Below, piece after piece: positions 1 to 64,000 of a stretch of 64,000 nt of DNA. The notes beneath the pieces are model-generated. The model searched no databases. It saw only the letters and a program-made list of their open reading frames with translations, and had not been told where the DNA came from. Each line of letters opens with the position of its first letter. Positions within the stretch are counted from its first letter, which is position 1. The stretch lies in contig CACBXG010000002.1 in the NCBI GenBank assembly GCA_902543145.1, positions 62,001 to 126,000 of the forward strand. Direction: 5' to 3'. This DNA comes from an uncultured SAR116 cluster alpha proteobacterium (GTDB lineage: Bacteria > Pseudomonadota > Alphaproteobacteria > Puniceispirillales > Marisalimonadaceae). The position numbers and the translations under genes were made by a program.

Positions 1-501
1 TTAAAAAAGTTAGGAGCGACTCCTGTTGGTATGCCAATACCTAAAGTTGCGCCCTCACTTTCAAAAGGAGTTATTACAGGTATGGTTGTTCCTTGGGAAA
101 TAATGCCATCTTTTAAACTTCAAGAATTAACTAAATCGCATACTAATGTTGCTGGAAATAGGGGGCTTTATACAACACCATTTCTTTTTGTAATGAATAA
201 AGCAAAGTACGATTCATTATCACCAGCCCATAAAAAGGTTATAGATAATAATTCTGGTATGTCATTAGCTAGACAAGCAGGTATATTATGGGACGATTTT
301 GAAGGACCAGCTCGTGCATTAGCAGTTAAAGCTGGGGGCGAATTTCACACTCTAACCGGAGCACCTTTAGCTGAGATAAAAAAAGCAGCAGATCAAGTAA
401 TTCAAGATTGGATTAAAGATGCTAACAGTAAAGGTCTTGATGGACAAAAACTTTACGATACTGCAAAGTCTTTAATTTCAAAATATGAAAAAATGATGTA
501 A
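1..501 (+). CDS. dctP: TRAP transporter substrate-binding protein DctP, C-terminal part
   Basis: The reading frame is open from the first base, so the gene starts before the window and about 167 C-terminal residues are visible. The segment Gly-Ala-Thr-Pro-Val-Gly-Met-Pro with the following serine-rich helix and Lys-Gly-Val-Ile-Thr-Gly stretch is typical of the second lobe of DctP-family periplasmic receptors, which bind organic acids and hand them to a DctQM permease. dctQ and dctM follow on the same strand. Two hairpins follow the stop codon. Family is clear; the substrate cannot be told from this fragment. Confidence 0.9.
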   Translation, partial: LKKLGATPVGMPIPKVAPSLSKGVITGMVVPWEIMPSFKLQELTKSHTNVAGNRGLYTTPFLFVMNKAKYDSLSPAHKKVIDNNSGMSLARQAGILWDDFEGPARALAVKAGGEFHTLTGAPLAEIKKAADQVIQDWIKDANSKGLDGQKLYDTAKSLISKYEKMM

Positions 502-577
502 TTTCCCTAAATATGCATTTTGGGAAAAAAATCTTTAAAGTTAAAATACGTCCAAATAATAAATTTGGACGTATTTT
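502..577 (+). promoter_or_regulatory. Two consecutive intercistronic hairpins after dctP
   Basis: Hairpin A pairs 502-507 with 522-527 and 509-512 with 517-520 around one T-T mismatch, with the loop ATGC at 513-516. Hairpin B is a perfect 15-bp inverted repeat, 543-557 with 563-577, loop AATAA. A-tracts and T-tracts flank B, so it could terminate in either direction, stabilise the dctP 3' end, or both. The only usable dctQ start codon (513) lies in the loop of A, so translation of dctQ should be dampened. Role is inferred; the pairing is directly visible. Confidence 0.75.
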
Positions 578-1043
578 ACATTTAATCTCTAGATATTTTG
601 CAATCTTCGGTGGCTTTATACTTTTATCAGCTGCTTTAATTAGCATTTTTTCTATTTTTGGGAGAGTAGTCTTTTCATCCCCTATTCTTGGTGATTTTGA
701 ATTAGTTGAAATAGCTTGTGCAGTTGCAATTGGTTCTTTTTTGCCATTATGCCATCTTAAAGAGGGCAACGTCATTGTAGATTTCATAACTGCTAAACTT
801 TCCAAAAATAAAATTTATTTTTTAGACTCAATTAGTTCTTTTATATTTGGTGTAGTGGCTTTCTTCTTTAGCTCTCGAATGATTTTAGGAGCAAAAGATA
901 TGTACGTTTATCAAGAAGAAACTATGCTTTTAGCATTTCCTGTTTGGTTGCCTTTTTTACCTGTAATTGCTTCTTTTTTTCTTCTAACCATATGTTGTTT
1001 TTATACATTCATAATAAAGATTAATCTAATTGTAGGAAAATAA
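513..1043 (+). CDS. dctQ: TRAP transporter small membrane subunit DctQ
   Basis: 176 codons with four hydrophobic segments, the DctQ layout: an N-terminal helix (about residues 25-47), a pair in the middle, and a C-terminal helix. A Glu-Leu-Val-Glu segment followed by a hydrophobic helix and a Lys-Glu-Gly-Asn-Val turn is usual for the family. DctQ forms the membrane complex with DctM and couples transport to a sodium gradient. The ATG at 513 has no Shine-Dalgarno sequence and sits in a hairpin loop. The next standard in-frame start would remove the first membrane helix, so 513 is kept despite this. Confidence 0.85.
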   Translation: MHFGKKIFKVKIRPNNKFGRILHLISRYFAIFGGFILLSAALISIFSIFGRVVFSSPILGDFELVEIACAVAIGSFLPLCHLKEGNVIVDFITAKLSKNKIYFLDSISSFIFGVVAFFFSSRMILGAKDMYVYQEETMLLAFPVWLPFLPVIASFFLLTICCFYTFIIKINLIVGK

Positions 1044-1046
1044 CTT

Positions 1047-2363
1047 ATGGATAAATTTACACTTGGTATTATTGCTTTTCCTATATTATTTTCTATGCTG
1101 GCACTAAGAATGCCAATTGGTTTGGCTATGCTAATAGTTGGTTGTTCAGGAACAATTATAATAGCAGGATGGCTTCCAATTCTATCTCAGGTTAAAACTA
1201 GTGCGTGGCATTTATTTTCTAATTATTCTTTATCTGTCATTCCTTTATTTTTATTAATGGGAAATTTTGCTGGCAAAGCTGGTATGAGTGAAGCACTTTT
1301 TAAATTTACTGGTGCTTGTCTTGGTCACAGAAAAGGGGGAGTTGCAATGGCAGCAATTGGTGCTTGTGCAGGATTTGGAGCTATTTGTGGATCATCACTA
1401 GCAACTGCAGCCACTATGGGTAAAGTTGCTTTGCCAGAATTAAGAAGACTTGGCTACTCTGGTGCTTTAAGTACAGGAACTCTGGCTGCTGGAGGAACAC
1501 TGGGAATATTAATTCCACCATCAGTTATACTAATTATCTACTCAATTTTGACAGAACAAAATATTGCTAAAATGTTTTTAGCCGCCTTTATCCCAGGTAT
1601 TTTGGCAGCTCTAGGATACATACTTGCAATTGCTTTATATGTTAGGTTTGTTAAAAATTCAGGACCAACAAAAGCTAGAGTTGGTTGGAAAAATAGGTTG
1701 TCTTTATTTAAGGATATATGGCAGATAATTCTAATTTTTATAGTTATGATTGGGGGTATCTATTTAGGTTGGTTTACTCCTACAGAAGGTGGCGCTATCG
1801 GTGCAGGTGGAGCTGGACTAATTGCAATTTCCAATAAAAATTTTAAGTTTCAAGACTTGGTTGAAGTTATTGAGAATACTGCAATTACTTCTGCTATGAT
1901 TTTTTTAGTGCTTTTAGGCGCAGAATTTTTCAACTCATTTATAGCATTAACACAACTTCCAAATCAACTAGGCGAGATTGTCTTAGAAAATAACTTTTCA
2001 CCTTATATGATTGTAGCATGTATTCTTGTATTGTATCTTTTTTTAGGCTGTTTAATGGATAGCTTGGCAATGATATTACTCACCATACCGGTTTTTTTCC
2101 CTTTGATAATGACATTAGATTTTGGAATGTCTGCTGAAGAAACAGCAATTTGGTTTGGAATATTAACACTTATCGTCGTAGAAGTTGGATTAATTACACC
2201 TCCAGTTGGATTAAATGTTTTTATTATCAATAAGATGGCTGGCGATGTTAGCATTACTGATACTTTTAAGGGAGTCTTGCCATTTTTATTTAGCGATATC
2301 TTAAGAGTTATACTTTTATTTTCTTTTCCTGGTATTACTTTATTTCTTCTCAAAATTTTTTAA
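1047..2363 (+). CDS. dctM: TRAP transporter large membrane subunit DctM
   Basis: 438 residues, about a dozen hydrophobic helices, matching the DctM/ion-transporter superfamily length of around 430. Visible family features are the Gly-rich segment Gly-Ser-Ser-Leu-Ala-Thr-Ala-Ala-Thr, the motif Gly-Thr-Leu-Gly-Ile-Leu-Ile-Pro-Pro-Ser, and near the end Glu-Val-Gly-Leu-Ile-Thr-Pro-Pro-Val-Gly-Leu-Asn. It forms the substrate channel. The start lies 3 nt after the dctQ stop and is preceded by TAGGAAAA, a fair ribosome site. It ends the first TRAP operon; I see no convincing terminator hairpin after it. Confidence 0.93.
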   Translation: MDKFTLGIIAFPILFSMLALRMPIGLAMLIVGCSGTIIIAGWLPILSQVKTSAWHLFSNYSLSVIPLFLLMGNFAGKAGMSEALFKFTGACLGHRKGGVAMAAIGACAGFGAICGSSLATAATMGKVALPELRRLGYSGALSTGTLAAGGTLGILIPPSVILIIYSILTEQNIAKMFLAAFIPGILAALGYILAIALYVRFVKNSGPTKARVGWKNRLSLFKDIWQIILIFIVMIGGIYLGWFTPTEGGAIGAGGAGLIAISNKNFKFQDLVEVIENTAITSAMIFLVLLGAEFFNSFIALTQLPNQLGEIVLENNFSPYMIVACILVLYLFLGCLMDSLAMILLTIPVFFPLIMTLDFGMSAEETAIWFGILTLIVVEVGLITPPVGLNVFIINKMAGDVSITDTFKGVLPFLFSDILRVILLFSFPGITLFLLKIF

Positions 2364-2435
2364 TAGTAATTTTCAACTCTAAATCTTTTATAAAATCTCA
2401 TAACGATTTTTATTTAATCTGTTAATATTTCTTAT

Positions 2436-2466
2436 TTGACTTTTACTTATATATGCTGAGTATAAG
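2436..2466 (+). promoter_or_regulatory. Candidate promoter of the second TRAP operon
   Basis: TTGACT at 2436-2441 and TATAAG at 2461-2466, 19 bp apart, lie 27 bp before the start codon at 2493. A strong ribosome site GGAGGA (2482-2487) follows. The spacing is a little long, so this is a reasonable but unproven sigma-70 promoter. Confidence 0.4.
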
Positions 2467-2492
2467 ATTATATTTTAATTTGGAGGAAATAA

Positions 2493-3518
2493 ATGATTAA
2501 TATTAAAAGAATTATTGCAGTTGGTTTGATGGTTCTTATGTCAAACATATATGCAAATTTAGTTCTTGCCGCTGTTGATGGACCAGATGTTTTTTGGAAA
2601 TTTAGTCTTTGGGGAAAAAGAAGGGCTTTTACTGAAGGCGCAGAAACATTGTCAAAAAGATTGTCTGAAGAAACTAATGGTAAATTCAAACTAAAGATTT
2701 TCTATGGGGGACAACTATCTAAATCAAAAGAAAACTTAGATGGATTAAAAGCCAACTCATTTGAAATGGCTGCTTTTTGTAATTTTTATCACCCAGGTAA
2801 AAATGCTGGATTAATGGTTTTAACTATGCCTTTTCTACCAATGGGAGATTTTGATAAAGATGCAAAGATTAGACAAGCTGTGTATGACCATCCAATTGTC
2901 TCAGGGCAATTAGCTAAGTGGAATGCTATGCTTTATATGACATCTAATCTACCTCAATATGAATTCTTAGGTAAAGGAAAACCACCAACAAACTTATCAG
3001 ATTTTAAAGGAATGAGAGTTCGTGCTGGTGGTGGTGTTGGTAAAGCGATGGAAAAATTAGGAGCTATAAGGCAAACAGTTCCAGCTAGCGAAGTTTATAC
3101 ACTAATTTCTAGAGGTGCTGTGGACGCTGTTTCTTTTCCATATACATATGCTCACGCTGCATATAAAATTCATGAAGTTGCAGAATGGTATACCGCTAAT
3201 TTATCACCAGGAACCTCTGACTGTCCATATGTGATAAACAAAACTTCATACAACAAACTACCTAAACAATATCAAAAACTGCTTCAAGATTTAAAGCCTG
3301 AAGCATTAGCTTCAATGAAAGCTGCGTATAAAAAAGCTGATGATAAAAATTTACCGATGTTTAAATCTAAACTTAAAGAAATAAAATATGACGAAAAAAC
3401 TTTAGCTGAGTTTAGAAAAACTGCAGGTAAACCTGTTTGGGATGCTTGGGTTAACGCAAATAAAGATAAATTTGATGCTCAAGCCTTACTAGACTTAATT
3501 TTTGCAACAGCAAAATAG
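2493..3518 (+). CDS. dctP: TRAP transporter substrate-binding protein DctP (second system)
   Basis: 341 residues with an N-terminal signal peptide (Lys-Arg then a hydrophobic stretch ending in Val-Leu-Ala-Ala, cleavage near residue 27). The mature part has family marks: Gly-Gly-Gln-Leu near residue 73, Asn-Leu-Ser-Asp-Phe-Lys-Gly-Met-Arg-Val-Arg (the conserved Arg that holds the substrate carboxylate), and Pro-Ala-Ser-Glu-Val-Tyr-Thr-Leu-Ile-Ser-Arg-Gly-Ala-Val-Asp. It differs in sequence from the dctP at the window start, so the two systems probably take different carboxylates. Ribosome site GGAGGA is strong, fitting high expression. Confidence 0.93.
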   Translation: MINIKRIIAVGLMVLMSNIYANLVLAAVDGPDVFWKFSLWGKRRAFTEGAETLSKRLSEETNGKFKLKIFYGGQLSKSKENLDGLKANSFEMAAFCNFYHPGKNAGLMVLTMPFLPMGDFDKDAKIRQAVYDHPIVSGQLAKWNAMLYMTSNLPQYEFLGKGKPPTNLSDFKGMRVRAGGGVGKAMEKLGAIRQTVPASEVYTLISRGAVDAVSFPYTYAHAAYKIHEVAEWYTANLSPGTSDCPYVINKTSYNKLPKQYQKLLQDLKPEALASMKAAYKKADDKNLPMFKSKLKEIKYDEKTLAEFRKTAGKPVWDAWVNANKDKFDAQALLDLIFATAK

Positions 3519-3525
3519 TTATCTC

Positions 3526-3559
3526 TTGGCATGTGTGCGATCTTTTGCACACATGCTAA
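3526..3559 (+). promoter_or_regulatory. Intercistronic hairpin after dctP
   Basis: GCATGTGTGC at 3529-3538 pairs perfectly with 3547-3556; with one G-U pair the stem extends to 3526-3538/3547-3559 (13 bp, 8-nt loop). It begins 7-10 nt after the dctP stop and is followed by a short T-run (3561-3565). The dctQ start at 3568 comes directly after with no Shine-Dalgarno sequence. It probably stabilises dctP mRNA and/or causes partial termination, lowering permease expression. Confidence 0.75.
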
Positions 3560-3567
3560 ATTTTTAA

Positions 3568-4143
3568 ATGTCTAAAATTTTAACTAAATCAAATAATCAC
3601 CTTAGTGTATTAGAAGATTATTTAATAAAGATATCTGGTATTTCTTTATTTGTTGTAATGATACTTACATCATTCCAAATTATATCACGTGTATTAGGAT
3701 ATCCGTGGCCAGGCTATTTAGAATTATCTGAACTATCAATTTCAATTTTTGCTTTTTTAGGTGTTGCATATGCACAAAGACTTGATGCGCATATAAGAAT
3801 GGAGCTTTTAGTTGGAAATTTAAAAGGACGTGCTAAATGGCTACTTGAATTTTTTTCTACAATATTTTCTTTCTTAGTTGTTTTAATATTAATCTATTAT
3901 AGTTGGTTGTTTGCTATTGATGCATATAAAATAGGTGATACGACTTATGACTATTTATATCCTACATGGCCAGCAAAAATACTTGTCCCAATTGCCTTTA
4001 CTATATGGGCACTAAGATTGTTCCTTGAAATATTTGGTTTTTTAAGAATGATTGTATTTAAAAACGTAGAGCCAATTGCTATTCCAATTATGAAGACACC
4101 TGAAGAACTAGCAAACGAAGAAATAAAGGTAATTAAGGACTAA
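3568..4143 (+). CDS. dctQ: TRAP transporter small membrane subunit DctQ (second system)
   Basis: 191 residues with four membrane helices. Family features include the conserved Trp-Pro-Gly-Tyr-Leu-Glu-Leu-Ser-Glu segment after the first helix, Leu-Gly-Val-Ala-Tyr-Ala-Gln-Arg with His-Ile-Arg-Met-Glu-Leu after the second, and Tyr-Pro-Thr-Trp-Pro-Ala-Lys before the last. A charged C-terminal tail of about 25 residues ends the protein. The start codon comes right after the hairpin and lacks a recognisable ribosome site. dctM begins 3 nt after the stop. Confidence 0.92.
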   Translation: MSKILTKSNNHLSVLEDYLIKISGISLFVVMILTSFQIISRVLGYPWPGYLELSELSISIFAFLGVAYAQRLDAHIRMELLVGNLKGRAKWLLEFFSTIFSFLVVLILIYYSWLFAIDAYKIGDTTYDYLYPTWPAKILVPIAFTIWALRLFLEIFGFLRMIVFKNVEPIAIPIMKTPEELANEEIKVIKD

Positions 4144-4146
4144 TTG

Positions 4147-5550
4147 ATGTTTAGTAAATTACTAAGTGGACAACCATCAGGGATTTTTGGAATTGGGTAT
4201 GAAGACCCAACAACAGTTGGTATTATTTGTACTATTATTTTACTAATCTTAGTTGTTTCTGGTGTAAGAGTAGTATTTGCAGCAAGTATTGCTGGTATGA
4301 TTGGGTTGGTTGAATTAATAGGTGTTGGTCCCGCTCTTGCAAATATCGGCGCTATTCCATACTCTAAGTCTGTTACATTTGTTCTTGGATTATTACCTAT
4401 TTTTATTTTAATTGGATTTTTGGCCTATCAAGCTGGAATGACAAGACAACTATATGACTGTGCAAAAGCTTGGATTGGTTTTGTACCTGGTGGTCTTGCA
4501 GTTGCCACAGTTTTTGCAACTGCTGGGTTTGCTGCTGTTTCTGGAGCCTCAACAGCTACAGCCGCAGTTTTTTCAAGGGTAGCTATACCAGAGATGTTAA
4601 AAGAAGGATATGATCGAAAATTAGCTGCAGGAGTAGTCGCAGCTGGTGGAACTCTTGCATCTTTAATACCCCCTTCTGCTATTTTAGTAATATATGCAAT
4701 TATTGTTGAGGAATCAGTTGGAGCTCTATTGCTGGCAGGTTTCTTGCCAGGGGTTTTTTCAGCAATAGTCTATGGTGCAATAATAATTATCTGGGCTAAA
4801 ATTAATCCTAACTTAGGACCTCCAGGTAGAAGGTACACGCTTAATGAGAAAATTAGAGCTCTTCCAGGGGTGATACCAATAGCAATTGTAATTTCTGTTA
4901 TTATTAGTGCAATTTACGCTGGTTGGGCGACACCAACTGAGGCAGGTGCTTTAGGTGCATTTGTTGTACTTATCATAGCTGTTATTAGGGGTTTAAAACT
5001 TAATTCACTTAATTTTGCATTAATTGAAACTGCAAAACTCGTTGCAATGATTTTTTCAATTATATGGGGCGTGTTAATTTTTGTTAGATTTCTTGGATTC
5101 TCAGGATTACCAGAAACTTTTGCCAATTGGATTATCTCGTTACCTTTTGATCCTTACATAGTACTAATTTTGATTTTACTTGGTTATGTCGTTTTGGGTA
5201 TGTTTATTGATGCAATTGGACTTTTATTGTTAACTTTACCAGTTGTTTATCCTGCAATTATTCTTTTAAATGGTGGTCCAGATGTCACTGCTAATCAAAG
5301 TCCTTTTGGAATGACATTTAATCAGGTTAGTGTATGGTTTGGCATAATTGTAGTTAAAATGGCAGAGGTTTGTTTAATTACTCCACCTATTGGTCTTAAT
5401 TGTTTTGTAGTTGCTGGCGTGAGAAAGGACATACCTGTCACAGATGTATTCAAAGGTGTTACTATATTTTTTATTGCTGATATCTTAACTATTCTAGTCC
5501 TGATAATGTTTCCAGCAATAATTACTTGGCTGCCTGATTTAATGATGTAG
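4147..5550 (+). CDS. dctM: TRAP transporter large membrane subunit DctM (second system)
   Basis: 467 residues from the ATG at 4147; a TTG at 4144 directly before it is a less likely start. Typical DctM landmarks are Gly-Ala-Ser-Thr-Ala-Thr-Ala-Ala-Val, Gly-Gly-Thr-Leu-Ala-Ser-Leu-Ile-Pro-Pro-Ser-Ala, Gly-Trp-Ala-Thr-Pro-Thr-Glu-Ala-Gly and near the end Glu-Val-Cys-Leu-Ile-Thr-Pro-Pro-Ile-Gly-Leu-Asn. It is the transport channel of the second TRAP system and is translationally linked to dctQ. It is longer than the first dctM, with an N-terminal extension of about 25 residues before the first helix. Confidence 0.93.
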   Translation: MFSKLLSGQPSGIFGIGYEDPTTVGIICTIILLILVVSGVRVVFAASIAGMIGLVELIGVGPALANIGAIPYSKSVTFVLGLLPIFILIGFLAYQAGMTRQLYDCAKAWIGFVPGGLAVATVFATAGFAAVSGASTATAAVFSRVAIPEMLKEGYDRKLAAGVVAAGGTLASLIPPSAILVIYAIIVEESVGALLLAGFLPGVFSAIVYGAIIIIWAKINPNLGPPGRRYTLNEKIRALPGVIPIAIVISVIISAIYAGWATPTEAGALGAFVVLIIAVIRGLKLNSLNFALIETAKLVAMIFSIIWGVLIFVRFLGFSGLPETFANWIISLPFDPYIVLILILLGYVVLGMFIDAIGLLLLTLPVVYPAIILLNGGPDVTANQSPFGMTFNQVSVWFGIIVVKMAEVCLITPPIGLNCFVVAGVRKDIPVTDVFKGVTIFFIADILTILVLIMFPAIITWLPDLMM

Positions 5551-5673
5551 CATAGTATAAAAACAATAATTGCTTTTTTTACAAACTTTAATTTTTTTAC
5601 AATATTAAATTTGATTCGCTAAATCACTCTCTTTTAGTTAAAAAGAAAATGTAAATAGTTATGGAGAAACACA

Positions 5674-6900
5674 ATGAAAAAAAATTTATTACCAGTAATT
5701 CTAATAGCTGGTCTAATTGTTGTGGGAGTATTTTTATACATCCAAGACGCAACCAAAACTGAAAAGGTTGCTGATAAAAATATAAAAATTGGAATTATAC
5801 TAGGTTTTACAGGCCCAATTGAGTCTTTAGCTCCTGTAATGGCTAAAAGCGCTGAATTGGCAATTGATGAAGTTAATAAATCAGGTGAGTTATTTGACGG
5901 ATCTAGCCAAGTAACTGCTGTAAGAGCAGACTCAACTTGTGTTGATGCTGCTGCTGCTCAGGCCGCTGCAGAAAGATTAATCTCTTCAGATAAAATCGAT
6001 GCCATAATGGGAGCAGATTGCTCTGGTGTAACAACAGCCGTTCTTAAGAATGTAGCAATGCCTAACGGAGTTCTTATGATTTCTCCGTCTGCCACATCAC
6101 CTGCACTTTCAACAGAGCCAGATAATGACTTGTTTTTTAGAACAGCTCCTTCTGATGCCAGACAAGGAGAAGTTATTGCTGACCTATTAATGGAAAAAGG
6201 TTTCAAATCTGCGGCTCTAACTCATACCAATAATGATTATGGTAAAGGTTTAGCTGCTAGTATTAAGAAAAATTATGAAGCCAAAGGTGGAAAAATAACA
6301 ATAACTGCATCTCATGAAGACGGGAAAGGTGACTATAGTTCTGAGGTTGCTGCATTAGCACAAGCATCAGGAGATATACTAATTGTTGCTGGTTATTTAG
6401 ATCAAGGTGGTAAAGGTATTATTCAAGCATCTCTTGATGCTGATGCTTTTAACAAGTTTTTCTTGCCAGATGGTATGATTGGTGATTCCCTTCCTAGAGC
6501 AATTGGACCAGCTTTGAATGGTTCTATCGGATCAGTTCCTGGAACTGATAGCCCAGGTAATGCAAAATATGCTGAATTAGCTAAAGCAGCAGGTTTTGAG
6601 TCAGGACCTTATGGCCCAGAGTCTTATGATGCTGCTGCTTTGATAATGCTAGCAATGCAGTCTGCAAAATCAACTGATAGTAATGTATTCAAAAATAATA
6701 TTATGGATATAGCCAACGCTCCGGGAGAGAAAATTTTTCCAGGAGAACTTGGTAAAGCTATCAAGTTGATAAAAGAAGGTAAAGATATTGACTACGTAGG
6801 TGCCACAGCTTTAGAGCTAGTTGGTTCAGGAGAATCCGCTGGTAGTTTTGCAGAAATCTTAATTGATAACCAAAAAACTAATAAAGTAGGTTATAGATAA
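5674..6900 (+). CDS. ABC transporter substrate-binding protein, LivK/amide-binding family
   Basis: 408 residues, type I periplasmic binding fold (Leu/Ile/Val receptor family). Visible features: Lys-Ile-Gly-Ile-Ile-Leu-Gly-Phe-Thr-Gly-Pro at the start of lobe 1, Ala-Ile-Asp-Glu-Val-Asn, then Ser-Pro-Ser-Ala-Thr-Ser-Pro-Ala in the ligand region and Tyr-Gly-Pro-Glu-Ser-Tyr-Asp-Ala-Ala near the C-terminus. The N-terminus is a Lys-Lys plus about 20-residue hydrophobic segment with no clear signal peptidase site and no lipobox Cys, so it may be an uncleaved anchor. Four matching transporter genes follow. The ligand could be a branched amino acid, an amide or another small molecule. Confidence 0.9.
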   Translation: MKKNLLPVILIAGLIVVGVFLYIQDATKTEKVADKNIKIGIILGFTGPIESLAPVMAKSAELAIDEVNKSGELFDGSSQVTAVRADSTCVDAAAAQAAAERLISSDKIDAIMGADCSGVTTAVLKNVAMPNGVLMISPSATSPALSTEPDNDLFFRTAPSDARQGEVIADLLMEKGFKSAALTHTNNDYGKGLAASIKKNYEAKGGKITITASHEDGKGDYSSEVAALAQASGDILIVAGYLDQGGKGIIQASLDADAFNKFFLPDGMIGDSLPRAIGPALNGSIGSVPGTDSPGNAKYAELAKAAGFESGPYGPESYDAAALIMLAMQSAKSTDSNVFKNNIMDIANAPGEKIFPGELGKAIKLIKEGKDIDYVGATALELVGSGESAGSFAEILIDNQKTNKVGYR

Positions 6901-6905
6901 AACAT

Positions 6906-6937
6906 AATGGGCTTAAGGTTAGACCCTTAAGCTTATT
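6906..6937 (+). promoter_or_regulatory. Intercistronic hairpin after the binding-protein gene
   Basis: GCTTAAGG at 6911-6918 pairs perfectly with CCTTAAGC at 6925-6932. Two G-U pairs and three A-T pairs extend the stem to 6906-6918/6925-6937. The stem starts 5-10 nt after the stop and is followed by TTATTTTATT. It separates the binding-protein gene from the ATPase gene starting at 6952, as in the two TRAP operons and the phn operon of this window. Confidence 0.7.
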
Positions 6938-6951
6938 TTATTAAATCTAAG

Positions 6952-7707
6952 ATGCTAAGTATCAAAAATCTATACAAAAGTTTTGGCGGCATAAAAGCAA
7001 TAAATAACGTTTCTATTGATGTAAAACAGGGATCTATAACTGCATTAATAGGACCTAATGGTGCTGGCAAGACTACTTTATTTAATGTTATTAACGGATC
7101 AATTAAACCTGATGCCGGTGAAATAACATTAGATAATATTAATATAACTGGTCATGAACCTCATCAGCTATTTAATCTTGGAATTCTAAGAACTTTTCAA
7201 ATTGCGCATGAATTTTCTTCTTTAACTGTGAAAGATAATCTCATGATGGTACCTCCTAACCAAATTGGAGAGTCAATTTTGCAAACTTGGATATCTCCTC
7301 AAAAAATAAAGATAGAAGAAAATGAAATATCTAAAAAAGCAGATGAGGTGTTGGAATTCTTGCAGTTAAAACATTTATCCAATGAATACGCAGGAAATTT
7401 ATCTGGAGGACAAAAAAAATTATTAGAACTTGGTAGAACAATGATGGTTAAACCTAAAATTGTTTTATTAGATGAAGTAGGTGCTGGAGTTAATAGAACC
7501 TTACTAAACAACATTGGTGACGCTATTTTGAGGCTTAACAAAGAATTAAATTATACTTTTTGTATGATTGAGCATGACATAGAATTCATCAGTAAATTAT
7601 GTAACCCTGTAATTGTGATGGCTGAAGGTGCAATTTTGATGGAAGACACTATTTCTAATGTTAAAGAAAATGAAAAAGTAATCGAAGTATATCTTGGTAG
7701 AAGCTAG
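6952..7707 (+). CDS. livG: Branched-chain amino acid-type ABC transporter ATPase LivG
   Basis: 251 residues. Walker A Gly-Pro-Asn-Gly-Ala-Gly-Lys-Thr at residues 34-41, signature Leu-Ser-Gly-Gly-Gln near 150, Walker B Ile-Val-Leu-Leu-Asp-Glu near 170, and a switch His in Ile-Glu-His-Asp. Gly-Ile-Leu-Arg-Thr-Phe-Gln after the Walker A domain is a LivG hallmark. It is one of two ATPases powering import by the LivHM-type permeases. No strong ribosome site is visible before the ATG. The stop is 14 nt from livF. Confidence 0.92.
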   Translation: MLSIKNLYKSFGGIKAINNVSIDVKQGSITALIGPNGAGKTTLFNVINGSIKPDAGEITLDNINITGHEPHQLFNLGILRTFQIAHEFSSLTVKDNLMMVPPNQIGESILQTWISPQKIKIEENEISKKADEVLEFLQLKHLSNEYAGNLSGGQKKLLELGRTMMVKPKIVLLDEVGAGVNRTLLNNIGDAILRLNKELNYTFCMIEHDIEFISKLCNPVIVMAEGAILMEDTISNVKENEKVIEVYLGRS

Positions 7708-7721
7708 ATAAAAGGTCAAAA

Positions 7722-8426
7722 ATGTATTTATTACATGGGAAAAACATTACATGTGGCTATGACACCGTTGATATCTTATCAGAATGTACAGTTGGTGTTA
7801 AGAAAGGTGAGATAGCCTCTATAGTTGGCCCTAATGGTGCAGGCAAATCAACTGCTATGAAGTCAATATTTGGATTACTAAAAATAAGGTTGGGTAAAAT
7901 ATTTCTAGATAATGAAGATATTACTAACCTTCTTCCTCAAGAAAGAGTTCTAAAAGGAATGGGTTATGTGCCCCAGACTAATAACATATTCCCAACATTA
8001 TCAGTCCAAGAAAACTTGGAAATGGGCGCATTTATTCGAAACAAGGATTTTTCAGATATTTTGGATTATGTTTATGACCTTTTTCCTGTTTTGAAAGAAA
8101 AAAGAAATCAACAAGCTGGTGAATTATCTGGAGGACAACGACAGCAAGTTGCTGTTGGTAGAGCCCTAATGACAAAACCAAAAGCCTTGATGCTTGATGA
8201 ACCATCTGCTGGAGTATCTCCTATAGTGATGGAAAACTTATTTCAAAAAATTAAAGAGATAGCACGACAAGGTACAGCTGTTCTTATGGTAGAACAAAAT
8301 GCCAAACAAGCTTTAGAAATATCTGACCTAGGCTTTGTATTAAATCAAGGTAAAAACCTTTACACTGACACTGGGAAAGCACTTCTTTCAAATAAGGAAG
8401 TAAGACAAGCTTTCCTAGGAGGGTAA
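7722..8426 (+). CDS. livF: Branched-chain amino acid-type ABC transporter ATPase LivF
   Basis: 234 residues, the usual LivF size. Walker A Gly-Pro-Asn-Gly-Ala-Gly-Lys-Ser at 36-43, Gly-Tyr-Val-Pro-Gln in the Q-loop region, signature Leu-Ser-Gly-Gly-Gln-Arg-Gln, Walker B Leu-Met-Leu-Asp-Glu-Pro-Ser-Ala-Gly, and Val-Glu-Gln-Asn in place of the switch His, as is normal in LivF. It pairs with LivG on the permease. It lies between livG and livH with very short gaps, so the five genes are one operon. Confidence 0.93.
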   Translation: MYLLHGKNITCGYDTVDILSECTVGVKKGEIASIVGPNGAGKSTAMKSIFGLLKIRLGKIFLDNEDITNLLPQERVLKGMGYVPQTNNIFPTLSVQENLEMGAFIRNKDFSDILDYVYDLFPVLKEKRNQQAGELSGGQRQQVAVGRALMTKPKALMLDEPSAGVSPIVMENLFQKIKEIARQGTAVLMVEQNAKQALEISDLGFVLNQGKNLYTDTGKALLSNKEVRQAFLGG

Positions 8427-8431
8427 TTTTA

Positions 8432-9445
8432 ATGGAATTTTTAAACAGTTTTATTTTAATTACTAACTATATAATCATTCCAGGTTTAACTTATGGTAGC
8501 CAATTAGCTCTTGGAGCTCTAGGAATAACAATTGTTTATACTGTTCTAAGATTCTCTAACTTTGCACATGGAGAATTTATGTCTTTTGGCACAATGAGCA
8601 CTATACTTCTAACGTGGGTATTCATAGATAGTAATATTAAATTTGGTACTTTTCCTACAGCAATAATAGTTTTGCCATTCAGTATAATTTTCACAATAAT
8701 TTATTGTTTATTAGTTGATAAATTTGTTTTTAAATTTTATCGGCAACAAAAATCCAAAAGTGTAATTGCATTAATAGTTTCTATAGGAGTCATGTTTTTT
8801 ACTGGTGGCTTAATAAGATTCATCATTGGGCCAGGTGATAAAAATTTTATGGACGGTGAAAGATTTATATTAAAAGCAAAAGATTTTAAAATGTTAACTG
8901 GTTTAGATGAAGGTCTGACTATAAAATCCACACAAGGTGTAACAATAATTTTAACAATCTTATTAGTAATTCTTCTTTTTTGGTTTTTAAATAAAACAAA
9001 AACAGGCAAGTCAATGAGAGCTTACTCAGACAATCAAGAACTTGCACTCTTGTCAGGTATTAATCCTGAAAGAATAGTTTTAATTACGTGGATAATTACT
9101 GGCACATTAGCTTGTGTTGCTGGAACTTTGTATGGCCTAGATAAAAGTTACAAACCATTTACTTATTTACACCTAGTGTTACCAATATTTGCAGCAGCTA
9201 TAGTTGGTGGTGTTGGCAATCCTATAGGTGCAATTATAGGAGGATTTGTAATTTCTTTTTCTGAACTACTCATTACATTTGCATATAAAAAAATCTTCTT
9301 TTACATTCTTCCAGATAATTTTTTGCCAGATGGATTATTTCAAATCCTTTCTACTGATTACAAAATTGCAGTTTCATTTATTATACTTCTATTGGTTTTG
9401 TTAATAAAGCCAACTGGTATCTATAAAGGTAAAATTATAGAATAA
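8432..9445 (+). CDS. livH: Branched-chain amino acid-type ABC transporter permease LivH
   Basis: 337 residues with eight or more hydrophobic helices. Family marks: Phe-Ala-His-Gly-Glu-Phe-Met near residue 50, the cytoplasmic coupling segment Lys-Ser-Met-Arg-Ala-Tyr-Ser-Asp-Asn-Gln-Glu-Leu-Ala, and Ile-Val-Gly-Gly-Val-Gly-Asn-Pro-Ile-Gly-Ala near residue 262. It forms half of the membrane channel with LivM. It is longer than typical LivH (about 300) because of an extra loop with a hydrophobic patch around 120-170. Start is 5 nt after livF with AGGAGGG just ahead. Confidence 0.92.
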   Translation: MEFLNSFILITNYIIIPGLTYGSQLALGALGITIVYTVLRFSNFAHGEFMSFGTMSTILLTWVFIDSNIKFGTFPTAIIVLPFSIIFTIIYCLLVDKFVFKFYRQQKSKSVIALIVSIGVMFFTGGLIRFIIGPGDKNFMDGERFILKAKDFKMLTGLDEGLTIKSTQGVTIILTILLVILLFWFLNKTKTGKSMRAYSDNQELALLSGINPERIVLITWIITGTLACVAGTLYGLDKSYKPFTYLHLVLPIFAAAIVGGVGNPIGAIIGGFVISFSELLITFAYKKIFFYILPDNFLPDGLFQILSTDYKIAVSFIILLLVLLIKPTGIYKGKIIE

Positions 9446-9468
9446 AAAAGAAATAATAGGAAAGTCAA

Positions 9469-10782
9469 ATGCAAGATAAACAACATATTATTTTACTTTT
9501 TTTAAGTATGTTCATTTTAATTGCATTTGTTGGGTTTTTTCAAAGCTGGAATCTAGCTCTTACTATTTTTAATTTATGTATGATTTCTTCTATAATGTCA
9601 TTAGGAATTAATATTCAGTGGGGAAACGCAGGAATAGTTAATTTTGGTGTGATGGGTTTTGCTGCTTTAGGAGGACTAGCAAATATTATAGTATCAATGC
9701 CGCCAACTGCTAAAGCATGGGATGCAGGTGCTATTTATATTCTTATTGGAATAATTATATTTATACTATCAATCATTTTTTCAATTTTAGTTTGGTTGAA
9801 ATCTGGAAGAAGCAAAAAAAATAAATATATCATAAATTTCTTCTTGATAATACTTGGTTATTTTTTGATGAGATATATTATTGATAATCCAATAAAAGAA
9901 ATAGAGGCAATAGAGCCGGCAAAAACTGGATATTTAGGAGGACTTGATTTACCAGTAATTATATCGTGGCCAATAGGTGGTTTGCTAGCTGCTTTGATAG
10001 CATACGTCATTGGTAAAATTTCATTAGGTCTAAGATCTGATTACCTTGCAATTGCTACGTTAGGCATTTCTGAGATTATTATTTATATACTTAAAAATGA
10101 AGATTGGCTCTCAAGAGGTGTCAAGAATGTTAATGGACTCCCAAGACCAGTTCCTTATGAGATTGATCTCCAATCTGAAGCATGGGTTTTAGAGTTAACA
10201 AAGTTTTTCAATATCCCTATTTCTGAAATTTCTTCAATTATAGTAAAGCTCTCATATTCTTGTATATTTTTTGTGATTTTAATTGGAATTTTGCTTTTGT
10301 TAGAAATTGCCCAAAAATCTCCCTGGGGCAGAATGATGAGGGCAATTAGAGACAATGAAGTTTCAGCTAATGCAATGGGAAAAGATATTAAAACAAGACA
10401 TTTACAAGTTTTTGTAATTGGATCTGCAATTATTGGAATAGCAGGTGCAATGTTAACGACTCTAGATGGACAATTCACACCTGTGACTTATCAACCTTTA
10501 AGATTTACTTTTTTAATCTGGATAATGGTAATTATAGGCGGTTCTGGTAATAATTTTGGATCCATTATTGGTGGTTTTTTAATTTGGTATTTTTGGGTGC
10601 AATCTGAACCACTCGGCTTATGGTTTATATCTCAAATTACTACTCACATATCTGATACAAATATAATTAAAAGTCACTTATTAGAAAATGCTGCTCATAT
10701 AAGACTGATGTTCATGGGTATGATATTACTAATCACATTAAGGTTTGCTCCTAAAGGCCTAATACCTGAGGTGAAACGTTAA
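9469..10782 (+). CDS. livM: Branched-chain amino acid-type ABC transporter permease LivM
   Basis: 437 residues, multi-pass. LivM marks: Asn-Phe-Gly-Val-Met-Gly-Phe-Ala-Ala-Leu-Gly near residue 60, Leu-Arg-Ser-Asp-Tyr-Leu-Ala-Ile-Ala-Thr-Leu-Gly, the coupling helix Trp-Gly-Arg-Met-Met-Arg-Ala-Ile-Arg-Asp-Asn-Glu, and Gly-Gly-Ser-Gly-Asn-Asn-Phe-Gly. It partners with LivH. About 80 extra residues (near 80-165, one or two added helices) separate the N-terminal helices from the core, as in some alphaproteobacterial LivM proteins. The next gene starts 2 nt after its stop. Confidence 0.9.
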   Translation: MQDKQHIILLFLSMFILIAFVGFFQSWNLALTIFNLCMISSIMSLGINIQWGNAGIVNFGVMGFAALGGLANIIVSMPPTAKAWDAGAIYILIGIIIFILSIIFSILVWLKSGRSKKNKYIINFFLIILGYFLMRYIIDNPIKEIEAIEPAKTGYLGGLDLPVIISWPIGGLLAALIAYVIGKISLGLRSDYLAIATLGISEIIIYILKNEDWLSRGVKNVNGLPRPVPYEIDLQSEAWVLELTKFFNIPISEISSIIVKLSYSCIFFVILIGILLLLEIAQKSPWGRMMRAIRDNEVSANAMGKDIKTRHLQVFVIGSAIIGIAGAMLTTLDGQFTPVTYQPLRFTFLIWIMVIIGGSGNNFGSIIGGFLIWYFWVQSEPLGLWFISQITTHISDTNIIKSHLLENAAHIRLMFMGMILLITLRFAPKGLIPEVKR

Positions 10783-10784
10783 TT

Positions 10785-11663
10785 ATGACCAATAATAAAA
10801 GTTTTTGCAATTTGATTAAAGAAGTAAATTTTAATCTTGTTAAATTAATATTAGTCTTTCCATTACTCAAATCATCTCCTTGCTTTGCAACAAACAACTT
10901 AATTATAAGTATTAATAATACAAAAATTATACTTGAAGGTGATTTTGTTCAAGGTGGCCTGGTAAAAGGTAAGGTCAATAAGAATTTAGATGTAAAATTC
11001 AAAGAAAGAGTTTTAAGAAAAACGTCCGAAGGAAGTTTTGTGATAGGTTTTGGAAGAGATCATCCTAAAGAAGCAAATTTATATTTTTTTATCAATCAAA
11101 ATTGGATTTTGAAAAAATTAGATATAAAACAAAGAAAATATAAAACTCAAGTTATTAATGGCCTTGAAAAAAAAATGGTGACCCCACCCAAGTCTTTTTG
11201 GGATAGAATTAAAAAAGAAAATAAATTAATTAAAGAAGTTAGAAGTTTGGATAGTGATGTAGATTTTATATTTCAAAAGTTTGATTGGCCTACTAAAGGG
11301 ATAATTTCTGGAGTTTTTGGTAGTCAAAGAATACTTAATGGAAAACCTAAACGTCCACATTATGGTGTTGATATAGCTGCTCCAGAGGGAACTGATATTC
11401 TTGCTCCCACAGAAGCTATAGTCAGAATGGCAGAAAAAGACTTATATTATACAGGCGGAACTGTCATGTTAGATCATGGACACGGGGTAACTTCAGTATA
11501 TTCTCATTTATCTTCTATAAATGTAAAAGTTGGCGACAAAATAAATAAAGATCAAAAAATTGGTGAGATTGGATCAACTGGAAGATCGACAGGGCCTCAC
11601 TTAGATTGGAGAATCAATTGGTTTTCTGAACGCTTAGATCCAGCCCTATTTATAAAAAAATAA
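10785..11663 (+). CDS. M23-family peptidoglycan endopeptidase, secreted
   Basis: 292 residues: a hydrophobic N-terminal signal (about residues 17-38), a beta-rich middle, and a C-terminal LytM/M23 domain. The zinc motif His-x3-Asp is present as His-Tyr-Gly-Val-Asp, and the Asp-His-Gly-His-Gly turn and Tyr-Ser-His-Leu strand are intact. The second motif reads Gly-Pro-His-Leu-Asp-Trp, with Asp where the classical His-x-His has its last His. The gene is 2 nt after livM, so it is co-transcribed with the transporter, probably by chance. Predicted role: cutting or regulating peptidoglycan crosslinks in the periplasm. Confidence 0.88.
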   Translation: MTNNKSFCNLIKEVNFNLVKLILVFPLLKSSPCFATNNLIISINNTKIILEGDFVQGGLVKGKVNKNLDVKFKERVLRKTSEGSFVIGFGRDHPKEANLYFFINQNWILKKLDIKQRKYKTQVINGLEKKMVTPPKSFWDRIKKENKLIKEVRSLDSDVDFIFQKFDWPTKGIISGVFGSQRILNGKPKRPHYGVDIAAPEGTDILAPTEAIVRMAEKDLYYTGGTVMLDHGHGVTSVYSHLSSINVKVGDKINKDQKIGEIGSTGRSTGPHLDWRINWFSERLDPALFIKK

Positions 11664-11711
11664 ATAAAAAGAAAATTGCTTAATAGAATATAATTTACAT
11701 TATCTTAAAAC

Positions 11712-11739
11712 TTGACAGATCACAGTATCAAGCTATATT
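11712..11739 (+). promoter_or_regulatory. Promoter of the rplU-rpmA operon
   Basis: A consensus -35 box TTGACA (11712-11717) and a -10 box TATATT (11734-11739) are 16 bp apart and lie about 65 bp before rplU. This is among the best sigma-70 matches in the window, as expected for a ribosomal-protein operon. The leader contains a weak ATGAT/ATCAT inverted repeat of unknown meaning. Confidence 0.65.
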
Positions 11740-11803
11740 CCCAAGACAATTTAGATATGATTATTTTAATATCATAATATTAACTAATTATCGGATTATA
11801 AAA

Positions 11804-12364
11804 ATGTATGCAGTAGTTAAAACCGGTGGAAAACAATATCGTGTTCAAAAAGAAGACGTAGTTTTAGTTGAAAAACTTAAAGCTAACGATGGTGACCAGC
11901 TAGTGCTTAGTGATGTATTAATGGTAGGTGATGGCAAAAAAGTAACACTTGGAACTCCACTTGTTAATGATGCTGCCGTAATGGCACAAGTTGTTAGACA
12001 AACTCGTGGTCCAAAAATTACAATGATATATAAGCGAAGAAGAAAGAATAGTAGAAGAAAACAAGGTCATAAACAAGATCTAACGCTTATTAAAATAATT
12101 GATATAACTGAAACTGGTGGATCTAAGTTATCTCCCAAAAAAGCTACGGCTAAAACAACAGAAAAAAAGACAAAAGTTGAGACTAAAACAAAAACCAAAT
12201 CTCAATCAGAAGTAGCTGAAGAAAAAGTTAAAAAAGAAGTTAAAGCCAAGTTAAATACAAGCAACACTAATGAAACAAAAACAAAATCAGCATCTACTAA
12301 ACCTGAAATAAAAGCTAAAACAAAAGCAACTACTAAAACAAAAAAAACAAGTACTAAAAAATAG
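11804..12364 (+). CDS. rplU: 50S ribosomal protein L21 with a long Lys/Thr-rich tail
   Basis: Residues 1-102 are a standard L21: Met-Tyr-Ala-Val-Val-Lys-Thr-Gly-Gly-Lys-Gln-Tyr-Arg-Val at the start, then Lys-Arg-Arg-Arg-Lys-Asn and Gly-His-Lys-Gln near 75-90, which contact 23S rRNA. Residues of about 105-186 form a low-complexity tail rich in Lys, Thr, Ala and Ser, almost doubling the protein; E. coli L21 ends at 103. The tail is likely disordered and could bind rRNA. Tail extensions of L21 are known in alphaproteobacteria, usually with another composition. rpmA follows 14 nt later. Confidence 0.96.
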   Translation: MYAVVKTGGKQYRVQKEDVVLVEKLKANDGDQLVLSDVLMVGDGKKVTLGTPLVNDAAVMAQVVRQTRGPKITMIYKRRRKNSRRKQGHKQDLTLIKIIDITETGGSKLSPKKATAKTTEKKTKVETKTKTKSQSEVAEEKVKKEVKAKLNTSNTNETKTKSASTKPEIKAKTKATTKTKKTSTKK

Positions 12365-12378
12365 TAAAGGATTAACAA

Positions 12379-12648
12379 ATGGCACATAAAAAAGCAGGCG
12401 GTAGTTCTAGAAATGGTAGAGACTCAGCTGGAAGAAGATTGGGTGTTAAAAAATTTGGCAGTGAAGCAGTAGTTGCTGGCAACATCATAATTAGACAACG
12501 TGGTACTAAGTATCACCCAGGATTAAACGTTGGAATGGGTAAGGATCATACAATTTTTTCACTTATAGACGGTCATGTTAAGTTTAAAGAACATAAAGGG
12601 AAAAAAATGTTTGTTTCTGTAGAGCCAAACAAACAAGCAGCTGAATAA
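12379..12648 (+). CDS. rpmA: 50S ribosomal protein L27
   Basis: 89 residues, full length for L27. The N-terminus [16 protein letters not shown] is the conserved tail that reaches the peptidyl-transferase centre, and [10 protein letters not shown] is the core signature. No cleavable prepeptide of the Firmicutes type is present. It is the second gene of the rplU operon and is followed by a terminator hairpin. Confidence 0.97.
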
Positions 12649-12672
12649 TCAAACCAATATTATTTAAACCCT

Positions 12673-12695
12673 GGAATAGCTTTTTTTGCTATTCC
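12673..12695 (+). terminator. Terminator after rpmA
   Basis: GGAATAGC (12673-12680) and GCTATTCC (12688-12695) form a perfect 8-bp stem with a seven-T loop, 25 nt after rpmA. The downstream stretch is T-rich but not a pure T-tract, so termination may be partial and obgE may be read in part from the rplU promoter. Confidence 0.6.
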
Positions 12696-12746
12696 TCATT
12701 TATTTTAACTCTTTTCATCTAGAATACTATATATTAGGGTTTTATA

Positions 12747-13790
12747 ATGAAGTTTTTAGATCAAGCTAAAATCTATATAGCTAGTGGGCATGGTGGACCT
12801 GGATCTATTTCTTTTAGAAGAGAAGCACATGTTCCTTTTGGTGGACCAGATGGTGGTAATGGTGGCAGAGGGGGCGATGTTATTGCTTTGTGTTCCGATG
12901 GGCTTAATACACTAATAGATTTTCGTTATCAACAACATTTCAAAGCCAGACCTGGAGAGGGTGGCAAAGGAAGAGATAGAAGTGGAACGAGTGGCAAAGA
13001 TGTTGTTCTAAGGCTTCCCATTGGAACACAGATATTAGACGAAACAAATAATTTTATATTAGCTGATATGACAGAAATTGGGCAAAAAATTGTTTTAGCT
13101 AAAGGAGGTGAAGGAGGTAAAGGTAACGCTTTTTTTAAAACGTCTATTAATCAAGCACCAAGAAAAGCACAACCTGGAGGTCCATTAGAAGAAAAATGGA
13201 TTTGGCTTCGACTAAAATTAATAGCAGATATAGGCTTGATCGGACTACCTAATGCAGGTAAAAGCACGTTACTTTCTAGAATTACAGCAGCCAAACCTAA
13301 AATAGCCGACTACCCTTTCACAACACTGCATCCAAATCTTGGAGTAGTAAACCAAGATAATATGGAATTTGTAATAGCGGATATTCCTGGATTAATAGAG
13401 GGTGCTCATGAAGGATCTGGCTTAGGCCACAGATTTTTAGGTCATGTTGAACGTTGCCAAGGATTATTGCATCTAATAGACGTTACCTCTAAAGATATTA
13501 AAGAAGATTACCTTACTATTATTCGTGAAATTAAAGCATATGATAGTAATTTGTCGAAGAAGAAACAAATCTTAGTCTTAACAAAATGCGATGCAGTTGA
13601 AGATAAAAAAATTAAGTCTGCGAAAGAAATTTTAAAAAAACTCAATGTTGATAATATTATTAATATTTCTTCAGTTTCAGGAGAAAATATTACTTACCTT
13701 ATTAGAGAATTACAAAATTTTATAGTAAAGATGAAAAATAAAGAAATCAGTAAAAATCAAAGAAAAAAAATTATATCTTGGTCTCCATAA
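12747..13790 (+). CDS. obgE: Obg family GTPase ObgE/CgtA
   Basis: 347 residues. The N-terminal Obg fold (1-158) shows Gly-rich runs such as Gly-Gly-Pro-Asp-Gly-Gly-Asn-Gly-Gly and Gly-Gly-Glu-Gly-Gly-Lys-Gly-Asn. The G domain follows with G1 Gly-Leu-Pro-Asn-Ala-Gly-Lys-Ser-Thr, G3 Asp-Ile-Pro-Gly-Leu-Ile-Glu-Gly, G4 Thr-Lys-Cys-Asp (a variant of Asn-Lys-x-Asp) and G5 Ser-Ser-Val-Ser-Gly. No C-terminal OCT extension. Obg helps large ribosomal subunit assembly and growth control. The rplU-rpmA-obgE order is widely conserved. G4 beginning with Thr rather than Asn is common in alphaproteobacterial Obg, as far as I recall. Confidence 0.96.
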   Translation: MKFLDQAKIYIASGHGGPGSISFRREAHVPFGGPDGGNGGRGGDVIALCSDGLNTLIDFRYQQHFKARPGEGGKGRDRSGTSGKDVVLRLPIGTQILDETNNFILADMTEIGQKIVLAKGGEGGKGNAFFKTSINQAPRKAQPGGPLEEKWIWLRLKLIADIGLIGLPNAGKSTLLSRITAAKPKIADYPFTTLHPNLGVVNQDNMEFVIADIPGLIEGAHEGSGLGHRFLGHVERCQGLLHLIDVTSKDIKEDYLTIIREIKAYDSNLSKKKQILVLTKCDAVEDKKIKSAKEILKKLNVDNIINISSVSGENITYLIRELQNFIVKMKNKEISKNQRKKIISWSP

Positions 13791-13802
13791 AGAGTGACAA
13801 AA

Positions 13803-14930
13803 ATGAAAAAAGAAAATTTAATAAAAGACTCAAAAAGAATTGTAATAAAAATAGGCTCCTCACTTTTGATAGACAAAAATGAAGGTAATCTTAAAAGTGA
13901 GTGGTTAAGATCTTTAGCTCAAGAAATAAATCAACTTATAAAGCAAAAAAAAGAAATTATAATCGTTTCCTCAGGGTCTATTGCACTTGGTCAAAAACAA
14001 TTGAAACTAAGAGGTAATTTGTCTTTAGATGAAAAACAAGCCGCTGCCGCGACAGGTCAAGTAAGCCTAGCTCATGCTTGGAAAGAGATTATGAAAAAAT
14101 TTGGTCTCAATATTGCACAAATTTTACTTGCACCTGACGATACGGAAACAAGAAGAAAACATCTAAATGCAAGAGCAACCTTATTAAAACTTATTGAGTT
14201 ACAAGTTATTCCTGTAATTAATGAAAACGACACAGTCTCTACTGAAGAAATTAGATTTGGAGACAATGATAGGCTGGCAGCAAGAGTTGCACAAATGTGT
14301 AGTGCAGATTTACTTATATTACTGTCTGATATAAATGGTCTTTATTCTTCAGATCCTAATAAGAATAAGAGCACAGTTTTCATAGAAGAAATTCCTGAAA
14401 TTACCGATGAAATTGAAAAAATGGCGGGTCCACCAATCACAAGTATTTCATCTGGGGGTATGGTCACCAAAATTGCAGCTGCTAAAATAGCTACCAAAGC
14501 AGGTTGTCATATGATTATTTGCAATGGACATTTTAATGGTCCTTTATCAAAGTTAGAAATTGATGGAACGCAATTTAGTTGGTTTAGTGCAATCGAAAAA
14601 CCATTGAGTTCAAGAAAACAATGGATTTCTGGTGCATTACAAGTTAAAGGAAAAATAACTATAGATAAGGGTGCGGTGGAGGCTATGAAAAAAGGTTTTT
14701 CTATGCTGTCTGCTGGTATAGTTAGTACAGAAGGGAATTATGAAAAAGGTGATTTGATACAAATAGTAGATGAACAACAAAACTTTGTAGGAAAAGGCTT
14801 AATACACTTTAATAATTCTGAAGTAGATTTAATTAAAGGGTCAAAAAGCAATGATATTGAAACTATCTTAGGCTACAGAGGTAAGGACGAAGTAGTTCAC
14901 AGAGATGATTTAGTAATGGAAAAAAAATGA
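13803..14930 (+). CDS. proB: Glutamate 5-kinase
   Basis: 375 residues from the ATG at 13803, which has AGAG 8 nt upstream; a GTG at 13794 in the same frame is the alternative. The amino acid kinase domain shows Val-Ile-Lys-Ile-Gly-Ser-Ser-Leu, Val-Ser-Ser-Gly-Ser-Ile-Ala-Leu-Gly, Asn-Glu-Asn-Asp-Thr-Val and Arg-Phe-Gly-Asp-Asn-Asp; a PUA domain occupies roughly 280-370. It phosphorylates glutamate in the first step of proline synthesis. Its last four bases overlap the proA start (ATGA), indicating translational coupling. Confidence 0.96.
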   Translation: MKKENLIKDSKRIVIKIGSSLLIDKNEGNLKSEWLRSLAQEINQLIKQKKEIIIVSSGSIALGQKQLKLRGNLSLDEKQAAAATGQVSLAHAWKEIMKKFGLNIAQILLAPDDTETRRKHLNARATLLKLIELQVIPVINENDTVSTEEIRFGDNDRLAARVAQMCSADLLILLSDINGLYSSDPNKNKSTVFIEEIPEITDEIEKMAGPPITSISSGGMVTKIAAAKIATKAGCHMIICNGHFNGPLSKLEIDGTQFSWFSAIEKPLSSRKQWISGALQVKGKITIDKGAVEAMKKGFSMLSAGIVSTEGNYEKGDLIQIVDEQQNFVGKGLIHFNNSEVDLIKGSKSNDIETILGYRGKDEVVHRDDLVMEKK

Positions 14931-16192
14931 GTGACAACAATATTTTTGAATATATAAAAAATATAAATAAAAAATCCAAAGAAGCTTTTAATGTCATCTC
15001 TAGAAGTAGTTCAAAAGATAGAAATTTAGCAATATTAAATACATCTAAAATTATAAAACAAAAACAAGAAGAGATCCTCAAAGCAAATAAAATTGATATT
15101 GAAAATGCTAAAAGAAAACAACTTAACAATGCTTTTGTTGATAGGCTTTTGCTAGATGATAAAAGAATTGATAATATTGTGGGGGGCTTAAAGCAAATTT
15201 CAGAAATGAGTGATCCAATTGGCGTTGAATTATCAAAATGGACACAACCAAATGGTTTAAACATTTCAAGAATGTCAGTTCCGTTGGGTATAATTGGTAT
15301 TATTTACGAATCGAGGCCTAATGTAACTATTGATGCTGGTAGCTTATGCATTAAATCAGGTAACACTGCAATACTTAGGGGTGGATCTGACTCTATTAAT
15401 TCTTCTAAAATATTAGCTAAATGCATGCAAAAAGGCCTCGAAAGTGCAAATTTACCTAGTAATACGGTGCAATTAGTTGAAAGTACTGATAGAGAAGCTG
15501 TTTCAGCAATGCTTACTTCAACTGGAGAAATTGATATCATCATACCTCGTGGAGGGAAGTCTCTTGTTAAAAAAATTCAAGATGAAGCAAGAGTTCCAGT
15601 CTTCGCTCATTTGGAAGGAATATGCCATGTATATGTAGATAAAGATGCAGATATAAATAAAGCAGTAAAACTTATCGTAAACTCAAAAATGAGAAGAACA
15701 GGGATATGTGGCGCCTTAGAAACATTACTTGTAGATAGACATATCTCTGAAAAAGCAGTGCCAATTATAGTTAAAAACTTAATTAAATCGGGATGTCATA
15801 TTAAAGGAGATATTGAGACAAAAAAAATTGTAAATGAAATTGAGTTAGCTTCTGAAAAAGATTGGCATACTGAATATCTTGACGCTATTTTATCCATCAA
15901 GTTAGTAGATGGAGTATCAGGGGCTTTAGACCACATTAGTAAATATTCATCAAATCATACAGAGTCTATAATCACAGAAAATACCAAAGTAGCTGAGACT
16001 TTTCTAACCAATGTTGATAGCGCAATTGTTATGCATAATGCTTCAACTCAATTTGCGGATGGAGGAGAGTTTGGAATGGGTGCAGAAATAGGAATATCTA
16101 CAGGTAGAATACATGCTAGAGGTCCAGTAGGAGCTGCTCAATTAACAAGTTTTAAATATATTGTTAGAGGAAATGACCAAATACGTGGATAA
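14927..16192 (+). CDS. proA: Gamma-glutamyl phosphate reductase
   Basis: 421 residues, normal ProA length. It is an aldehyde dehydrogenase-fold enzyme: Gly-Ile-Ile-Tyr-Glu-Ser-Arg-Pro-Asn-Val-Thr and Lys-Ser-Gly-Asn-Thr-Ala-Ile-Leu-Arg-Gly-Gly form the NADPH site, Arg-Arg-Thr-Gly-Ile-Cys-Gly-Ala-Leu-Glu holds the catalytic Cys, and Phe-Gly-Met-Gly-Ala-Glu-Ile-Gly-Ile-Ser-Thr near the end is diagnostic. It reduces gamma-glutamyl phosphate to glutamate semialdehyde. Its 3' end overlaps the nadD start by 20 nt. Confidence 0.97.
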   Translation: MSDNNIFEYIKNINKKSKEAFNVISRSSSKDRNLAILNTSKIIKQKQEEILKANKIDIENAKRKQLNNAFVDRLLLDDKRIDNIVGGLKQISEMSDPIGVELSKWTQPNGLNISRMSVPLGIIGIIYESRPNVTIDAGSLCIKSGNTAILRGGSDSINSSKILAKCMQKGLESANLPSNTVQLVESTDREAVSAMLTSTGEIDIIIPRGGKSLVKKIQDEARVPVFAHLEGICHVYVDKDADINKAVKLIVNSKMRRTGICGALETLLVDRHISEKAVPIIVKNLIKSGCHIKGDIETKKIVNEIELASEKDWHTEYLDAILSIKLVDGVSGALDHISKYSSNHTESIITENTKVAETFLTNVDSAIVMHNASTQFADGGEFGMGAEIGISTGRIHARGPVGAAQLTSFKYIVRGNDQIRG

Positions 16193-16820
16193 AGATCTGA
16201 AAGTCAATTTTAAAAATAGTATTCCAATATGTTATTCTTACTCTAGAAACAGAAAAATCGGTATTTTAGGAGGTTCTTTTAATCCAGCACATATTGGCCA
16301 TATTCACATTACTAATACTGCACTTATAAATCTTGGACTGGATGAAATTTGGTGGCTAGTTGCCCCTCAAAATAGATTAAAATCAAGTTTAGATATGGAG
16401 AATTTTGACAAAAGACTGAGTTATGCTAGGCTATTTACAAAAAATATTTCTTATATAAAAGTCTTAGACCTTGAAAAAAAAAATCAGCTTTATGCCACAT
16501 ACAAAACTGTTAATTTTTTAAATCAGAGAACCCGAAAGGTAAAATTTATCTGGCTAATGGGAAGTGATATTTTAGACAATTTAAATAAATGGCTTTATCC
16601 AAATTTAATAGCTCAAAATATTCATATTGCTGTTATTTCTAGGCCGGGCTATTTAAATTCTTTTTTAAACACATCAAGAATTCCAAATTTTGGCAAGAAA
16701 CTTAAAACAATCAAAAGTAGAATTATATTTCATAAAAAAAAACCAGTCTGGGTTTTTTTAAAGAATAAATTATTATCTATCTCGTCATCAGAGATAAGAA
16801 AAACTAAAACTTACACTTAA
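16173..16820 (+). CDS. nadD: Nicotinate-nucleotide adenylyltransferase
   Basis: 215 residues from ATG 16173, chosen because AGAGG lies 2-7 nt upstream; an in-frame TTG at 16161 would add four residues. Gly-Gly-Ser-Phe-Asn-Pro-Ala-His-Ile-Gly-His near residue 30 is the nucleotidyltransferase HxGH motif, and Ser-Ser-Ser-Glu-Ile-Arg near the end corresponds to the ISSTxIR motif. Trp-Leu-Met-Gly-Ser-Asp fits the family. It makes NaAD in NAD synthesis. The protein starts with about 28 residues before the core, slightly long. It overlaps proA and precedes rsfS by 12 nt. Confidence 0.93.
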   Translation: MTKYVDKDLKVNFKNSIPICYSYSRNRKIGILGGSFNPAHIGHIHITNTALINLGLDEIWWLVAPQNRLKSSLDMENFDKRLSYARLFTKNISYIKVLDLEKKNQLYATYKTVNFLNQRTRKVKFIWLMGSDILDNLNKWLYPNLIAQNIHIAVISRPGYLNSFLNTSRIPNFGKKLKTIKSRIIFHKKKPVWVFLKNKLLSISSSEIRKTKTYT

Positions 16821-16832
16821 TGGGATTACGTA

Positions 16833-17207
16833 ATGATAAAAACAAAAAGTTTATCTTCTAAAGAATTGTTAAAATTTACATTAAAATCATTGGAAAATGA
16901 TAAAGGAATAGACATTGTCAGCATTGATCTAATTGGTAGAAGTAGCATTGCAGATTATATGATAGTTGTAAGTGGGAACACTGCAAGACAAGTAACTGCT
17001 ATGGCAAATAACTTAGTAAAAAAATATAAAGAAATAGGCCTTCGCTTATCTTCTCCAGAAGGTATGTCAAATGGAGATTGGGTTTTAATTGATGCGAATG
17101 ATATTTTAGTTCATATTTTTCGACCAGAAGTAAGAGATTTTTATAGCCTAGAAAAAATGTGGGAAAAAAAACAAGATAATATATCAAGTGACGCAGTAAA
17201 AAAATAA
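16833..17207 (+). CDS. rsfS: Ribosomal silencing factor RsfS
   Basis: 124 residues, Iojap/RsfS fold. Visible marks are Asp-Tyr-Met-Ile-Val-Val-Ser-Gly-Asn-Thr-Ala-Arg-Gln-Val, Gly-Asp-Trp-Val-Leu-Ile-Asp and Asp-Ile-Leu-Val-His-Ile-Phe with Arg-Asp-Phe-Tyr-Ser-Leu-Glu-Lys-Met-Trp near the end. It binds uL14 on free 50S subunits and blocks joining with 30S when nutrients are short. The nadD-rsfS-rlmH order is widely conserved and supports the call. Confidence 0.96.
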   Translation: MIKTKSLSSKELLKFTLKSLENDKGIDIVSIDLIGRSSIADYMIVVSGNTARQVTAMANNLVKKYKEIGLRLSSPEGMSNGDWVLIDANDILVHIFRPEVRDFYSLEKMWEKKQDNISSDAVKK

Positions 17208-17208
17208 A

Positions 17209-17658
17209 ATGAAATATAGAATTTCAACAATTGGTAAAATTAAAAGTAATGATGAAGATTTGATTACTAGAAAATATCTTAAAAGAATTAGAAATATTGA
17301 ATTAAAACAATATGAAATTAAAACAAAAATTAAAGAAAAACAATTAGACAAAGAAGCTGATAAGTTAATTAATTCAACACCTAAAAACGGTAAATTGATC
17401 TTACTTGATGAAGAAGGTGAGAATTTATCTAGTTCAGACCTAGCAAAATTAATATTAAATTGGAGCAATAATAATATAACAAGTGTGAATTTTGCGATTG
17501 GTGGTGCATTTGGAAATGGACTAAAAATAAAAAAAACAGCAGATAAAATTATTGCTTTTGGTAAGCTTACTTGGCCACATCAAATGGTTAAAATGATGAT
17601 TGCTGAACAGATATACAGAATAGAAACTATTATTCAAGGGCATCCTTACCATAAATAA
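17209..17658 (+). CDS. rlmH: 23S rRNA (pseudouridine1915-N3)-methyltransferase RlmH
   Basis: 149 residues, SPOUT-class methyltransferase. The knot region shows Leu-Leu-Asp-Glu-Glu-Gly-Glu-Asn-Leu-Ser-Ser, Phe-Ala-Ile-Gly-Gly-Ala-Phe-Gly and the C-terminal signature Leu-Thr-Trp-Pro-His-Gln-Met-Val-Lys-Met-Met-Ile-Ala-Glu-Gln-Ile-Tyr-Arg, ending in His-Pro-Tyr-His-Lys. It methylates pseudouridine 1915 of helix 69 on the assembled ribosome. It starts 1 nt after the rsfS stop. Confidence 0.96.
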   Translation: MKYRISTIGKIKSNDEDLITRKYLKRIRNIELKQYEIKTKIKEKQLDKEADKLINSTPKNGKLILLDEEGENLSSSDLAKLILNWSNNNITSVNFAIGGAFGNGLKIKKTADKIIAFGKLTWPHQMVKMMIAEQIYRIETIIQGHPYHK

Positions 17659-17681
17659 AATTTTCTTAATGGACTTAATTG

Positions 17682-19214
17682 ATGGAAAACAAACAAAAAA
17701 AACCAATAGTTTTATGTATTATGGATGGCTGGGGAATTAATGAAAATACAGCAAATAATGCTGTAGCATTAGCAAAAACTCCAAATGTAGATTTTTTAAC
17801 TAAAACATTTCCATATTCAACCCTAGATGCTTCTGGTCAAGATGTTGGGTTACCTATAGGTCAAGTAGGAAACTCTGAGGTTGGACATATGAACCTTGGT
17901 TCTGGAAGAGTGGTACTACAAACTCTACCAAAAATAAATAAAGCTTTTGAAAATAATGAAATAGAAAAAAATAACAATTTTCAAAATTTTATATCAGATC
18001 ATAATAAAAATAAGACTGTGCATCTGCTCGGTTTGTGCAGTGATGGTGGAGTGCATTCTCATTCAAGTCATATTATTGAAATGTCAAAACTTTTAAAAAA
18101 AAATAACTGTAAAACTTGGATACACATTTTTTCAGATGGGCGAGATTGTTCTCCAAAACAATTAGGCCAGGATATTAAAAAATTTGAAAAGTCCCTCCCA
18201 AAAAATGTAAAGATAGCCTCACTGGTAGGCAGATACTTCTCAATGGATAGAGATAATAGATGGGAGAGAATAAAAAAGGCTTTTGATCTTATTGTATGCG
18301 GAAAATATGATAGAAAATTTCCTAATATATTAGAAGGAATAGAAGAAGCTTATAAAAATAATGAAACTGACGAATTTATTTCACCAACTCTGATTGGAAA
18401 TTACAAAGGATTTAAAGATGGTGATAGCTTAATTATGATAAACTTTCGTGCAGACCGAGTTAGGGAGTTATTAACAGCAATACTAGATCCTACATTTAAC
18501 CAATTTAAAAAAGATTTTAATACACCAATTTTATCAAATAATCTTGGAATGACAGAATATTCAACAGAATTATCAAAATTTATTAATTCTATTTTTATGA
18601 AAGAAAATATTAAGGACACACTTGGAGAGGTCATATCAAAAGCTAATTTAAAACAATTAAGATTAGCTGAAACAGAAAAATACCCTCATGTTACTTTCTT
18701 TTTTAATGGAGGAGAGGAGACGGTTTACCCAGGTGAAACTAGGGTAATGATACCTTCACCAAAAATATCTACATATGATTTACAACCTGAAATGTCAGCA
18801 AAGAAAATTAAGACTAAATTAATATCCTCCATAAAAAATAAAACTTATGATCTAATTGTAATTAATTTTGCAAATCCTGATATGGTTGGACATACAGGTG
18901 ATTTAAAAGCAGCTATTAAAGCTGTGGAAACTGTTGATAAAGCAATTGGAAATATAAAAGATACAATAATTAAATATGATGGACACATGTTATTGACCGC
19001 AGACCATGGAAACTGTGAAGTTATGTTCGATGAAATAGCGAACTTACCACATACCTCACATACATGTAATAAAGTTCCTTTGATACTTATTTCTAAAGAT
19101 AATAATTATAAGTTAAGAGATGGAAGATTAGCAGATATTGCTCCAACAATTTTAGAACTCATTAATATCAAATCACCTGAAAAGATGAGTGGTAAATCAC
19201 TTTTAATAAAATAA
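17682..19214 (+). CDS. gpmI: 2,3-bisphosphoglycerate-independent phosphoglycerate mutase
   Basis: 510 residues from ATG 17682; a TTG directly before is disregarded. Metal and catalytic motifs are present: Met-Asp-Gly-Trp-Gly near the start, Gly-Asn-Ser-Glu-Val-Gly-His with the catalytic Ser, Ser-Asp-Gly-Gly-Val-His-Ser-His, Asp-Gly-Arg-Asp, Arg-Tyr-Phe-Ser-Met-Asp-Arg-Asp, Ala-Asn-Pro-Asp-Met-Val-Gly-His-Thr-Gly and Thr-Ala-Asp-His-Gly-Asn. It interconverts 3- and 2-phosphoglycerate with two Mn ions. It closes the run of tightly packed genes from obgE; 88 nt separate it from ctpA. Confidence 0.97.
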   Translation: MENKQKKPIVLCIMDGWGINENTANNAVALAKTPNVDFLTKTFPYSTLDASGQDVGLPIGQVGNSEVGHMNLGSGRVVLQTLPKINKAFENNEIEKNNNFQNFISDHNKNKTVHLLGLCSDGGVHSHSSHIIEMSKLLKKNNCKTWIHIFSDGRDCSPKQLGQDIKKFEKSLPKNVKIASLVGRYFSMDRDNRWERIKKAFDLIVCGKYDRKFPNILEGIEEAYKNNETDEFISPTLIGNYKGFKDGDSLIMINFRADRVRELLTAILDPTFNQFKKDFNTPILSNNLGMTEYSTELSKFINSIFMKENIKDTLGEVISKANLKQLRLAETEKYPHVTFFFNGGEETVYPGETRVMIPSPKISTYDLQPEMSAKKIKTKLISSIKNKTYDLIVINFANPDMVGHTGDLKAAIKAVETVDKAIGNIKDTIIKYDGHMLLTADHGNCEVMFDEIANLPHTSHTCNKVPLILISKDNNYKLRDGRLADIAPTILELINIKSPEKMSGKSLLIK

Positions 19215-19302
19215 AGTAATAATTGGATTTTTCTGTATTTATTGTACTAAATATATTCTATATTAATACAATATGTTTTAACTTGGATTAAGGCCTGATC
19301 AA

Positions 19303-20661
19303 ATGATTAAAAAAATTTCTATTTATAAGATAAATGTTTTTTTGGCATTTTTTTTGGTTTTAAATATATGTTTTATTCAACAAAATCTTGCTAAAGCCGA
19401 TAATCGTCAAGAAACCTATAAACAGCTAAATCTTTTTGGTGATGTATTTCAAAGAGTACAAGAACAATACGTAGAAGAAGTAACTGACAAGAAACTTATA
19501 GAATCTGCAATTTCAGGTATGCTTCAATCTCTTGATCCACACTCCTCTTATTTAAGTGCAGAATCATATAAAGATATGCAGGTAAAAACCAAAGGAAAAT
19601 TTGGTGGCTTAGGTATTGAAATAACCATGGAAGATGGTGTGGTAAAAGTTGTCTCACCGATAGATGACACTCCCGCTGCTAACGCAGGTATGAAGTCAGG
19701 TGATTTAATTATTGGCATAAATGGAGAGTCAATTAGAGGGCTTTCAATAAATGACGCTGTATCTCAACTTCGAGGGCCAGTTGGTAGTAAGGTTGTTATA
19801 ACTGTTGTACGTGATAAAAAAGATCCTTTTGAAATTGAAATAATTAGAGACGTTATAAAAATAAGATCTGTTAGACACAACATAATTAAAAATATAGGTT
19901 ATGTACGTTTGACGACCTTTTCGGATACTACGACTTCTGGTCTAGAAAAATCCGTAGATGAAATTAAAAAAGAACTTGGAAAAAAATTTCAAGGACTAAT
20001 ATTAGATTTAAGGAATAATCCAGGAGGTCTCTTAAACCAATCAATTTCAGTTACTGACTCTTTCTTAAACCAAGGAGAAATAGTATCAACCCAAGGAAGA
20101 AAGGATGATGATACTTCAAGAATTTTTGCAAAAAAAGGTGATATAATTGAAGGCAAACCTATGATAGTTCTTATAAATAGTGGGTCAGCATCTGCTAGCG
20201 AAATTGTAGCAGGAGCACTTAAAGATCATTCAAGAGCAATAATAGTTGGTACTCGTAGTTTCGGTAAAGGATCAGTTCAATCTATAATTCCTTTAGCAGG
20301 TAATGGTGCAATGAGACTTACAACTGCAAGATATTACACACCAAGTGGTATATCAATACAAGCCAAAGGTATTGAACCAGATATTATTGTAGAAGCTGGT
20401 ATAACTGAATTTACTAAAGAAACACCAGAAAACAGAAGAGAAGAAAATTTAAGAGGAGCCTTGGACAAAAAAGAAAAAGACAAAAAAAATAGTGCTAATA
20501 AGCCAGAATTAACTCCAGTTGAAAAACTTTTACAAGATGATCAAATATCTAGAGCAGTTGACCTTATAAGAGGGATTAATTTATTTGGTAATAAAAAGAA
20601 AACAACTTCTGCTGCTAAAATTTTAAAAAAACCTTTAAATAATAAAATTAGTAGTTTTTAG
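19303..20661 (+). CDS. ctpA: C-terminal processing peptidase CtpA (S41)
   Basis: 452 residues: signal peptide (about 1-30, ending Ala-Lys-Ala), a helical region with Leu-Asp-Pro-His-Ser-Ser-Tyr-Leu, a PDZ domain (about 100-185, Gly-Gly-Leu-Gly-Ile-Glu), and the S41 core. Catalytic Ser lies in Gly-Ser-Ala-Ser-Ala-Ser-Glu-Ile and the Lys in Ser-Phe-Gly-Lys-Gly-Ser-Val-Gln. It trims periplasmic or envelope proteins from their C-termini. The last 80 residues are charged and low in complexity. It is followed directly by rppH, a common alphaproteobacterial pairing. Confidence 0.95.
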   Translation: MIKKISIYKINVFLAFFLVLNICFIQQNLAKADNRQETYKQLNLFGDVFQRVQEQYVEEVTDKKLIESAISGMLQSLDPHSSYLSAESYKDMQVKTKGKFGGLGIEITMEDGVVKVVSPIDDTPAANAGMKSGDLIIGINGESIRGLSINDAVSQLRGPVGSKVVITVVRDKKDPFEIEIIRDVIKIRSVRHNIIKNIGYVRLTTFSDTTTSGLEKSVDEIKKELGKKFQGLILDLRNNPGGLLNQSISVTDSFLNQGEIVSTQGRKDDDTSRIFAKKGDIIEGKPMIVLINSGSASASEIVAGALKDHSRAIIVGTRSFGKGSVQSIIPLAGNGAMRLTTARYYTPSGISIQAKGIEPDIIVEAGITEFTKETPENRREENLRGALDKKEKDKKNSANKPELTPVEKLLQDDQISRAVDLIRGINLFGNKKKTTSAAKILKKPLNNKISSF

Positions 20662-20664
20662 CAA

Positions 20665-21180
20665 TTGAGTATAATTAAGAACAATATTCCTCTTTTAGAA
20701 AGACCATATCGTTCTTGTGTCGGGTTAATGGTTTTTAATAAAGACGGAAACGTATTTTGTGGACAAAGACTTGATAACAAAGCTGAAGCATGGCAATTAC
20801 CCCAAGGAGGTATTGACAAAGGAGAACTGCCTATAGAGGCTGGATATAGAGAATTAAAAGAAGAGACCAGTATAACTAATATTGAGTTTATAAGTGAATA
20901 TCCAGATTGGTTGAATTATGATATTCCTTTGCCATTAGCAGATAATCTTTGGGAAGGACAGTATAGAGGACAAACTCAAAGGTGGCTCTTATTCCATTTT
21001 ATGGGCAAGGATAAAGAGATAGATATTAATACTAACCATCCTGAATTTAAAAACTGGATTTGGCTTGACCCAGAATTATTACCTAAAAAAGCAATTTCAT
21101 TTAAAAAAGATGTTTACAGAAAAATTAATGAAATATTCATCCCAATGATCAAAAACTTTAATGCTTCAAACTTTAATTAA
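20665..21180 (+). CDS. rppH: RNA pyrophosphohydrolase RppH (Nudix)
   Basis: 171 residues. The full Nudix box is visible: Gly-Gly-Ile-Asp-Lys-Gly-Glu, then Arg-Glu-Leu-Lys-Glu-Glu-Thr, with Tyr-Arg-Ser-Cys-Val-Gly before it and Trp-Gln-Leu-Pro-Gln-Gly-Gly leading in, as in RppH/NudH. It removes pyrophosphate from 5' triphosphate RNA ends and so starts mRNA decay. The start is taken as TTG at 20665, 3 nt after the ctpA stop; no ATG or GTG lies before the conserved core. The missing ribosome site suggests coupling to ctpA. Confidence 0.93.
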   Translation: MSIIKNNIPLLERPYRSCVGLMVFNKDGNVFCGQRLDNKAEAWQLPQGGIDKGELPIEAGYRELKEETSITNIEFISEYPDWLNYDIPLPLADNLWEGQYRGQTQRWLLFHFMGKDKEIDINTNHPEFKNWIWLDPELLPKKAISFKKDVYRKINEIFIPMIKNFNASNFN

Positions 21181-21185
21181 TTATT

Positions 21186-22475
21186 ATGAAAAAAGAGATC
21201 AACTCAAATAACGAAAAGCTTGTTAATAAAGTTTTTGAAATACTAACAAAATTTAGAGACGACCCTAAAAAATTTGAGAATATATTTACTGAGCTTTTTG
21301 AAAAAGATTTTGAAGTCCAGCTGAATAAAATAAGTAAACTTAAAAGTGGATTATTGAAAGGTTTAATAATATCTGTAAAAGCTTTATTTGATGTTAAGGG
21401 ATATCATACAAGAGGAGGAACTAAGTTTCTAGAAACCAATATTTCTTTAAACGATGCTAAATGTATCTCTAATATTAGAAAAGCTGGTGGTTTACTTCTT
21501 GGACATACAAATATGACTGAACTTGCCTACTCAGGTTTAGGAATAAATCCTCATTATGGAACTCCAGATAACCCCTTTTATCCTGGTTCTGTTCCAGGTG
21601 GATCGACATCTGGTGGAGCTGTGTCTGTTGCTTTAAATTTGTCTGACATTGCTGTAGGAACTGATACTGGAGGTTCAACAAGGATACCAGCTGCTTTCAC
21701 AGGAATTACAGGCTTCAAACCTACACAAGATAGTATTTCAAGAGATGGTGTCCTTACCCTCTCCAGTAGCCTAGATAGTGTTGGATTAATGGCAAGAAAC
21801 GTTGAACTTTGCAAACTTGGCTACCATGCTATGAAAAAAAAAATATATGCTAAACAGGAAAAATTACAAAATAAAAATCCAAAATTAATAATTCCTTCTA
21901 ACTTTGGATTTGAAGATATAGACAATGAAATTAAAATTGCTTTTGACTTAGCTAAGAAAAAAATTACTAAAAGTGGATACGAAGTCATTGAAATGAATGT
22001 GCCAGTTTTAGAATTATACAAAAAGGTGCCAATATGGCAATTCGCATCAGTAGAGTGTGCAACAGAATATTTTTATTTATATGATCAAAAAAAACATTTA
22101 ATTGATCCAAACGTATTAAGGAGAATAGAACGAGCAAATGAAGTTATGGCTGTTGAATATAATTTATTACAAAAAATTAGAGCAGATTTAATAGAGGAGT
22201 TTAACAAATTTTTAAAAAATAATTTTTTAATTATGCCAACTGTGACAATAAAACCACCTTTATTAGAAAAATGTAAAGATAGTGAATTCTATGATAAAGC
22301 AAATTTAATATCTTTAAGAAACACAACTTTGGCTAATTATATGAATGGTTGTAGTATTTCTATACCTTATTTTAAAAACAAAGAGCCTATTGGGATTATG
22401 TTAAACGCAGCTACAAATGAAGATGATTATCTTTTGAGAATAAGCTCTGAAATAGAAAAAGTGTTGCAGGAATAA
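21186..22475 (+). CDS. Amidase-signature family hydrolase
   Basis: 429 residues with the Ser-Ser-Lys triad of the amidase signature family: Lys in Ile-Ser-Val-Lys-Ala-Leu-Phe-Asp, cis-Ser in Gly-Gly-Ser-Thr-Ser-Gly-Gly-Ala, and the nucleophile in Asp-Thr-Gly-Gly-Ser-Thr-Arg. GatA has the same fold, but no gatB or gatC is near and the rest of the sequence is not GatA-like, so I call a general amidase of unknown amide substrate. It sits 5 nt after rppH and converges on atpC with a 1-nt gap. Confidence 0.87.
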   Translation: MKKEINSNNEKLVNKVFEILTKFRDDPKKFENIFTELFEKDFEVQLNKISKLKSGLLKGLIISVKALFDVKGYHTRGGTKFLETNISLNDAKCISNIRKAGGLLLGHTNMTELAYSGLGINPHYGTPDNPFYPGSVPGGSTSGGAVSVALNLSDIAVGTDTGGSTRIPAAFTGITGFKPTQDSISRDGVLTLSSSLDSVGLMARNVELCKLGYHAMKKKIYAKQEKLQNKNPKLIIPSNFGFEDIDNEIKIAFDLAKKKITKSGYEVIEMNVPVLELYKKVPIWQFASVECATEYFYLYDQKKHLIDPNVLRRIERANEVMAVEYNLLQKIRADLIEEFNKFLKNNFLIMPTVTIKPPLLEKCKDSEFYDKANLISLRNTTLANYMNGCSISIPYFKNKEPIGIMLNAATNEDDYLLRISSEIEKVLQE

Positions 22476-22476
22476 A

Positions 22477-22875
22477 TTAACCTATTTTATCTAAAACAGC
22501 CTTTATAAAAGACAAATTTTTTTTTGCAAGATCTGCTATATTTTGATCGTCATGATTTTCTTGAGACTGATAAGCTATAAGTTTTTCTTCTAGAACTTGT
22601 TTATTAGCTTTATCAATCTTTTCCGCTCTTTCTGCTAATATTGTAACTGAAGTTTCATTTATTTCAGCTATTCCACCATCAATCATTATTTGCGATGAAA
22701 CTTTATTATCATTAAAAATATCTACCAATCCTCTATCCAGAGTAGAAATAACTTTAGAATGTCTTGGAAGGGCACCAATTTGACCGTCTGAACCTGGAAC
22801 AACAACCATTTCCACAGGTTCAGATAAAATTATAGATGCAGGTGTTACTACCTCTAAATTAGTTGTGTCTGCCAT
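22477..22875 (-). CDS. atpC: ATP synthase F1 epsilon subunit
   Basis: 132 residues. The N-terminal beta-barrel shows Leu-Glu-Val-Val-Thr-Pro and Val-Val-Val-Pro-Gly-Ser-Asp-Gly-Gln-Ile-Gly-Ala-Leu-Pro-Arg-His, the epsilon signature; a helical C-terminus follows. It couples gamma rotation to the c-ring and limits ATP hydrolysis. It is the last gene of the minus-strand atpHAGDC operon. Confidence 0.95.
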   Translation of the reverse strand: MADTTNLEVVTPASIILSEPVEMVVVPGSDGQIGALPRHSKVISTLDRGLVDIFNDNKVSSQIMIDGGIAEINETSVTILAERAEKIDKANKQVLEEKLIAYQSQENHDDQNIADLAKKNLSFIKAVLDKIG

Positions 22876-22904
22876 TCATACCTCGTTTCAAAACGTTTAA
22901 AAAT

Positions 22905-24356
<1,452 letters not shown>

Positions 24357-24361
24357 TTATA

Positions 24362-25234
24362 TTATAAGGCTTCTGCACCTGATATAATTTCAATTAATTC
24401 TTTTGTAATAACAGCTTGTCTTGTTCTATTATATTGTAGGGTTAAATTATCTATCATCTCGCCAGCATTCCTAGTAGCATTATCCATAGCAGTCATTCTA
24501 GCAGCTAGCTCACTTGCCGTACTTTCGATTTGAGAACTATATAGCTGTGTTGCTAAATTACGAGGTAGTAGATCATTCAATATTTCTTCTTCGCTAGGTT
24601 CGAATTCATATATTGAACTAGAGTCATTTTCATCAATCACATCAATTTTAAGTTCTACGGGTATAAGAGATTTGAAAGTAACTTCTTGAGTAATTGCAGA
24701 AACAAATTTATTAAATATTACTCTGCATACACCAAATTCATTATTTTCAAACAAATCAATTATTTTTTTTGCTAAAACTTCAGCATCTGTGTAATTAGGT
24801 TTTGCTGAATTTCCATCTATTTTTTCAATAAATAAGTCACCAAATTCTCTATTTAATGCATCAGCAGATTTTTTTCCTACCATAAGTAATTTAACATTTA
24901 TACCATCGTCTTTTAGTTTTTTAATTTCAGATCTAACTGTTCTTGTAATTGATCCATTAAAACCACCGCATAATCCTCTATCTGCAGAAAAAACAACTAA
25001 TAACTGAGTTTTAATTTCTTCTTTACCACTTAGTAAATCTATAGAGCTTGCAATTGCTTTAGAAGAAATTTTAGATACAACATTGTCCATAAGAGAAGTG
25101 TATGGTCTTGAGGCTAATGCTTGCTCTTGAGCTTTACGTAGTTTAGCAGCAGCAACCATCTTCATTGCTGATGTGATTTTTTGTGTAGACTTTACTGAAC
25201 CAATTCTATTTTTAAGGTCTTTTAAAGAAGGCAT
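24362..25234 (-). CDS. atpG: ATP synthase F1 gamma subunit
   Basis: 290 residues. The N-terminal coiled coil begins Leu-Lys-Asn-Arg-Ile-Gly-Ser-Val-Lys-Ser-Thr-Gln-Lys-Ile-Thr-Ser-Ala-Met-Lys-Met and the C-terminal helix has Met-Thr-Ala-Met-Asp-Asn-Ala-Thr-Arg-Asn-Ala; both pair to form the rotor shaft. The Ser-Asp-Arg-Gly-Leu-Cys-Gly-Gly-Phe-Asn segment of the Rossmann-like domain is intact. It sits between atpA and atpD with short gaps. Confidence 0.97.
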   Translation of the reverse strand: MPSLKDLKNRIGSVKSTQKITSAMKMVAAAKLRKAQEQALASRPYTSLMDNVVSKISSKAIASSIDLLSGKEEIKTQLLVVFSADRGLCGGFNGSITRTVRSEIKKLKDDGINVKLLMVGKKSADALNREFGDLFIEKIDGNSAKPNYTDAEVLAKKIIDLFENNEFGVCRVIFNKFVSAITQEVTFKSLIPVELKIDVIDENDSSSIYEFEPSEEEILNDLLPRNLATQLYSSQIESTASELAARMTAMDNATRNAGEMIDNLTLQYNRTRQAVITKELIEIISGAEAL

Positions 25235-25262
25235 TAACCTAATCCTTACTTATTCAAATTAT

Positions 25263-26798
25263 CTAAACAAAATTCTTTATTAATTCGTCTAGTGTGTCTT
25301 TAAGAGCTTTTTCAGTATCATCTGAAATAGACTTATCTTTTCTTATGGATTCTAAAATATTAGAGCCCTTAGCATTTAATTTTTGGATAAGTGACTGTTC
25401 AAACTCACCAATTTTTTGTGTTGGGATTTGATCTAAATATCCTTTCACTCCAGCAAAAATAACGGCTACCTGCTCTTCAACATCCATTGGAGAATATTGA
25501 GATTGTTTAAGTAATTCAGTTAACCTTTCACCTCTTGATAAAAGTTGCCTTGTTGAAGCATCCATATCAGAAGCAAATTGTGCAAAAGCAGCCATTTCTC
25601 GATATTGTGCTAAATCTAGCTTAATTGTACCAGCTACTTGTTTCATAGCTTTAATTTGAGCAGCTGATCCAACCCTTGAAACAGATAAACCGACGTTAAC
25701 AGCTGGCCTAATACCTTTATAAAAGAGTTCTGTTTCTAAAAAAATTTGACCATCTGTAATTGAAATAACATTAGTTGGAATAAATGCGGAAACGTCACCA
25801 CCTTGTGTTTCAATTATTGGAAGGGCTGTTAGAGAACCAGATCCATTTTCTCCATTTAATTTTGCGGCTCTTTCGAGCAAACGAGAATGTAAATAAAACA
25901 CATCACCAGGATAAGCTTCTCTTCCTGGAGGTCTCCTTAAAAGCAGGGACATTTGTCTGTAGGCAACTGCTTGTTTAGATAAATCGTCATAAACAACAAC
26001 TGCATGCATTCCATTATCTCTGAAAAATTCTCCCATAGCGGCAGCAGAATAAGGTGCAAGAAATTGCATAGGAGCTGGATCAGATGCTGTAGCAGCAACA
26101 ACAATCGAATATTCCAACGCCCCTCTTTCTTCCAAAGTTTTAACAATTTGCGCTACTGTAGATCTTTTTTGTCCAACCGCTACATAAATACAAAACAGTT
26201 TTTTAGTATCGTCTTTACCAGCTTTATCATTAGTACTCTTTTGATTTAAAAAGGTATCTATAGCAATGGCTGTTTTACCAGTCTGCCTGTCTCCAATAAT
26301 AAGCTCTCTCTGCCCTCTTCCAACAGGAATAAGTGAATCGATTGCCTTTAATCCAGTTTGCATAGGTTCGCTAACTGATTCTCTTGGCATAATACCTGGA
26401 GCTTTAGTCTCAACTCTTGATCTTTTAACGTTTTTAAGAGCACCCTTTCCATCTATAGGATTACCAAGTGCATCAACAACTCTTCCTAAGAGACCTTTTC
26501 CTATAGGAACATCAACAATAGAACCTGTTCTTTTTACAACATCTCCCTCTCTAATTGTTTTATCGCTTCCAAATATAACCACACCGACATTATCTCTTTC
26601 TAAGTTCAAGGCCATACCAGCAATACCGCCAGGAAATTCTACCATTTCTCCCGCTTGGATCTGATCGAGACCGTAAACACGCGCAATTCCATCACCTACT
26701 GATAAAACTTTACCAACTTCTATAACCTCAGCATCTGCGCCAAAATTTTCAATCTGATCTTTTAATATTGTTGATATTTCTGCTGCACGAATATCCAT
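25263..26798 (-). CDS. atpA: ATP synthase F1 alpha subunit
   Basis: 511 residues, full length. Walker A-type Gly-Asp-Arg-Gln-Thr-Gly-Lys-Thr, [10 protein letters not shown], and the arginine-finger segment [10 protein letters not shown] are all present. It binds ADP/ATP non-catalytically and forms the hexamer with beta. Its ATG overlaps the last base of the atpH stop, so the two are translationally coupled. Confidence 0.98.
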
Positions 26799-27349
26799 TA
26801 GTTTGTACCTCTCATAGCTATTTCAAGTCTATTCAATTTAGTTTTTATTGAGTTATCAATCATTTTGGAACCTATTTTAACAATTAGGCCTCCAATCAAA
26901 CTTTCATCAAGGCTTGTTGATAATATTATTTTTTTAATACCTGTTGCTTCAGATATTGCTACTACAACTTTTTTTTGTTGATCCTGATCAAGTGTAAAAG
27001 ATGATGTGACTTCAGCTTTAACTTCACCATTAACTCTAGATACTTCTGATAAAAAGTCATCTATTACTTCGTTGATTAATATTAATCTTCCATTACTTGC
27101 CAAAGTTCCGAAAAATTTGGTGGTTAATTTTTGAACTTTAGCTTTATTTAAAATTTTAAGTATTGAATTTTGTTTATCAGATTTACATATAGCTGGTGAC
27201 TTGATTAATTTAGACAAAGAATCACTTTCTTCAAGTAACTTTTTGAGGCTTATAAAGTCATCAACTATTTTTGTTAAAATTTTTTTTTCTTCGGCTAATT
27301 CATATATAGCTTTAGCATATCTACCTGACAAACCAGATGAAACGCTCAT
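26798..27349 (-). CDS. atpH: ATP synthase F1 delta subunit
   Basis: 183 residues. OSCP/delta fold: [11 protein letters not shown] near the start and [13 protein letters not shown] near the end. It forms the stator connection of F1 to the b subunits. It is the first gene of the F1-only operon; F0 genes (atpIBEF) are not in the window, the usual split in alphaproteobacteria. priA lies 95 nt upstream on the same strand. Confidence 0.95.
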
Positions 27350-27444
27350 CTTAATACTTCCCTTTTAAGTAAATAAAATAATATGGATTGCTACCACAGC
27401 ATTCATATCATTGCAAGTAACAAGGGCATCAAATTGAATTAATT

Positions 27445-29679
27445 TTACATAAATGAAAATGGGTCAATATCTATAGTTAATTTAATATGGTTTGGTGTAT
27501 TGATTTTTCTTGTCCAATTAAGAATTACATCTTGAATATTCACATTTTTATCAGATTTTATTAAAAATCTTCTTCTAAATCTCCCTCTCAAAAAATATAT
27601 TGGTGCAGGGGCAGGTCCAAAAATCTTAACATTTTTAAAAAATGGGGCTACTTTCAACAATTCTGTCGAAAAAATTTCTAATTTTCTTTCTAATCTTGAT
27701 GATAATATTATAGATGCCAATCTCCCATAAGGAGGCATATTAGCGTATTGTCTTGACTTTAACTCTTTGTCAAAAAATTCGTTTCGATTATTTTTGGCAA
27801 TAGCATTAATAATTGGATTTTTACTATCATAAGTCTGAATTAGAACAACACCTTTGTCTTCTTCTTTTTTTGAATGTCTACCTGATCTTCCAGATACCTG
27901 TTGTAAAACCTGAAAAGTTCTTTCTGATGCCCTTAAATCACCGCCAGACAATCCAACATCACTGTCAACAATACCAACCAATTTTAAATTTGGAAAATCG
28001 TGACCTTTAGCAATCATTTGTGTTCCTATAACAATATCAACTTTGTTATTTTTTATTTTTTCAACAGTTTGATTAAGTATTTTATGATTATTCATAGTAT
28101 CACTTGATAAAACTATCAATCTTGCCATAGGAAAAGTTTCTTTAATTTCTTCTTCGATACGCTCAACTCCAGGACCACAAGCTTTTATTTGGCCTTGAAC
28201 ACCACATTTCTTACAAAAATTTTCAAATATTCTTGAATATCCACAATGGTGACAAATTAATATATTTTTAGATCTGTGTTCAACTAACCAGGAGTCACAA
28301 TTAATACACTTAATTTTATCTCCACATGAATTGCAAATTGATAAGGGCGCATAACCTCTTCTGTTTAAAAATAATAAACTTTGTTCTTTATTATTTAATT
28401 TACTTTCTATTTCACCTACAAGTAAAGGAGATAGCCATTTTCCTTTGCCTGGTGGGTGGGCAATTAAATCAATTAGTTTAATGTTAGGTAAAGTTGCCCC
28501 TGTCGCTCTTTTTGGCAAAGTTAAATGAATATATTTACCACTTTTTGCATTACAAAATGTTTCTAATGATGGTGTTGCAGAGGCTAAAACTATTGGAGCT
28601 GAAGATATTGAAGACCTGTAGATAGCCATATCTCTAGCATTATACCTTACATTTTCTTCTTGTTTAAAAGCTTGCTCATGTTCTTCATCAACGATAATTA
28701 AACCTAAATTTGAAATAGGAATCATTAGTGCTGATCTTGCTCCTACAATAACCCCGGCTGTACCGTTTAATGCAGACAACCAAATTTTTTTCTTTTTTTT
28801 CTTTGTTATTTCAGAATTCCAAACTAATGGAGCAAAAGAAAATTTTTTAAAAAATCTTTTTTCCCAATCTGGCGTCAAAACTATTTCTGGGAGTAAAATT
28901 AATGCTTGCTTACCTTGATCTAAACATGTCCTAACTGTTTGGAAGTAAGTTTCAGTTTTACCAGAACCTGGGACCCCATCAAGCAAGAAACAATCTGATT
29001 TAGTCTTAATAATTGAATCATTAATTCTATCTACTGCAAATTTTTGTTCTAAATTTAAAAAGTCATAATTTTTTTTATTTTCTTTAGAGTTTTTTAAAAA
29101 ATGAGAATCTAAATTCAGTGTTTTGTAAACTTTCTTTTCTTGTACCAGTTTTTTTTTGGTCATATCTTTCAAAATTGCTTTTGAAACTCCTGTTTGTTTA
29201 ATTATATCATTTTGTGATTTTCCTATATCTAAATTTAATAGAAAATCTAAAACTAACTTACGTTTGTTGGTAATTTTCATTTCTTTAATTTCGTTTTTTT
29301 CATTTTCATTTAGAAAATTACTTTTATAAACTTTTTCGTAATCAGGAGAAGTAATAGCTTCTATTGGAGATAATATCATTTTCAAAACCAGACCTTTAAA
29401 AACACAATACCAACTTGATAAAAAATTCATTAATTCAATTGAAGGTTTTGGAATTGGCTCAAAATCATAGACTTGAAGAATTGTTTTCAATTTTGTTTCA
29501 GGTATGGTTTTAGTCCCATCACCAATGATTATACCTACTATTTTTCTTTTTCCAAGAGGAACTAAAACGATTTGACCAATACTTAAATTGGTATTTTTAT
29601 CTTCTAAAACGTAGTCAAATGGTTCGTTGAAAGGCCCACTAACTAAGACAGACACTTCTTTTGAGTTTACATTTTTCAT
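27445..29679 (-). CDS. priA: Primosomal helicase PriA
   Basis: 744 residues. An N-terminal DNA-binding domain is followed by the superfamily 2 helicase core: Walker A Gly-Val-Pro-Gly-Ser-Gly-Lys-Thr-Glu-Thr, DEEH box Val-Asp-Glu-Glu-His-Glu, and motif VI Gln-Val-Ser-Gly-Arg-Ser-Gly-Arg. Eight Cys in four CxxC pairs (Cys-Asn-Ser-Cys, Cys-Ile-Asn-Cys, Cys-His-His-Cys, Cys-Lys-Lys-Cys) form the two-zinc module inserted in the helicase. PriA reloads DnaB at collapsed replication forks. Divergent from fsaA with 115 bp between them. Confidence 0.97.
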   Translation of the reverse strand: MKNVNSKEVSVLVSGPFNEPFDYVLEDKNTNLSIGQIVLVPLGKRKIVGIIIGDGTKTIPETKLKTILQVYDFEPIPKPSIELMNFLSSWYCVFKGLVLKMILSPIEAITSPDYEKVYKSNFLNENEKNEIKEMKITNKRKLVLDFLLNLDIGKSQNDIIKQTGVSKAILKDMTKKKLVQEKKVYKTLNLDSHFLKNSKENKKNYDFLNLEQKFAVDRINDSIIKTKSDCFLLDGVPGSGKTETYFQTVRTCLDQGKQALILLPEIVLTPDWEKRFFKKFSFAPLVWNSEITKKKKKKIWLSALNGTAGVIVGARSALMIPISNLGLIIVDEEHEQAFKQEENVRYNARDMAIYRSSISSAPIVLASATPSLETFCNAKSGKYIHLTLPKRATGATLPNIKLIDLIAHPPGKGKWLSPLLVGEIESKLNNKEQSLLFLNRRGYAPLSICNSCGDKIKCINCDSWLVEHRSKNILICHHCGYSRIFENFCKKCGVQGQIKACGPGVERIEEEIKETFPMARLIVLSSDTMNNHKILNQTVEKIKNNKVDIVIGTQMIAKGHDFPNLKLVGIVDSDVGLSGGDLRASERTFQVLQQVSGRSGRHSKKEEDKGVVLIQTYDSKNPIINAIAKNNRNEFFDKELKSRQYANMPPYGRLASIILSSRLERKLEIFSTELLKVAPFFKNVKIFGPAPAPIYFLRGRFRRRFLIKSDKNVNIQDVILNWTRKINTPNHIKLTIDIDPFSFM

Positions 29680-29794
29680 TTACTATCTTTAAGAAATAAC
29701 TTTTAAGCTAAATATAGTTATAATTTTTAAATAGTGTATTATAAATAATAATTAATGAAAAATTTATACTTCAAAAAAGTTAAAAGGATACGAG

Positions 29795-30448
29795 ATGCAA
29801 TTATTTATAGACACCGCTGAGATTGAGGAAATTAAATCGTTGAATATTACTGGGTTAATTGATGGTGTTACTACTAACCCATCTTTAATTGCTAAATCTG
29901 GAAGAAATATAATCAGTACTATCGAAGAAATTTGCAATGAAGTGTCAGGACCAGTTAGCGCAGAAGTCACCGCAACCGATTTTGATAATATGATTTTAGA
30001 AGGTAAAAAACTCTCTTCAATTGCTCAAAATGTTGCAATCAAAGTTCCTTTAACATTTGACGGCTTAAGAGCGTGCAAAGCATTTTCTGACGATGGTATA
30101 ATGGTTAATGTCACTTTATGTTTTAGCGCTGCTCAGGCCCTATTAGCCGCAAAAGCAGGCGCAACTTTCATATCTCCTTTTATAGGTAGATTAGACGACA
30201 TTGGTGCTGATGGCATGAATTTAATCTCTGAAATTTCTGAGATCTACGATATTCATGGATTTGACACTAAAGTTCTTGCAGCCTCAATAAGAAGTGTCCA
30301 AGACATTGTAGATTCTGCAAAGTTAGGTGCAGATGTTGCTACAGTACCACCAAAATTTTTAAAATCTATGTATAACCATCCTCTAACTGATAAAGGCTTA
30401 TCAGATTTTCTATCCGATTGGAAAAAAACAGGACAATCAATTTTGTAA
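29795..30448 (+). CDS. fsaA: Transaldolase / fructose-6-phosphate aldolase family protein
   Basis: 217 residues, the short Tal/FSA type. N-terminal Leu-Phe-Ile-Asp-Thr-Ala and [10 protein letters not shown] are diagnostic, the Schiff-base Lys sits in Val-Ala-Ile-Lys-Val-Pro, and Ala-Ala-Ser-Ile-Arg-Ser with Val-Ala-Thr-Val-Pro-Pro come later. The family transfers dihydroxyacetone units or cleaves fructose-6-phosphate; in alphaproteobacteria the copy next to priA/atp usually serves as the pentose-phosphate transaldolase. RBS AAAGGA lies upstream. A TATAAT at 29719-29724 may be its -10 box. Confidence 0.9.
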
Positions 30449-30453
30449 TATAT

Positions 30454-31371
30454 GTGGAAGAATTGAGTAAAAATAGTATTTCTAAAAATGAAAATGATAC
30501 AATTTTGTCCTGGATAAAATATCTAGAAACAATTCGTGGTTATGGGGAACATACCTTAGATGCATACAATAGAGACGTGTTAGAATTTTTAAATTTTTGT
30601 ACTGACAAAAATTATAAATTCTTGTCACCAGATAAATATATTTTTAGAGAATTTTTGTCAGTTTTATCTGAAAGACAATTATCTCGGTCAACAGTCGCTA
30701 GAAAAGTATCAAGTTTAAAAAATTTTTATAAATTCCTTATAAGAGATAAAGTTATTACTTCACTTGACATGTCCATCTTTAAAAGTCCAAAACTTAAAAG
30801 ATCATTTCCAAAGTCCATAGAGTCAGATCTAGTAGCGCAGGCTTTAGAATCAATTATGAATAATGAATCTGATCACTGGATTAATCTGCGAGACAGGGCA
30901 GTTTTGCTTCTATTGTATGGCTCAGGTTTAAGAATAAGTGAGGCATTATCCTTGAAAAGAAAAGACGCACCCAATGGGGAGTGGTTAAGAGTAAAAGGTA
31001 AAGGTAACAAATATCGAGATGTACCTCTTTTACCAATTATTTGTGAAGGAGTTAGGGAATATATAGATCATTGTCCATTTGATACTAATGGGGATGAGCC
31101 ACTTTTTTTAGGAAAACGAGGAGGAGAATTATCTCCAAGAATAATTCAAAGAAGAGTAGAAAATCTGAGGTATGAATTGGGCTTACCATCCCATACTACT
31201 CCTCATGCTTTACGGCATGCATTCGCCACTCATTTATTATCTGGTGGTGCAGATTTAAGAGCTATACAACAATTGCTAGGCCACTCCAGCCTTTCAACCA
31301 CCCAAAGATATACAGATGTAAACGAAGCAGAACTTTTGAGATTACATAAAGCAATACATCCACGCTCATAA
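30454..31371 (+). CDS. xerC: Tyrosine site-specific recombinase XerC
   Basis: 305 residues from GTG 30454, 5 nt after fsaA; an upstream in-frame TTG at 30418 inside fsaA is less likely. N-terminal SAM-like core-binding domain, then catalytic residues Arg in Gly-Ser-Gly-Leu-Arg-Ile-Ser-Glu, His-x2-Arg in His-Ala-Leu-Arg-His, His in Leu-Leu-Gly-His-Ser-Ser and Tyr in Thr-Gln-Arg-Tyr-Thr. It resolves chromosome dimers at dif with XerD. The neighbourhood of priA favours XerC over XerD; sequence alone does not separate them with certainty. No transposon context, so a housekeeping copy. Confidence 0.88.
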   Translation: MEELSKNSISKNENDTILSWIKYLETIRGYGEHTLDAYNRDVLEFLNFCTDKNYKFLSPDKYIFREFLSVLSERQLSRSTVARKVSSLKNFYKFLIRDKVITSLDMSIFKSPKLKRSFPKSIESDLVAQALESIMNNESDHWINLRDRAVLLLLYGSGLRISEALSLKRKDAPNGEWLRVKGKGNKYRDVPLLPIICEGVREYIDHCPFDTNGDEPLFLGKRGGELSPRIIQRRVENLRYELGLPSHTTPHALRHAFATHLLSGGADLRAIQQLLGHSSLSTTQRYTDVNEAELLRLHKAIHPRS

Positions 31372-31373
31372 AA

Positions 31374-31402
31374 AAGGCGATTTAATATAATCAAATCGCC
31401 TT
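31374..31402. terminator. Bidirectional terminator between xerC and katG
   Basis: AAGGCGATTT (31374-31383) and AAATCGCCTT (31393-31402) form a perfect 10-bp stem with a 9-nt loop between two convergent genes. On the minus strand the stem is followed by a run of T, giving a good intrinsic terminator for katG; on the plus strand CTTTAAAA follows, weaker. Confidence 0.8.
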
Positions 31403-31426
31403 CTTTAAAAATTATTATCTATTTAA

Positions 31427-33652
<2,226 letters not shown>

Positions 33653-33661
33653 GTAAAAAAA

Positions 33662-34060
33662 TTAAATTTGCTTCTTAATTTTTATTAATACCTCAACACC
33701 GTTATTAAGATAACCTTGAGGAATTTTTGGAAGCTTGCGTAAGTTAACTTCATCATTTTCAATATCAATTAATTCACCCGTTTCTTCGTCTAAAAAATGA
33801 TGGTGCTGATTTATGTTTGTGTCAAAAATAGCTGTGTCTTTGGAAGATTCAACTTGTTTAATAAGACCACAATTTCTAAATTTTTTAAGGCAATTATAAA
33901 TTGTAGCTATAGACATTGAATTACCCGAAGAATTTATTTCGTTCTGTAGATTTTCAGCAGTAAAATGTCTATCAATACCATCTAAAAGGATGTCTGCAAT
34001 TATCATCCTCTGTTTAGTAGGTCTTAGACCAGCTTTCCTTAATTTTTCTTTATTATTCAT
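33662..34060 (-). CDS. irr: Fur-family regulator, Irr subgroup
   Basis: 132 residues. Winged-helix half: Leu-Arg-Pro-Thr-Lys-Gln-Arg, His-Phe-Thr-Ala-Glu-Asn-Leu and Ser-Ile-Ala-Thr-Ile-Tyr-Asn-Cys-Leu-Lys-Lys-Phe. The Asp-Thr-Asn-x-x-x-His-His-His-Phe stretch with three His at 86-88 is the hallmark of Irr, and the CxxC zinc pairs of Fur, Zur or PerR are absent. In alphaproteobacteria Irr senses iron through haem status and controls haem, iron and oxidative-stress genes. It lies 99 nt upstream of katG on the same strand, making katG a likely target. PerR-like function is possible but residues favour Irr. Confidence 0.82.
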   Translation of the reverse strand: MNNKEKLRKAGLRPTKQRMIIADILLDGIDRHFTAENLQNEINSSGNSMSIATIYNCLKKFRNCGLIKQVESSKDTAIFDTNINQHHHFLDEETGELIDIENDEVNLRKLPKIPQGYLNNGVEVLIKIKKQI

Positions 34061-34091
34061 AAGATAATTATTACACTAATTGATAGTAATT

Positions 34092-34134
34092 CTCAATAAA
34101 CAATTAATTTATTGTATTATTGAGCTTTTTTTTT
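34092..34134 (+). terminator. Strong plus-strand intrinsic terminator ahead of the amidase gene
   Basis: CTCAATAA (34092-34099) pairs with TTATTGAG (34117-34124), and the stem continues as ACAAT (34100-34104) with ATTGT (34111-34115) past a single bulged A at 34116; the loop is TAATTT. C plus nine T (34126-34134) follow directly. This is the best plus-strand terminator in the window, yet no plus-strand gene lies between the terminated xerC and this point. It could be an attenuator in the leader of the gene at 34195, the end of a short RNA, or a block on transcripts antisense to irr. Confidence 0.75.
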
Positions 34135-34194
34135 CATTCAAGCTTTACGTAAGTCAAATAAAATGTGATCTTCTTCGTATTAAGAGGAGAAAAT

Positions 34195-35616
34195 ATGTCA
34201 AGGCCATGTGATCTAGATGCTATAGAAGCAAGAAGGTTAATTGGAAACAAAAAACTTTCACCATTAGAGCTAACAAAGAGTTGTATTGAGCAAATAGAAA
34301 AATTAAACCCTTCTGTAAATGCAGTTGTAGCAATTAATAATGCAGATGTTCTAAAACAGGCAAAAAAAGCTGAAGATGATGTAATGTCTGGATCAGAACT
34401 AGGTTTACTTCATGGTTTACCCGTTGGCATAAAAGATTTAAATATTGTTAAAAATCTCCGCTCAACATCTGGGTCTAAAATCTATGAAAATAGAATTCCT
34501 GAAAGTGATGACACTATAGTTGAGGATATAAGAAGTGAAGGTGCAATAATTTTTTGTAAGACAAACACACCAGAATTTGGTGCAGGTGGTAATACAAAAA
34601 ATTTTGTTTATGGTGCTACATCTAATCCATTTGATCTAACAAAAACTCCTGCAGGTTCTTCTGGTGGAAGCGCTGCAGCTTTAGCCTGTAACATGATGCC
34701 ATTGGCTAATGGTAGTGATTATGGAGGAAGCCTCAGGACCCCTGCTGGGTTTTGTGGTGTTAATGGTTTTAGACCTTCTCCGGGTTTGGTACCAGCAACT
34801 GAAGCTGCTGTAGGTTTGAACCCTTTTTCAGTTCAAGGCCCAATGGGCAGAAGTGTGTCGGACACTTATTTACTATTAAAAGCTCAAGCAAATTTAAATA
34901 GAATGGATCCGTTCTCAAGTTTTGACAGTATTTCAATGCCTCAAGAATTGATTGGGGCAGACTTATCAAATATAAAAATGGCGTACTCACCAGATCTAGG
35001 ATGTGCTCCCGTAGATAATGAGATTAAATCAACTTTTCTAAATAAAATGAGTACTTTCAAAAGTAATTTTAAAAAATCAGACCAAGCTGAACCAGATTTT
35101 TTAGATGTGCATAATTGCTTTGAAATCATTCGAGGATTTAACTATGTTGCATCACATAAAGAAAGATTTGATAATTCAAAAGATTTGTTGGGGCCAAATG
35201 TAATTTATAATGTTGAAAGAGGATTAAAATACTCTCTTTCAGATGTATCATGGGCACATGTTATGCAAACAAAAATTTACAGAAACTTTCGTAATTTTTT
35301 TAATGAATATGATGTTCTGATTTGTCCTGCTGCATCAGTTTCTCCATATCCGCATGAGCAATTATTTGTTGATGAAATTAATGGAGAGAAAATGCCAACT
35401 TATATGAGATGGTTATCACTTAGCTATGCAACCACAATGGCAATCCCTTGTGTTTGGGCATTGCCATGTGGATTAGATCATCAACAAATGCCCTTTGGAA
35501 TTCAATTAATTGCGCCAGCTGGAAAAGATATAGATTTATCTGAAATTGCAAAAAGTTTGGAGTCAATTTTAATTAAAAATGAAGCTACTAAAAGACCAGT
35601 TCCACAAATAGTTTAA
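34195..35616 (+). CDS. Amidase-signature family hydrolase
   Basis: 473 residues from ATG 34195, chosen for the strong GAGGAGA ribosome site 5 nt upstream; the frame is open 30 nt further but without a site. Triad: Lys in Val-Gly-Ile-Lys-Asp-Leu, Ser in Gly-Ser-Ser-Gly-Gly-Ser-Ala-Ala, and the nucleophilic Ser in Asp-Tyr-Gly-Gly-Ser-Leu-Arg. It hydrolyses a C-N bond in an unknown amide. It is a different subfamily from the amidase at 21186. A metallo-hydrolase follows 10 nt later, so they form a two-gene operon. Confidence 0.88.
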   Translation: MSRPCDLDAIEARRLIGNKKLSPLELTKSCIEQIEKLNPSVNAVVAINNADVLKQAKKAEDDVMSGSELGLLHGLPVGIKDLNIVKNLRSTSGSKIYENRIPESDDTIVEDIRSEGAIIFCKTNTPEFGAGGNTKNFVYGATSNPFDLTKTPAGSSGGSAAALACNMMPLANGSDYGGSLRTPAGFCGVNGFRPSPGLVPATEAAVGLNPFSVQGPMGRSVSDTYLLLKAQANLNRMDPFSSFDSISMPQELIGADLSNIKMAYSPDLGCAPVDNEIKSTFLNKMSTFKSNFKKSDQAEPDFLDVHNCFEIIRGFNYVASHKERFDNSKDLLGPNVIYNVERGLKYSLSDVSWAHVMQTKIYRNFRNFFNEYDVLICPAASVSPYPHEQLFVDEINGEKMPTYMRWLSLSYATTMAIPCVWALPCGLDHQQMPFGIQLIAPAGKDIDLSEIAKSLESILIKNEATKRPVPQIV

Positions 35617-35625
35617 GGTTTAAAA

Positions 35626-36519
35626 ATGATTGAGACAAGATTAGATAAAAATTTCAAAATTAAAGGTTTTTTTGACGAGGAAACATCTACTATCAGTTAT
35701 GTCATTTATGACATGACCTCAAAAAAATGCGCCGTAATAGATAGTGTTTTAGATTTTGATTTTTCATCAGGTACAATAGATTATCATAATGCAGAAAAAA
35801 TTATTTCTTTTATTGAAAAGATGAAATTAGATATTGAGTGGCTTATCGAAACACACGTTCACGCAGATCACTTGTCTGCATCTCCCTATATCCAGAAAAA
35901 ACTAGGTGGAAAAATTGGTATATCTGAAAAAATCTCCGATATACAAAATATTTTTGGTAAAACATTTAACGCTGGGACAGAATTTCAAAGGGATGGTAGT
36001 CAGTTTGATAGATTATTTAAAGATAATGATGAATACAAAATTGGAAGTATAAAATGTAAAGTAATCAATACTCCAGGCCATACACCAGCTTGTACCGCAC
36101 ATGTGATTGGAAATTCTATTTTTGTAGGAGACACCTTATTTATGCCAGATCTTGGTAGTGCCAGAGCTGATTTTCCTGGTGGGGACGCTCGTGAACTTTA
36201 TAGATCGATTCAAAAAATATTGAGCTATCCAGACGATACCTTAATTTTTGTTTGCCATGATTATCCACCGACTTCACGAAAAGTTGAGTGGGTTACAACG
36301 GTGGGTGAGCAGAAAAAAAAGAATATTCATGTAAAGACTTCAATTGGAGAAAATGAGTTTGTTAAAGTAAGAGAGGCAAGAGACAAAACATTAAATATGC
36401 CTAAACTCATAATACCATCAATTCAAGTAAATATGAGAGCTGGTAATCTGCCGCCCGCAGAGGACAGTGGAGATGTCTTTATCAAGGTGCCAATTAATAG
36501 CATGAAAAATTTAGTCTAA
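35626..36519 (+). CDS. MBL-fold metallo-hydrolase, persulfide dioxygenase-like
   Basis: 297 residues. The metal motif Thr-His-Val-His-Ala-Asp-His is at residues 76-82, Pro-Gly-His-Thr-Pro supplies the next His, Val-Gly-Asp-Thr-Leu-Phe the bridging Asp, and Cys-His-Asp-Tyr the last His. The overall pattern, including Gly-Gly-Asp-Ala-Arg-Glu-Leu-Tyr and the C-terminal Asn-Met-Arg-Ala-Gly-Asn-Leu-Pro-Pro, resembles the ETHE1/Blh-like branch, which oxidises glutathione persulfide to sulfite using iron. Other MBL hydrolase activities cannot be excluded. Its 3' end overlaps the convergent aminotransferase by 9 bp. A TauE/SafE sulfite exporter occurs at 48676, a loose functional link. Confidence 0.82.
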   Translation: MIETRLDKNFKIKGFFDEETSTISYVIYDMTSKKCAVIDSVLDFDFSSGTIDYHNAEKIISFIEKMKLDIEWLIETHVHADHLSASPYIQKKLGGKIGISEKISDIQNIFGKTFNAGTEFQRDGSQFDRLFKDNDEYKIGSIKCKVINTPGHTPACTAHVIGNSIFVGDTLFMPDLGSARADFPGGDARELYRSIQKILSYPDDTLIFVCHDYPPTSRKVEWVTTVGEQKKKNIHVKTSIGENEFVKVREARDKTLNMPKLIIPSIQVNMRAGNLPPAEDSGDVFIKVPINSMKNLV

Positions 36520-37824
36520 TTCTTTTAAAACAGATTGAACAATTTCAAAAATTTTGTCTATATCACGATTTTCTGCAATTAAAGGGGGAGAGAATGCAAG
36601 TGTATCTCCTGTCACTCTTAGCATTAAACCTTTATGCCAAGCTTTTTTCATAGCTTCATATCCTCTAGCGCCTACAGCTCCTGGCCTTGGAGCAACTTCT
36701 ATTGCAGCTACTAAACCTAAATTTCTTATATCAATTACATTTTTATCATTTTTAAGCTGGTGAACGATATTCTCTAAATATTTAGCTGTTTTACCAGCTT
36801 TATTGAACAAGTCCTCATCTCTATAAATATCTAGTGCAGCAAGACCAGCGGCAGATGCAATAGGATGTCCTGAATATGTATATCCATGAAAAAGTTCTAT
36901 GGGCATATCTGCTTCGTCCATCATGGTATCATATATCTCCTTAGACACTACAGCAGCACCCATAGGAATAATTCCATTAGTGATTGCCTTCGCACACGAA
37001 ATAATATCAGGAGTAACTCCGAAATACTCAGAAGCTGTTGCTTTTCCAAGGCGCCCAAAACCAGTTATAACTTCATCAAAAATTAATAAAATGTCGTGTT
37101 TATCACATATTTCCCTAAGTCTTTTTAAGTAATTTTTTGGAGGCGGTAAAACTCCAGTAGAACCTGCTACAGGCTCTACAATCACAGAAGCAATATTGGA
37201 TGCATCATGAAGTGCAATAATGTCTTCTAATGTATCTGCCAAATAATCACCATGTTCAGGTGAACCTTTAGAAAATCTATTCTTTTCTGGAAGAAATGTA
37301 TGGGAAATATGATCCACACCAGTAAGTAATGTTCCAAAATATTGTCTGTTTCTTGGCATGCCACCTACTGAAATTCCTCCGAACCCAACACCATGATAAC
37401 CTCTTTCACGACCAATTAATCTTGTCTTTGTACCTTTCCCCCTTGCTCTATGATAAGCGAGAGCAATTTTAAGAGTACTATCAACAGCTTCAGAACCAGA
37501 GTTAGTAAAAAACACATGGTCAAGACCTTTAGGGAACAAATCAGCAACACGACTGGCAAGTTCAAAAGACTTTGGATGACCGTATTGAAAACTTGGAGCA
37601 AAGTCTAAAGTTGCCGCCTGCTCTGAAATTGCCGAAGTTATTTCTGGTCTGTTATGCCCAGCGTTTACACACCATAAGCCAGCAGCACTATCTAATATAT
37701 CCTGTCCAGTTTCACTTTTGTAATACATACCATCTGCAGCAACAACCATTCGGGGATCTTTTTTAAAATCCCTATTTGCAGTAAAAGGCATCCAATATGA
37801 TTCTAAATCATTTAATCTTTTCAT
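36511..37824 (-). CDS. Class III aminotransferase, omega-amino acid:pyruvate type
   Basis: 437 residues, PLP fold type I. Phe-Phe-Thr-Asn-Ser-Gly-Ser-Glu-Ala binds the phosphate, Phe-Asp-Glu-Val-Ile-Thr-Gly-Phe-Gly-Arg carries the PLP Asp, and Cys-Ala-Lys-Ala-Ile-Thr-Asn-Gly the Schiff-base Lys. Trp-Met-Pro-Phe-Thr-Ala-Asn-Arg near the N-terminus and Gly-Leu-Trp-Cys-Val-Asn-Ala-Gly-His are typical of beta-alanine/omega-amino acid:pyruvate transaminases. It could act on beta-alanine, taurine, polyamine-derived amines or similar. The start is 93 nt from the next minus gene upstream. Confidence 0.9.
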   Translation of the reverse strand: MKRLNDLESYWMPFTANRDFKKDPRMVVAADGMYYKSETGQDILDSAAGLWCVNAGHNRPEITSAISEQAATLDFAPSFQYGHPKSFELASRVADLFPKGLDHVFFTNSGSEAVDSTLKIALAYHRARGKGTKTRLIGRERGYHGVGFGGISVGGMPRNRQYFGTLLTGVDHISHTFLPEKNRFSKGSPEHGDYLADTLEDIIALHDASNIASVIVEPVAGSTGVLPPPKNYLKRLREICDKHDILLIFDEVITGFGRLGKATASEYFGVTPDIISCAKAITNGIIPMGAAVVSKEIYDTMMDEADMPIELFHGYTYSGHPIASAAGLAALDIYRDEDLFNKAGKTAKYLENIVHQLKNDKNVIDIRNLGLVAAIEVAPRPGAVGARGYEAMKKAWHKGLMLRVTGDTLAFSPPLIAENRDIDKIFEIVQSVLKELD

Positions 37825-37901
37825 CTTTAATCCCCAAAAGCAAAATTATGCAAAATCTACTTGTATATTAGTAGTCTGACAACTTGTACCAAGAAGGTCA
37901 A

Positions 37902-37938
37902 GTTAATGATCAATATCCTATAAAAATTGATCATTAGC
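37902..37938 (-). terminator. Hairpin enclosing the stop codon of the racemase-like gene
   Basis: TAATGATCAAT (37904-37914) pairs perfectly with ATTGATCATTA (37926-37936); one G-U and one G-C pair lengthen it to 37902/37938. The loop 37915-37925 contains the stop codon of the minus-strand gene ending at 37918. Without a T-tract it is more likely an mRNA 3' stabiliser or partial terminator before the aminotransferase gene than a full terminator. Confidence 0.55.
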
Positions 37939-39045
37939 ATTTCCTAGCTTTGGGACTGCATCACTAACTTTTTCTTTTCTAAATTGTTTGTCTATAGGAA
38001 TTGGTAGTGCGGGAATTTCTTCTCCTAAGTTATTAACAATTTTGTTTGAAAAAATCTCTCTTACTTTGAAGTGATGATCATTAACAGCCTCTTCAATTGA
38101 TTTTACAATTGAACAACAACAATCAGCTTTATTAAAAACTTCAGACCAATAATTTTTATCATTCAAAGCAATTATTTTTCTAATTTCTTTAATAACTATT
38201 TGTTGATTATTCTGCATATTTATAAATTTATTCGGTAATTCTATAGCCTTACAAAACTTATTCCAAAATCTATCCTCTAGTGGCGCTGCAGCAACATATC
38301 CACCATCTCTTGTTTTGTAGATATTGTATCTTGGAGATCCACCAGATAAAACCCCATCACTATTACCTGGCCATTTATTTTTAGAAAATCCAGAACCTAA
38401 ACCCCAAAACATAAAAGGGAAAAGATTATCGGACATAGAAATATCAATATAAGAACCTTCATTATTAAAATCTCGTTTTCTTAATGCCAACAAGATATTA
38501 ATTACAGCTGGATATGATCCACCAGCTATATCGGCTACAAGTGCAGGAGGTACCACAGTATTTTCGCCGTCACCCATACTTACGCTTAACAAACCTGTAT
38601 TACCAATATAATTTAGATCATGACCTGCAACCATACTTTTAGGACCATCTTGACCGTACCCAGTTATAGAGACATAAATTATATTCTTATTAATTTTCTT
38701 TATATTTTCATAATCTAATCCAAGTCTTTTCATTACACCTGGTCTGAATTGTTCAATTAAAATGTCAGCTTCTTTAAGAATGGGTTTCAAGATTTTTAAA
38801 TCACTAGGATCTTTTAAATCCAAGGATAGGCTCTTTTTACCTCTATTAAGCATTGAAAAAGAGGCACTTTGATCACCCCATTTGGGATCAGACAACCTAA
38901 TCTCATCACCTAGATCAGGTTTTTCTATTTTTATTACTTCTGCACCTGTTTCTACTAAAAACAAACTAGCAAGTGGTCCAGGCAAAAGAGTTGAAAAATC
39001 TATTACTTTTATGCCCTCTAAGGATCCTTTTAATGATTCACTCAT
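37918..39045 (-). CDS. CaiB/BaiF CoA-transferase family protein, alpha-methylacyl-CoA racemase-like
   Basis: 375 residues. N-terminal Ile-Lys-Val-Ile-Asp-Phe-Ser-Thr-Leu-Leu-Pro-Gly-Pro, Glu-Val-Ile-Lys-Ile-Glu-Lys-Pro and Leu-Asp-Leu-Lys are class III CoA-transferase marks. Gly-His-Asp-Leu-Asn-Tyr at residues 141-146 is the racemase-type active site, with Asp143 the expected catalytic residue. A racemase would invert the 2-methyl centre of branched acyl-CoAs; a CoA-transferase activity is the alternative. It lies 16 nt after the FAH-family gene on the same strand, forming a pair. Confidence 0.88.
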   Translation of the reverse strand: MSESLKGSLEGIKVIDFSTLLPGPLASLFLVETGAEVIKIEKPDLGDEIRLSDPKWGDQSASFSMLNRGKKSLSLDLKDPSDLKILKPILKEADILIEQFRPGVMKRLGLDYENIKKINKNIIYVSITGYGQDGPKSMVAGHDLNYIGNTGLLSVSMGDGENTVVPPALVADIAGGSYPAVINILLALRKRDFNNEGSYIDISMSDNLFPFMFWGLGSGFSKNKWPGNSDGVLSGGSPRYNIYKTRDGGYVAAAPLEDRFWNKFCKAIELPNKFINMQNNQQIVIKEIRKIIALNDKNYWSEVFNKADCCCSIVKSIEEAVNDHHFKVREIFSNKIVNNLGEEIPALPIPIDKQFRKEKVSDAVPKLGNANDQFL

Positions 39046-39061
39046 GATAAATTCCTTAATT

Positions 39062-40195
39062 TTACAAAAGACCTCTTTGACTTAAATTTTTAATCATAGA
39101 TGCGATACCAAAATCCCATTGTGGACAAGCTGTGGATAAATTTACAAAATTAATAAGCTCTCCTAAATGAGGCTCTGAAATAGTTACTTTATCTCCAATT
39201 TTGTGTGTGAATCCTTCACCCTCAACATCTCTGTCCTCAGTTGGAGCAAATAATGTTCCTAAAAATAGCATAAAACCGTCTGGATATTGGTGGTGTCTTC
39301 CAATAGTTTGATTTACTAAATCTTCTGGATCTCTGCTTATTTCAGACATAGAACTTGATCCATTTAAAATATACCCATCTTCGCCCTCAACTTTTAAAGT
39401 TATGTGAGCTGATTTCATATCATCTATTGAATAGGTTTCATCAAAAACTCTTATAAAGGGTCCAATTGAACATGAAGCATTATTATCTTTAGCTTTGCCC
39501 AAAAGGAGAGCCGAGCGCCCCTCAACATCTCTTAAATTCACATCATTACCAAGAGTTGCGCCTTTGATTATTCCTTTGCTATTAACAGCTAAAACAATTT
39601 CTGGCTCTGGATTGTTCCAATTTGAAATAGGATTTAGACCAACTTCTGTACCATAGCCAACTGATGATAAAGTCTGAGCCTTAGTAAAAACTTCAGCGTC
39701 TTTTCCTATTCCAACTTCTAAATATTGTGACCATAAACCTTCTTTGATAAGTGCACTTTTAACTTCAAGTGCTTTATCGGATCCAGGAATAATATTTTGC
39801 AGACTATCACCAATCAATCCACCTATATGATTTCTTAGACTTTCTGCTTTCTTAGGATCACCTGCTGCTCTTTCTTCAATTACCCTCTCAACCATTGATT
39901 TTGCAAATGTTACACCGCATGCTTTAATTGCTTGAAAATCACATGGAGCAAGTAGGCAATATTCAGATTTTTTCTTAAGACTTGATACAAATAATTCTTC
40001 AAGTGAAAGTAATTTTATCCGTTGAACGTTACTTAAATAATTTTTTACATCCTCTAGTTCAAGCAAGTCTCTTACTGTAGGGATCTCTTTTGATGTTATG
40101 TCATATACATCCCCATCTTTTATTATAATTAAACATGGGCCACCTTTAGAATTGTCCCATATTCTTCCAATAAAACATCCCTTTGAATAATTCAT
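39062..40195 (-). CDS. Fumarylacetoacetate hydrolase family protein
   Basis: 377 residues. The C-terminal FAH domain carries Glu-Val-Gly-Ile-Gly-Lys-Asp-Ala-Glu-Val, Asn-Pro-Glu-Pro-Glu-Ile-Val-Leu-Ala-Val and Gly-Asn-Asp-Val-Asn-Leu-Arg-Asp-Val-Glu-Gly-Arg, with the metal-binding acidic residues in Pro-Glu-Pro-Glu. An N-terminal domain of about 90 residues sets it apart from the short FahD type. Likely a hydrolase or dehydratase of a 2-keto acid in sugar-acid or aromatic catabolism. The AGGGAGAG ribosome site lies 5 nt before the ATG. First gene of the minus-strand pair with the racemase-like gene. Confidence 0.85.
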   Translation of the reverse strand: MNYSKGCFIGRIWDNSKGGPCLIIIKDGDVYDITSKEIPTVRDLLELEDVKNYLSNVQRIKLLSLEELFVSSLKKKSEYCLLAPCDFQAIKACGVTFAKSMVERVIEERAAGDPKKAESLRNHIGGLIGDSLQNIIPGSDKALEVKSALIKEGLWSQYLEVGIGKDAEVFTKAQTLSSVGYGTEVGLNPISNWNNPEPEIVLAVNSKGIIKGATLGNDVNLRDVEGRSALLLGKAKDNNASCSIGPFIRVFDETYSIDDMKSAHITLKVEGEDGYILNGSSSMSEISRDPEDLVNQTIGRHHQYPDGFMLFLGTLFAPTEDRDVEGEGFTHKIGDKVTISEPHLGELINFVNLSTACPQWDFGIASMIKNLSQRGLL

Positions 40196-40297
40196 TCAAC
40201 TCTCCCTAAAAACTCATGTTGATAATATAAATGAAAATTTGAATATTTAAATTTAATTATATAATGTTTAATTTTATTTACTTTATGAGGTGTTGTA

Positions 40298-40675
40298 ATG
40301 AGTGCTTTTTTTGAATTGAGAATTTATCAAATTGCCCCTGGAAAAATGAATGAATGGGTTTCATTTATGGAAAAAACTATAATGCCCTTTCAAGTCGAAA
40401 AAGGTATGGTTATACATGGTAGCTTTGTTATGGATAGCTCTGATCAATTTGCTTTGGAAAATGGTGAACGTGTAATGAATTCAGAAACAAAGGGTAATAC
40501 CTATGTTTGGATAAGAAGATTTGAAAATCAGGAAGAAAAAGTTAGATTATATAAAGAAGTTTGTGAAAGTAAGGAGTGGATTGAAAACATAGCCCCAACT
40601 GTTGCTAAATATGTAGATAGAAACTCAATATTAGTTCATAATCTTAGTTCAACCCCTCTTTCTGTAATGAAATAA
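40298..40675 (+). CDS. NIPSNAP family protein
   Basis: 125 residues. The ferredoxin-like NIPSNAP domain begins Phe-Phe-Glu-Leu-Arg-Ile-Tyr-Gln-Ile-Ala-Pro-Gly-Lys-Met and contains Tyr-Val-Trp-Ile-Arg-Arg-Phe-Glu. The family is related to dimeric alpha-beta barrels and its bacterial role is not established; it often sits in catabolic operons. GAGGTG lies 7 nt before the ATG. A GST gene follows 12 nt later, so the two are co-transcribed, divergent from the FAH-family gene. Confidence 0.85.
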   Translation: MSAFFELRIYQIAPGKMNEWVSFMEKTIMPFQVEKGMVIHGSFVMDSSDQFALENGERVMNSETKGNTYVWIRRFENQEEKVRLYKEVCESKEWIENIAPTVAKYVDRNSILVHNLSSTPLSVMK

Positions 40676-40687
40676 AGAGGATAAATT

Positions 40688-41305
40688 TTGATACAATTAT
40701 ATGGAAGAAGAAATTCTATAAATGTGCAAAAGGTTTCATGGGCTCTCTGCGAATTAAATCTTGAATTTAAATGGCATGATGAGCATGGAAAATTTGGGAA
40801 AGTTGACGTAGAAAATTACGAGAAAATAAATCCTCAACTTATTGTCCCAACTTTAGATCACAAAGGATCTATTATTAAGCAATCAAACGCAATTGTAAGA
40901 TACTTATATAGAAAATATACGGACGTATATGAAATTTCTAAAGACGAAGATATTGCAATTGCTGAGTCATGGATGGAATTTCAAACAACTGATTTGCAAC
41001 TAAATATGACACCGATATTTTGGGGATTAGTAAGAAATCCACCAGAGGATCGTGATCAAGAACTGATTAATAAAAATATTATTTTATTAAATGAAAAGTT
41101 TGAAATTTTTGATAAATTTTTAGAAGGTCATGAATATATTTTAAATAATCAATTTGGTATGTCAGATATTATAATGGGCGCTGCTTCTTATAGATACCTT
41201 TCTTTACCTATTGAACGCCCAAATCTTTTAAACTTAAAAAGTTGGTACGATAAAATAAGTAACCGTGATTGTTTTAAAAAAAATATTCTTGGTACTTTTG
41301 GATAA
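40688..41305 (+). CDS. Glutathione S-transferase family protein
   Basis: 205 residues starting at TTG 40688, with AGAGGA 6 nt upstream. The thioredoxin-like N-terminal domain shows Leu-Tyr-Gly-Arg-Arg-Asn-Ser-Ile-Asn-Val-Gln-Lys (Ser/Asn at the usual catalytic place), Val-Pro-Thr-Leu-Asp and the glutathione-binding Gln-Ser-Asn-Ala-Ile. The helical C-terminal domain ends with a typical Ser-Asp-Ile segment. Subfamily resembles GstA-like beta/theta types. Likely detoxification or a glutathione-dependent step beside the neighbouring catabolic genes. Confidence 0.9.
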   Translation: MIQLYGRRNSINVQKVSWALCELNLEFKWHDEHGKFGKVDVENYEKINPQLIVPTLDHKGSIIKQSNAIVRYLYRKYTDVYEISKDEDIAIAESWMEFQTTDLQLNMTPIFWGLVRNPPEDRDQELINKNIILLNEKFEIFDKFLEGHEYILNNQFGMSDIIMGAASYRYLSLPIERPNLLNLKSWYDKISNRDCFKKNILGTFG

Positions 41306-41319
41306 AATTATATTCATAT

Positions 41320-41823
41320 ATGTCTAAATTAATTTTAATTCGTCATGCTAAATCTGATTGGAGTGGTAATGTTAATGATCTTCAAAGGGGTTTGAATAAA
41401 AGAGGTTATAATTCTTGTAGAGTTATTTCTAAGGAACTAAAAAAAAGAATAAATAAACCAGATTTGTTTTTAATCTCACCTGCATTTAGAGCAAAATTAA
41501 CTTACGAAAATATCTTTTTAAATTGGGATGATAATGATAATAATTTATTCGTTGAAGAAGATTTATATCACGCATCAATAGAACAGATTAAAAAAAAATT
41601 AACTTCTAAAGTGGTTGGATTTAGTACAGTGGTTATAATAGGTCATAATCCCATTTTAAATTTATTAATGTATGAACTAACAACTAAAGGTCATAATAAA
41701 TTACCAACTAATTTAGTTACTTGTGGTGTTGTTATGATAGAATATTCTGAAAATAATTTTAAAACACCACATTTTACAAACGGTGAAGTTGTCGATTATT
41801 TTTTTCCTAGAATGTATATGTAA
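41320..41823 (+). CDS. SixA-type histidine phosphatase
   Basis: 167 residues. The catalytic Arg-His-Ala-Lys-Ser-Asp-Trp motif lies near the N-terminus and the second His in Val-Ile-Ile-Gly-His-Asn-Pro. This short histidine phosphatase branch removes phosphate from phosphohistidine in signalling proteins or from small molecules. It lies 14 nt after the GST gene and may belong to that operon. Target unknown. Confidence 0.87.
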   Translation: MSKLILIRHAKSDWSGNVNDLQRGLNKRGYNSCRVISKELKKRINKPDLFLISPAFRAKLTYENIFLNWDDNDNNLFVEEDLYHASIEQIKKKLTSKVVGFSTVVIIGHNPILNLLMYELTTKGHNKLPTNLVTCGVVMIEYSENNFKTPHFTNGEVVDYFFPRMYM

Positions 41824-41839
41824 AATTTTAAACCTTGAT

Positions 41840-41883
41840 TTGTAATAAAATTTTAATATTATTGTAATAAATTTGTAATAATT
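41840..41883 (+). repeat. Four tandem 11-bp direct repeats (TTGTAATAAWW)
   Basis: Units: TTGTAATAAAA (41840), TTTTAATATTA (41851), TTGTAATAAAT (41862), TTGTAATAATT (41873). Unit 2 is degenerate; units 1, 3 and 4 share TTGTAATAA exactly. The 11-bp register puts all on one DNA face and equals the period of PhoB/OmpR-type response regulator sites (7-bp half-site plus 4). The array ends just before the ribosome site of the gene at 41896. A fifth exact copy of unit 4 lies at 42401, before the next gene. Function unproven. Confidence 0.6.
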
Positions 41884-41895
41884 AGGAAATTTATA

Positions 41896-42369
41896 ATGAT
41901 TCTTAGGTTTTTTTTCCCTTTTTTTATATTTATGAGTTTTAATTTTGTATCCCTAGCAGCATTACCAACTAACGACAATTTTAATAAATCAAGAAAAGTT
42001 AATTTTGTTGAAAATGTAAAATCAGCAAAAGAAAAATTAATATTAAAAGATTATGATAGTGTTATAAATCTTCTTTCTATTAATATTAAAAGTAGAAATA
42101 TACCTGATAGTTACCTGGTAGAAAGTTTAATTAATAGAGGCAATGCATACTTCTTTACTAAAAATTATGATTCTGCAAAAGCAGACTATTTAAGTTGCTT
42201 GGATATAGAGTTATGCCAGAGAGCTGATATAAATCTCATTTTGGGTAAATTAGAGGTGAAGCTAGGTAATAATGAAATTGCAGCTTCTTACTTTAAAAAT
42301 GCTATATTACTATCAAAAAATAACTTTAAAGTACTTTATGAAGCACTCAGTTTCTTTAAAAATCCTTAA
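41896..42369 (+). CDS. Small secreted TPR-like protein
   Basis: 157 residues. A very hydrophobic signal peptide (Phe-rich, cleavage likely near Leu-Ala-Ala at 22). The mature part is helical, with about three tetratricopeptide-like repeats: Lys-Asp-Tyr-Asp-Ser-Val-Ile, Ile-Asn-Arg-Gly-Asn-Ala-Tyr-Phe-Phe-Thr-Lys-Asn-Tyr-Asp-Ser-Ala-Lys, and Gly-Asn-Asn-Glu-Ile-Ala-Ala-Ser-Tyr-Phe-Lys. Likely a periplasmic protein-protein interaction scaffold. The ribosome site AGGAAA touches the end of the 11-bp repeat array. No specific function recognised. Confidence 0.72.
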   Translation: MILRFFFPFFIFMSFNFVSLAALPTNDNFNKSRKVNFVENVKSAKEKLILKDYDSVINLLSINIKSRNIPDSYLVESLINRGNAYFFTKNYDSAKADYLSCLDIELCQRADINLILGKLEVKLGNNEIAASYFKNAILLSKNNFKVLYEALSFFKNP

Positions 42370-42459
42370 TTAATAATTTTGAAACAAAAATCCAAATAAT
42401 TTGTAATAATTTAATGAAAGAATTTTTGCAATTATAAATTAATATAAGTTTTATTTTTT

Positions 42460-42801
42460 GTGTTTTTTTCATATCAAAATGACAATAGAAGTAGTCCTAA
42501 ACCAAAAAAGAGTTGGCATTTTCGAAAACGTGGTCAACAAAACTATAAAAAGAAAAAAGTTGAAAGAAGAAACACCTCAGATCTTATAAATAAAATGATC
42601 AAATACGAATTTGAAAAAGATGAGTACCAAAGAATTCAAAAAATTAAGAATATAAATAAAATCGACAATAATGATTTTAAAAAAAGAAATGGTAGCGCTA
42701 AAACACTTAGGCAAAGACACCTGAAAAGGAAAACTTTTAAAAAACCTGTTGGAAAATCAGGGTGGGCCGTTTTTCATGGGCCTGTTTTAATAAAAATATG
42801 A
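42460..42801 (+). CDS. Hypothetical very basic protein
   Basis: 113 codons from GTG 42460, no clear ribosome site. The product is rich in Lys, Arg, Asn and Gln, with clusters such as Lys-Lys-Lys-Lys-Val-Glu-Arg-Arg and Arg-Gln-Arg-His-Leu-Lys-Arg-Lys-Thr. No membrane segment or signal. Composition suggests nucleic-acid binding. I do not recognise a family; codon use looks like the neighbours and the frame is free of stops, so it is probably real. The start codon is uncertain. Confidence 0.5.
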   Translation: MFFSYQNDNRSSPKPKKSWHFRKRGQQNYKKKKVERRNTSDLINKMIKYEFEKDEYQRIQKIKNINKIDNNDFKKRNGSAKTLRQRHLKRKTFKKPVGKSGWAVFHGPVLIKI

Positions 42802-42877
42802 TATTATTTATTTTCTTCTAATTTTATATTAGATTATTTACAAGACAATTTTGATTAAATTGGAGGTAAGGACTTCA

Positions 42878-43762
42878 ATGAAAGTTGGTTTCATTGGTTT
42901 AGGTAACATGGGCAAACCACTTGCTGATAGATTGCTTGTAAATAATGAACTTTTTGTTTATGATCTCGATCAAAAAAAATTAGAGTATTTTACAAACAAA
43001 GGAGCAATATCATGCTCTACCCCCTCAGAATTAGCTTCAACCACATCTAGAATTTTTTTATGTTTGCCCACAAGTGCAATCGTAGACAAAGTTATTAATG
43101 GAGAAAATGGATTAATTAAATCAGCAACAAAAGGTTCTTACATAATTGATATGACCACAGGGGAACCTGAAACCACAAGGAGAATAGCTAAAATACTTAA
43201 AGAAAAAGAGATTAATTTTATAGATGCTCCAGTTAGTGGAGGTCCAAAAGGGGCTCATCAAGGAAATATAGCTATAATGGTAGGTGGGACAGAAAGCCAA
43301 TTCGCAAAAATAAAACCCATAATGGATGATATAAGTTCAAATATTTTCTATGCTGGCAAAATAGGATCAGGACACTCTATTAAAGCTGGCAACAATTTAC
43401 TTAATTTAATTTGTAGGATGGCAACTTTTGAGGTTGTCTCACTTCTTGTTAAGGATGGTGTTGATTCAAATAAAGCAGTTGAAATTATTCAAAAAAGTTC
43501 TGGTAGAAACTATGCCACTGAAATCACACTCCCTGATAATATTTTATCTGGTAAAATGTTTCAGGGTTTTAGCACTGGTTTAATGAAGAAGGATGCAAGT
43601 GTAGCAACTAAAATAGCTTATGCAAATAAAATTGAAATTCCTTTAGGAAAATTATCTCAGGAATTGTTAAATAGGACTATTGACGAGTTTGGAGAAGATG
43701 CTGATATGAGCAATGTCGCTCTTACTTATGAAAAATTAACTGGTACAAAAATCAGACCTTAA
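42878..43762 (+). CDS. NAD(P)-dependent beta-hydroxyacid dehydrogenase, 3-hydroxyisobutyrate dehydrogenase family
   Basis: 294 residues from ATG 42878, chosen because the dinucleotide motif Val-Gly-Phe-Ile-Gly-Leu-Gly-Asn-Met-Gly starts at residue 3 and AAGGA lies 5 nt upstream; the frame extends 27 nt further back. Substrate motif Asp-Ala-Pro-Val-Ser-Gly-Gly-Pro-Lys-Gly-Ala and catalytic Lys in Lys-Ala-Gly-Asn-Asn-Leu are intact. It oxidises a 3-hydroxy acid (3-hydroxyisobutyrate, tartronate semialdehyde or a related compound). It converges on the glycosyltransferase gene with a 6-nt gap. Confidence 0.9.
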   Translation: MKVGFIGLGNMGKPLADRLLVNNELFVYDLDQKKLEYFTNKGAISCSTPSELASTTSRIFLCLPTSAIVDKVINGENGLIKSATKGSYIIDMTTGEPETTRRIAKILKEKEINFIDAPVSGGPKGAHQGNIAIMVGGTESQFAKIKPIMDDISSNIFYAGKIGSGHSIKAGNNLLNLICRMATFEVVSLLVKDGVDSNKAVEIIQKSSGRNYATEITLPDNILSGKMFQGFSTGLMKKDASVATKIAYANKIEIPLGKLSQELLNRTIDEFGEDADMSNVALTYEKLTGTKIRP

Positions 43763-43768
43763 AAAACT

Positions 43769-45154
43769 CTAATTAAACAACACCAATCCATGAATTAAAG
43801 TCCATAAAAAAAGTGACAGCATAACAGCAGCTGAACCGTAGTCCTTAGCTCTTTTAGACAACCCATGATATTCAAACGATATTCTATCAACAGCTGCTTC
43901 AACGCTAGAATTTAATAGTTCTATAATTAAAACGAGAGAAGTTGCAAAAGTCATGAATATTATTTCAATAGCACTAACTTCTGTAATAATTATTACAGAT
44001 AAGGAAATTATTACTAAAAACATTTCTTGCCTAAAAGCGCTTTCTTCTCGGAGAGCAAAAATTAAACCTGACCATGAGTTTTTAGCCGCATGAAGTGCTC
44101 TTGTAATTCCAGTATTACCCTTATGAGGATTGTCTTCAATGTTGTATGTAGTGTCTTTGTCTCTTATGCTAACAAGATAAGACTCAAATGTTTTACTTGT
44201 TGATTCCCATGAAAATTTTTTAGCGTATTCTCTTGGCACTTTCCTTGGTATCAACAAAGCCTTCTTACATGCTTCTTTTAAGTTAGAATTTAGAATACCT
44301 GCATTCGAATTACCAATAACATCTAAAGGACCACTTACTGGGAAAGCAGCAACAGGAAGACCACAAGCCATAGCCTCTAATAATACAAGGCCAAATGTGT
44401 CCGTTTTACTCGGAAAGACAAATACATCTGCTTTGTTATAGTAATATTCTAACTCTTCTTTACTCTTAGCTCCATGAAAAATTACCTTAGGGTATTTTTT
44501 CTTTAATTCTTTAAATGCGGGTCCATCTCCTACAACCCATTTTTCATATGACAGGTCTATTTTTAAAAATTCTTCTAAATTTTTTTCTACAGCTACCCTT
44601 CCTACATTTAACAAAATTGGATTTTTATTTTTTCTTCTTCCTTTTTTTGGTTTAAAAATATCTAAATCTACACCTCTTGACCATATTTCAGGATTCCCAA
44701 TTTTGTATTTTATCAAGTCTTTTTTAACTTCTTCAGTTGGCACCATTACCAGTTCAGATCTATTGTGAAACCATCTTAAGAATGAATAAGTGATTTTAAG
44801 TGGAAGTTTTGTTCTTGCATAAACATACTCAGGGAACCTAGTGTGATAAGCTGAAGTATAAGCCAAACCATTTCTACTAGCATATCCACGTGCTGCAAGG
44901 CCTAAAGGACCTTCAGTTGAAATATGAAGACAATCAGGATTAAAATCTCTGATCATAGATGAAACTTTTGCACCTGGAAAAAGAGATAATTTTATTTCAG
45001 GATAAGTTGGGCACGGTATTGTTAAAAAACCTTCTGGAGTAATCAGCTTTACCTCATGACCTAATTTTTTTAATTGCTTGGATGTTTCATCTAGAGTTCT
45101 TACTACTCCATTGACTTGAGGATACCACGCATCTGTTACTATTAAAATTTTCAT
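43769..45154 (-). CDS. Fusion: GT4 glycosyltransferase plus DgkA-type diacylglycerol kinase
   Basis: 461 residues in one unbroken frame. Residues 1 to about 335 are a GT-B glycosyltransferase (GT4, MgtA/Agt-like): Asp-Ala-Trp-Tyr-Pro-Gln-Val-Asn-Gly-Val-Val-Arg-Thr, Asn-Val-Gly-Arg-Val-Ala-Val-Glu-Lys-Asn and Thr-Asp-Thr-Phe-Gly-Leu-Val-Leu-Leu-Glu-Ala. Residues 344-461 (43772-44125) align end to end with E. coli DgkA: at a constant offset of 343 the catalytic positions Glu28, Glu69, Asn72, Glu76, Asp80, Lys94 and Asp95 are all kept, with three membrane helices. The ATG overlaps the stop of the PlcP-type gene by 4 nt. Predicted: makes glycosyl-diacylglycerol and also phosphorylates diacylglycerol to phosphatidate. 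Confidence 0.9.
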   Translation of the reverse strand: MKILIVTDAWYPQVNGVVRTLDETSKQLKKLGHEVKLITPEGFLTIPCPTYPEIKLSLFPGAKVSSMIRDFNPDCLHISTEGPLGLAARGYASRNGLAYTSAYHTRFPEYVYARTKLPLKITYSFLRWFHNRSELVMVPTEEVKKDLIKYKIGNPEIWSRGVDLDIFKPKKGRRKNKNPILLNVGRVAVEKNLEEFLKIDLSYEKWVVGDGPAFKELKKKYPKVIFHGAKSKEELEYYYNKADVFVFPSKTDTFGLVLLEAMACGLPVAAFPVSGPLDVIGNSNAGILNSNLKEACKKALLIPRKVPREYAKKFSWESTSKTFESYLVSIRDKDTTYNIEDNPHKGNTGITRALHAAKNSWSGLIFALREESAFRQEMFLVIISLSVIIITEVSAIEIIFMTFATSLVLIIELLNSSVEAAVDRISFEYHGLSKRAKDYGSAAVMLSLFLWTLIHGLVLFN

Positions 45155-45951
45155 GCTATTTTTTTTGTTACGGTTAAATCTTTATTATTTACATTATTGT
45201 GGTCTAGTAGAGCCCAATTAATAATTTCCAGCTCTCCATTCTGATGTTCTACAAGAGCAGTAAGAGATTCAACCCAATCACCATCATTAGCATAAATTTT
45301 ATTATTAATTTTTTTCAATTCTGACTTATGAATGTGCCCACAAACAACACCATCACAGCCACGTCTAGATGCCTCTCTAACCATAAGAGTTTCAAAAGCG
45401 TTAATAAATGACACAGCCTTTTTTACTTTTAATTTTAAAAATTGTGATAGCGACCAATATGGTAAGTTAAGCATATGTCTTATTCTGTTAAACCATTTGT
45501 TTAACCAGAGGAGAAAGGTATATGCAGAGTCTCCTATGTAAGCTAACCATCTAGCATGTTGCATTACTTCATCAAAAAGGTCTCCGTGTATTACCCACAA
45601 TTTTTCATTCCTAGCAGTTTTATGAAAAGCTTCATTTTTTATCTTAATATCACCAAATGTAATACCTAGAAAAGTTCTTGCCCCTTCATCGTGATTACCT
45701 GGAATAAATGTAATTTTTGTACCTTTTCTCGCTTTTCTTAGTATTTTTTGAATTACATCATTATGAGATTGAGGCCAATACCACTTTTTAGTTAAGCTCC
45801 ACCCATCAATAATATCCCCAACTAAATATAAATAATTACTTTCATTATATCTTAAAAATTCGAGAAGATGTTCAGCTTGCGAGCCTGTTGACCCTAAATG
45901 AATATCGGAGATCCAAATAGCTCTATAGTTTTTGTTTTTGTGTTTAACCAT
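45151..45951 (-). CDS. plcP: PlcP-type metallophosphoesterase (phospholipase C for lipid remodelling)
   Basis: 266 residues, calcineurin-like phosphoesterase. Metal ligands: Asp16 and His18 (Ser-Asp-Ile-His-Leu-Gly), Asp46 (Gly-Asp-Ile-Ile-Asp-Gly), Asn86-His87-Asp88, His122-Gly-Asp124, and His206-Ile-His208. Trp-Tyr-Trp-Pro-Gln-Ser-His-Asn-Asp and Gly-Asp-Trp-Val-Glu-Ser are typical of the branch that databases often label LpxH-like but which includes PlcP of rhizobia and marine bacteria. PlcP cleaves membrane phospholipids to diacylglycerol under phosphorus limitation. Immediate coupling to a diacylglycerol-type glycosyltransferase and the nearby phn genes support PlcP over LpxH. A true LpxH role in lipid A is the alternative. 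Confidence 0.85.
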   Translation of the reverse strand: MVKHKNKNYRAIWISDIHLGSTGSQAEHLLEFLRYNESNYLYLVGDIIDGWSLTKKWYWPQSHNDVIQKILRKARKGTKITFIPGNHDEGARTFLGITFGDIKIKNEAFHKTARNEKLWVIHGDLFDEVMQHARWLAYIGDSAYTFLLWLNKWFNRIRHMLNLPYWSLSQFLKLKVKKAVSFINAFETLMVREASRRGCDGVVCGHIHKSELKKINNKIYANDGDWVESLTALVEHQNGELEIINWALLDHNNVNNKDLTVTKKIA

Positions 45952-46025
45952 TAATAAATAGAGAAATTTAATATTAAATTAAAATTTCTATATATAGGTT
46001 TTGTTACAAATTTATTTCTAAAAGA

Positions 46026-47801
46026 TTAAATTAAAATATTCTCATTAATTGCTTTGATCTGCAAAGCTAGAAACTTTGAAAAAATTCTGCACTGAGCTAA
46101 ACTTCCTGCATGAAACCAAAGTCCTGGCTGTTTGGTTTGCATCCACATATTTCTTAACTCTTGCCTTTCATCATCAAACCCCCAAATCGGACCAATTTTG
46201 TCTACAACTGCTTTGCCAAATAATTCTTCTACTACATATTCTTGACCTTTATATCCCGTAGCTGTAACCATCAAATCTATATCAAGCTTTTCTCCTGATT
46301 TCATTTCAATGCCAGAGGATAAAAAATTTTCAATGTTTGAAAATTGTAAAACTTTTATCTTACCATCTGCGATTAAATCTGATGCTCCTACATTGAAATA
46401 ATAACCACCACCCCTTGTTAAATATTTAAATTGCCACCCAGAGTTTTCTTCTCCATATTCAAGGTTAAAGCCAACTCTTGTAAGTTTATCCAAAAGCGGT
46501 TTATCAATTCTCTTTGTTTTTTCAGTTAATAACTGGTGTGTCTTTTTGAGTACTTGTAGAGGTGTTGAAATAGTTATTAAATCACAATCGTCAGTATTTG
46601 GACCTTCATTATATAATTGATATGGCAATTGTGCGCTAGGTTCCACATTAACTACCATAGATGGTGAGCGTTGTACGATTTTTACATTTGCTCCATGAAC
46701 ATAGAGATCTTGTGCAACATCATGTGCACTTGTTCCAGTACCGTAAACTAAAACATTTTTTCCATTGTAGTGTTTTCCATTATCATAATCTGCTGAGTGA
46801 ATGACCTTGCCTTTATAGTGATCCATGCCAGCTATTTTTGTGCGATTTGGAACTGAGCTTACACCAACAGCCATCACAATATGCTTTGGCTTCATGATCT
46901 TAATAGTGTCATCAGATAATTTGAGTTTTACTTTCCAGTGCTTTTTATTTTCGTCATATTCCGCCCCAATAAATTTTGTATTAGTCCATACATTTAATTC
47001 CATACTTTCAACATAATACTCAAACCACCCTGCCAACTTATCTTTTGGAATATATGTTGGCCAAGTAGAAGGAAAAGGCATATATGGTAAATGATTAACT
47101 TGTGTCTGATTATGTAATTTTAAAGAATGATATCTATTTCTCCAGTTATCTCCTATTCTTTCATTTTTATCTACAATAAGTGTGTCTATATTTTGTTGTT
47201 TAAGCCTTGCTGCAATTGAAAGACCAGCCTGACCACTTCCAACAACAATTACTTCTGGTTCCCTATTTTTATAAAGCCTATCTTCATTTCTTTTATCTAA
47301 CCAATTAGGTCCTTCTAGTACATTTTGATATTGTTCATTGTTTTTTTTGTCAGAAGAACTTAGATCACTTAGGGCAGTCAGGAGACTCCAGGCTTTAAAA
47401 TAACCCTTTCTTTCTTGATCTTCAAATAGACGAACTACTCCCTCACAATTTCCAAACTTTGTTTTGAAACTTAAAATAACTTCAATAACATTTTTTCCAG
47501 CTCTTATGACTTCTCTAGGAAGTGTTCTTTGCTGGTCAATTTGGAAACTCTTGGCAGAAACGTCCATTATTTTGTTGTAAAGATTTTCGATTACTTTCGA
47601 TTTTCCCGATACAGTTTGTATCTTCCAGGTAAGGGCTAAAATATCTCTCCAATGACTATCTTCAAAAAACAGATTGGAAAGAATTTTTATAGATTCATCT
47701 TTATTTTTTTGCTGTGAAATAGCTTGATTGAAACTCTGCAACCAATTATCCACTTCACTTCTGATATTAATGATTTGGTTGTCTAACACAGTAAGCCTCA
47801 A
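46026..47801 (-). CDS. Flavin-dependent monooxygenase with an N-terminal NTF2-like domain
   Basis: 591 residues. Residues 1 to about 155 look like a SnoaL/NTF2-like domain (Phe-Phe-Glu-Asp-Ser-His-Trp-Arg-Asp-Ile-Leu-Ala-Leu-Thr-Trp). The rest is a class B flavoprotein monooxygenase: FAD site Val-Val-Gly-Ser-Gly-Gln-Ala-Gly-Leu near 188, NADPH site Val-Tyr-Gly-Thr-Gly-Thr-Ser-Ala-His-Asp near 360, and Thr-Ala-Thr-Gly-Tyr near 525. Such NTF2-FMO proteins occur in proteobacteria and fungi; substrates are unknown. It is upstream of plcP on the same strand with 74 nt between, so read-through is possible. Confidence 0.85.
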   Translation of the reverse strand: MRLTVLDNQIINIRSEVDNWLQSFNQAISQQKNKDESIKILSNLFFEDSHWRDILALTWKIQTVSGKSKVIENLYNKIMDVSAKSFQIDQQRTLPREVIRAGKNVIEVILSFKTKFGNCEGVVRLFEDQERKGYFKAWSLLTALSDLSSSDKKNNEQYQNVLEGPNWLDKRNEDRLYKNREPEVIVVGSGQAGLSIAARLKQQNIDTLIVDKNERIGDNWRNRYHSLKLHNQTQVNHLPYMPFPSTWPTYIPKDKLAGWFEYYVESMELNVWTNTKFIGAEYDENKKHWKVKLKLSDDTIKIMKPKHIVMAVGVSSVPNRTKIAGMDHYKGKVIHSADYDNGKHYNGKNVLVYGTGTSAHDVAQDLYVHGANVKIVQRSPSMVVNVEPSAQLPYQLYNEGPNTDDCDLITISTPLQVLKKTHQLLTEKTKRIDKPLLDKLTRVGFNLEYGEENSGWQFKYLTRGGGYYFNVGASDLIADGKIKVLQFSNIENFLSSGIEMKSGEKLDIDLMVTATGYKGQEYVVEELFGKAVVDKIGPIWGFDDERQELRNMWMQTKQPGLWFHAGSLAQCRIFSKFLALQIKAINENILI

Positions 47802-47905
47802 GAAATTCGATGTAATTTTAGATGTCTATTAATACCAAACTATAGTATGTAATAATATAAATTTTTTATAAGATATTTCTACATGATTTTTGTGAAGGAT
47901 TAATT

Positions 47906-48679
47906 ATGAATAGATTAGAGCAAATTGCACAATTTATGTTAGATCAACATAACTCAAAACAAAACTATGAAAACTTACCAGAAACATTAATGCCTAAAGA
48001 TTTTGATGAAGCTTATAAAATACAAAAAATCTTTCAAGAAAATTCTGGAAGAGGTAGCTTGGGTGGTTTTAAAATTGCTTTAGCTTCTAAAGTGCAGCAA
48101 CAACTATGTGGGATAGACCATCCTGTTGCTGGTGGTATTTTTGCAAATGAAATCAAGTCAAGTCCTTCAACCTTTGAATTAGAAAACTTTCATGGATTAG
48201 GGTTGGAATTCGAAATAGCTGTAACATTATCAGATGATTTGAAACCTGAAATGGGACCATTTAATAAAGATAATATTAGAGAATTTATAAAATCCCTTTC
48301 ACCAGCTTTTGAATTAATTATAGATAGAAATGCAGATTATTCTAATATAAATCCACTATCAATGATAACAGATAATGCTTGGTGTTCTGGTATAGTTATG
48401 GGCAAAGAACTTCCAAATTGGGGAAAATTAAACCTAGATATTATTAGATCACAATTATTTTGGAATGATGAAATTCCCCAAGACGCAATGATAAAGGACG
48501 CTAACCCACTTGAGTCATTGTCTTGGGTTTCAAACCTATTAACTTCGTTGGGAAGAACCATCCCAAAGGACAGTGTTATAATTACCGGAAGCGTGATTAG
48601 GACACGTGCTCCTAATAAAGGTGATCAAATAATATATAAAGTTGAGGATCTATCAGAAGTAGAGATTAAGATAATTTAA
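47906..48679 (+). CDS. 2-keto-4-pentenoate hydratase family protein
   Basis: 257 residues with the FAH-like hydratase fold (MhpD/HpcG type): Leu-Gly-Gly-Phe-Lys-Ile-Ala-Leu near 50, Leu-Glu-Phe-Glu-Ile-Ala-Val-Thr-Leu with the metal-binding Glu residues, Pro-Ala-Phe-Glu-Leu-Ile-Ile-Asp-Arg, and Ile-Thr-Gly-Ser-Val-Ile-Arg-Thr. Expected to hydrate or dehydrate 2-keto acids from ring-cleavage or sugar-acid pathways. AAGGAT lies upstream of the ATG. It is divergent from the monooxygenase and overlaps the convergent TauE gene by 4 bp. Confidence 0.85.
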   Translation: MNRLEQIAQFMLDQHNSKQNYENLPETLMPKDFDEAYKIQKIFQENSGRGSLGGFKIALASKVQQQLCGIDHPVAGGIFANEIKSSPSTFELENFHGLGLEFEIAVTLSDDLKPEMGPFNKDNIREFIKSLSPAFELIIDRNADYSNINPLSMITDNAWCSGIVMGKELPNWGKLNLDIIRSQLFWNDEIPQDAMIKDANPLESLSWVSNLLTSLGRTIPKDSVIITGSVIRTRAPNKGDQIIYKVEDLSEVEIKII

Positions 48680-49449
48680 TTTAAAACATTATACTCTAAC
48701 AATGATCGTATTATCATGTTTATAGCAGATATACTAAAAAAAATGAGCAACAAATTTTTAAATGTTTTAGCATTTACTTTATTTCTAAGCTTTTCTCCTA
48801 TTTGAAACCCTATTACTGCAACCACTGACCCAAGAGCTCCATAAATAAACATATTAGGCTGAAAAACACCTGTTGCTATATATCCAATTGATACAGGTAT
48901 GCAACCAATGGTAATTAAAAAACCACTTACATCAACAAACTGTTTAGGTTTTACATTTTTCATTAATAAATACATTGTTACTGGAACTGCCCATATTGAT
49001 GCTGCACCTCCAACTAAACCTCCTAATGCCCCGAGACCACCTTGCCAAAAATTGTCATGATTAGGTTTCATTTTAAAATTAAAACCAAAAACTTGGAGAC
49101 AAACAAATAAAAGAACGGCAATAGCAAAAATGAGACGAACTACATCGTCTCCAATTTGATTTGCATAAAAAGAAGTAATTAAGATACAAACTACTAATGA
49201 CGTAGCGAAATATTTATAATTTTTTACTAGTTCTCTGGGATTATCTGCCTTACTCAGCTGCCACATGTTTGCAACGGTCATTGGTATTAGATTAAGTCCT
49301 AATGCCATTAATGGTGAAACAAAAAAAGTCATAATTGTAATTGCTGTTGTTGGAAGACCAATTCCAATTACCCCTTTAACAACACCAGCAACAAAAAAAG
49401 CAAAACTTACTATTAGGGCAACTTCATTTGAGTTAGTTGATATATCCAA
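48676..49449 (-). CDS. TauE/SafE family membrane exporter
   Basis: 257 residues with about eight hydrophobic helices. The two-repeat layout of the family is seen: Gly-Val-Val-Lys-Gly-Val-Ile-Gly-Ile-Gly-Leu-Pro at the start and Gly-Gly-Leu-Gly-Ala-Leu-Gly-Gly-Leu-Val-Gly-Gly-Ala in the middle. Members export sulfite, sulfoacetate or other small anions, which would fit disposal of sulfite from organosulfur breakdown. Substrate not determinable here. The 3' ends of this gene and the hydratase overlap. Confidence 0.85.
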   Translation of the reverse strand: MDISTNSNEVALIVSFAFFVAGVVKGVIGIGLPTTAITIMTFFVSPLMALGLNLIPMTVANMWQLSKADNPRELVKNYKYFATSLVVCILITSFYANQIGDDVVRLIFAIAVLLFVCLQVFGFNFKMKPNHDNFWQGGLGALGGLVGGAASIWAVPVTMYLLMKNVKPKQFVDVSGFLITIGCIPVSIGYIATGVFQPNMFIYGALGSVVAVIGFQIGEKLRNKVNAKTFKNLLLIFFSISAINMIIRSLLEYNVLN

Positions 49450-49456
49450 TGATTAA

Positions 49457-49747
49457 ACCTTGAAGAATGTAATTTTATAAAATTTTAATATCATGTATTT
49501 CATAATTAACTTAGTCATTTCTTTGTAAAAAATGATAATTATGCCTTGAAACTAGTCTTAAAGAATCTTTCAAGTTCTTAATCTAAAATTTTTTAAAAAT
49601 AACCAAGGACATTTGGATAAAGATTGGCGCAAATATTGGGATAAAATATAAGAATTATTACAGTCTATTCACATTGACAATAACCAAAGTTCAATTAATG
49701 AAATAAACTTTAATATTTTTGTAATCAATAACAATATAATTATTTAT
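49457..49747. other. Largest intergenic region of the window (about 290 bp)
   Basis: Upstream of both the TauE gene (minus) and the phosphatase gene (plus), so it should hold both promoters. I see no tRNA, no strong hairpin and no convincing ORF. A short open stretch around 49565-49650 reads as a charged, Trp-containing peptide end but has no start codon and may be a gene remnant. Confidence 0.4.
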
Positions 49748-50320
49748 ATGGAAATTAACTCAATATATGAATTGGCCAAAGATGATCTAATTACATGGTT
49801 ACCATTAAAAAATATTTTCTTTAATGAATTTCATTATTCTCAAAATTTTGGAAATTTAGGATTATGTGGTTGTCCTGGCACTTTATTAGATTCTAAGAAT
49901 CAAATTATTGGGATTCAAAAAACATTGAAAATCTTTAAAAATCACAACGTTAATGTTGTTTTATCTCTTACGGAAACATCAGAACTAAAATCACTAGGAT
50001 GTGAAAATTTAATAAAGGAAATTAAATTAAATAATTTCGTTTGGTTACATTTTCCAATTAATGATTTTAATATACCTACTAAAAATTCACTTTTAAAGTT
50101 AAATTTACTTCTCTCGGATCTAGAAAATTTTTTAAAAAAAGAAAAAAATATTATTATACATTGTAAGGCGGGATTAGGTAGAACTGGCACAATCGCATCA
50201 TTATTATTAGCTAAATTAGGAATATCCCCAAAAGATGCCATTAAATTTATAAGAAAATATAGACCAGGATCAATTGATACAGATGAGCAAAAAAACTTTG
50301 TTTTAAATTGGAAATGTTAA
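49748..50320 (+). CDS. Dual-specificity/tyrosine phosphatase-like protein
   Basis: 190 residues. The P-loop His-Cys-Lys-Ala-Gly-Leu-Gly-Arg-Thr-Gly has the nucleophile Cys139 and Arg145, and Asp106 in Pro-Ile-Asn-Asp-Phe is placed to be the general acid, so the active site is complete. Closest in style to CDKN3/KAP-like and atypical dual-specificity phosphatases, which also include enzymes for phosphorylated small molecules. It sits directly before phnC with its own terminator, so it is linked by position but not clearly in the phn transcript. Confidence 0.85.
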   Translation: MEINSIYELAKDDLITWLPLKNIFFNEFHYSQNFGNLGLCGCPGTLLDSKNQIIGIQKTLKIFKNHNVNVVLSLTETSELKSLGCENLIKEIKLNNFVWLHFPINDFNIPTKNSLLKLNLLLSDLENFLKKEKNIIIHCKAGLGRTGTIASLLLAKLGISPKDAIKFIRKYRPGSIDTDEQKNFVLNWKC

Positions 50321-50323
50321 CAA

Positions 50324-50341
50324 GATGATTCTTTAATCATC
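50324..50341 (+). terminator. Terminator hairpin after the phosphatase gene
   Basis: GATGATT (50324-50330) and AATCATC (50335-50341) form a perfect 7-bp stem with a CTTT loop, 3 nt after the stop codon. An A-run then a T-rich stretch follow. A modest terminator that would separate the phosphatase from phnC. Confidence 0.55.
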
Positions 50342-50364
50342 AAAAAATTATTTTTTATTTTGTT

Positions 50365-50407
50365 CATTCATATAACATTCAAATAAGAAATAATTTTTTT
50401 CTATAAT
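50365..50407 (+). promoter_or_regulatory. Candidate Pho box and promoter of phnCDE1E2
   Basis: Two adjacent 11-bp repeats, CATTCATATAA (50365) and CATTCAAATAA (50376), differ at one base. Against the Pho box CTGTCATAWAWCTGTCAY they match 13 of 18 positions, and the misses fall at the same place in both halves. A perfect -10 box TATAAT lies at 50402-50407. The 18-bp box ends 19 bp before the -10, longer than the usual 10-12, which weakens the call. PhoB control of a phosphonate transporter is biologically expected. Confidence 0.5.
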
Positions 50408-50516
50408 TAAACTACTGATTTCTATAACTAAATTTTAATTTAACAATTTAGAAATAAAAATTAAACAAAACTGAAATATTTGAAGATCAAAAAGCAAAGA
50501 ATTATGGAGTTTTTTT

Positions 50517-51320
50517 ATGCTTAAAATAATTAATATTTCTAAATATTTTGATCAAGTTAAAGCTGTTAATAATGTAACAATAAATGTTGAAAATTCCTCA
50601 ATGATTGGAATTATTGGAAGATCAGGTGCTGGTAAATCTACATTATTAAGAACAATAAATAGACTCACTGACGCTACCTCTGGCGAAATTCTTTTCCAAG
50701 ATCAAAATATATTAGATTTGAAGAAAAAGGATAAACTCGCATGGCAAAAAAATTGTGCCATGATATTTCAACAGTTTAATCTTGTTCCAAGATTGGATGT
50801 TCTTACAAATGTTATGTTAGGCAAATTGAATGAGATGTCTACTGTGCGTGCTAGTCTAAAACTTTTTACATCTGAAGAAAGACATGTCGCATTAAACTTA
50901 CTAGACAAATTTGGCATGATACAGACTGCTCTACAAAGAGCTGAAACACTCTCCGGTGGTCAGCAACAAAGAGTTGCAATATGTAGAGCTATGATGCAAG
51001 ACCCTAAACTAATCCTTGCAGATGAACCTATAGCTTCATTAGATCCTTTAAATGCTAGACTTGTTATGGAATCTCTTAGAAAAATTCATGATGAACAAAA
51101 TATCACAGTGATTTGTAACCTACATACTCTAGATACTGCAAAGCAGTATTGTGATCGTATTATTGGTATGCAGAACGGAGAAATAGTGTTTGATGATTTA
51201 CCATCAAAACTTACAAATCAAAAAGCTAGAGAAATTTATGGTGCTGAAGCTGACGAAGCTTTTGAAGGCACTATGACATCAGTTTCATTAGAGAGCGCAG
51301 ATATTAAGAAGACTGCATGA
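50517..51320 (+). CDS. phnC: Phosphonate ABC transporter ATPase PhnC
   Basis: 267 residues. Walker A Gly-Arg-Ser-Gly-Ala-Gly-Lys-Ser-Thr at 34-42, Gln-Gln-Phe-Asn-Leu-Val in the Q-loop, signature Leu-Ser-Gly-Gly-Gln-Gln-Gln, Walker B Leu-Ile-Leu-Ala-Asp-Glu-Pro-Ile-Ala-Ser-Leu-Asp, and switch His in Cys-Asn-Leu-His-Thr. PhnC-specific features include Arg-Leu-Asp-Val-Leu-Thr-Asn-Val-Met-Leu-Gly. It powers phosphonate import with PhnD and the two PhnE proteins. TATGGAG precedes the ATG. Confidence 0.96.
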   Translation: MLKIINISKYFDQVKAVNNVTINVENSSMIGIIGRSGAGKSTLLRTINRLTDATSGEILFQDQNILDLKKKDKLAWQKNCAMIFQQFNLVPRLDVLTNVMLGKLNEMSTVRASLKLFTSEERHVALNLLDKFGMIQTALQRAETLSGGQQQRVAICRAMMQDPKLILADEPIASLDPLNARLVMESLRKIHDEQNITVICNLHTLDTAKQYCDRIIGMQNGEIVFDDLPSKLTNQKAREIYGAEADEAFEGTMTSVSLESADIKKTA

Positions 51321-51367
51321 ACTTATGAAAATTAGAAGACCAAACTTAAATCAATGGAGAAATATAA

Positions 51368-52327
51368 ATGTTAAAAAAATTATATAGTTTTTTAGCTGTA
51401 GTGACCGCTTTTTTAATGGTTTCTGCAGCTAATGCAGATAAAAAATACGATGGACCAAAAATGGACCTCAGTAAATTTCAGCCTGAATTCAGAATTGGAT
51501 TTCTTGGAGATGAAGCATCCCAGGATATCATTGCACGAAATGGATGCCTAAAAGATTATGTTGAAAAAGCATATAATGTCCCAGCTAAAATGTTTACCTT
51601 TAAGGACTATGCTGGAACCATGGAATCAATGCTTGGTGGTAACCTTGATTACACTTGGTTTGGTTCTTCTGGTTATGCTGGAGTTTATCTACAAGACCCT
51701 AATGCGGTTGTACCTATATTAACTAGAATGCAACCTACTGGTGACACTGGTTATTATTCTGTAATGGTAGCGAGAAAAGATTCTGGTATAAAATCCCTAG
51801 ATGACCTTAAAGGAAAAAAATTAGGTTTTGCTGATCCTAATTCTACTTCTGGATATCTAATTCCATCTATTGAATTACCAGAATTATATAACGTTAATAT
51901 TGATACTTACTTCTCAAAGACACAATTTTCTGGTGGTCATGAAAACAACGTATTAGCTGTGCTAAATGGTGACGTTGATGCAGGTGTTACATGGGTATCT
52001 GGTGTTGGTAAATGGGAAGAAGGATACTCATCTGGTAATTTAAGAAAAATGGTTGATAAAGGTATCTTAAATATGGATGACCTTGTTCAGGTTTGGTCAT
52101 CAAAATTAATTCCTAATGGCCCAATTGTAATGCCAAAGAAATTACCACAAGAAGCTAGAGACGTTATGGTTGGAATGAAGCAATGGATACACAAAAATGA
52201 TCCAAAATGCAGTGAAGATGTTGCAAATGGTATTGTAAAAGCTTGGGTTCCAGTTGATCATAGTTTCTACGAAGTGATCGTAAAAGCTAGAAAAGCAAAA
52301 TTAGAAGCCAAGAAGAAAAAAGGCTAA
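51368..52327 (+). CDS. phnD: Phosphonate-binding periplasmic protein PhnD
   Basis: 319 residues with a signal peptide (cleavage near Ala-Asn-Ala at 22-24). Mature protein has Phe-Arg-Ile-Gly-Phe-Leu-Gly-Asp-Glu, Leu-Asp-Tyr-Thr-Trp-Phe-Gly-Ser-Ser-Gly-Tyr, and the PhnD loop Phe-Ala-Asp-Pro-Asn-Ser-Thr-Ser-Gly-Tyr-Leu-Ile-Pro, whose Ser/Thr hold the phosphonate. TGGAGAA lies 7 nt before the ATG. A strong hairpin follows the stop, before phnE. A ligand such as methylphosphonate or 2-aminoethylphosphonate cannot be chosen from sequence alone. Confidence 0.95.
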   Translation: MLKKLYSFLAVVTAFLMVSAANADKKYDGPKMDLSKFQPEFRIGFLGDEASQDIIARNGCLKDYVEKAYNVPAKMFTFKDYAGTMESMLGGNLDYTWFGSSGYAGVYLQDPNAVVPILTRMQPTGDTGYYSVMVARKDSGIKSLDDLKGKKLGFADPNSTSGYLIPSIELPELYNVNIDTYFSKTQFSGGHENNVLAVLNGDVDAGVTWVSGVGKWEEGYSSGNLRKMVDKGILNMDDLVQVWSSKLIPNGPIVMPKKLPQEARDVMVGMKQWIHKNDPKCSEDVANGIVKAWVPVDHSFYEVIVKARKAKLEAKKKKG

Positions 52328-52336
52328 TTAACTTTC

Positions 52337-52369
52337 ATGCAAAAGACAGTGTTTAGCTGTCTTTTGCAT
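52337..52369 (+). promoter_or_regulatory. Intercistronic hairpin after phnD
   Basis: ATGCAAAAGACAG (52337-52349) pairs perfectly with CTGTCTTTTGCAT (52357-52369), a 13-bp stem with a 7-nt loop starting 9 nt after the phnD stop. It resembles the hairpins after the other three binding-protein genes in the window and should stabilise phnD mRNA and/or reduce transcription into phnE. Confidence 0.8.
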
Positions 52370-52413
52370 ACTTTATTAACTCAATCAATAATAATATTAT
52401 AGTTGGAAATATA

Positions 52414-53268
52414 ATGTATTCAGACAATATTTTAGGTTTTGAAACAATTGAGAAAAACCTAAAAGCCATGGCTTTTAAAAGACTAATTTATTCTTTCATA
52501 AGCATTCTAGCTATTTTATTTCTTCTTTCCAGTGGACTTACAATAGCAGAAGAAAATAATGCTGGAAGCTTTCAAAGGGGATTGAGTAAATTTTTTGACT
52601 ACCCTGTTGATCTCTTCAAAGAAGCATTTGAGTCTGGTTGGAGATGGTATGCATATGTATTCAAATATCTTCCAGATTTAATAACAACAATAAACATGGC
52701 TTTTTTTTCAACACTATTCGGGGCAATTTTTGCTCTTCTCTTGAGCCTGTTTGCAAGTAAAAATTTAATTAAAAACCAATATATAGTTACTTTATCTAGA
52801 AGAACCATGGATATTCTGAGATCATTCCCTGAGTTGGTTATTGCTATGATATTTTTGTATCTGATGGGAAAATCAGAATTACCTGCAGTTATTGCAATAG
52901 TAATTCATACTGCTGGAGCTCTAGGAAAATTATTCTCTGAAGCTATTGAAAATGCTGATAACAAACCAATTGAAGGATTACAATCTTGTGGAGCAAGTTG
53001 GTGGCAACGAGTTAGATTTGCAGTTATTCCTCAAGTAGTACCTTTATTTATCTCATACACCCTTCTGAGGTTAGAAATTAATGTAAGAGCGTCAACCATC
53101 CTTGGTTTTGTAGGTGCTGGAGGTATTGGAGAAGCATTGTCTGCTGTAATTCAGTTTAGATATGGAGACGAAATTATAGCTATTATGTTTTTATTAGTTA
53201 TAACTATAATTTCCTTAGATTATTTCTCCAGATTTCTTAGGGGTAGATTAATTGGAGACAATAAGTAA
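52414..53268 (+). CDS. phnE: Phosphonate ABC transporter permease PhnE (first)
   Basis: 284 residues with about six membrane helices. The coupling loop Glu-Ala-Ile-Glu-Asn-Ala-Asp-x3-Ile-Glu-Gly-Leu-Gln-Ser-Cys-Gly-Ala-Ser-Trp-Trp-Gln-Arg and Val-Ile-Pro-Gln are PhnE marks, as is Gly-Phe-Val-Gly-Ala-Gly-Gly-Ile-Gly near the C-terminus. It forms the channel as a heterodimer with the second PhnE. Its stop TAA shares a base with the next ATG. Confidence 0.94.
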   Translation: MYSDNILGFETIEKNLKAMAFKRLIYSFISILAILFLLSSGLTIAEENNAGSFQRGLSKFFDYPVDLFKEAFESGWRWYAYVFKYLPDLITTINMAFFSTLFGAIFALLLSLFASKNLIKNQYIVTLSRRTMDILRSFPELVIAMIFLYLMGKSELPAVIAIVIHTAGALGKLFSEAIENADNKPIEGLQSCGASWWQRVRFAVIPQVVPLFISYTLLRLEINVRASTILGFVGAGGIGEALSAVIQFRYGDEIIAIMFLLVITIISLDYFSRFLRGRLIGDNK

Positions 53269-54626
53269 TGGAGCAAGTATTAAATCAAAATGTTATTGAT
53301 GCAGTTGATCTAAAACATAAAAAACATATTAGAATTCTTATTATAACTGGATTTGTGTTTCTTGTTTATTTAATTGGGTCAATATTACACTTTGATCTAC
53401 CTAACTTAGCTAAAAAGTGGAATAAAAATCGAGCGTCTATGTTTATGTTAGATATTTACGCTCACAAAGACCATATAAAAATGAATTGGAAAGATCCTCA
53501 GAAAATTGACGTAAGATTTGAGGGTGGTCACAGGCATGTTTATAAAGATGATCCCACTTGGCTTATTAGAAATAAAAATAATCAATCTACAATTGTTAAC
53601 TTTGATAATGGTGGTCAGTTTGTTTTCTTTCCTAATAGAGTGGAAATGAGAAATTTTCCTAATATCAATGAACCATTCATTTTTAAGCTTAATAAAAATG
53701 GTAAACCTTATGTTGATGGGTATGTTGGAAAGGAAAGTATGTTGCCAAGTTGGATGCGTGCAACAGAAAATAAAGTTGAAGTGAGACCTTCTTTATATGA
53801 AAGGCTTCAGGTATATGGATCAAAAGTCGAAGTTCATAGATACGAGTTAGGATGGAAATATTTTTGGTTTGATTTCGATAGCCCTCTTGTTGGAAAGGGA
53901 TTTCTTGACGCTATATCACTTATGTTTAATGAAGACAGAGTAGATCCAAAAATTTCAAATTTTAATCTTGTTGTAAATGAATTTTTAGAAAATGAAATAT
54001 GGCACCACAACACCGTTTTGTTTGCTATGGTTGAAACATTATTAATGGCCATTCTTGGAACATTAATTGCCTCAATGGTTGGTCTTCCACTAGCTTTTCT
54101 TGCTGCTTACAATGTTACTCCACTTTCCTCAATAAGGTTTTTTCTGAGAAGACTCTTCGACATGCTTCGCGGAATAGATATGTTAATTTGGAGTTTAATA
54201 TTCCTTAGAGCTTTCGGTCCTGGACTTTTTACTGGAATTTTTGCAATCGCATTTACAGACACAGGCACTCTTGGTAAATTAATGTCTGAAGCTATAGAAA
54301 ATACTGATAAAAAAGATAAAGAAGGTATCCAGTCAACTGGTGCAAACAAAGTTCTTCAACATAGATTTGGTATCATTCCACAAATACTACCAATTTTCAT
54401 TTCACAAAGTTTATATTACCTAGAGTCTAACACAAGAGCTGCCGTAATTATTGGGGCAATGGGTGCTGGAGGTATAGGCTTACATTTCCTTGGGGCATTA
54501 ATGACTGGAAATGATTTTGAAAACGTTGCTTACATGGCAATTTTAGTTTTAGTTGCTGTAATGTGCATTGATACTATGTCAGCCAAACTAAGAAGATTAT
54601 TAATTGGTATAGAGGATAAGAAATAA
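53268..54626 (+). CDS. phnE: Phosphonate ABC transporter permease PhnE (second), with large N-terminal periplasmic domain
   Basis: 452 residues, about 170 longer than a normal PhnE. One helix (about 21-42), then a soluble, aromatic-rich region (about 43-205) predicted to lie in the periplasm, then the permease core from about 205, with coupling loop Glu-Ala-Ile-Glu-Asn-Thr-Asp-x3-Lys-Glu-Gly-Ile-Gln-Ser-Thr-Gly-Ala and Ile-Gly-Ala-Met-Gly-Ala-Gly-Gly-Ile-Gly. I believe similar long second PhnE proteins exist in some alphaproteobacteria. The extra domain may dock PhnD or an accessory protein. It overlaps phnE by 1 nt. Confidence 0.9.
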   Translation: MEQVLNQNVIDAVDLKHKKHIRILIITGFVFLVYLIGSILHFDLPNLAKKWNKNRASMFMLDIYAHKDHIKMNWKDPQKIDVRFEGGHRHVYKDDPTWLIRNKNNQSTIVNFDNGGQFVFFPNRVEMRNFPNINEPFIFKLNKNGKPYVDGYVGKESMLPSWMRATENKVEVRPSLYERLQVYGSKVEVHRYELGWKYFWFDFDSPLVGKGFLDAISLMFNEDRVDPKISNFNLVVNEFLENEIWHHNTVLFAMVETLLMAILGTLIASMVGLPLAFLAAYNVTPLSSIRFFLRRLFDMLRGIDMLIWSLIFLRAFGPGLFTGIFAIAFTDTGTLGKLMSEAIENTDKKDKEGIQSTGANKVLQHRFGIIPQILPIFISQSLYYLESNTRAAVIIGAMGAGGIGLHFLGALMTGNDFENVAYMAILVLVAVMCIDTMSAKLRRLLIGIEDKK

Positions 54627-54636
54627 AGGAGTTACT

Positions 54637-55101
54637 ATGAATAGATATATTTTAATAATAGTTTTTTTAATTTACCCGTTACTTGTTCAAGCTCAAAGCA
54701 AAGACACAAAAAATATAAGCAATGAGGTGTCTTCTCAGGAAGCTGGAACATTAGTTAATACAGAAGAAATTTTTCAAAAACTTATAGATAAATGTGATGA
54801 TGTTAACCTTCTTATGTTAAGAGCCAGAATAAGATTAGAGTTACCTAGAATAGATAAATCTGACGCTGATACAGTCGAAAAAATGCTGTTAGAAGGTTTT
54901 GAAATGTGTGCACAAAAAAAACCTGAGGAAGCTAAAGTAAAATTAACAGAAGCATACGAAATCGCAAAAAAAGCTGCCTCGGAAAAATTTGGCCAAACTG
55001 GTACAGGTGGATTAGAAACTGTTAAAAAAGATATCGAACCTCTAAAAGATACAAACTCTTCTAATGGTATAAATGATAAGCCATGGTGGAAATTCTGGTA
55101 A
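54637..55101 (+). CDS. Unknown small secreted helical protein of the phn operon
   Basis: 154 residues, 10 nt after phnE2, with AAAGGAG before its ATG. A clear signal peptide ends Val-Gln-Ala (near 20), not a lipobox. The mature part is mostly helical with two Cys (Lys-Cys-Asp-Asp and Met-Cys-Ala-Gln) that could form a disulfide, then a disordered Thr/Ser/Asn linker and the tail Lys-Pro-Trp-Trp-Lys-Phe-Trp. I do not recognise a family. Position suggests a periplasmic accessory of phosphonate uptake, perhaps partner of the long PhnE loop or the membrane surface through its aromatic tail. Confidence 0.75.
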   Translation: MNRYILIIVFLIYPLLVQAQSKDTKNISNEVSSQEAGTLVNTEEIFQKLIDKCDDVNLLMLRARIRLELPRIDKSDADTVEKMLLEGFEMCAQKKPEEAKVKLTEAYEIAKKAASEKFGQTGTGGLETVKKDIEPLKDTNSSNGINDKPWWKFW

Positions 55102-55182
55102 TTGAAATTTAATTTTATATTAAAATATTTGTTAAAAAAATGAAAAATTATTTCGTAATGATCTTCTAAAAAAGGGGATAGT

Positions 55183-56121
55183 ATGAAATTAAAACCATTT
55201 GACAAATCTGGAAAATTTTACAAAGGCAATTTGCATGGACATAGCGATTACTCTGACGGACTGCTTAAACCAAAAACTGTGATTGAGTTTTACAAATCAT
55301 ATAGCTATGATTTTACATGTCTTTCTGATCATTTATGGCATGACAAGAGATTTGCTGCAGAAAGTGTAAATGATGTTTCTGATTTTAATTTTAAAGATTT
55401 TATTACAATTCCAAGTGCTGAAATTCATGTAAAAGGAAAAAAGTACGAAAGAGCTGGCTTGTGGCATCTTGTTGCTAACGGTTTGCCTTTAGATTTCAAA
55501 ATTGCATCTGATAATGAAACAGTAGATGAACTACTTAACAGAATCATAGAGACTGGAGCATTTGTAACAATAGCTCATCCAGAGTGGTATTCATTATCTT
55601 CTGATGAGGCCATTAAAGTAAGTAATGCTCACGCAGTTGAAATCTATAATCACGCAGCAACAATTAGCTCAAATAGAGGTAGTGGAATAGCTACAGCTGA
55701 CTTCCTACTAAATAATAATAAAAAAATTTTACTAACTGCATCTGACGATTCGCATTTTCATAAAGAAGATGCTTTAGGAGGTTGGGTATTCGTAAAATGC
55801 AAAAACCTGTCTATACAAAATATTTTATATTCTCTTAAAAATGGCAATTATTACTCTTCTACAGGGATAGCAATACATAATATAGAACTTGATGATAATG
55901 AACTCTTAATACAATGTAGTCCAGCTTCACACATAATTATTTCAGGCTCCTCTAATACCTGCCTTTCCAAAAATGGTTACAACATTACAAGTGCCAAATT
56001 TGATTTAAATAAGCTTGATACAAGTTTTTTTAGAGTAACAGTATTAAACGAGTATGGTAAATATGCTTGGTCTAATCCTTACTGGTTAGATGAAATTTTT
56101 AAAGATTGGAGTAACGATTGA
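55183..56121 (+). CDS. PHP-domain phosphoesterase in the phosphonate cluster (CehA/McbA-like)
   Basis: 312 residues. PHP metal motifs: His18-Gly-His20 in Asn-Leu-His-Gly-His-Ser-Asp-Tyr-Ser-Asp-Gly, Leu-Ser-Asp-His, Ser-Ala-Glu-Ile, Ala-His-Pro-Glu-Trp and Ser-Asp-Asp-Ser-His. No signal peptide, so cytoplasmic. PHP enzymes hydrolyse phosphoesters, and one has been reported to open cyclic phosphate intermediates of C-P lyase chemistry. With no PhnP gene in the window, this protein is a candidate for hydrolysis of the phosphoribosyl cyclic phosphate. GGGGATA lies upstream of the ATG. Confidence 0.82.
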   Translation: MKLKPFDKSGKFYKGNLHGHSDYSDGLLKPKTVIEFYKSYSYDFTCLSDHLWHDKRFAAESVNDVSDFNFKDFITIPSAEIHVKGKKYERAGLWHLVANGLPLDFKIASDNETVDELLNRIIETGAFVTIAHPEWYSLSSDEAIKVSNAHAVEIYNHAATISSNRGSGIATADFLLNNNKKILLTASDDSHFHKEDALGGWVFVKCKNLSIQNILYSLKNGNYYSSTGIAIHNIELDDNELLIQCSPASHIIISGSSNTCLSKNGYNITSAKFDLNKLDTSFFRVTVLNEYGKYAWSNPYWLDEIFKDWSND

Positions 56122-56178
56122 AGATACTAGAGTTAACATATCTCAATGTTTTTATTTTTTTAGCACCTAGTTATTAAC

Positions 56179-56793
56179 ATGAAAAAACTTGATAAAAACA
56201 GACCTTTAATTCACTCAGATTGTCAAGTTGTAGACAGTGATTTTGGTTCATTTGTTGAAATAGGTGAATATTCTATTATTTCAAATTCTAATTTCGGTGA
56301 TTATTCTTATTGTACAAGATTTTGTGATATAGCCAATACAGACATAAAAAAATTTTCTAATATTGCAAGCTCTGTTAGAATAGGTCCAACGGACCATCCA
56401 ATGGAAAAAGCAAGTCTTCATCATTTTTTATATAGATCAACTGACTATTGGGAAGACAAAGAACATGACAAAGATTTTTTTAAAAACCGATATTCCAGAA
56501 AAACTATAATTGGCAATGACACATGGATAGGACATGCTGCTATTGTTAAACCTGACATTACAGTTGGGGATGGTGCTATAATTGGAGCTGGTTCTGTTGT
56601 TACCAAAGATGTGGAAAGTTATACTATTGTAGCAGGAAATCCCGCTAAAATTATTAGAAGAAGGTTTTCAGAAAAAATTGCAATTCAATTGTCTGAAATT
56701 CAATGGTGGAATTGGTCTCATGAGAAAATAGGATCTTCCTTAGACGACTTTAGAACTTTAAGTGTTGAAGATTTTATATCAAAATATAAATAG
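56179..56793 (+). CDS. Hexapeptide-repeat transferase of C-P lyase clusters (PhnT-like)
   Basis: 204 residues forming a left-handed beta-helix: repeated Ile-Gly-x-x-x hexapeptides, with Gly-Pro-Thr-Asp-His-Pro, Ile-Gly-Asn-Asp-Thr-Trp-Ile-Gly-His-Ala-Ala and Val-Ala-Gly-Asn-Pro-Ala-Lys-Ile-Ile-Arg. This class of putative acetyltransferase occurs in many alphaproteobacterial C-P lyase operons; it may acetylate aminoalkylphosphonates as PhnO does, but this is inferred. It converges with phnM, 1 nt between the stop codons. Confidence 0.85.
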   Translation: MKKLDKNRPLIHSDCQVVDSDFGSFVEIGEYSIISNSNFGDYSYCTRFCDIANTDIKKFSNIASSVRIGPTDHPMEKASLHHFLYRSTDYWEDKEHDKDFFKNRYSRKTIIGNDTWIGHAAIVKPDITVGDGAIIGAGSVVTKDVESYTIVAGNPAKIIRRRFSEKIAIQLSEIQWWNWSHEKIGSSLDDFRTLSVEDFISKYK

Positions 56794-56794
56794 A

Positions 56795-58009
56795 TTAGGA
56801 TACTGCATTTGATGATTTAATAAATCTGTCAACAACGCTTTTACAAACACTTGCAATCTTTCCATTACATATTGTTGCTTCTATCTCTCTTGTTTTTGGG
56901 TTAATAATTACTAAATCTGCGTAATTTTCTACTTTGATAGCTCCTCTTTTGTCAATATTTAGTGCCTTTGCGGGATTTTCTGATATTAATGCCCATGCAT
57001 TTTCAATAGAACAAATCTTATGATCTAACAAATACCAAATTGACTGGAGTAGTGATGGATAATAATAATCTGATACTAGAATACTACAGTATCCTAGTTT
57101 TAATAATTCTAATGTAGATATATTTCCATTATGTGAACCACCTCTGACTAAATTAGGCGCACCCATTATTACATTTTCATTATTGAAGTATGCTTCTTTA
57201 GCAGCTAAAATACTTGTTGGAAACTCACAAATATTAGCACCAAAACTTCTAAACCATTTTCTATCCTTTTTGCTTTCATCATCATGCGAACCAAATTTAA
57301 TATTATTAGATTTCATAAAATTGCTTAATGTTTTTAAACTATCACTTACTTCATTTTCTTTTGTTAATCGATAATTCACAATATTTGCAAGTTCACTTTT
57401 TTCCATAGACATTTTATTAGCCCATGTTGCAAATGCTGTTGGTTTGTTTTGAATTTTTTCTATGGCATCAGGTATATGATTGTTGAATACCACATAATTA
57501 AGTTTGTATTCTGTAATTAAATCAATAAGTTCTTGAACTTTTTCTACAAGATGCGTTTCGTACCTTACCTGAACATTTATATTAGTTATCATAGAAGGTC
57601 TGTATTTATTGAGATTTTCTAAAAATATTTTAGCGTATTCAGGACTTCTTATTCTACCTTCCCAGCTATAACTACATGCTAGGTAAGCCGTAGTAATGCC
57701 ATTAATGGAAAGTTCTTTGTCAACAATTTTAAGAGTATCATTTATATCAAAACTTACGCCTGGCCTTGGAAATAATTGTCTTTCAAATCCATCTCCATGT
57801 AAGTCTATTATTCCAGGTAATACCCAAAAACCCGTCAAATCTATAACTGGATAATTTTTTTTAGGGTATTGATTAGTTTTATTAACTTCAATTGAAGTTA
57901 AAAATTTATCTTCAATAGTTATGGTTCCCGATTGCATTTTATTATGATGCAAAAATTTACTGCCCTGTAAAATATATCCTGAAAATTGATTTGATTGTAT
58001 TTGGTTCAT
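56795..58009 (-). CDS. phnM: Alpha-D-ribose 1-methylphosphonate 5-triphosphate diphosphatase PhnM
   Basis: 404 residues, amidohydrolase superfamily. Asp-Leu-His71-Gly-Asp73-Gly-Phe-Glu provides the first metal ligands; Phe-Gly-Ser-His-Asp-Asp-Glu, Gly-Ala-Pro-Asn-Leu-Val-Arg-Gly-Gly-Ser-His-Asn-Gly-Asn and Leu-Val-Ser-Asp-Tyr-Tyr-Tyr-Pro are PhnM signatures. It removes pyrophosphate from the ribosyl triphosphate phosphonate before PhnJ acts. It is transcribed with phnF away from phnG, 51 nt after phnF. About 10 N-terminal residues exceed the usual start. Confidence 0.95.
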   Translation of the reverse strand: MNQIQSNQFSGYILQGSKFLHHNKMQSGTITIEDKFLTSIEVNKTNQYPKKNYPVIDLTGFWVLPGIIDLHGDGFERQLFPRPGVSFDINDTLKIVDKELSINGITTAYLACSYSWEGRIRSPEYAKIFLENLNKYRPSMITNINVQVRYETHLVEKVQELIDLITEYKLNYVVFNNHIPDAIEKIQNKPTAFATWANKMSMEKSELANIVNYRLTKENEVSDSLKTLSNFMKSNNIKFGSHDDESKKDRKWFRSFGANICEFPTSILAAKEAYFNNENVIMGAPNLVRGGSHNGNISTLELLKLGYCSILVSDYYYPSLLQSIWYLLDHKICSIENAWALISENPAKALNIDKRGAIKVENYADLVIINPKTREIEATICNGKIASVCKSVVDRFIKSSNAVS

Positions 58010-58060
58010 ATATTTTAGTTATCTTAATTTTATTAATTTTATATTACAAATATCAAAAGC

Positions 58061-58768
58061 TTAATCTTCTAATGTTAATTGAATTCTTTCGCCAACAAAC
58101 CATGTTTGACTGAACTCTATTGGAATACAATTTAAATCTTGATTCACATATGTTGTTTTAAGAAGTGGGCTATTAATTTTACAATCAAGTAAATTTGCTT
58201 GAATACTATCAGCTAGCTCTGCGATTATATTAGTGTTTGACCTAACAAAATCATTTACACCCAACAACTTTAGTGTGTTTGTGACAGATAATTCTTTTTG
58301 AAATATTTCTAGAAAACTGGGAAACCTTTTATTTGGAATTATTCTTTTAGTTATAATAGATGGAATATTATTAATTTTACCAGTTGTTTCTATTAAAAGA
58401 ATCTCATCTTTTGAATTTATTTTTAAATTATCAGCTTCTATCTTGGATGCTTTTCTATACTCTGATCTAATAATTGTTGTTTTAGGAATATTGTTTTCAT
58501 GAGTAATATTCTCTGAAAATCTTACTCTTTTTCCAAGTTTATATTTTAACTTAGAAGCTTGAACAATTACACCAGAACCTCTTTTAGAAAACAAAATTCC
58601 TTCATTTTTTAATATTTGCAAAGCTCTTCTAACCGTGTGTCTATTTACTCCAAATCTTTTTGAAAGATGATTTTCAGAAGGTAGTTTATCACCTGAATTG
58701 TATATGTTATCCGCCACATCTTTTTTTAATGCTTCATAAATTTGATAATAAATGAGTTTAGAATTCAT
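58061..58768 (-). CDS. phnF: GntR/HutC-type regulator PhnF
   Basis: 235 residues. N-terminal GntR winged helix: Gly-Asp-Lys-Leu-Pro-Ser-Glu-Asn-His-Leu-Ser-Lys-Arg-Phe-Gly-Val-Asn-Arg-His-Thr-Val-Arg-Arg-Ala-Leu; C-terminal UTRA ligand domain with Leu-Ile-Glu-Thr-Thr-Gly and Ile-Glu-Phe-Ser-Gln-Thr-Trp-Phe. It is probably the local repressor of the phn operon, responding to a phosphate or phosphonate ligand. The 86-bp space to phnG holds TTGTATA repeats that may be its operator. Confidence 0.92.
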   Translation of the reverse strand: MNSKLIYYQIYEALKKDVADNIYNSGDKLPSENHLSKRFGVNRHTVRRALQILKNEGILFSKRGSGVIVQASKLKYKLGKRVRFSENITHENNIPKTTIIRSEYRKASKIEADNLKINSKDEILLIETTGKINNIPSIITKRIIPNKRFPSFLEIFQKELSVTNTLKLLGVNDFVRSNTNIIAELADSIQANLLDCKINSPLLKTTYVNQDLNCIPIEFSQTWFVGERIQLTLED

Positions 58769-58794
58769 GTAATAAAAACTTAATAAAAATATAA

Positions 58795-58838
58795 TTGTAT
58801 AATTAATGTTTTATAATTATAAGTTGTATAGTTGTATA
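58795..58838. promoter_or_regulatory. Candidate PhnF operator region between phnF and phnG
   Basis: TTGTATA occurs at 58795, 58824 and 58832; the last two lie in a perfect tandem repeat of GTTGTATA (58823-58838). A perfect 12-bp palindrome TTATAATTATAA occupies 58811-58822 directly before it. GntR/HutC proteins bind short AT-rich palindromes in such divergent gaps. The repeats are directly visible; assignment to PhnF rests on position. Confidence 0.5.
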
Positions 58839-58854
58839 GTAAAGAAGTAATTAA

Positions 58855-59295
58855 ATGATTGAAAAAAGAAAATCTTGGATGAGTTTGTTAGCAACATCTA
58901 GCCAAAGTGATTTGTTAAATCTCTGGGAACAAAAAAAAATAAAAGTCAATTATGTATGGTTAAGAACACCTGAAATTGGAAGCATAATGGCTCAAGGAAG
59001 AATGGGTGTAACTGGAGATAAATTTAATATTGGTGAAGTTACTGTAACTAGATGTTCCTTAAAATTGAATTGTGGAACAATAGGTCATAGTTATGTTCAA
59101 GGAAGAAGTAAGAAAAAAGCTGAAATAAGCGCATTATGTGATGCTCTTATGCAAACTAAAATGTCTAAAGAAATAAATAAAAATATTATTATTCCTTTAG
59201 AAAAAATTAAAAAAGATAATAAAGACAAAATTCTCTCAAAAGCTGAAGCTACAAAAGTTGATTTTTTTACTCTTGTAAGAGGAGAAAGCGATTAA
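58855..59295 (+). CDS. phnG: C-P lyase core subunit PhnG
   Basis: 146 residues, the normal PhnG size. Arg-Thr-Pro-Glu-Ile-Gly, Gly-Glu-Val-Thr-Val-Thr-Arg-Cys and Gly-His-Ser-Tyr-Val-Gln-Gly-Arg are family marks. PhnG is part of the PhnG2H2I2J2 core and, with PhnH and PhnI, attaches phosphonate to ATP in place of adenine. First gene of the plus-strand phnGHIJKLN operon; its stop overlaps phnH by 1 nt. Confidence 0.95.
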   Translation: MIEKRKSWMSLLATSSQSDLLNLWEQKKIKVNYVWLRTPEIGSIMAQGRMGVTGDKFNIGEVTVTRCSLKLNCGTIGHSYVQGRSKKKAEISALCDALMQTKMSKEINKNIIIPLEKIKKDNKDKILSKAEATKVDFFTLVRGESD

Positions 59296-59864
59296 TGGAA
59301 AATTATCCTTTTTCTGAAAATTCTATAAATAGTTCTATTGCTTTTAGATCATTAGTAAATGCAACATCATATCCAGGTAGAACTTTTCAGATAAATAAAC
59401 TTAACAAACCAAGTGTATTGTCAAATGCAGCAGCGACAATATTAATTACGTTATGTGATAATGAGAGTAATGTTTACCTCTCAAAAGAATATAATACAGA
59501 TGAAGTAAGGAATTGGTTAATTTTTAACACTGGTGCCATTATTAGTAACAAAAAGAATGCTGATTTTGTAATTGGTACATGGAAATCTTTATTGCCATTA
59601 AATGATTTCAAAATAGGAGTTCCTGAGTATCCAGAAAGATCTGCAACTTTAATAATTGAAGAAACAAAATATAAAAAAGTAAAATGCAACATTGATGGTC
59701 CAGGCATAAAAAATAAATTAAATATTGATTTACCTAATCCTGAATTATTTATCGAAAATAATAATCTTTATCCTTTAGGTTTAGATTTCTATTTCACAAA
59801 TGACCTAGAAATTTTATCTATTCCTCGTTCAACAAAAATTAATATCATAAAATCGGAGCTTTAG
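59295..59864 (+). CDS. phnH: C-P lyase core subunit PhnH
   Basis: 189 residues. Ala-Phe-Arg-Ser-Leu-Val-Asn-Ala-Thr-Ser-Tyr-Pro-Gly-Arg near the N-terminus and Gly-Thr-Trp-Lys-Ser-Leu, Gly-Pro-Gly-Ile, Gly-Leu-Asp-Phe-Tyr-Phe later fit PhnH. It is a PLP-transferase-like fold subunit of the core complex without PLP. phnI begins directly after its stop with no gap. Confidence 0.94.
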   Translation: MENYPFSENSINSSIAFRSLVNATSYPGRTFQINKLNKPSVLSNAAATILITLCDNESNVYLSKEYNTDEVRNWLIFNTGAIISNKKNADFVIGTWKSLLPLNDFKIGVPEYPERSATLIIEETKYKKVKCNIDGPGIKNKLNIDLPNPELFIENNNLYPLGLDFYFTNDLEILSIPRSTKINIIKSEL

Positions 59865-60941
59865 ATGTATGTAGCTGTTAAAGGTGGGGAAGTAGCAATT
59901 GATAACGCTCATTCTTGGATGTCAGAAATAAGAAGAGGTGATACATCCATTCCAAATATTTCCCTTGATCAAATATCAGAACAACTCACACTTGGCGTTG
60001 ATAGAGTAATGTCTGAAGGTTCTCTATATGATAAAGAACTTGCTGCATTAGCTATAAAACAGTCTAGAGGTGATTTGATAGAAGCTATATTTTTGTTAAG
60101 AGCTTACAGAACAACTCTTACAAGATTTAGTTACAGCAAACCAGTTAATACAGCAAATATGACATGCCTTAGAAGGATTTCAGCAACTTTTAAAGATATA
60201 CCAGGTGGACAAAAATTAGGTCCTACTTTTGATTACACGCATAGGCTTTTGGACTTTAAATTACTAGCTGAAAATGAAGCACCTATTAGTCCCAAAAAAA
60301 AATATAATGACAACAAAATGCCTCACGTTTTAAGTTTTTTAAATCAAGAAGATTTAATGCAGAACGAAAAAGATAACAATCTTGATCCTATCGATATAAC
60401 TCGAGAACCTATTAGCTATCCAACATCTCGTTCGGCAAGGTTACAAGCATTATCAAGAGGAGATGAGGGTTTTTTACTTGGTCTCGCATATTCTACTCAA
60501 AGAGGATATGCAAGAAATCATGCATTTGTAGGGGAACTAAGAATTGGCATAGTTGACATTGAGCTTTATATTCCAGAATTAGGTTTTGAAATTAATGTTG
60601 CTGAGATCATTTTAACTGAATGTGAAACGGTAAATCAATTTCAAGGATCCAAAATTGAACCTCCACAATTTACAAGAGGTTATGGTTTAGTATTCGGACA
60701 GACTGAAAGAAAAGCTTTAGCAATGGCCTTGATCGATAGAGCTTTAAGATGGAAAGAATTAGGTGAAGATTATTGTGGCGCACCAGCACAAGACGAAGAA
60801 TTTGTTATTTCACATTGCGACAACATTCAAGCGACTGGTTTTTTAGAGCACATAAAACTACCACATTATGTTGATTTTCAATCTGAACTAGAGCTCATTA
60901 GAAAAATTAGAGCTGACGCCAAAGTTAATATGAAAAGGTAA
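59865..60941 (+). CDS. phnI: C-P lyase core subunit PhnI (nucleosidase)
   Basis: 358 residues, full length. Val-Lys-Gly-Gly at the start, Leu-Arg-Ala-Tyr-Arg-Thr-Thr-Leu, Arg-Arg-Ile-Ser-Ala-Thr-Phe-Lys-Asp-Ile-Pro-Gly-Gly-Gln, Gln-Arg-Gly-Tyr-Ala-Arg-Asn-His and Arg-Gly-Tyr-Gly-Leu-Val-Phe-Gly-Gln are PhnI hallmarks. It displaces adenine from ATP with phosphonate in the presence of PhnG, H and L. phnJ starts 4 nt later. Confidence 0.96.
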   Translation: MYVAVKGGEVAIDNAHSWMSEIRRGDTSIPNISLDQISEQLTLGVDRVMSEGSLYDKELAALAIKQSRGDLIEAIFLLRAYRTTLTRFSYSKPVNTANMTCLRRISATFKDIPGGQKLGPTFDYTHRLLDFKLLAENEAPISPKKKYNDNKMPHVLSFLNQEDLMQNEKDNNLDPIDITREPISYPTSRSARLQALSRGDEGFLLGLAYSTQRGYARNHAFVGELRIGIVDIELYIPELGFEINVAEIILTECETVNQFQGSKIEPPQFTRGYGLVFGQTERKALAMALIDRALRWKELGEDYCGAPAQDEEFVISHCDNIQATGFLEHIKLPHYVDFQSELELIRKIRADAKVNMKR

Positions 60942-60945
60942 TAAA

Positions 60946-61824
60946 ATGAATGAAATGAGTAAAAATGAAAATTTAGATATTCAAATTTATAATTTTGCTT
61001 ATTTAGATGAAAATACAAAAAGAATGATAAGACGAGCTCTTCTGAAAGCATTATGTATACCTGGCTATCAAGTACCTTTTTCCTCAAGAGAAATGCCAAT
61101 GCCATATGGTTGGGGTACTGGTGGAATTCAGGTAACATCTGCTTGTTTAATACCCAAAGATATTTTAAAGGTAATAGATCAAGGCGCCGACGATACTACA
61201 AATGCAGTATCAATAAGAAAATTTTTTCAAAAAACTGCAAATGTAGCTGTAACTGAAAAAACTTCAGATGCATCTCTTATACAAACTAGACACAGAATTC
61301 CTGAAACAAAATTAAAAGAAAAACAAATATTAGTATATCAAGTACCAATTCCAGAACCTCTTAGATTCTTAGAACCAAGAGAGACAGAAACTAGAAAAAT
61401 GCATGCTCTTTCTGAATATGGATTAATGTATGTAAAACTTTATGAAGATATTGCAAAACATGGTCATATTGAGACAGCATATGCATATCCAATAAAAACA
61501 AATGGAAATTATGTTACTGACCCTTCTCCTATTCCAAAATTTGATAATCCCAAAATGAATAATAGTCCAGCTATTCAACTTTTTGGCGCTGGAAGAGAAC
61601 AACGAATTTATGCTATTCCACCTTATACAAATGTTAAAAGTCTTGATTTTGAAGACTATCCTTTTGAAGCTATGAAAGCTAATTTCAAATGTTCAATATG
61701 TGGATCCAGTGATAGTTATTTAGATGAAATTATTGTTTCAGATGATGGTAAACGATCATATATATGTTCAGACACAGACTATTGCAAAGAACAAACCAAA
61801 TTAAATTCAAAAAAAGAAGATTAA
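60946..61824 (+). CDS. phnJ: C-P lyase radical SAM enzyme PhnJ
   Basis: 292 residues. Cys249, Cys252, Cys274 and Cys280 have the exact PhnJ spacing C-x2-C-x21-C-x5-C that holds the 4Fe-4S cluster, and the glycyl/thiyl-radical segment Tyr-Gly-Trp-Gly-Thr-Gly-Gly-Ile-Gln is at 54-62. It reduces SAM and cleaves the C-P bond, giving the alkane (methane from methylphosphonate) and the ribosyl cyclic phosphate. All catalytic marks are intact, so the pathway should be active. phnK follows 2 nt after the stop. Confidence 0.97.
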   Translation: MNEMSKNENLDIQIYNFAYLDENTKRMIRRALLKALCIPGYQVPFSSREMPMPYGWGTGGIQVTSACLIPKDILKVIDQGADDTTNAVSIRKFFQKTANVAVTEKTSDASLIQTRHRIPETKLKEKQILVYQVPIPEPLRFLEPRETETRKMHALSEYGLMYVKLYEDIAKHGHIETAYAYPIKTNGNYVTDPSPIPKFDNPKMNNSPAIQLFGAGREQRIYAIPPYTNVKSLDFEDYPFEAMKANFKCSICGSSDSYLDEIIVSDDGKRSYICSDTDYCKEQTKLNSKKED

Positions 61825-61826
61825 TT

Positions 61827-62603
61827 ATGAAGCAAAATTTCTTATTTCAAGCCTCTAATATTTCTAAATACTATGGCCAAAATATAGGTTGCAAAAATGT
61901 ATCTTTAGATATTAATCCTGGAGAGGTCCTTGGAATTGTTGGCGAATCAGGTTCTGGGAAGTCTACATTATTAAACTGTATTTATGGAAATTTAGAAGTT
62001 GATGAAGGAGATATTTTCTTAAACGACAAATCAAAAACAATCCTCAATTTTACAAAAATTTCGGAACCAAAACTTCGTTTAATTCAAAGATCTGATCTAG
62101 CATTTGTGCATCAAAATCCTCGTGATGGTCTCAGAATGAATATAAGTGCAGGAGGAAATATTGGTGAAAGATTAATGGCAATTGGTCATAGAAATTATGG
62201 TGAAATTAGAGAAATCGCTGCAAATTGGCTAGAAAAAGTTGAAATTGATGTTAACAGAATTGATGATAAGCCAAGTACTTTTTCTGGAGGAATGCAACAA
62301 AGACTTCAAATTGCAAGAAATCTTGTAACTAGACCAAGATTGATTTTTATGGATGAACCTACTGGAGGTTTGGATGTATCTGTACAAGCTAAAATCTTGG
62401 ATTTATTAAGAAACCTTGTAAGAGAACTTGGCATTGCTGCAGTAATAGTTACACACGATCTTGCAGTAGTTAGACTTTTAGCTGATCGTATAATTGTAAT
62501 GCAAAATGGAAATGTAATAGAAGCTGGTTTGTGTGATCAGGTTTTAGATGATCCACAGCATAAATATTCGCAATTATTAGTTAGTTCAGTATTACAGGTG
62601 TAA
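61827..62603 (+). CDS. phnK: C-P lyase ABC-type ATPase PhnK
   Basis: 258 residues from ATG 61827, 2 nt after phnJ; the frame is open earlier inside phnJ but that would not be used. Walker A Gly-Glu-Ser-Gly-Ser-Gly-Lys-Ser at 39-46, Phe-Val-His-Gln-Asn-Pro, signature Phe-Ser-Gly-Gly-Met-Gln-Gln, Walker B Leu-Ile-Phe-Met-Asp-Glu-Pro-Thr-Gly-Gly-Leu-Asp, switch His in Val-Thr-His-Asp. No transmembrane partner; PhnK docks on PhnJ in the core complex. Confidence 0.95.
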   Translation: MKQNFLFQASNISKYYGQNIGCKNVSLDINPGEVLGIVGESGSGKSTLLNCIYGNLEVDEGDIFLNDKSKTILNFTKISEPKLRLIQRSDLAFVHQNPRDGLRMNISAGGNIGERLMAIGHRNYGEIREIAANWLEKVEIDVNRIDDKPSTFSGGMQQRLQIARNLVTRPRLIFMDEPTGGLDVSVQAKILDLLRNLVRELGIAAVIVTHDLAVVRLLADRIIVMQNGNVIEAGLCDQVLDDPQHKYSQLLVSSVLQV

Positions 62604-62604
62604 A

Positions 62605-63270
62605 ATGATACAAATTAAAAATTTAAACAAATCATTCCAACTTTATAATCAAAACGATACAAACATAAATGTATTTAAAAATATAAACTTCAGAGTTAAT
62701 AAAGGTGAGGTTGTTGCACTTACTGGCAACTCTGGCACAGGTAAATCTACTTTATTAAAATTAATCTATGGAAGTTATGTGATAAGTAAAGGTGATGTTC
62801 TTATTTCAGATATTAATATTAGAAAATCATCACCTAGAGATATTTTAAAACTAAGAAAGAATAAATTGGGGTATGTTAGTCAATTTTTGAGAGTTGTACC
62901 TAGAGTGCCAACAATAGATGTTGTAATAGAACCCTTGCTTGAGATTGGATGTGAAAAAAAAATTGCATTAAAAAAAGCTCAAGAAATATTAGAAAGACTT
63001 AATATTCCAAAAAATTTGTGGAACTTATCTCCCTTAACTTTCTCAGGAGGTGAACAACAAAGAGTAAATATTGCTAGGGGTTTTATTCATAATTATCCGT
63101 ATTTACTTTTAGATGAACCAACCGCAAGTCTGGACCAAAATAATAAAAATGTTGTATTAGATTTAATAGAAAAAGCTAAGCTAAATGGTTCAGCTATAAT
63201 AGGAATATTTCATGATGAAACAGCTAGAAACAAAGTTGCTACAAGAGAAGTCAATTTAGAAAATTTATGA
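62605..63270 (+). CDS. phnL: C-P lyase ABC-type ATPase PhnL
   Basis: 221 residues. Walker A Gly-Asn-Ser-Gly-Thr-Gly-Lys-Ser-Thr at 41-49, Tyr-Val-Ser-Gln-Phe-Leu-Arg-Val-Val-Pro-Arg-Val in the Q-loop (PhnL-specific), signature Phe-Ser-Gly-Gly-Glu-Gln-Gln, Walker B Leu-Leu-Leu-Asp-Glu-Pro-Thr-Ala-Ser-Leu-Asp and switch His in Phe-His-Asp-Glu. It supports the first step of the C-P lyase pathway. 1 nt separates it from phnK. Confidence 0.95.
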   Translation: MIQIKNLNKSFQLYNQNDTNINVFKNINFRVNKGEVVALTGNSGTGKSTLLKLIYGSYVISKGDVLISDINIRKSSPRDILKLRKNKLGYVSQFLRVVPRVPTIDVVIEPLLEIGCEKKIALKKAQEILERLNIPKNLWNLSPLTFSGGEQQRVNIARGFIHNYPYLLLDEPTASLDQNNKNVVLDLIEKAKLNGSAIIGIFHDETARNKVATREVNLENL

Positions 63271-63274
63271 ATTA

Positions 63275-63811
63275 ATGAAAAAAACTAATGGCAATTTATT
63301 TGTGATTGTAGGAGCTTCTGGAGTAGGTAAAGATACTTTATTAAATGAAATAAAAGCTAGGCTAGAAAATTTTTACTTTGTAAAAAGGTATATTACCAGA
63401 ACCCTCGATAAAAATAATGAAGACCATATCGCTATATCAAATACTGATTTTCAAAATAAGGTTAAAGATGGTTTTTTTGCAATAAGCTGGCAAGCACATT
63501 CCTTATCATATGGTATTCCAAAAGATATTGAAGATGAATTGAAAAAAGGTGTTAATGTAATTTTTAATGGATCAAGACTCGCTTTGAAGCAAATTAGGGA
63601 AAGTTATCCTGATGCAAAGATTATTTGCATTATTGCTTCCAAAAAAGCTATTGAAAGCCGTCTTATATCAAGAAATAGAGAAAGTAAGGATGATATTAAA
63701 AAAAGACTTAATAGAGAAGTTGGAAAATTACCTTCGGATACAATCTATGTTAAAAATGACATTGATTTAGAAACAGGCGTAAATAACTTAATTAATGCTT
63801 TAAATTATTAA
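63275..63811 (+). CDS. phnN: Ribose 1,5-bisphosphate phosphokinase PhnN
   Basis: 178 residues, guanylate kinase-like fold. P-loop Gly-Ala-Ser-Gly-Val-Gly-Lys-Asp at 13-20, Arg-Tyr-Ile-Thr-Arg, Phe-Ala-Ile-Ser-Trp-Gln-Ala-His-Ser-Leu-Ser-Tyr-Gly-Ile-Pro (typical PhnN substrate strand) and Arg-Leu-Ile-Ser-Arg-Asn-Arg-Glu. It turns ribose 1,5-bisphosphate into PRPP, recycling the ribose of the pathway. Its 3' end overlaps the converging DUF1045 gene by 20 bp. Confidence 0.94.
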   Translation: MKKTNGNLFVIVGASGVGKDTLLNEIKARLENFYFVKRYITRTLDKNNEDHIAISNTDFQNKVKDGFFAISWQAHSLSYGIPKDIEDELKKGVNVIFNGSRLALKQIRESYPDAKIICIIASKKAIESRLISRNRESKDDIKKRLNREVGKLPSDTIYVKNDIDLETGVNNLINALNY

Positions 63812-64000
63812 ATTTAAATCTTTTAATAAAATAAAATTTTTCATCACTCTTTTGTCCAAAAACACAAATATTATTAAAGTTTATCTTACTTAAATTAACT
63901 TGTTTTAAAATGTTTTGAAGAGATTTAAACACGCCATCAATTTCCTCAATATTTAATTTACTGGTAAGAGTTAAGTGAAATTTGAATTCATTAAATACGT
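63792..64000 (-). CDS. DUF1045 / 2H phosphoesterase-like protein, C-terminal part
   Basis: A minus-strand frame runs from the window edge to a stop at 63792-63794, about 68 residues. It reads Glu-Phe-Lys-Phe-His-Leu-Thr-Leu-Thr-Ser, matching the second His-x-Thr motif of the 2H phosphoesterase fold as found in DUF1045 proteins of alphaproteobacterial C-P lyase clusters, and later Val-Phe-Gly-Gln. DUF1045 is thought, from context, to act on cyclic phosphate intermediates. The N-terminal half, with the first motif, is outside the window. Confidence 0.72.
   Translation of the reverse strand, partial: VFNEFKFHLTLTSKLNIEEIDGVFKSLQNILKQVNLSKINFNNICVFGQKSDEKFYFIKRFKFNNLKH

Follow-up and report, generated by a model that had tools for sequence, protein, structure and literature searches.

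On the minus strand of the window, the 64,000-nucleotide stretch of DNA analysed here, a single frame of 461 codons runs open from ATG to stop (43769-45154). A sequence-only reading had described this unbroken frame as a GT4 glycosyltransferase (GT) followed by a full DgkA-type diacylglycerol (DAG) kinase. Domain searches bore this out, matching three Pfam profiles on the one chain: Glyco_transf_4 (residues 14-165, E 1.8e-24), Glycos_transf_1 (residues 168-288, E 1.2e-23) and DAGK_prokar (residues 359-459, E 2.8e-28). The last match spans profile positions 2-102 of 102 and scored 98.2 bits against a cut-off of 22.3. That reading had also placed residue 344 at base 44125, which is correct, and had reported a 4-nt overlap with a phosphoesterase gene. 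The overlap is real (45151-45154), with the metallophosphoesterase gene lying upstream (Table 1).

Table 1. Genes and domains of the window, in window coordinates
Feature	Position	Strand	Basis
Agt-DgkA fusion gene, 461 codons	43772-45154	-	stop codon 43769-43771; ORF, Pfam, PDB phmmer
GT4 (Agt/GTcp-like) domain, residues 1 to about 335	44150-45154	-	Pfam; residues invariant in 51/51 fusions
Junction, residues 336-350 (TYNIEDNPHKGNTGI), overlapping the DgkA start	44105-44149	-	resembles the N-terminal tail of separate operon-encoded DgkAs
DgkA domain, residues 344-461	43772-44125	-	Pfam, PDB phmmer, hydropathy, functional residues
PlcP-like metallophosphoesterase gene, 266 codons	45151-45951	-	ORF, Metallophos profile
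Phosphonate ABC transporter genes (PhnC-, PhnD-, PhnE-, PhnE-like)	50517-54626	+	ORFs; Phosphonate-bd and ABC_tran profiles
C-P lyase cluster: PhnM-like amidohydrolase, GntR-type regulator, PhnG/H/I/J/K/L/N-like	56795-63811		ORFs, profiles

Might DgkA also be translated separately, from an internal start? We rejected this: the window gene has no start codon at its junction, and among its relatives the start codons near the junction share no position common to the whole family. TTG351 recurs in most rows of family f12, and TTG or GTG is found at 327-328 in some SAR116 rows.

We aligned 51 distinct fusions drawn from 77 loci, excluding one (from genome G117) owing to a stop codon. In the GT domain, H104, R160, R186, K191, D252, T253, F254, G255, E260 and W316 (window numbering) are invariant in all 51. 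Residues of the GT4 enzyme GTcp that abolish activity when changed include G16, G82, G85, H104, R163, R190 and K195, and further D256, F258, G259, E264 and W320 (PMC8231724). When these were placed on the fusions by motif and offset, the equivalents of all except G16 were kept in 51/51 distinct fusions, and that of G16 in each of the 25 fusions aligned. Three traits of Agt/GTcp enzymes are present at this locus: the two-domain GT4 profile, a gene adjoining a PlcP-like gene, and the residues essential in GTcp. The predicted activity of the domain is glycosylation of DAG with a UDP-sugar.

Residues 346-454 align without a gap to E. coli DgkA (3ze4; PDB phmmer, E 1.9e-22), which argues for three membrane helices in the DgkA domain. 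Its hydrophobic segments peak at 378-396 (2.48), 404-422 (1.51) and 442-460 (2.15); a peak in the GT domain (255-273) also reaches 1.83. Seven DgkA residues had been named beforehand as retained at a constant offset of 343, and all seven are found there. Across the 51 fusions, E28, E34, E69, N72, E76, D80, K94 and D95 (DgkA numbering) are invariant. Of the 25 functional DgkA residues named in the part of PMC6408475 consulted, the window protein keeps 24, and 22 are identical throughout the 51 fusions; T8 varies, R81 is kept in 50 of 51, and the position of Gly83 is Ser in every one. The domain resembles E. coli DgkA (PF01219) in its completeness, its functional residues and its gapless alignment. 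It differs at Gly83 and in its setting: the E. coli protein is a 121-residue stand-alone enzyme, whereas the window's DgkA follows a glycosyltransferase. Degenerate kinase residues, which the sequence-only reading had named as the finding that would tell against it, were seen in none of the 51. The exception lies outside that alignment: the G117 fusion (L166 3809-5239) has an in-frame TAA within its DgkA domain, for which decay and assembly error are indistinguishable explanations.

Computed by NG86 for each domain on sequence pairs, dN/dS was low in both domains for most pairs. The window and L005 gave 0.040/0.569 for the GT and 0.095/0.795 for DgkA; L087 and L095 gave 0.107/1.514 and 0.109/1.918. 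For the closest pair, the window and L002, the DgkA value was 0.012/0.027, a ratio near 0.4 that rests on few changes; several distant pairs were saturated.

The gene upstream of the fusion (45151-45951) matches Metallophos above its Pfam cut-off, and the NCBIfam LpxH models fall far under theirs (38.9 of 134 and 28 of 190.35 bits), as expected of a calcineurin-like phosphoesterase distinct from LpxH. We take it to be PlcP because it precedes an Agt-type GT, and the name comes from that neighbour. When 108 upstream regions were scanned for a Pho box, the region upstream of the window's plcP fell outside the best 60; several relatives had better matches than the window (uncorrected p).

How widely is the fusion distributed? 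From a scan of named records we kept the best 80 of 259 loci. The 30 best relatives (L002-L031; 25 titled SAR116 and 5 alphaproteobacterium alone) carry the same fusion in a single frame, each behind a PlcP-like gene. The other 50 of these best 80 (L032-L081) have a GT without a fused DgkA; at L032-L035 the GT stands without DgkA, and at L074 a separate DgkA gene adjoins plcP on the opposite strand. In the window's order (SAR116-like), the GT was found in 58 of 136 genomes at 1e-40. The match is long (fused) in 46, including G117 with its stop codon, and ends before DgkA in 12; among the 46, G117 alone is broken and the other 45 have one open frame. DgkA of any kind occurs in 47 of the 136 genomes, namely the 46 and G050. 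The 12 genomes with a shorter GT match gave no DgkA match. A second order, represented by one family (f12, 32 genomes), has the GT in 15 genomes, fused in 13 and split in 2, and DgkA in 16; in the two split genomes GT and DgkA are separate genes 4 nt apart. The fused form is thus present in three families of the window's order and in a second order. Absences of GT or DgkA are soft because many of the genomes are incomplete.

A sample of the class had DgkA in 55 of 385 genomes. It yielded 27 new loci (L112-L138), of which three (L123, L131, L137) are linked to a GT; the remaining 24 alphaproteobacterial DgkA loci, all outside both orders, had no GT or PlcP inside the short flanks fetched. At least 211 of 398 genomes in a phylum sample have DgkA. 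Four long DgkA frames fetched from the phylum-sample matches listed contained no further GT fusion: those of G737 and G726 had no Agt-type GT within the 5.5 kb read, and those of G836 and G834 proved to be separate genes in overlapping frames. A 278-aa DgkA frame in G884 lay outside these four. We also rejected spread on mobile elements, since none of the 36 plasmid and 5 phage records with a match covers 80% of the protein.

In the window, the phosphonate transporter starts about 4.5 kb upstream of plcP and the C-P lyase cluster comes next; both are neighbours of the enzyme's gene, not components of it. The names PhnC and PhnE follow order and reading rather than a profile; within the cluster, PhnI, PhnJ, the GntR/UTRA regulator and the amidohydrolase have profile matches, the other names coming from order and sequence. 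With both systems near the cassette, the stretch from 50517 to 63811 looks like a phosphorus-scavenging region. In a homology scan of the 30 fused loci L002-L031, 15 had phn, pst, phoU, phoR or ppx genes in their flanks (L004-L007, L009-L013, L021, L023, L024, L026, L027 and L029). The count carries no chance level; the flanks are of unequal length, and many of the loci are close kin rather than independent. It excludes the incomplete PhnC with which L002 ends and low-scoring ABC matches in L014-L020. At L029, pstC, pstA, a pstB-like gene and phoU lie directly upstream of plcP, with ppx downstream. In family f12, a histidine kinase and a phosphate-selective porin precede plcP at L153 and L154, and an alkaline phosphatase adjoins the cassette at L157.

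The order of genes behind the porin varies. L153 reads porin, plcP, fused GT-DgkA, Fae (formaldehyde-activating enzyme); L154 and L156 read porin, plcP, GT, dgkA, Fae; L155 reads porin, dgkA, Fae, with pst genes beyond; and L082 of genome G050 reads porin, dgkA, GAPDH. Together, these f12 and G050 arrangements give a natural dissection of the cassette. The lone dgkA genes behind the porin lie at 5070-5486 (minus strand) in L155 and 1483-2064 (minus strand) in L082. L082 falls within the fused DgkA clade described below; L155 (the same gene as L139) resembles L082 and lies outside the rows of the tree. Neither genome (G543 for L155 and G050 for L082) gave a PlcP match at 1e-20 or a GT match at 1e-40; they are 66% and 84% complete, and G050, with 5% contamination, may hold a foreign contig.

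Several other features were observed around these loci. The Fae gene adjoins the cassette or the lone dgkA at L153 (5632-6210), L154 (5502-6062), L155, L156 and L158, and at the short locus L158 it is the sole match besides the cassette. At L164 and L037, a GT without DgkA adjoins ppx and a ppk-sized gene; the genome of L164 (G105) has its PlcP match on a different contig. At L010-L013 and L023 (about 4054-8600), short extra TauE and SixA matches flank the cassette and full copies lie further on, as if the cassette had moved and duplicated its borders. Among eight genomes searched, three of them single-contig, none matched a DAGK_cat kinase or BtaA; the BtaA control was found in 1 of 14 genomes.

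A three-gene operon, plcP-GT-dgkA, came to light through two of the long phylum-sample frames; its dgkA has a frame of its own. In the distant order concerned, which belongs to another class, the GT occurs in 33 of 120 genomes at 1e-60. We fetched 30 of these GT loci: plcP adjoins in 29 (on the opposite strand in L173), and in 8, from families f219, f274, f270 and f257, dgkA lies directly downstream on the same strand. Counting from the start nearest the GT end, the spacing of GT and dgkA varies between a 68-nt overlap and a 54-nt gap. These separate DgkAs carry the junction motif near their start (YHIDQNPHKGN in L169 versus YNIEDNPHKGN in the window), which suggests that the end of the GT was joined to the start of DgkA. 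All 25 fusions aligned here share the junction residues N342, P343, K345, N347 and G349.

Of the DgkAs compared, those closest to the fused domain come from separate dgkA genes, third in the plcP-agt-dgkA operons of that other class. A DgkA tree of 61 rows and 118 columns, few columns for so many rows, groups the fused domains with L082, the f12 genes and the f219 operon genes in a single clade (98/95), separate from the other DgkAs; the f274, f270 and f257 operon genes lie outside it. The f219 genes L169 and L170 fall inside the fused part (88/92), a placement that suggests exchange, and exchange of DgkA with f219 must be allowed for. In a GT tree of 43 rows, the fused GTs form a clade (97/92) that also holds unfused L037, L164 and L032 and split L131. 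L163, of the same order, is its unfused sister (99/93). A clade restricted to fused rows was rejected (p-AU 1e-63), and SAR116 excluding f12 as a clade was marginally rejected (p-AU 0.044). The result is a fused clade with secondary split and loss. The split loci of the second order were considered as a pre-fusion ancestor; they are nested within the fused clade, and secondary splitting is the better reading. By the trees and topology tests, the fusion probably arose once and was once transferred between orders; at least one split and DgkA losses would complete the history. The transfer is likely, not certain, because the nesting of f12 in SAR116 rests on support of 98/95 and a p-AU of 0.044.

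We propose that the gene product is an inner-membrane enzyme whose two domains compete for DAG at a branch point of lipid remodelling under phosphate stress. PlcP, from the same operon, would strip phospholipids of their head groups, so that DAG stays behind in the membrane. The Agt-type GT4 domain at the N-terminus would move sugar from UDP-sugar to this DAG and form a glycolipid free of phosphorus; a cytoplasmic GT in that position is consistent with the topology. The C-terminal DgkA domain, an expected trimer, would anchor the chain and use ATP to convert unglycosylated DAG to phosphatidate, which would re-enter phospholipid synthesis. DAG, harmful on accumulation, would be held low both while glycolipid is made and while the process is reversed. 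PlcP is described as releasing DAG from phospholipid, and Agt enzymes as adding sugar to it (PMC8231724, PMC4796936). In E. coli, DgkA serves salvage; its loss raises DAG 20-fold and kills under osmotic challenge (PMC8027125). In light of this published biochemistry, a kinase beside PlcP and Agt would best be read as a return valve. A kinase that restores phosphate during starvation needs an extra assumption, that it acts as a safety valve or is used on recovery. To judge from the two DgkA-only loci, the kinase may be of use in phosphate stress without the PlcP-Agt pathway; these loci weaken a strict valve reading and count against a mere anchor.

That the protein holds two active DAG enzymes of phosphate-stress lipid remodelling, whether or not the join matters, we consider probable. 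Since this judgement spans both cases, it overlaps with the foremost alternative: both domains are active and the join is neutral, closely spaced neighbour genes having merged so that one chain does the work of two. This alternative is compatible with our proposal, and we give it nearly even chances. Elsewhere plcP, agt and dgkA are separate genes at close or overlapping spacing, the junction matches the tail of separate DgkAs and so adds little extra linker, and the fused clade has split and DgkA-less members nested within it. Against neutrality, the fused form occurs in three families of the window's order and in a second order, with five junction residues invariant. In a true DAG switch, one DgkA trimer would be ringed on the cytoplasmic face by three GT domains, and DAG received from PlcP would be apportioned to glycolipid and phosphatidate according to ATP, UDP-sugar or DAG levels; we hold this more specific arrangement to be rather doubtful. 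The branch-point enzyme envisaged in the sequence-only reading therefore survives in part. The fusion is genuine, the residues of both domains are intact, the gene is coupled to a PlcP-like gene, and phosphate-stress flanks recur in relatives. As a strict device it fares less well: the fusion is not obligatory, there being split forms (two genomes), GT without DgkA, and DgkA without plcP or GT (two incomplete genomes).

Could the DgkA domain phosphorylate another lipid, such as undecaprenol, monoacylglycerol or the glycolipid itself? The substrate cannot be read from the sequence, and such a DgkA occurs in two incomplete genomes in which no plcP or GT was found; DAG is favoured by the gapless match to E. 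coli DgkA and by the link, seen in separate lineages, with two DAG-linked genes, and we think another substrate improbable. Stand-alone Agt enzymes are peripheral, and a DgkA module would tether the GT to the membrane. The domain might then serve mainly as an anchor and oligomerisation device with vestigial kinase activity, as the G117 stop within it would permit. We give this little credence, given catalytic residues invariant in 51/51 fusions, mostly low dN/dS, related DgkAs that are separate operon genes, and the occurrence of L082 (of this clade) and L155 (similar to it) alone without a GT. An assembly or frameshift artefact, raised by the sequence-only reading as what could undo the fusion, is almost certainly not the explanation: nothing points to one in the window, G117 is the only broken frame among 46, and independent genomes carry the fusion in one open frame (every one of the 30 best relatives in named records, and 45 of the order's 46 long-match genomes).

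How does the proposed two-enzyme fusion relate to known systems? It is like the PlcP-Agt pathway of marine bacteria (PMC8231724, PMC4796936) in its GT4 catalytic residues, in a GT directly downstream of a PlcP-like gene and in its phosphate-stress neighbourhood. Unlike the fusion, GTcp is a 38-kDa protein without a DgkA domain (PMC8231724), and the word kinase is absent from the main texts of both papers, as it is from those of PMC9239053 and PMC8528852. In Pseudomonas putida BIRD-1, phosphate depletion enriches both PlcP and DagK; this is a link of expression only, and the text consulted holds no fusion (PMC5082522). The HIMB59 island fGIp-C places a glycosyltransferase and a diacylglycerol kinase together with pst and phoBR, and its figure legend lists LpxH and RfaG too; there, they are separate genes, called without direct P-related function, and the main text lacks the word fusion (PMC10734472). 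Among other sources consulted in part, a SAR116 genome paper mentions phosphonates, with neither lipid nor diacylglycerol in its main text (PMC8547437), PMC6852614 reports that SAR116 has C-P lyase and that plcP marks phosphate stress, and dgkA appears solely in a gene table in PMC13086504. The PlcP-Agt pathway is thus already known; in the literature searched, with most subscription journals outside it and sources seen in part, we found no description of the fused architecture, of dgkA as the third gene, or of any plcP-linked diacylglycerol kinase.

Replacing phospholipid with glycolipid saves phosphorus in many ocean bacteria, and the pathway, in the published accounts as consulted, consists of PlcP and Agt (PMC8231724, PMC4796936). 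The Agt-fused kinase and the third operon gene dgkA point to a return route for DAG that those accounts do not include, and such a route offers a concrete, testable control point of lipid remodelling. The diacylglycerol kinase of the marine phosphate island (PMC10734472) may likewise belong to lipid remodelling. If the DAG switch is true, one chain would set the ratio of phospholipid to glycolipid in abundant ocean bacteria.
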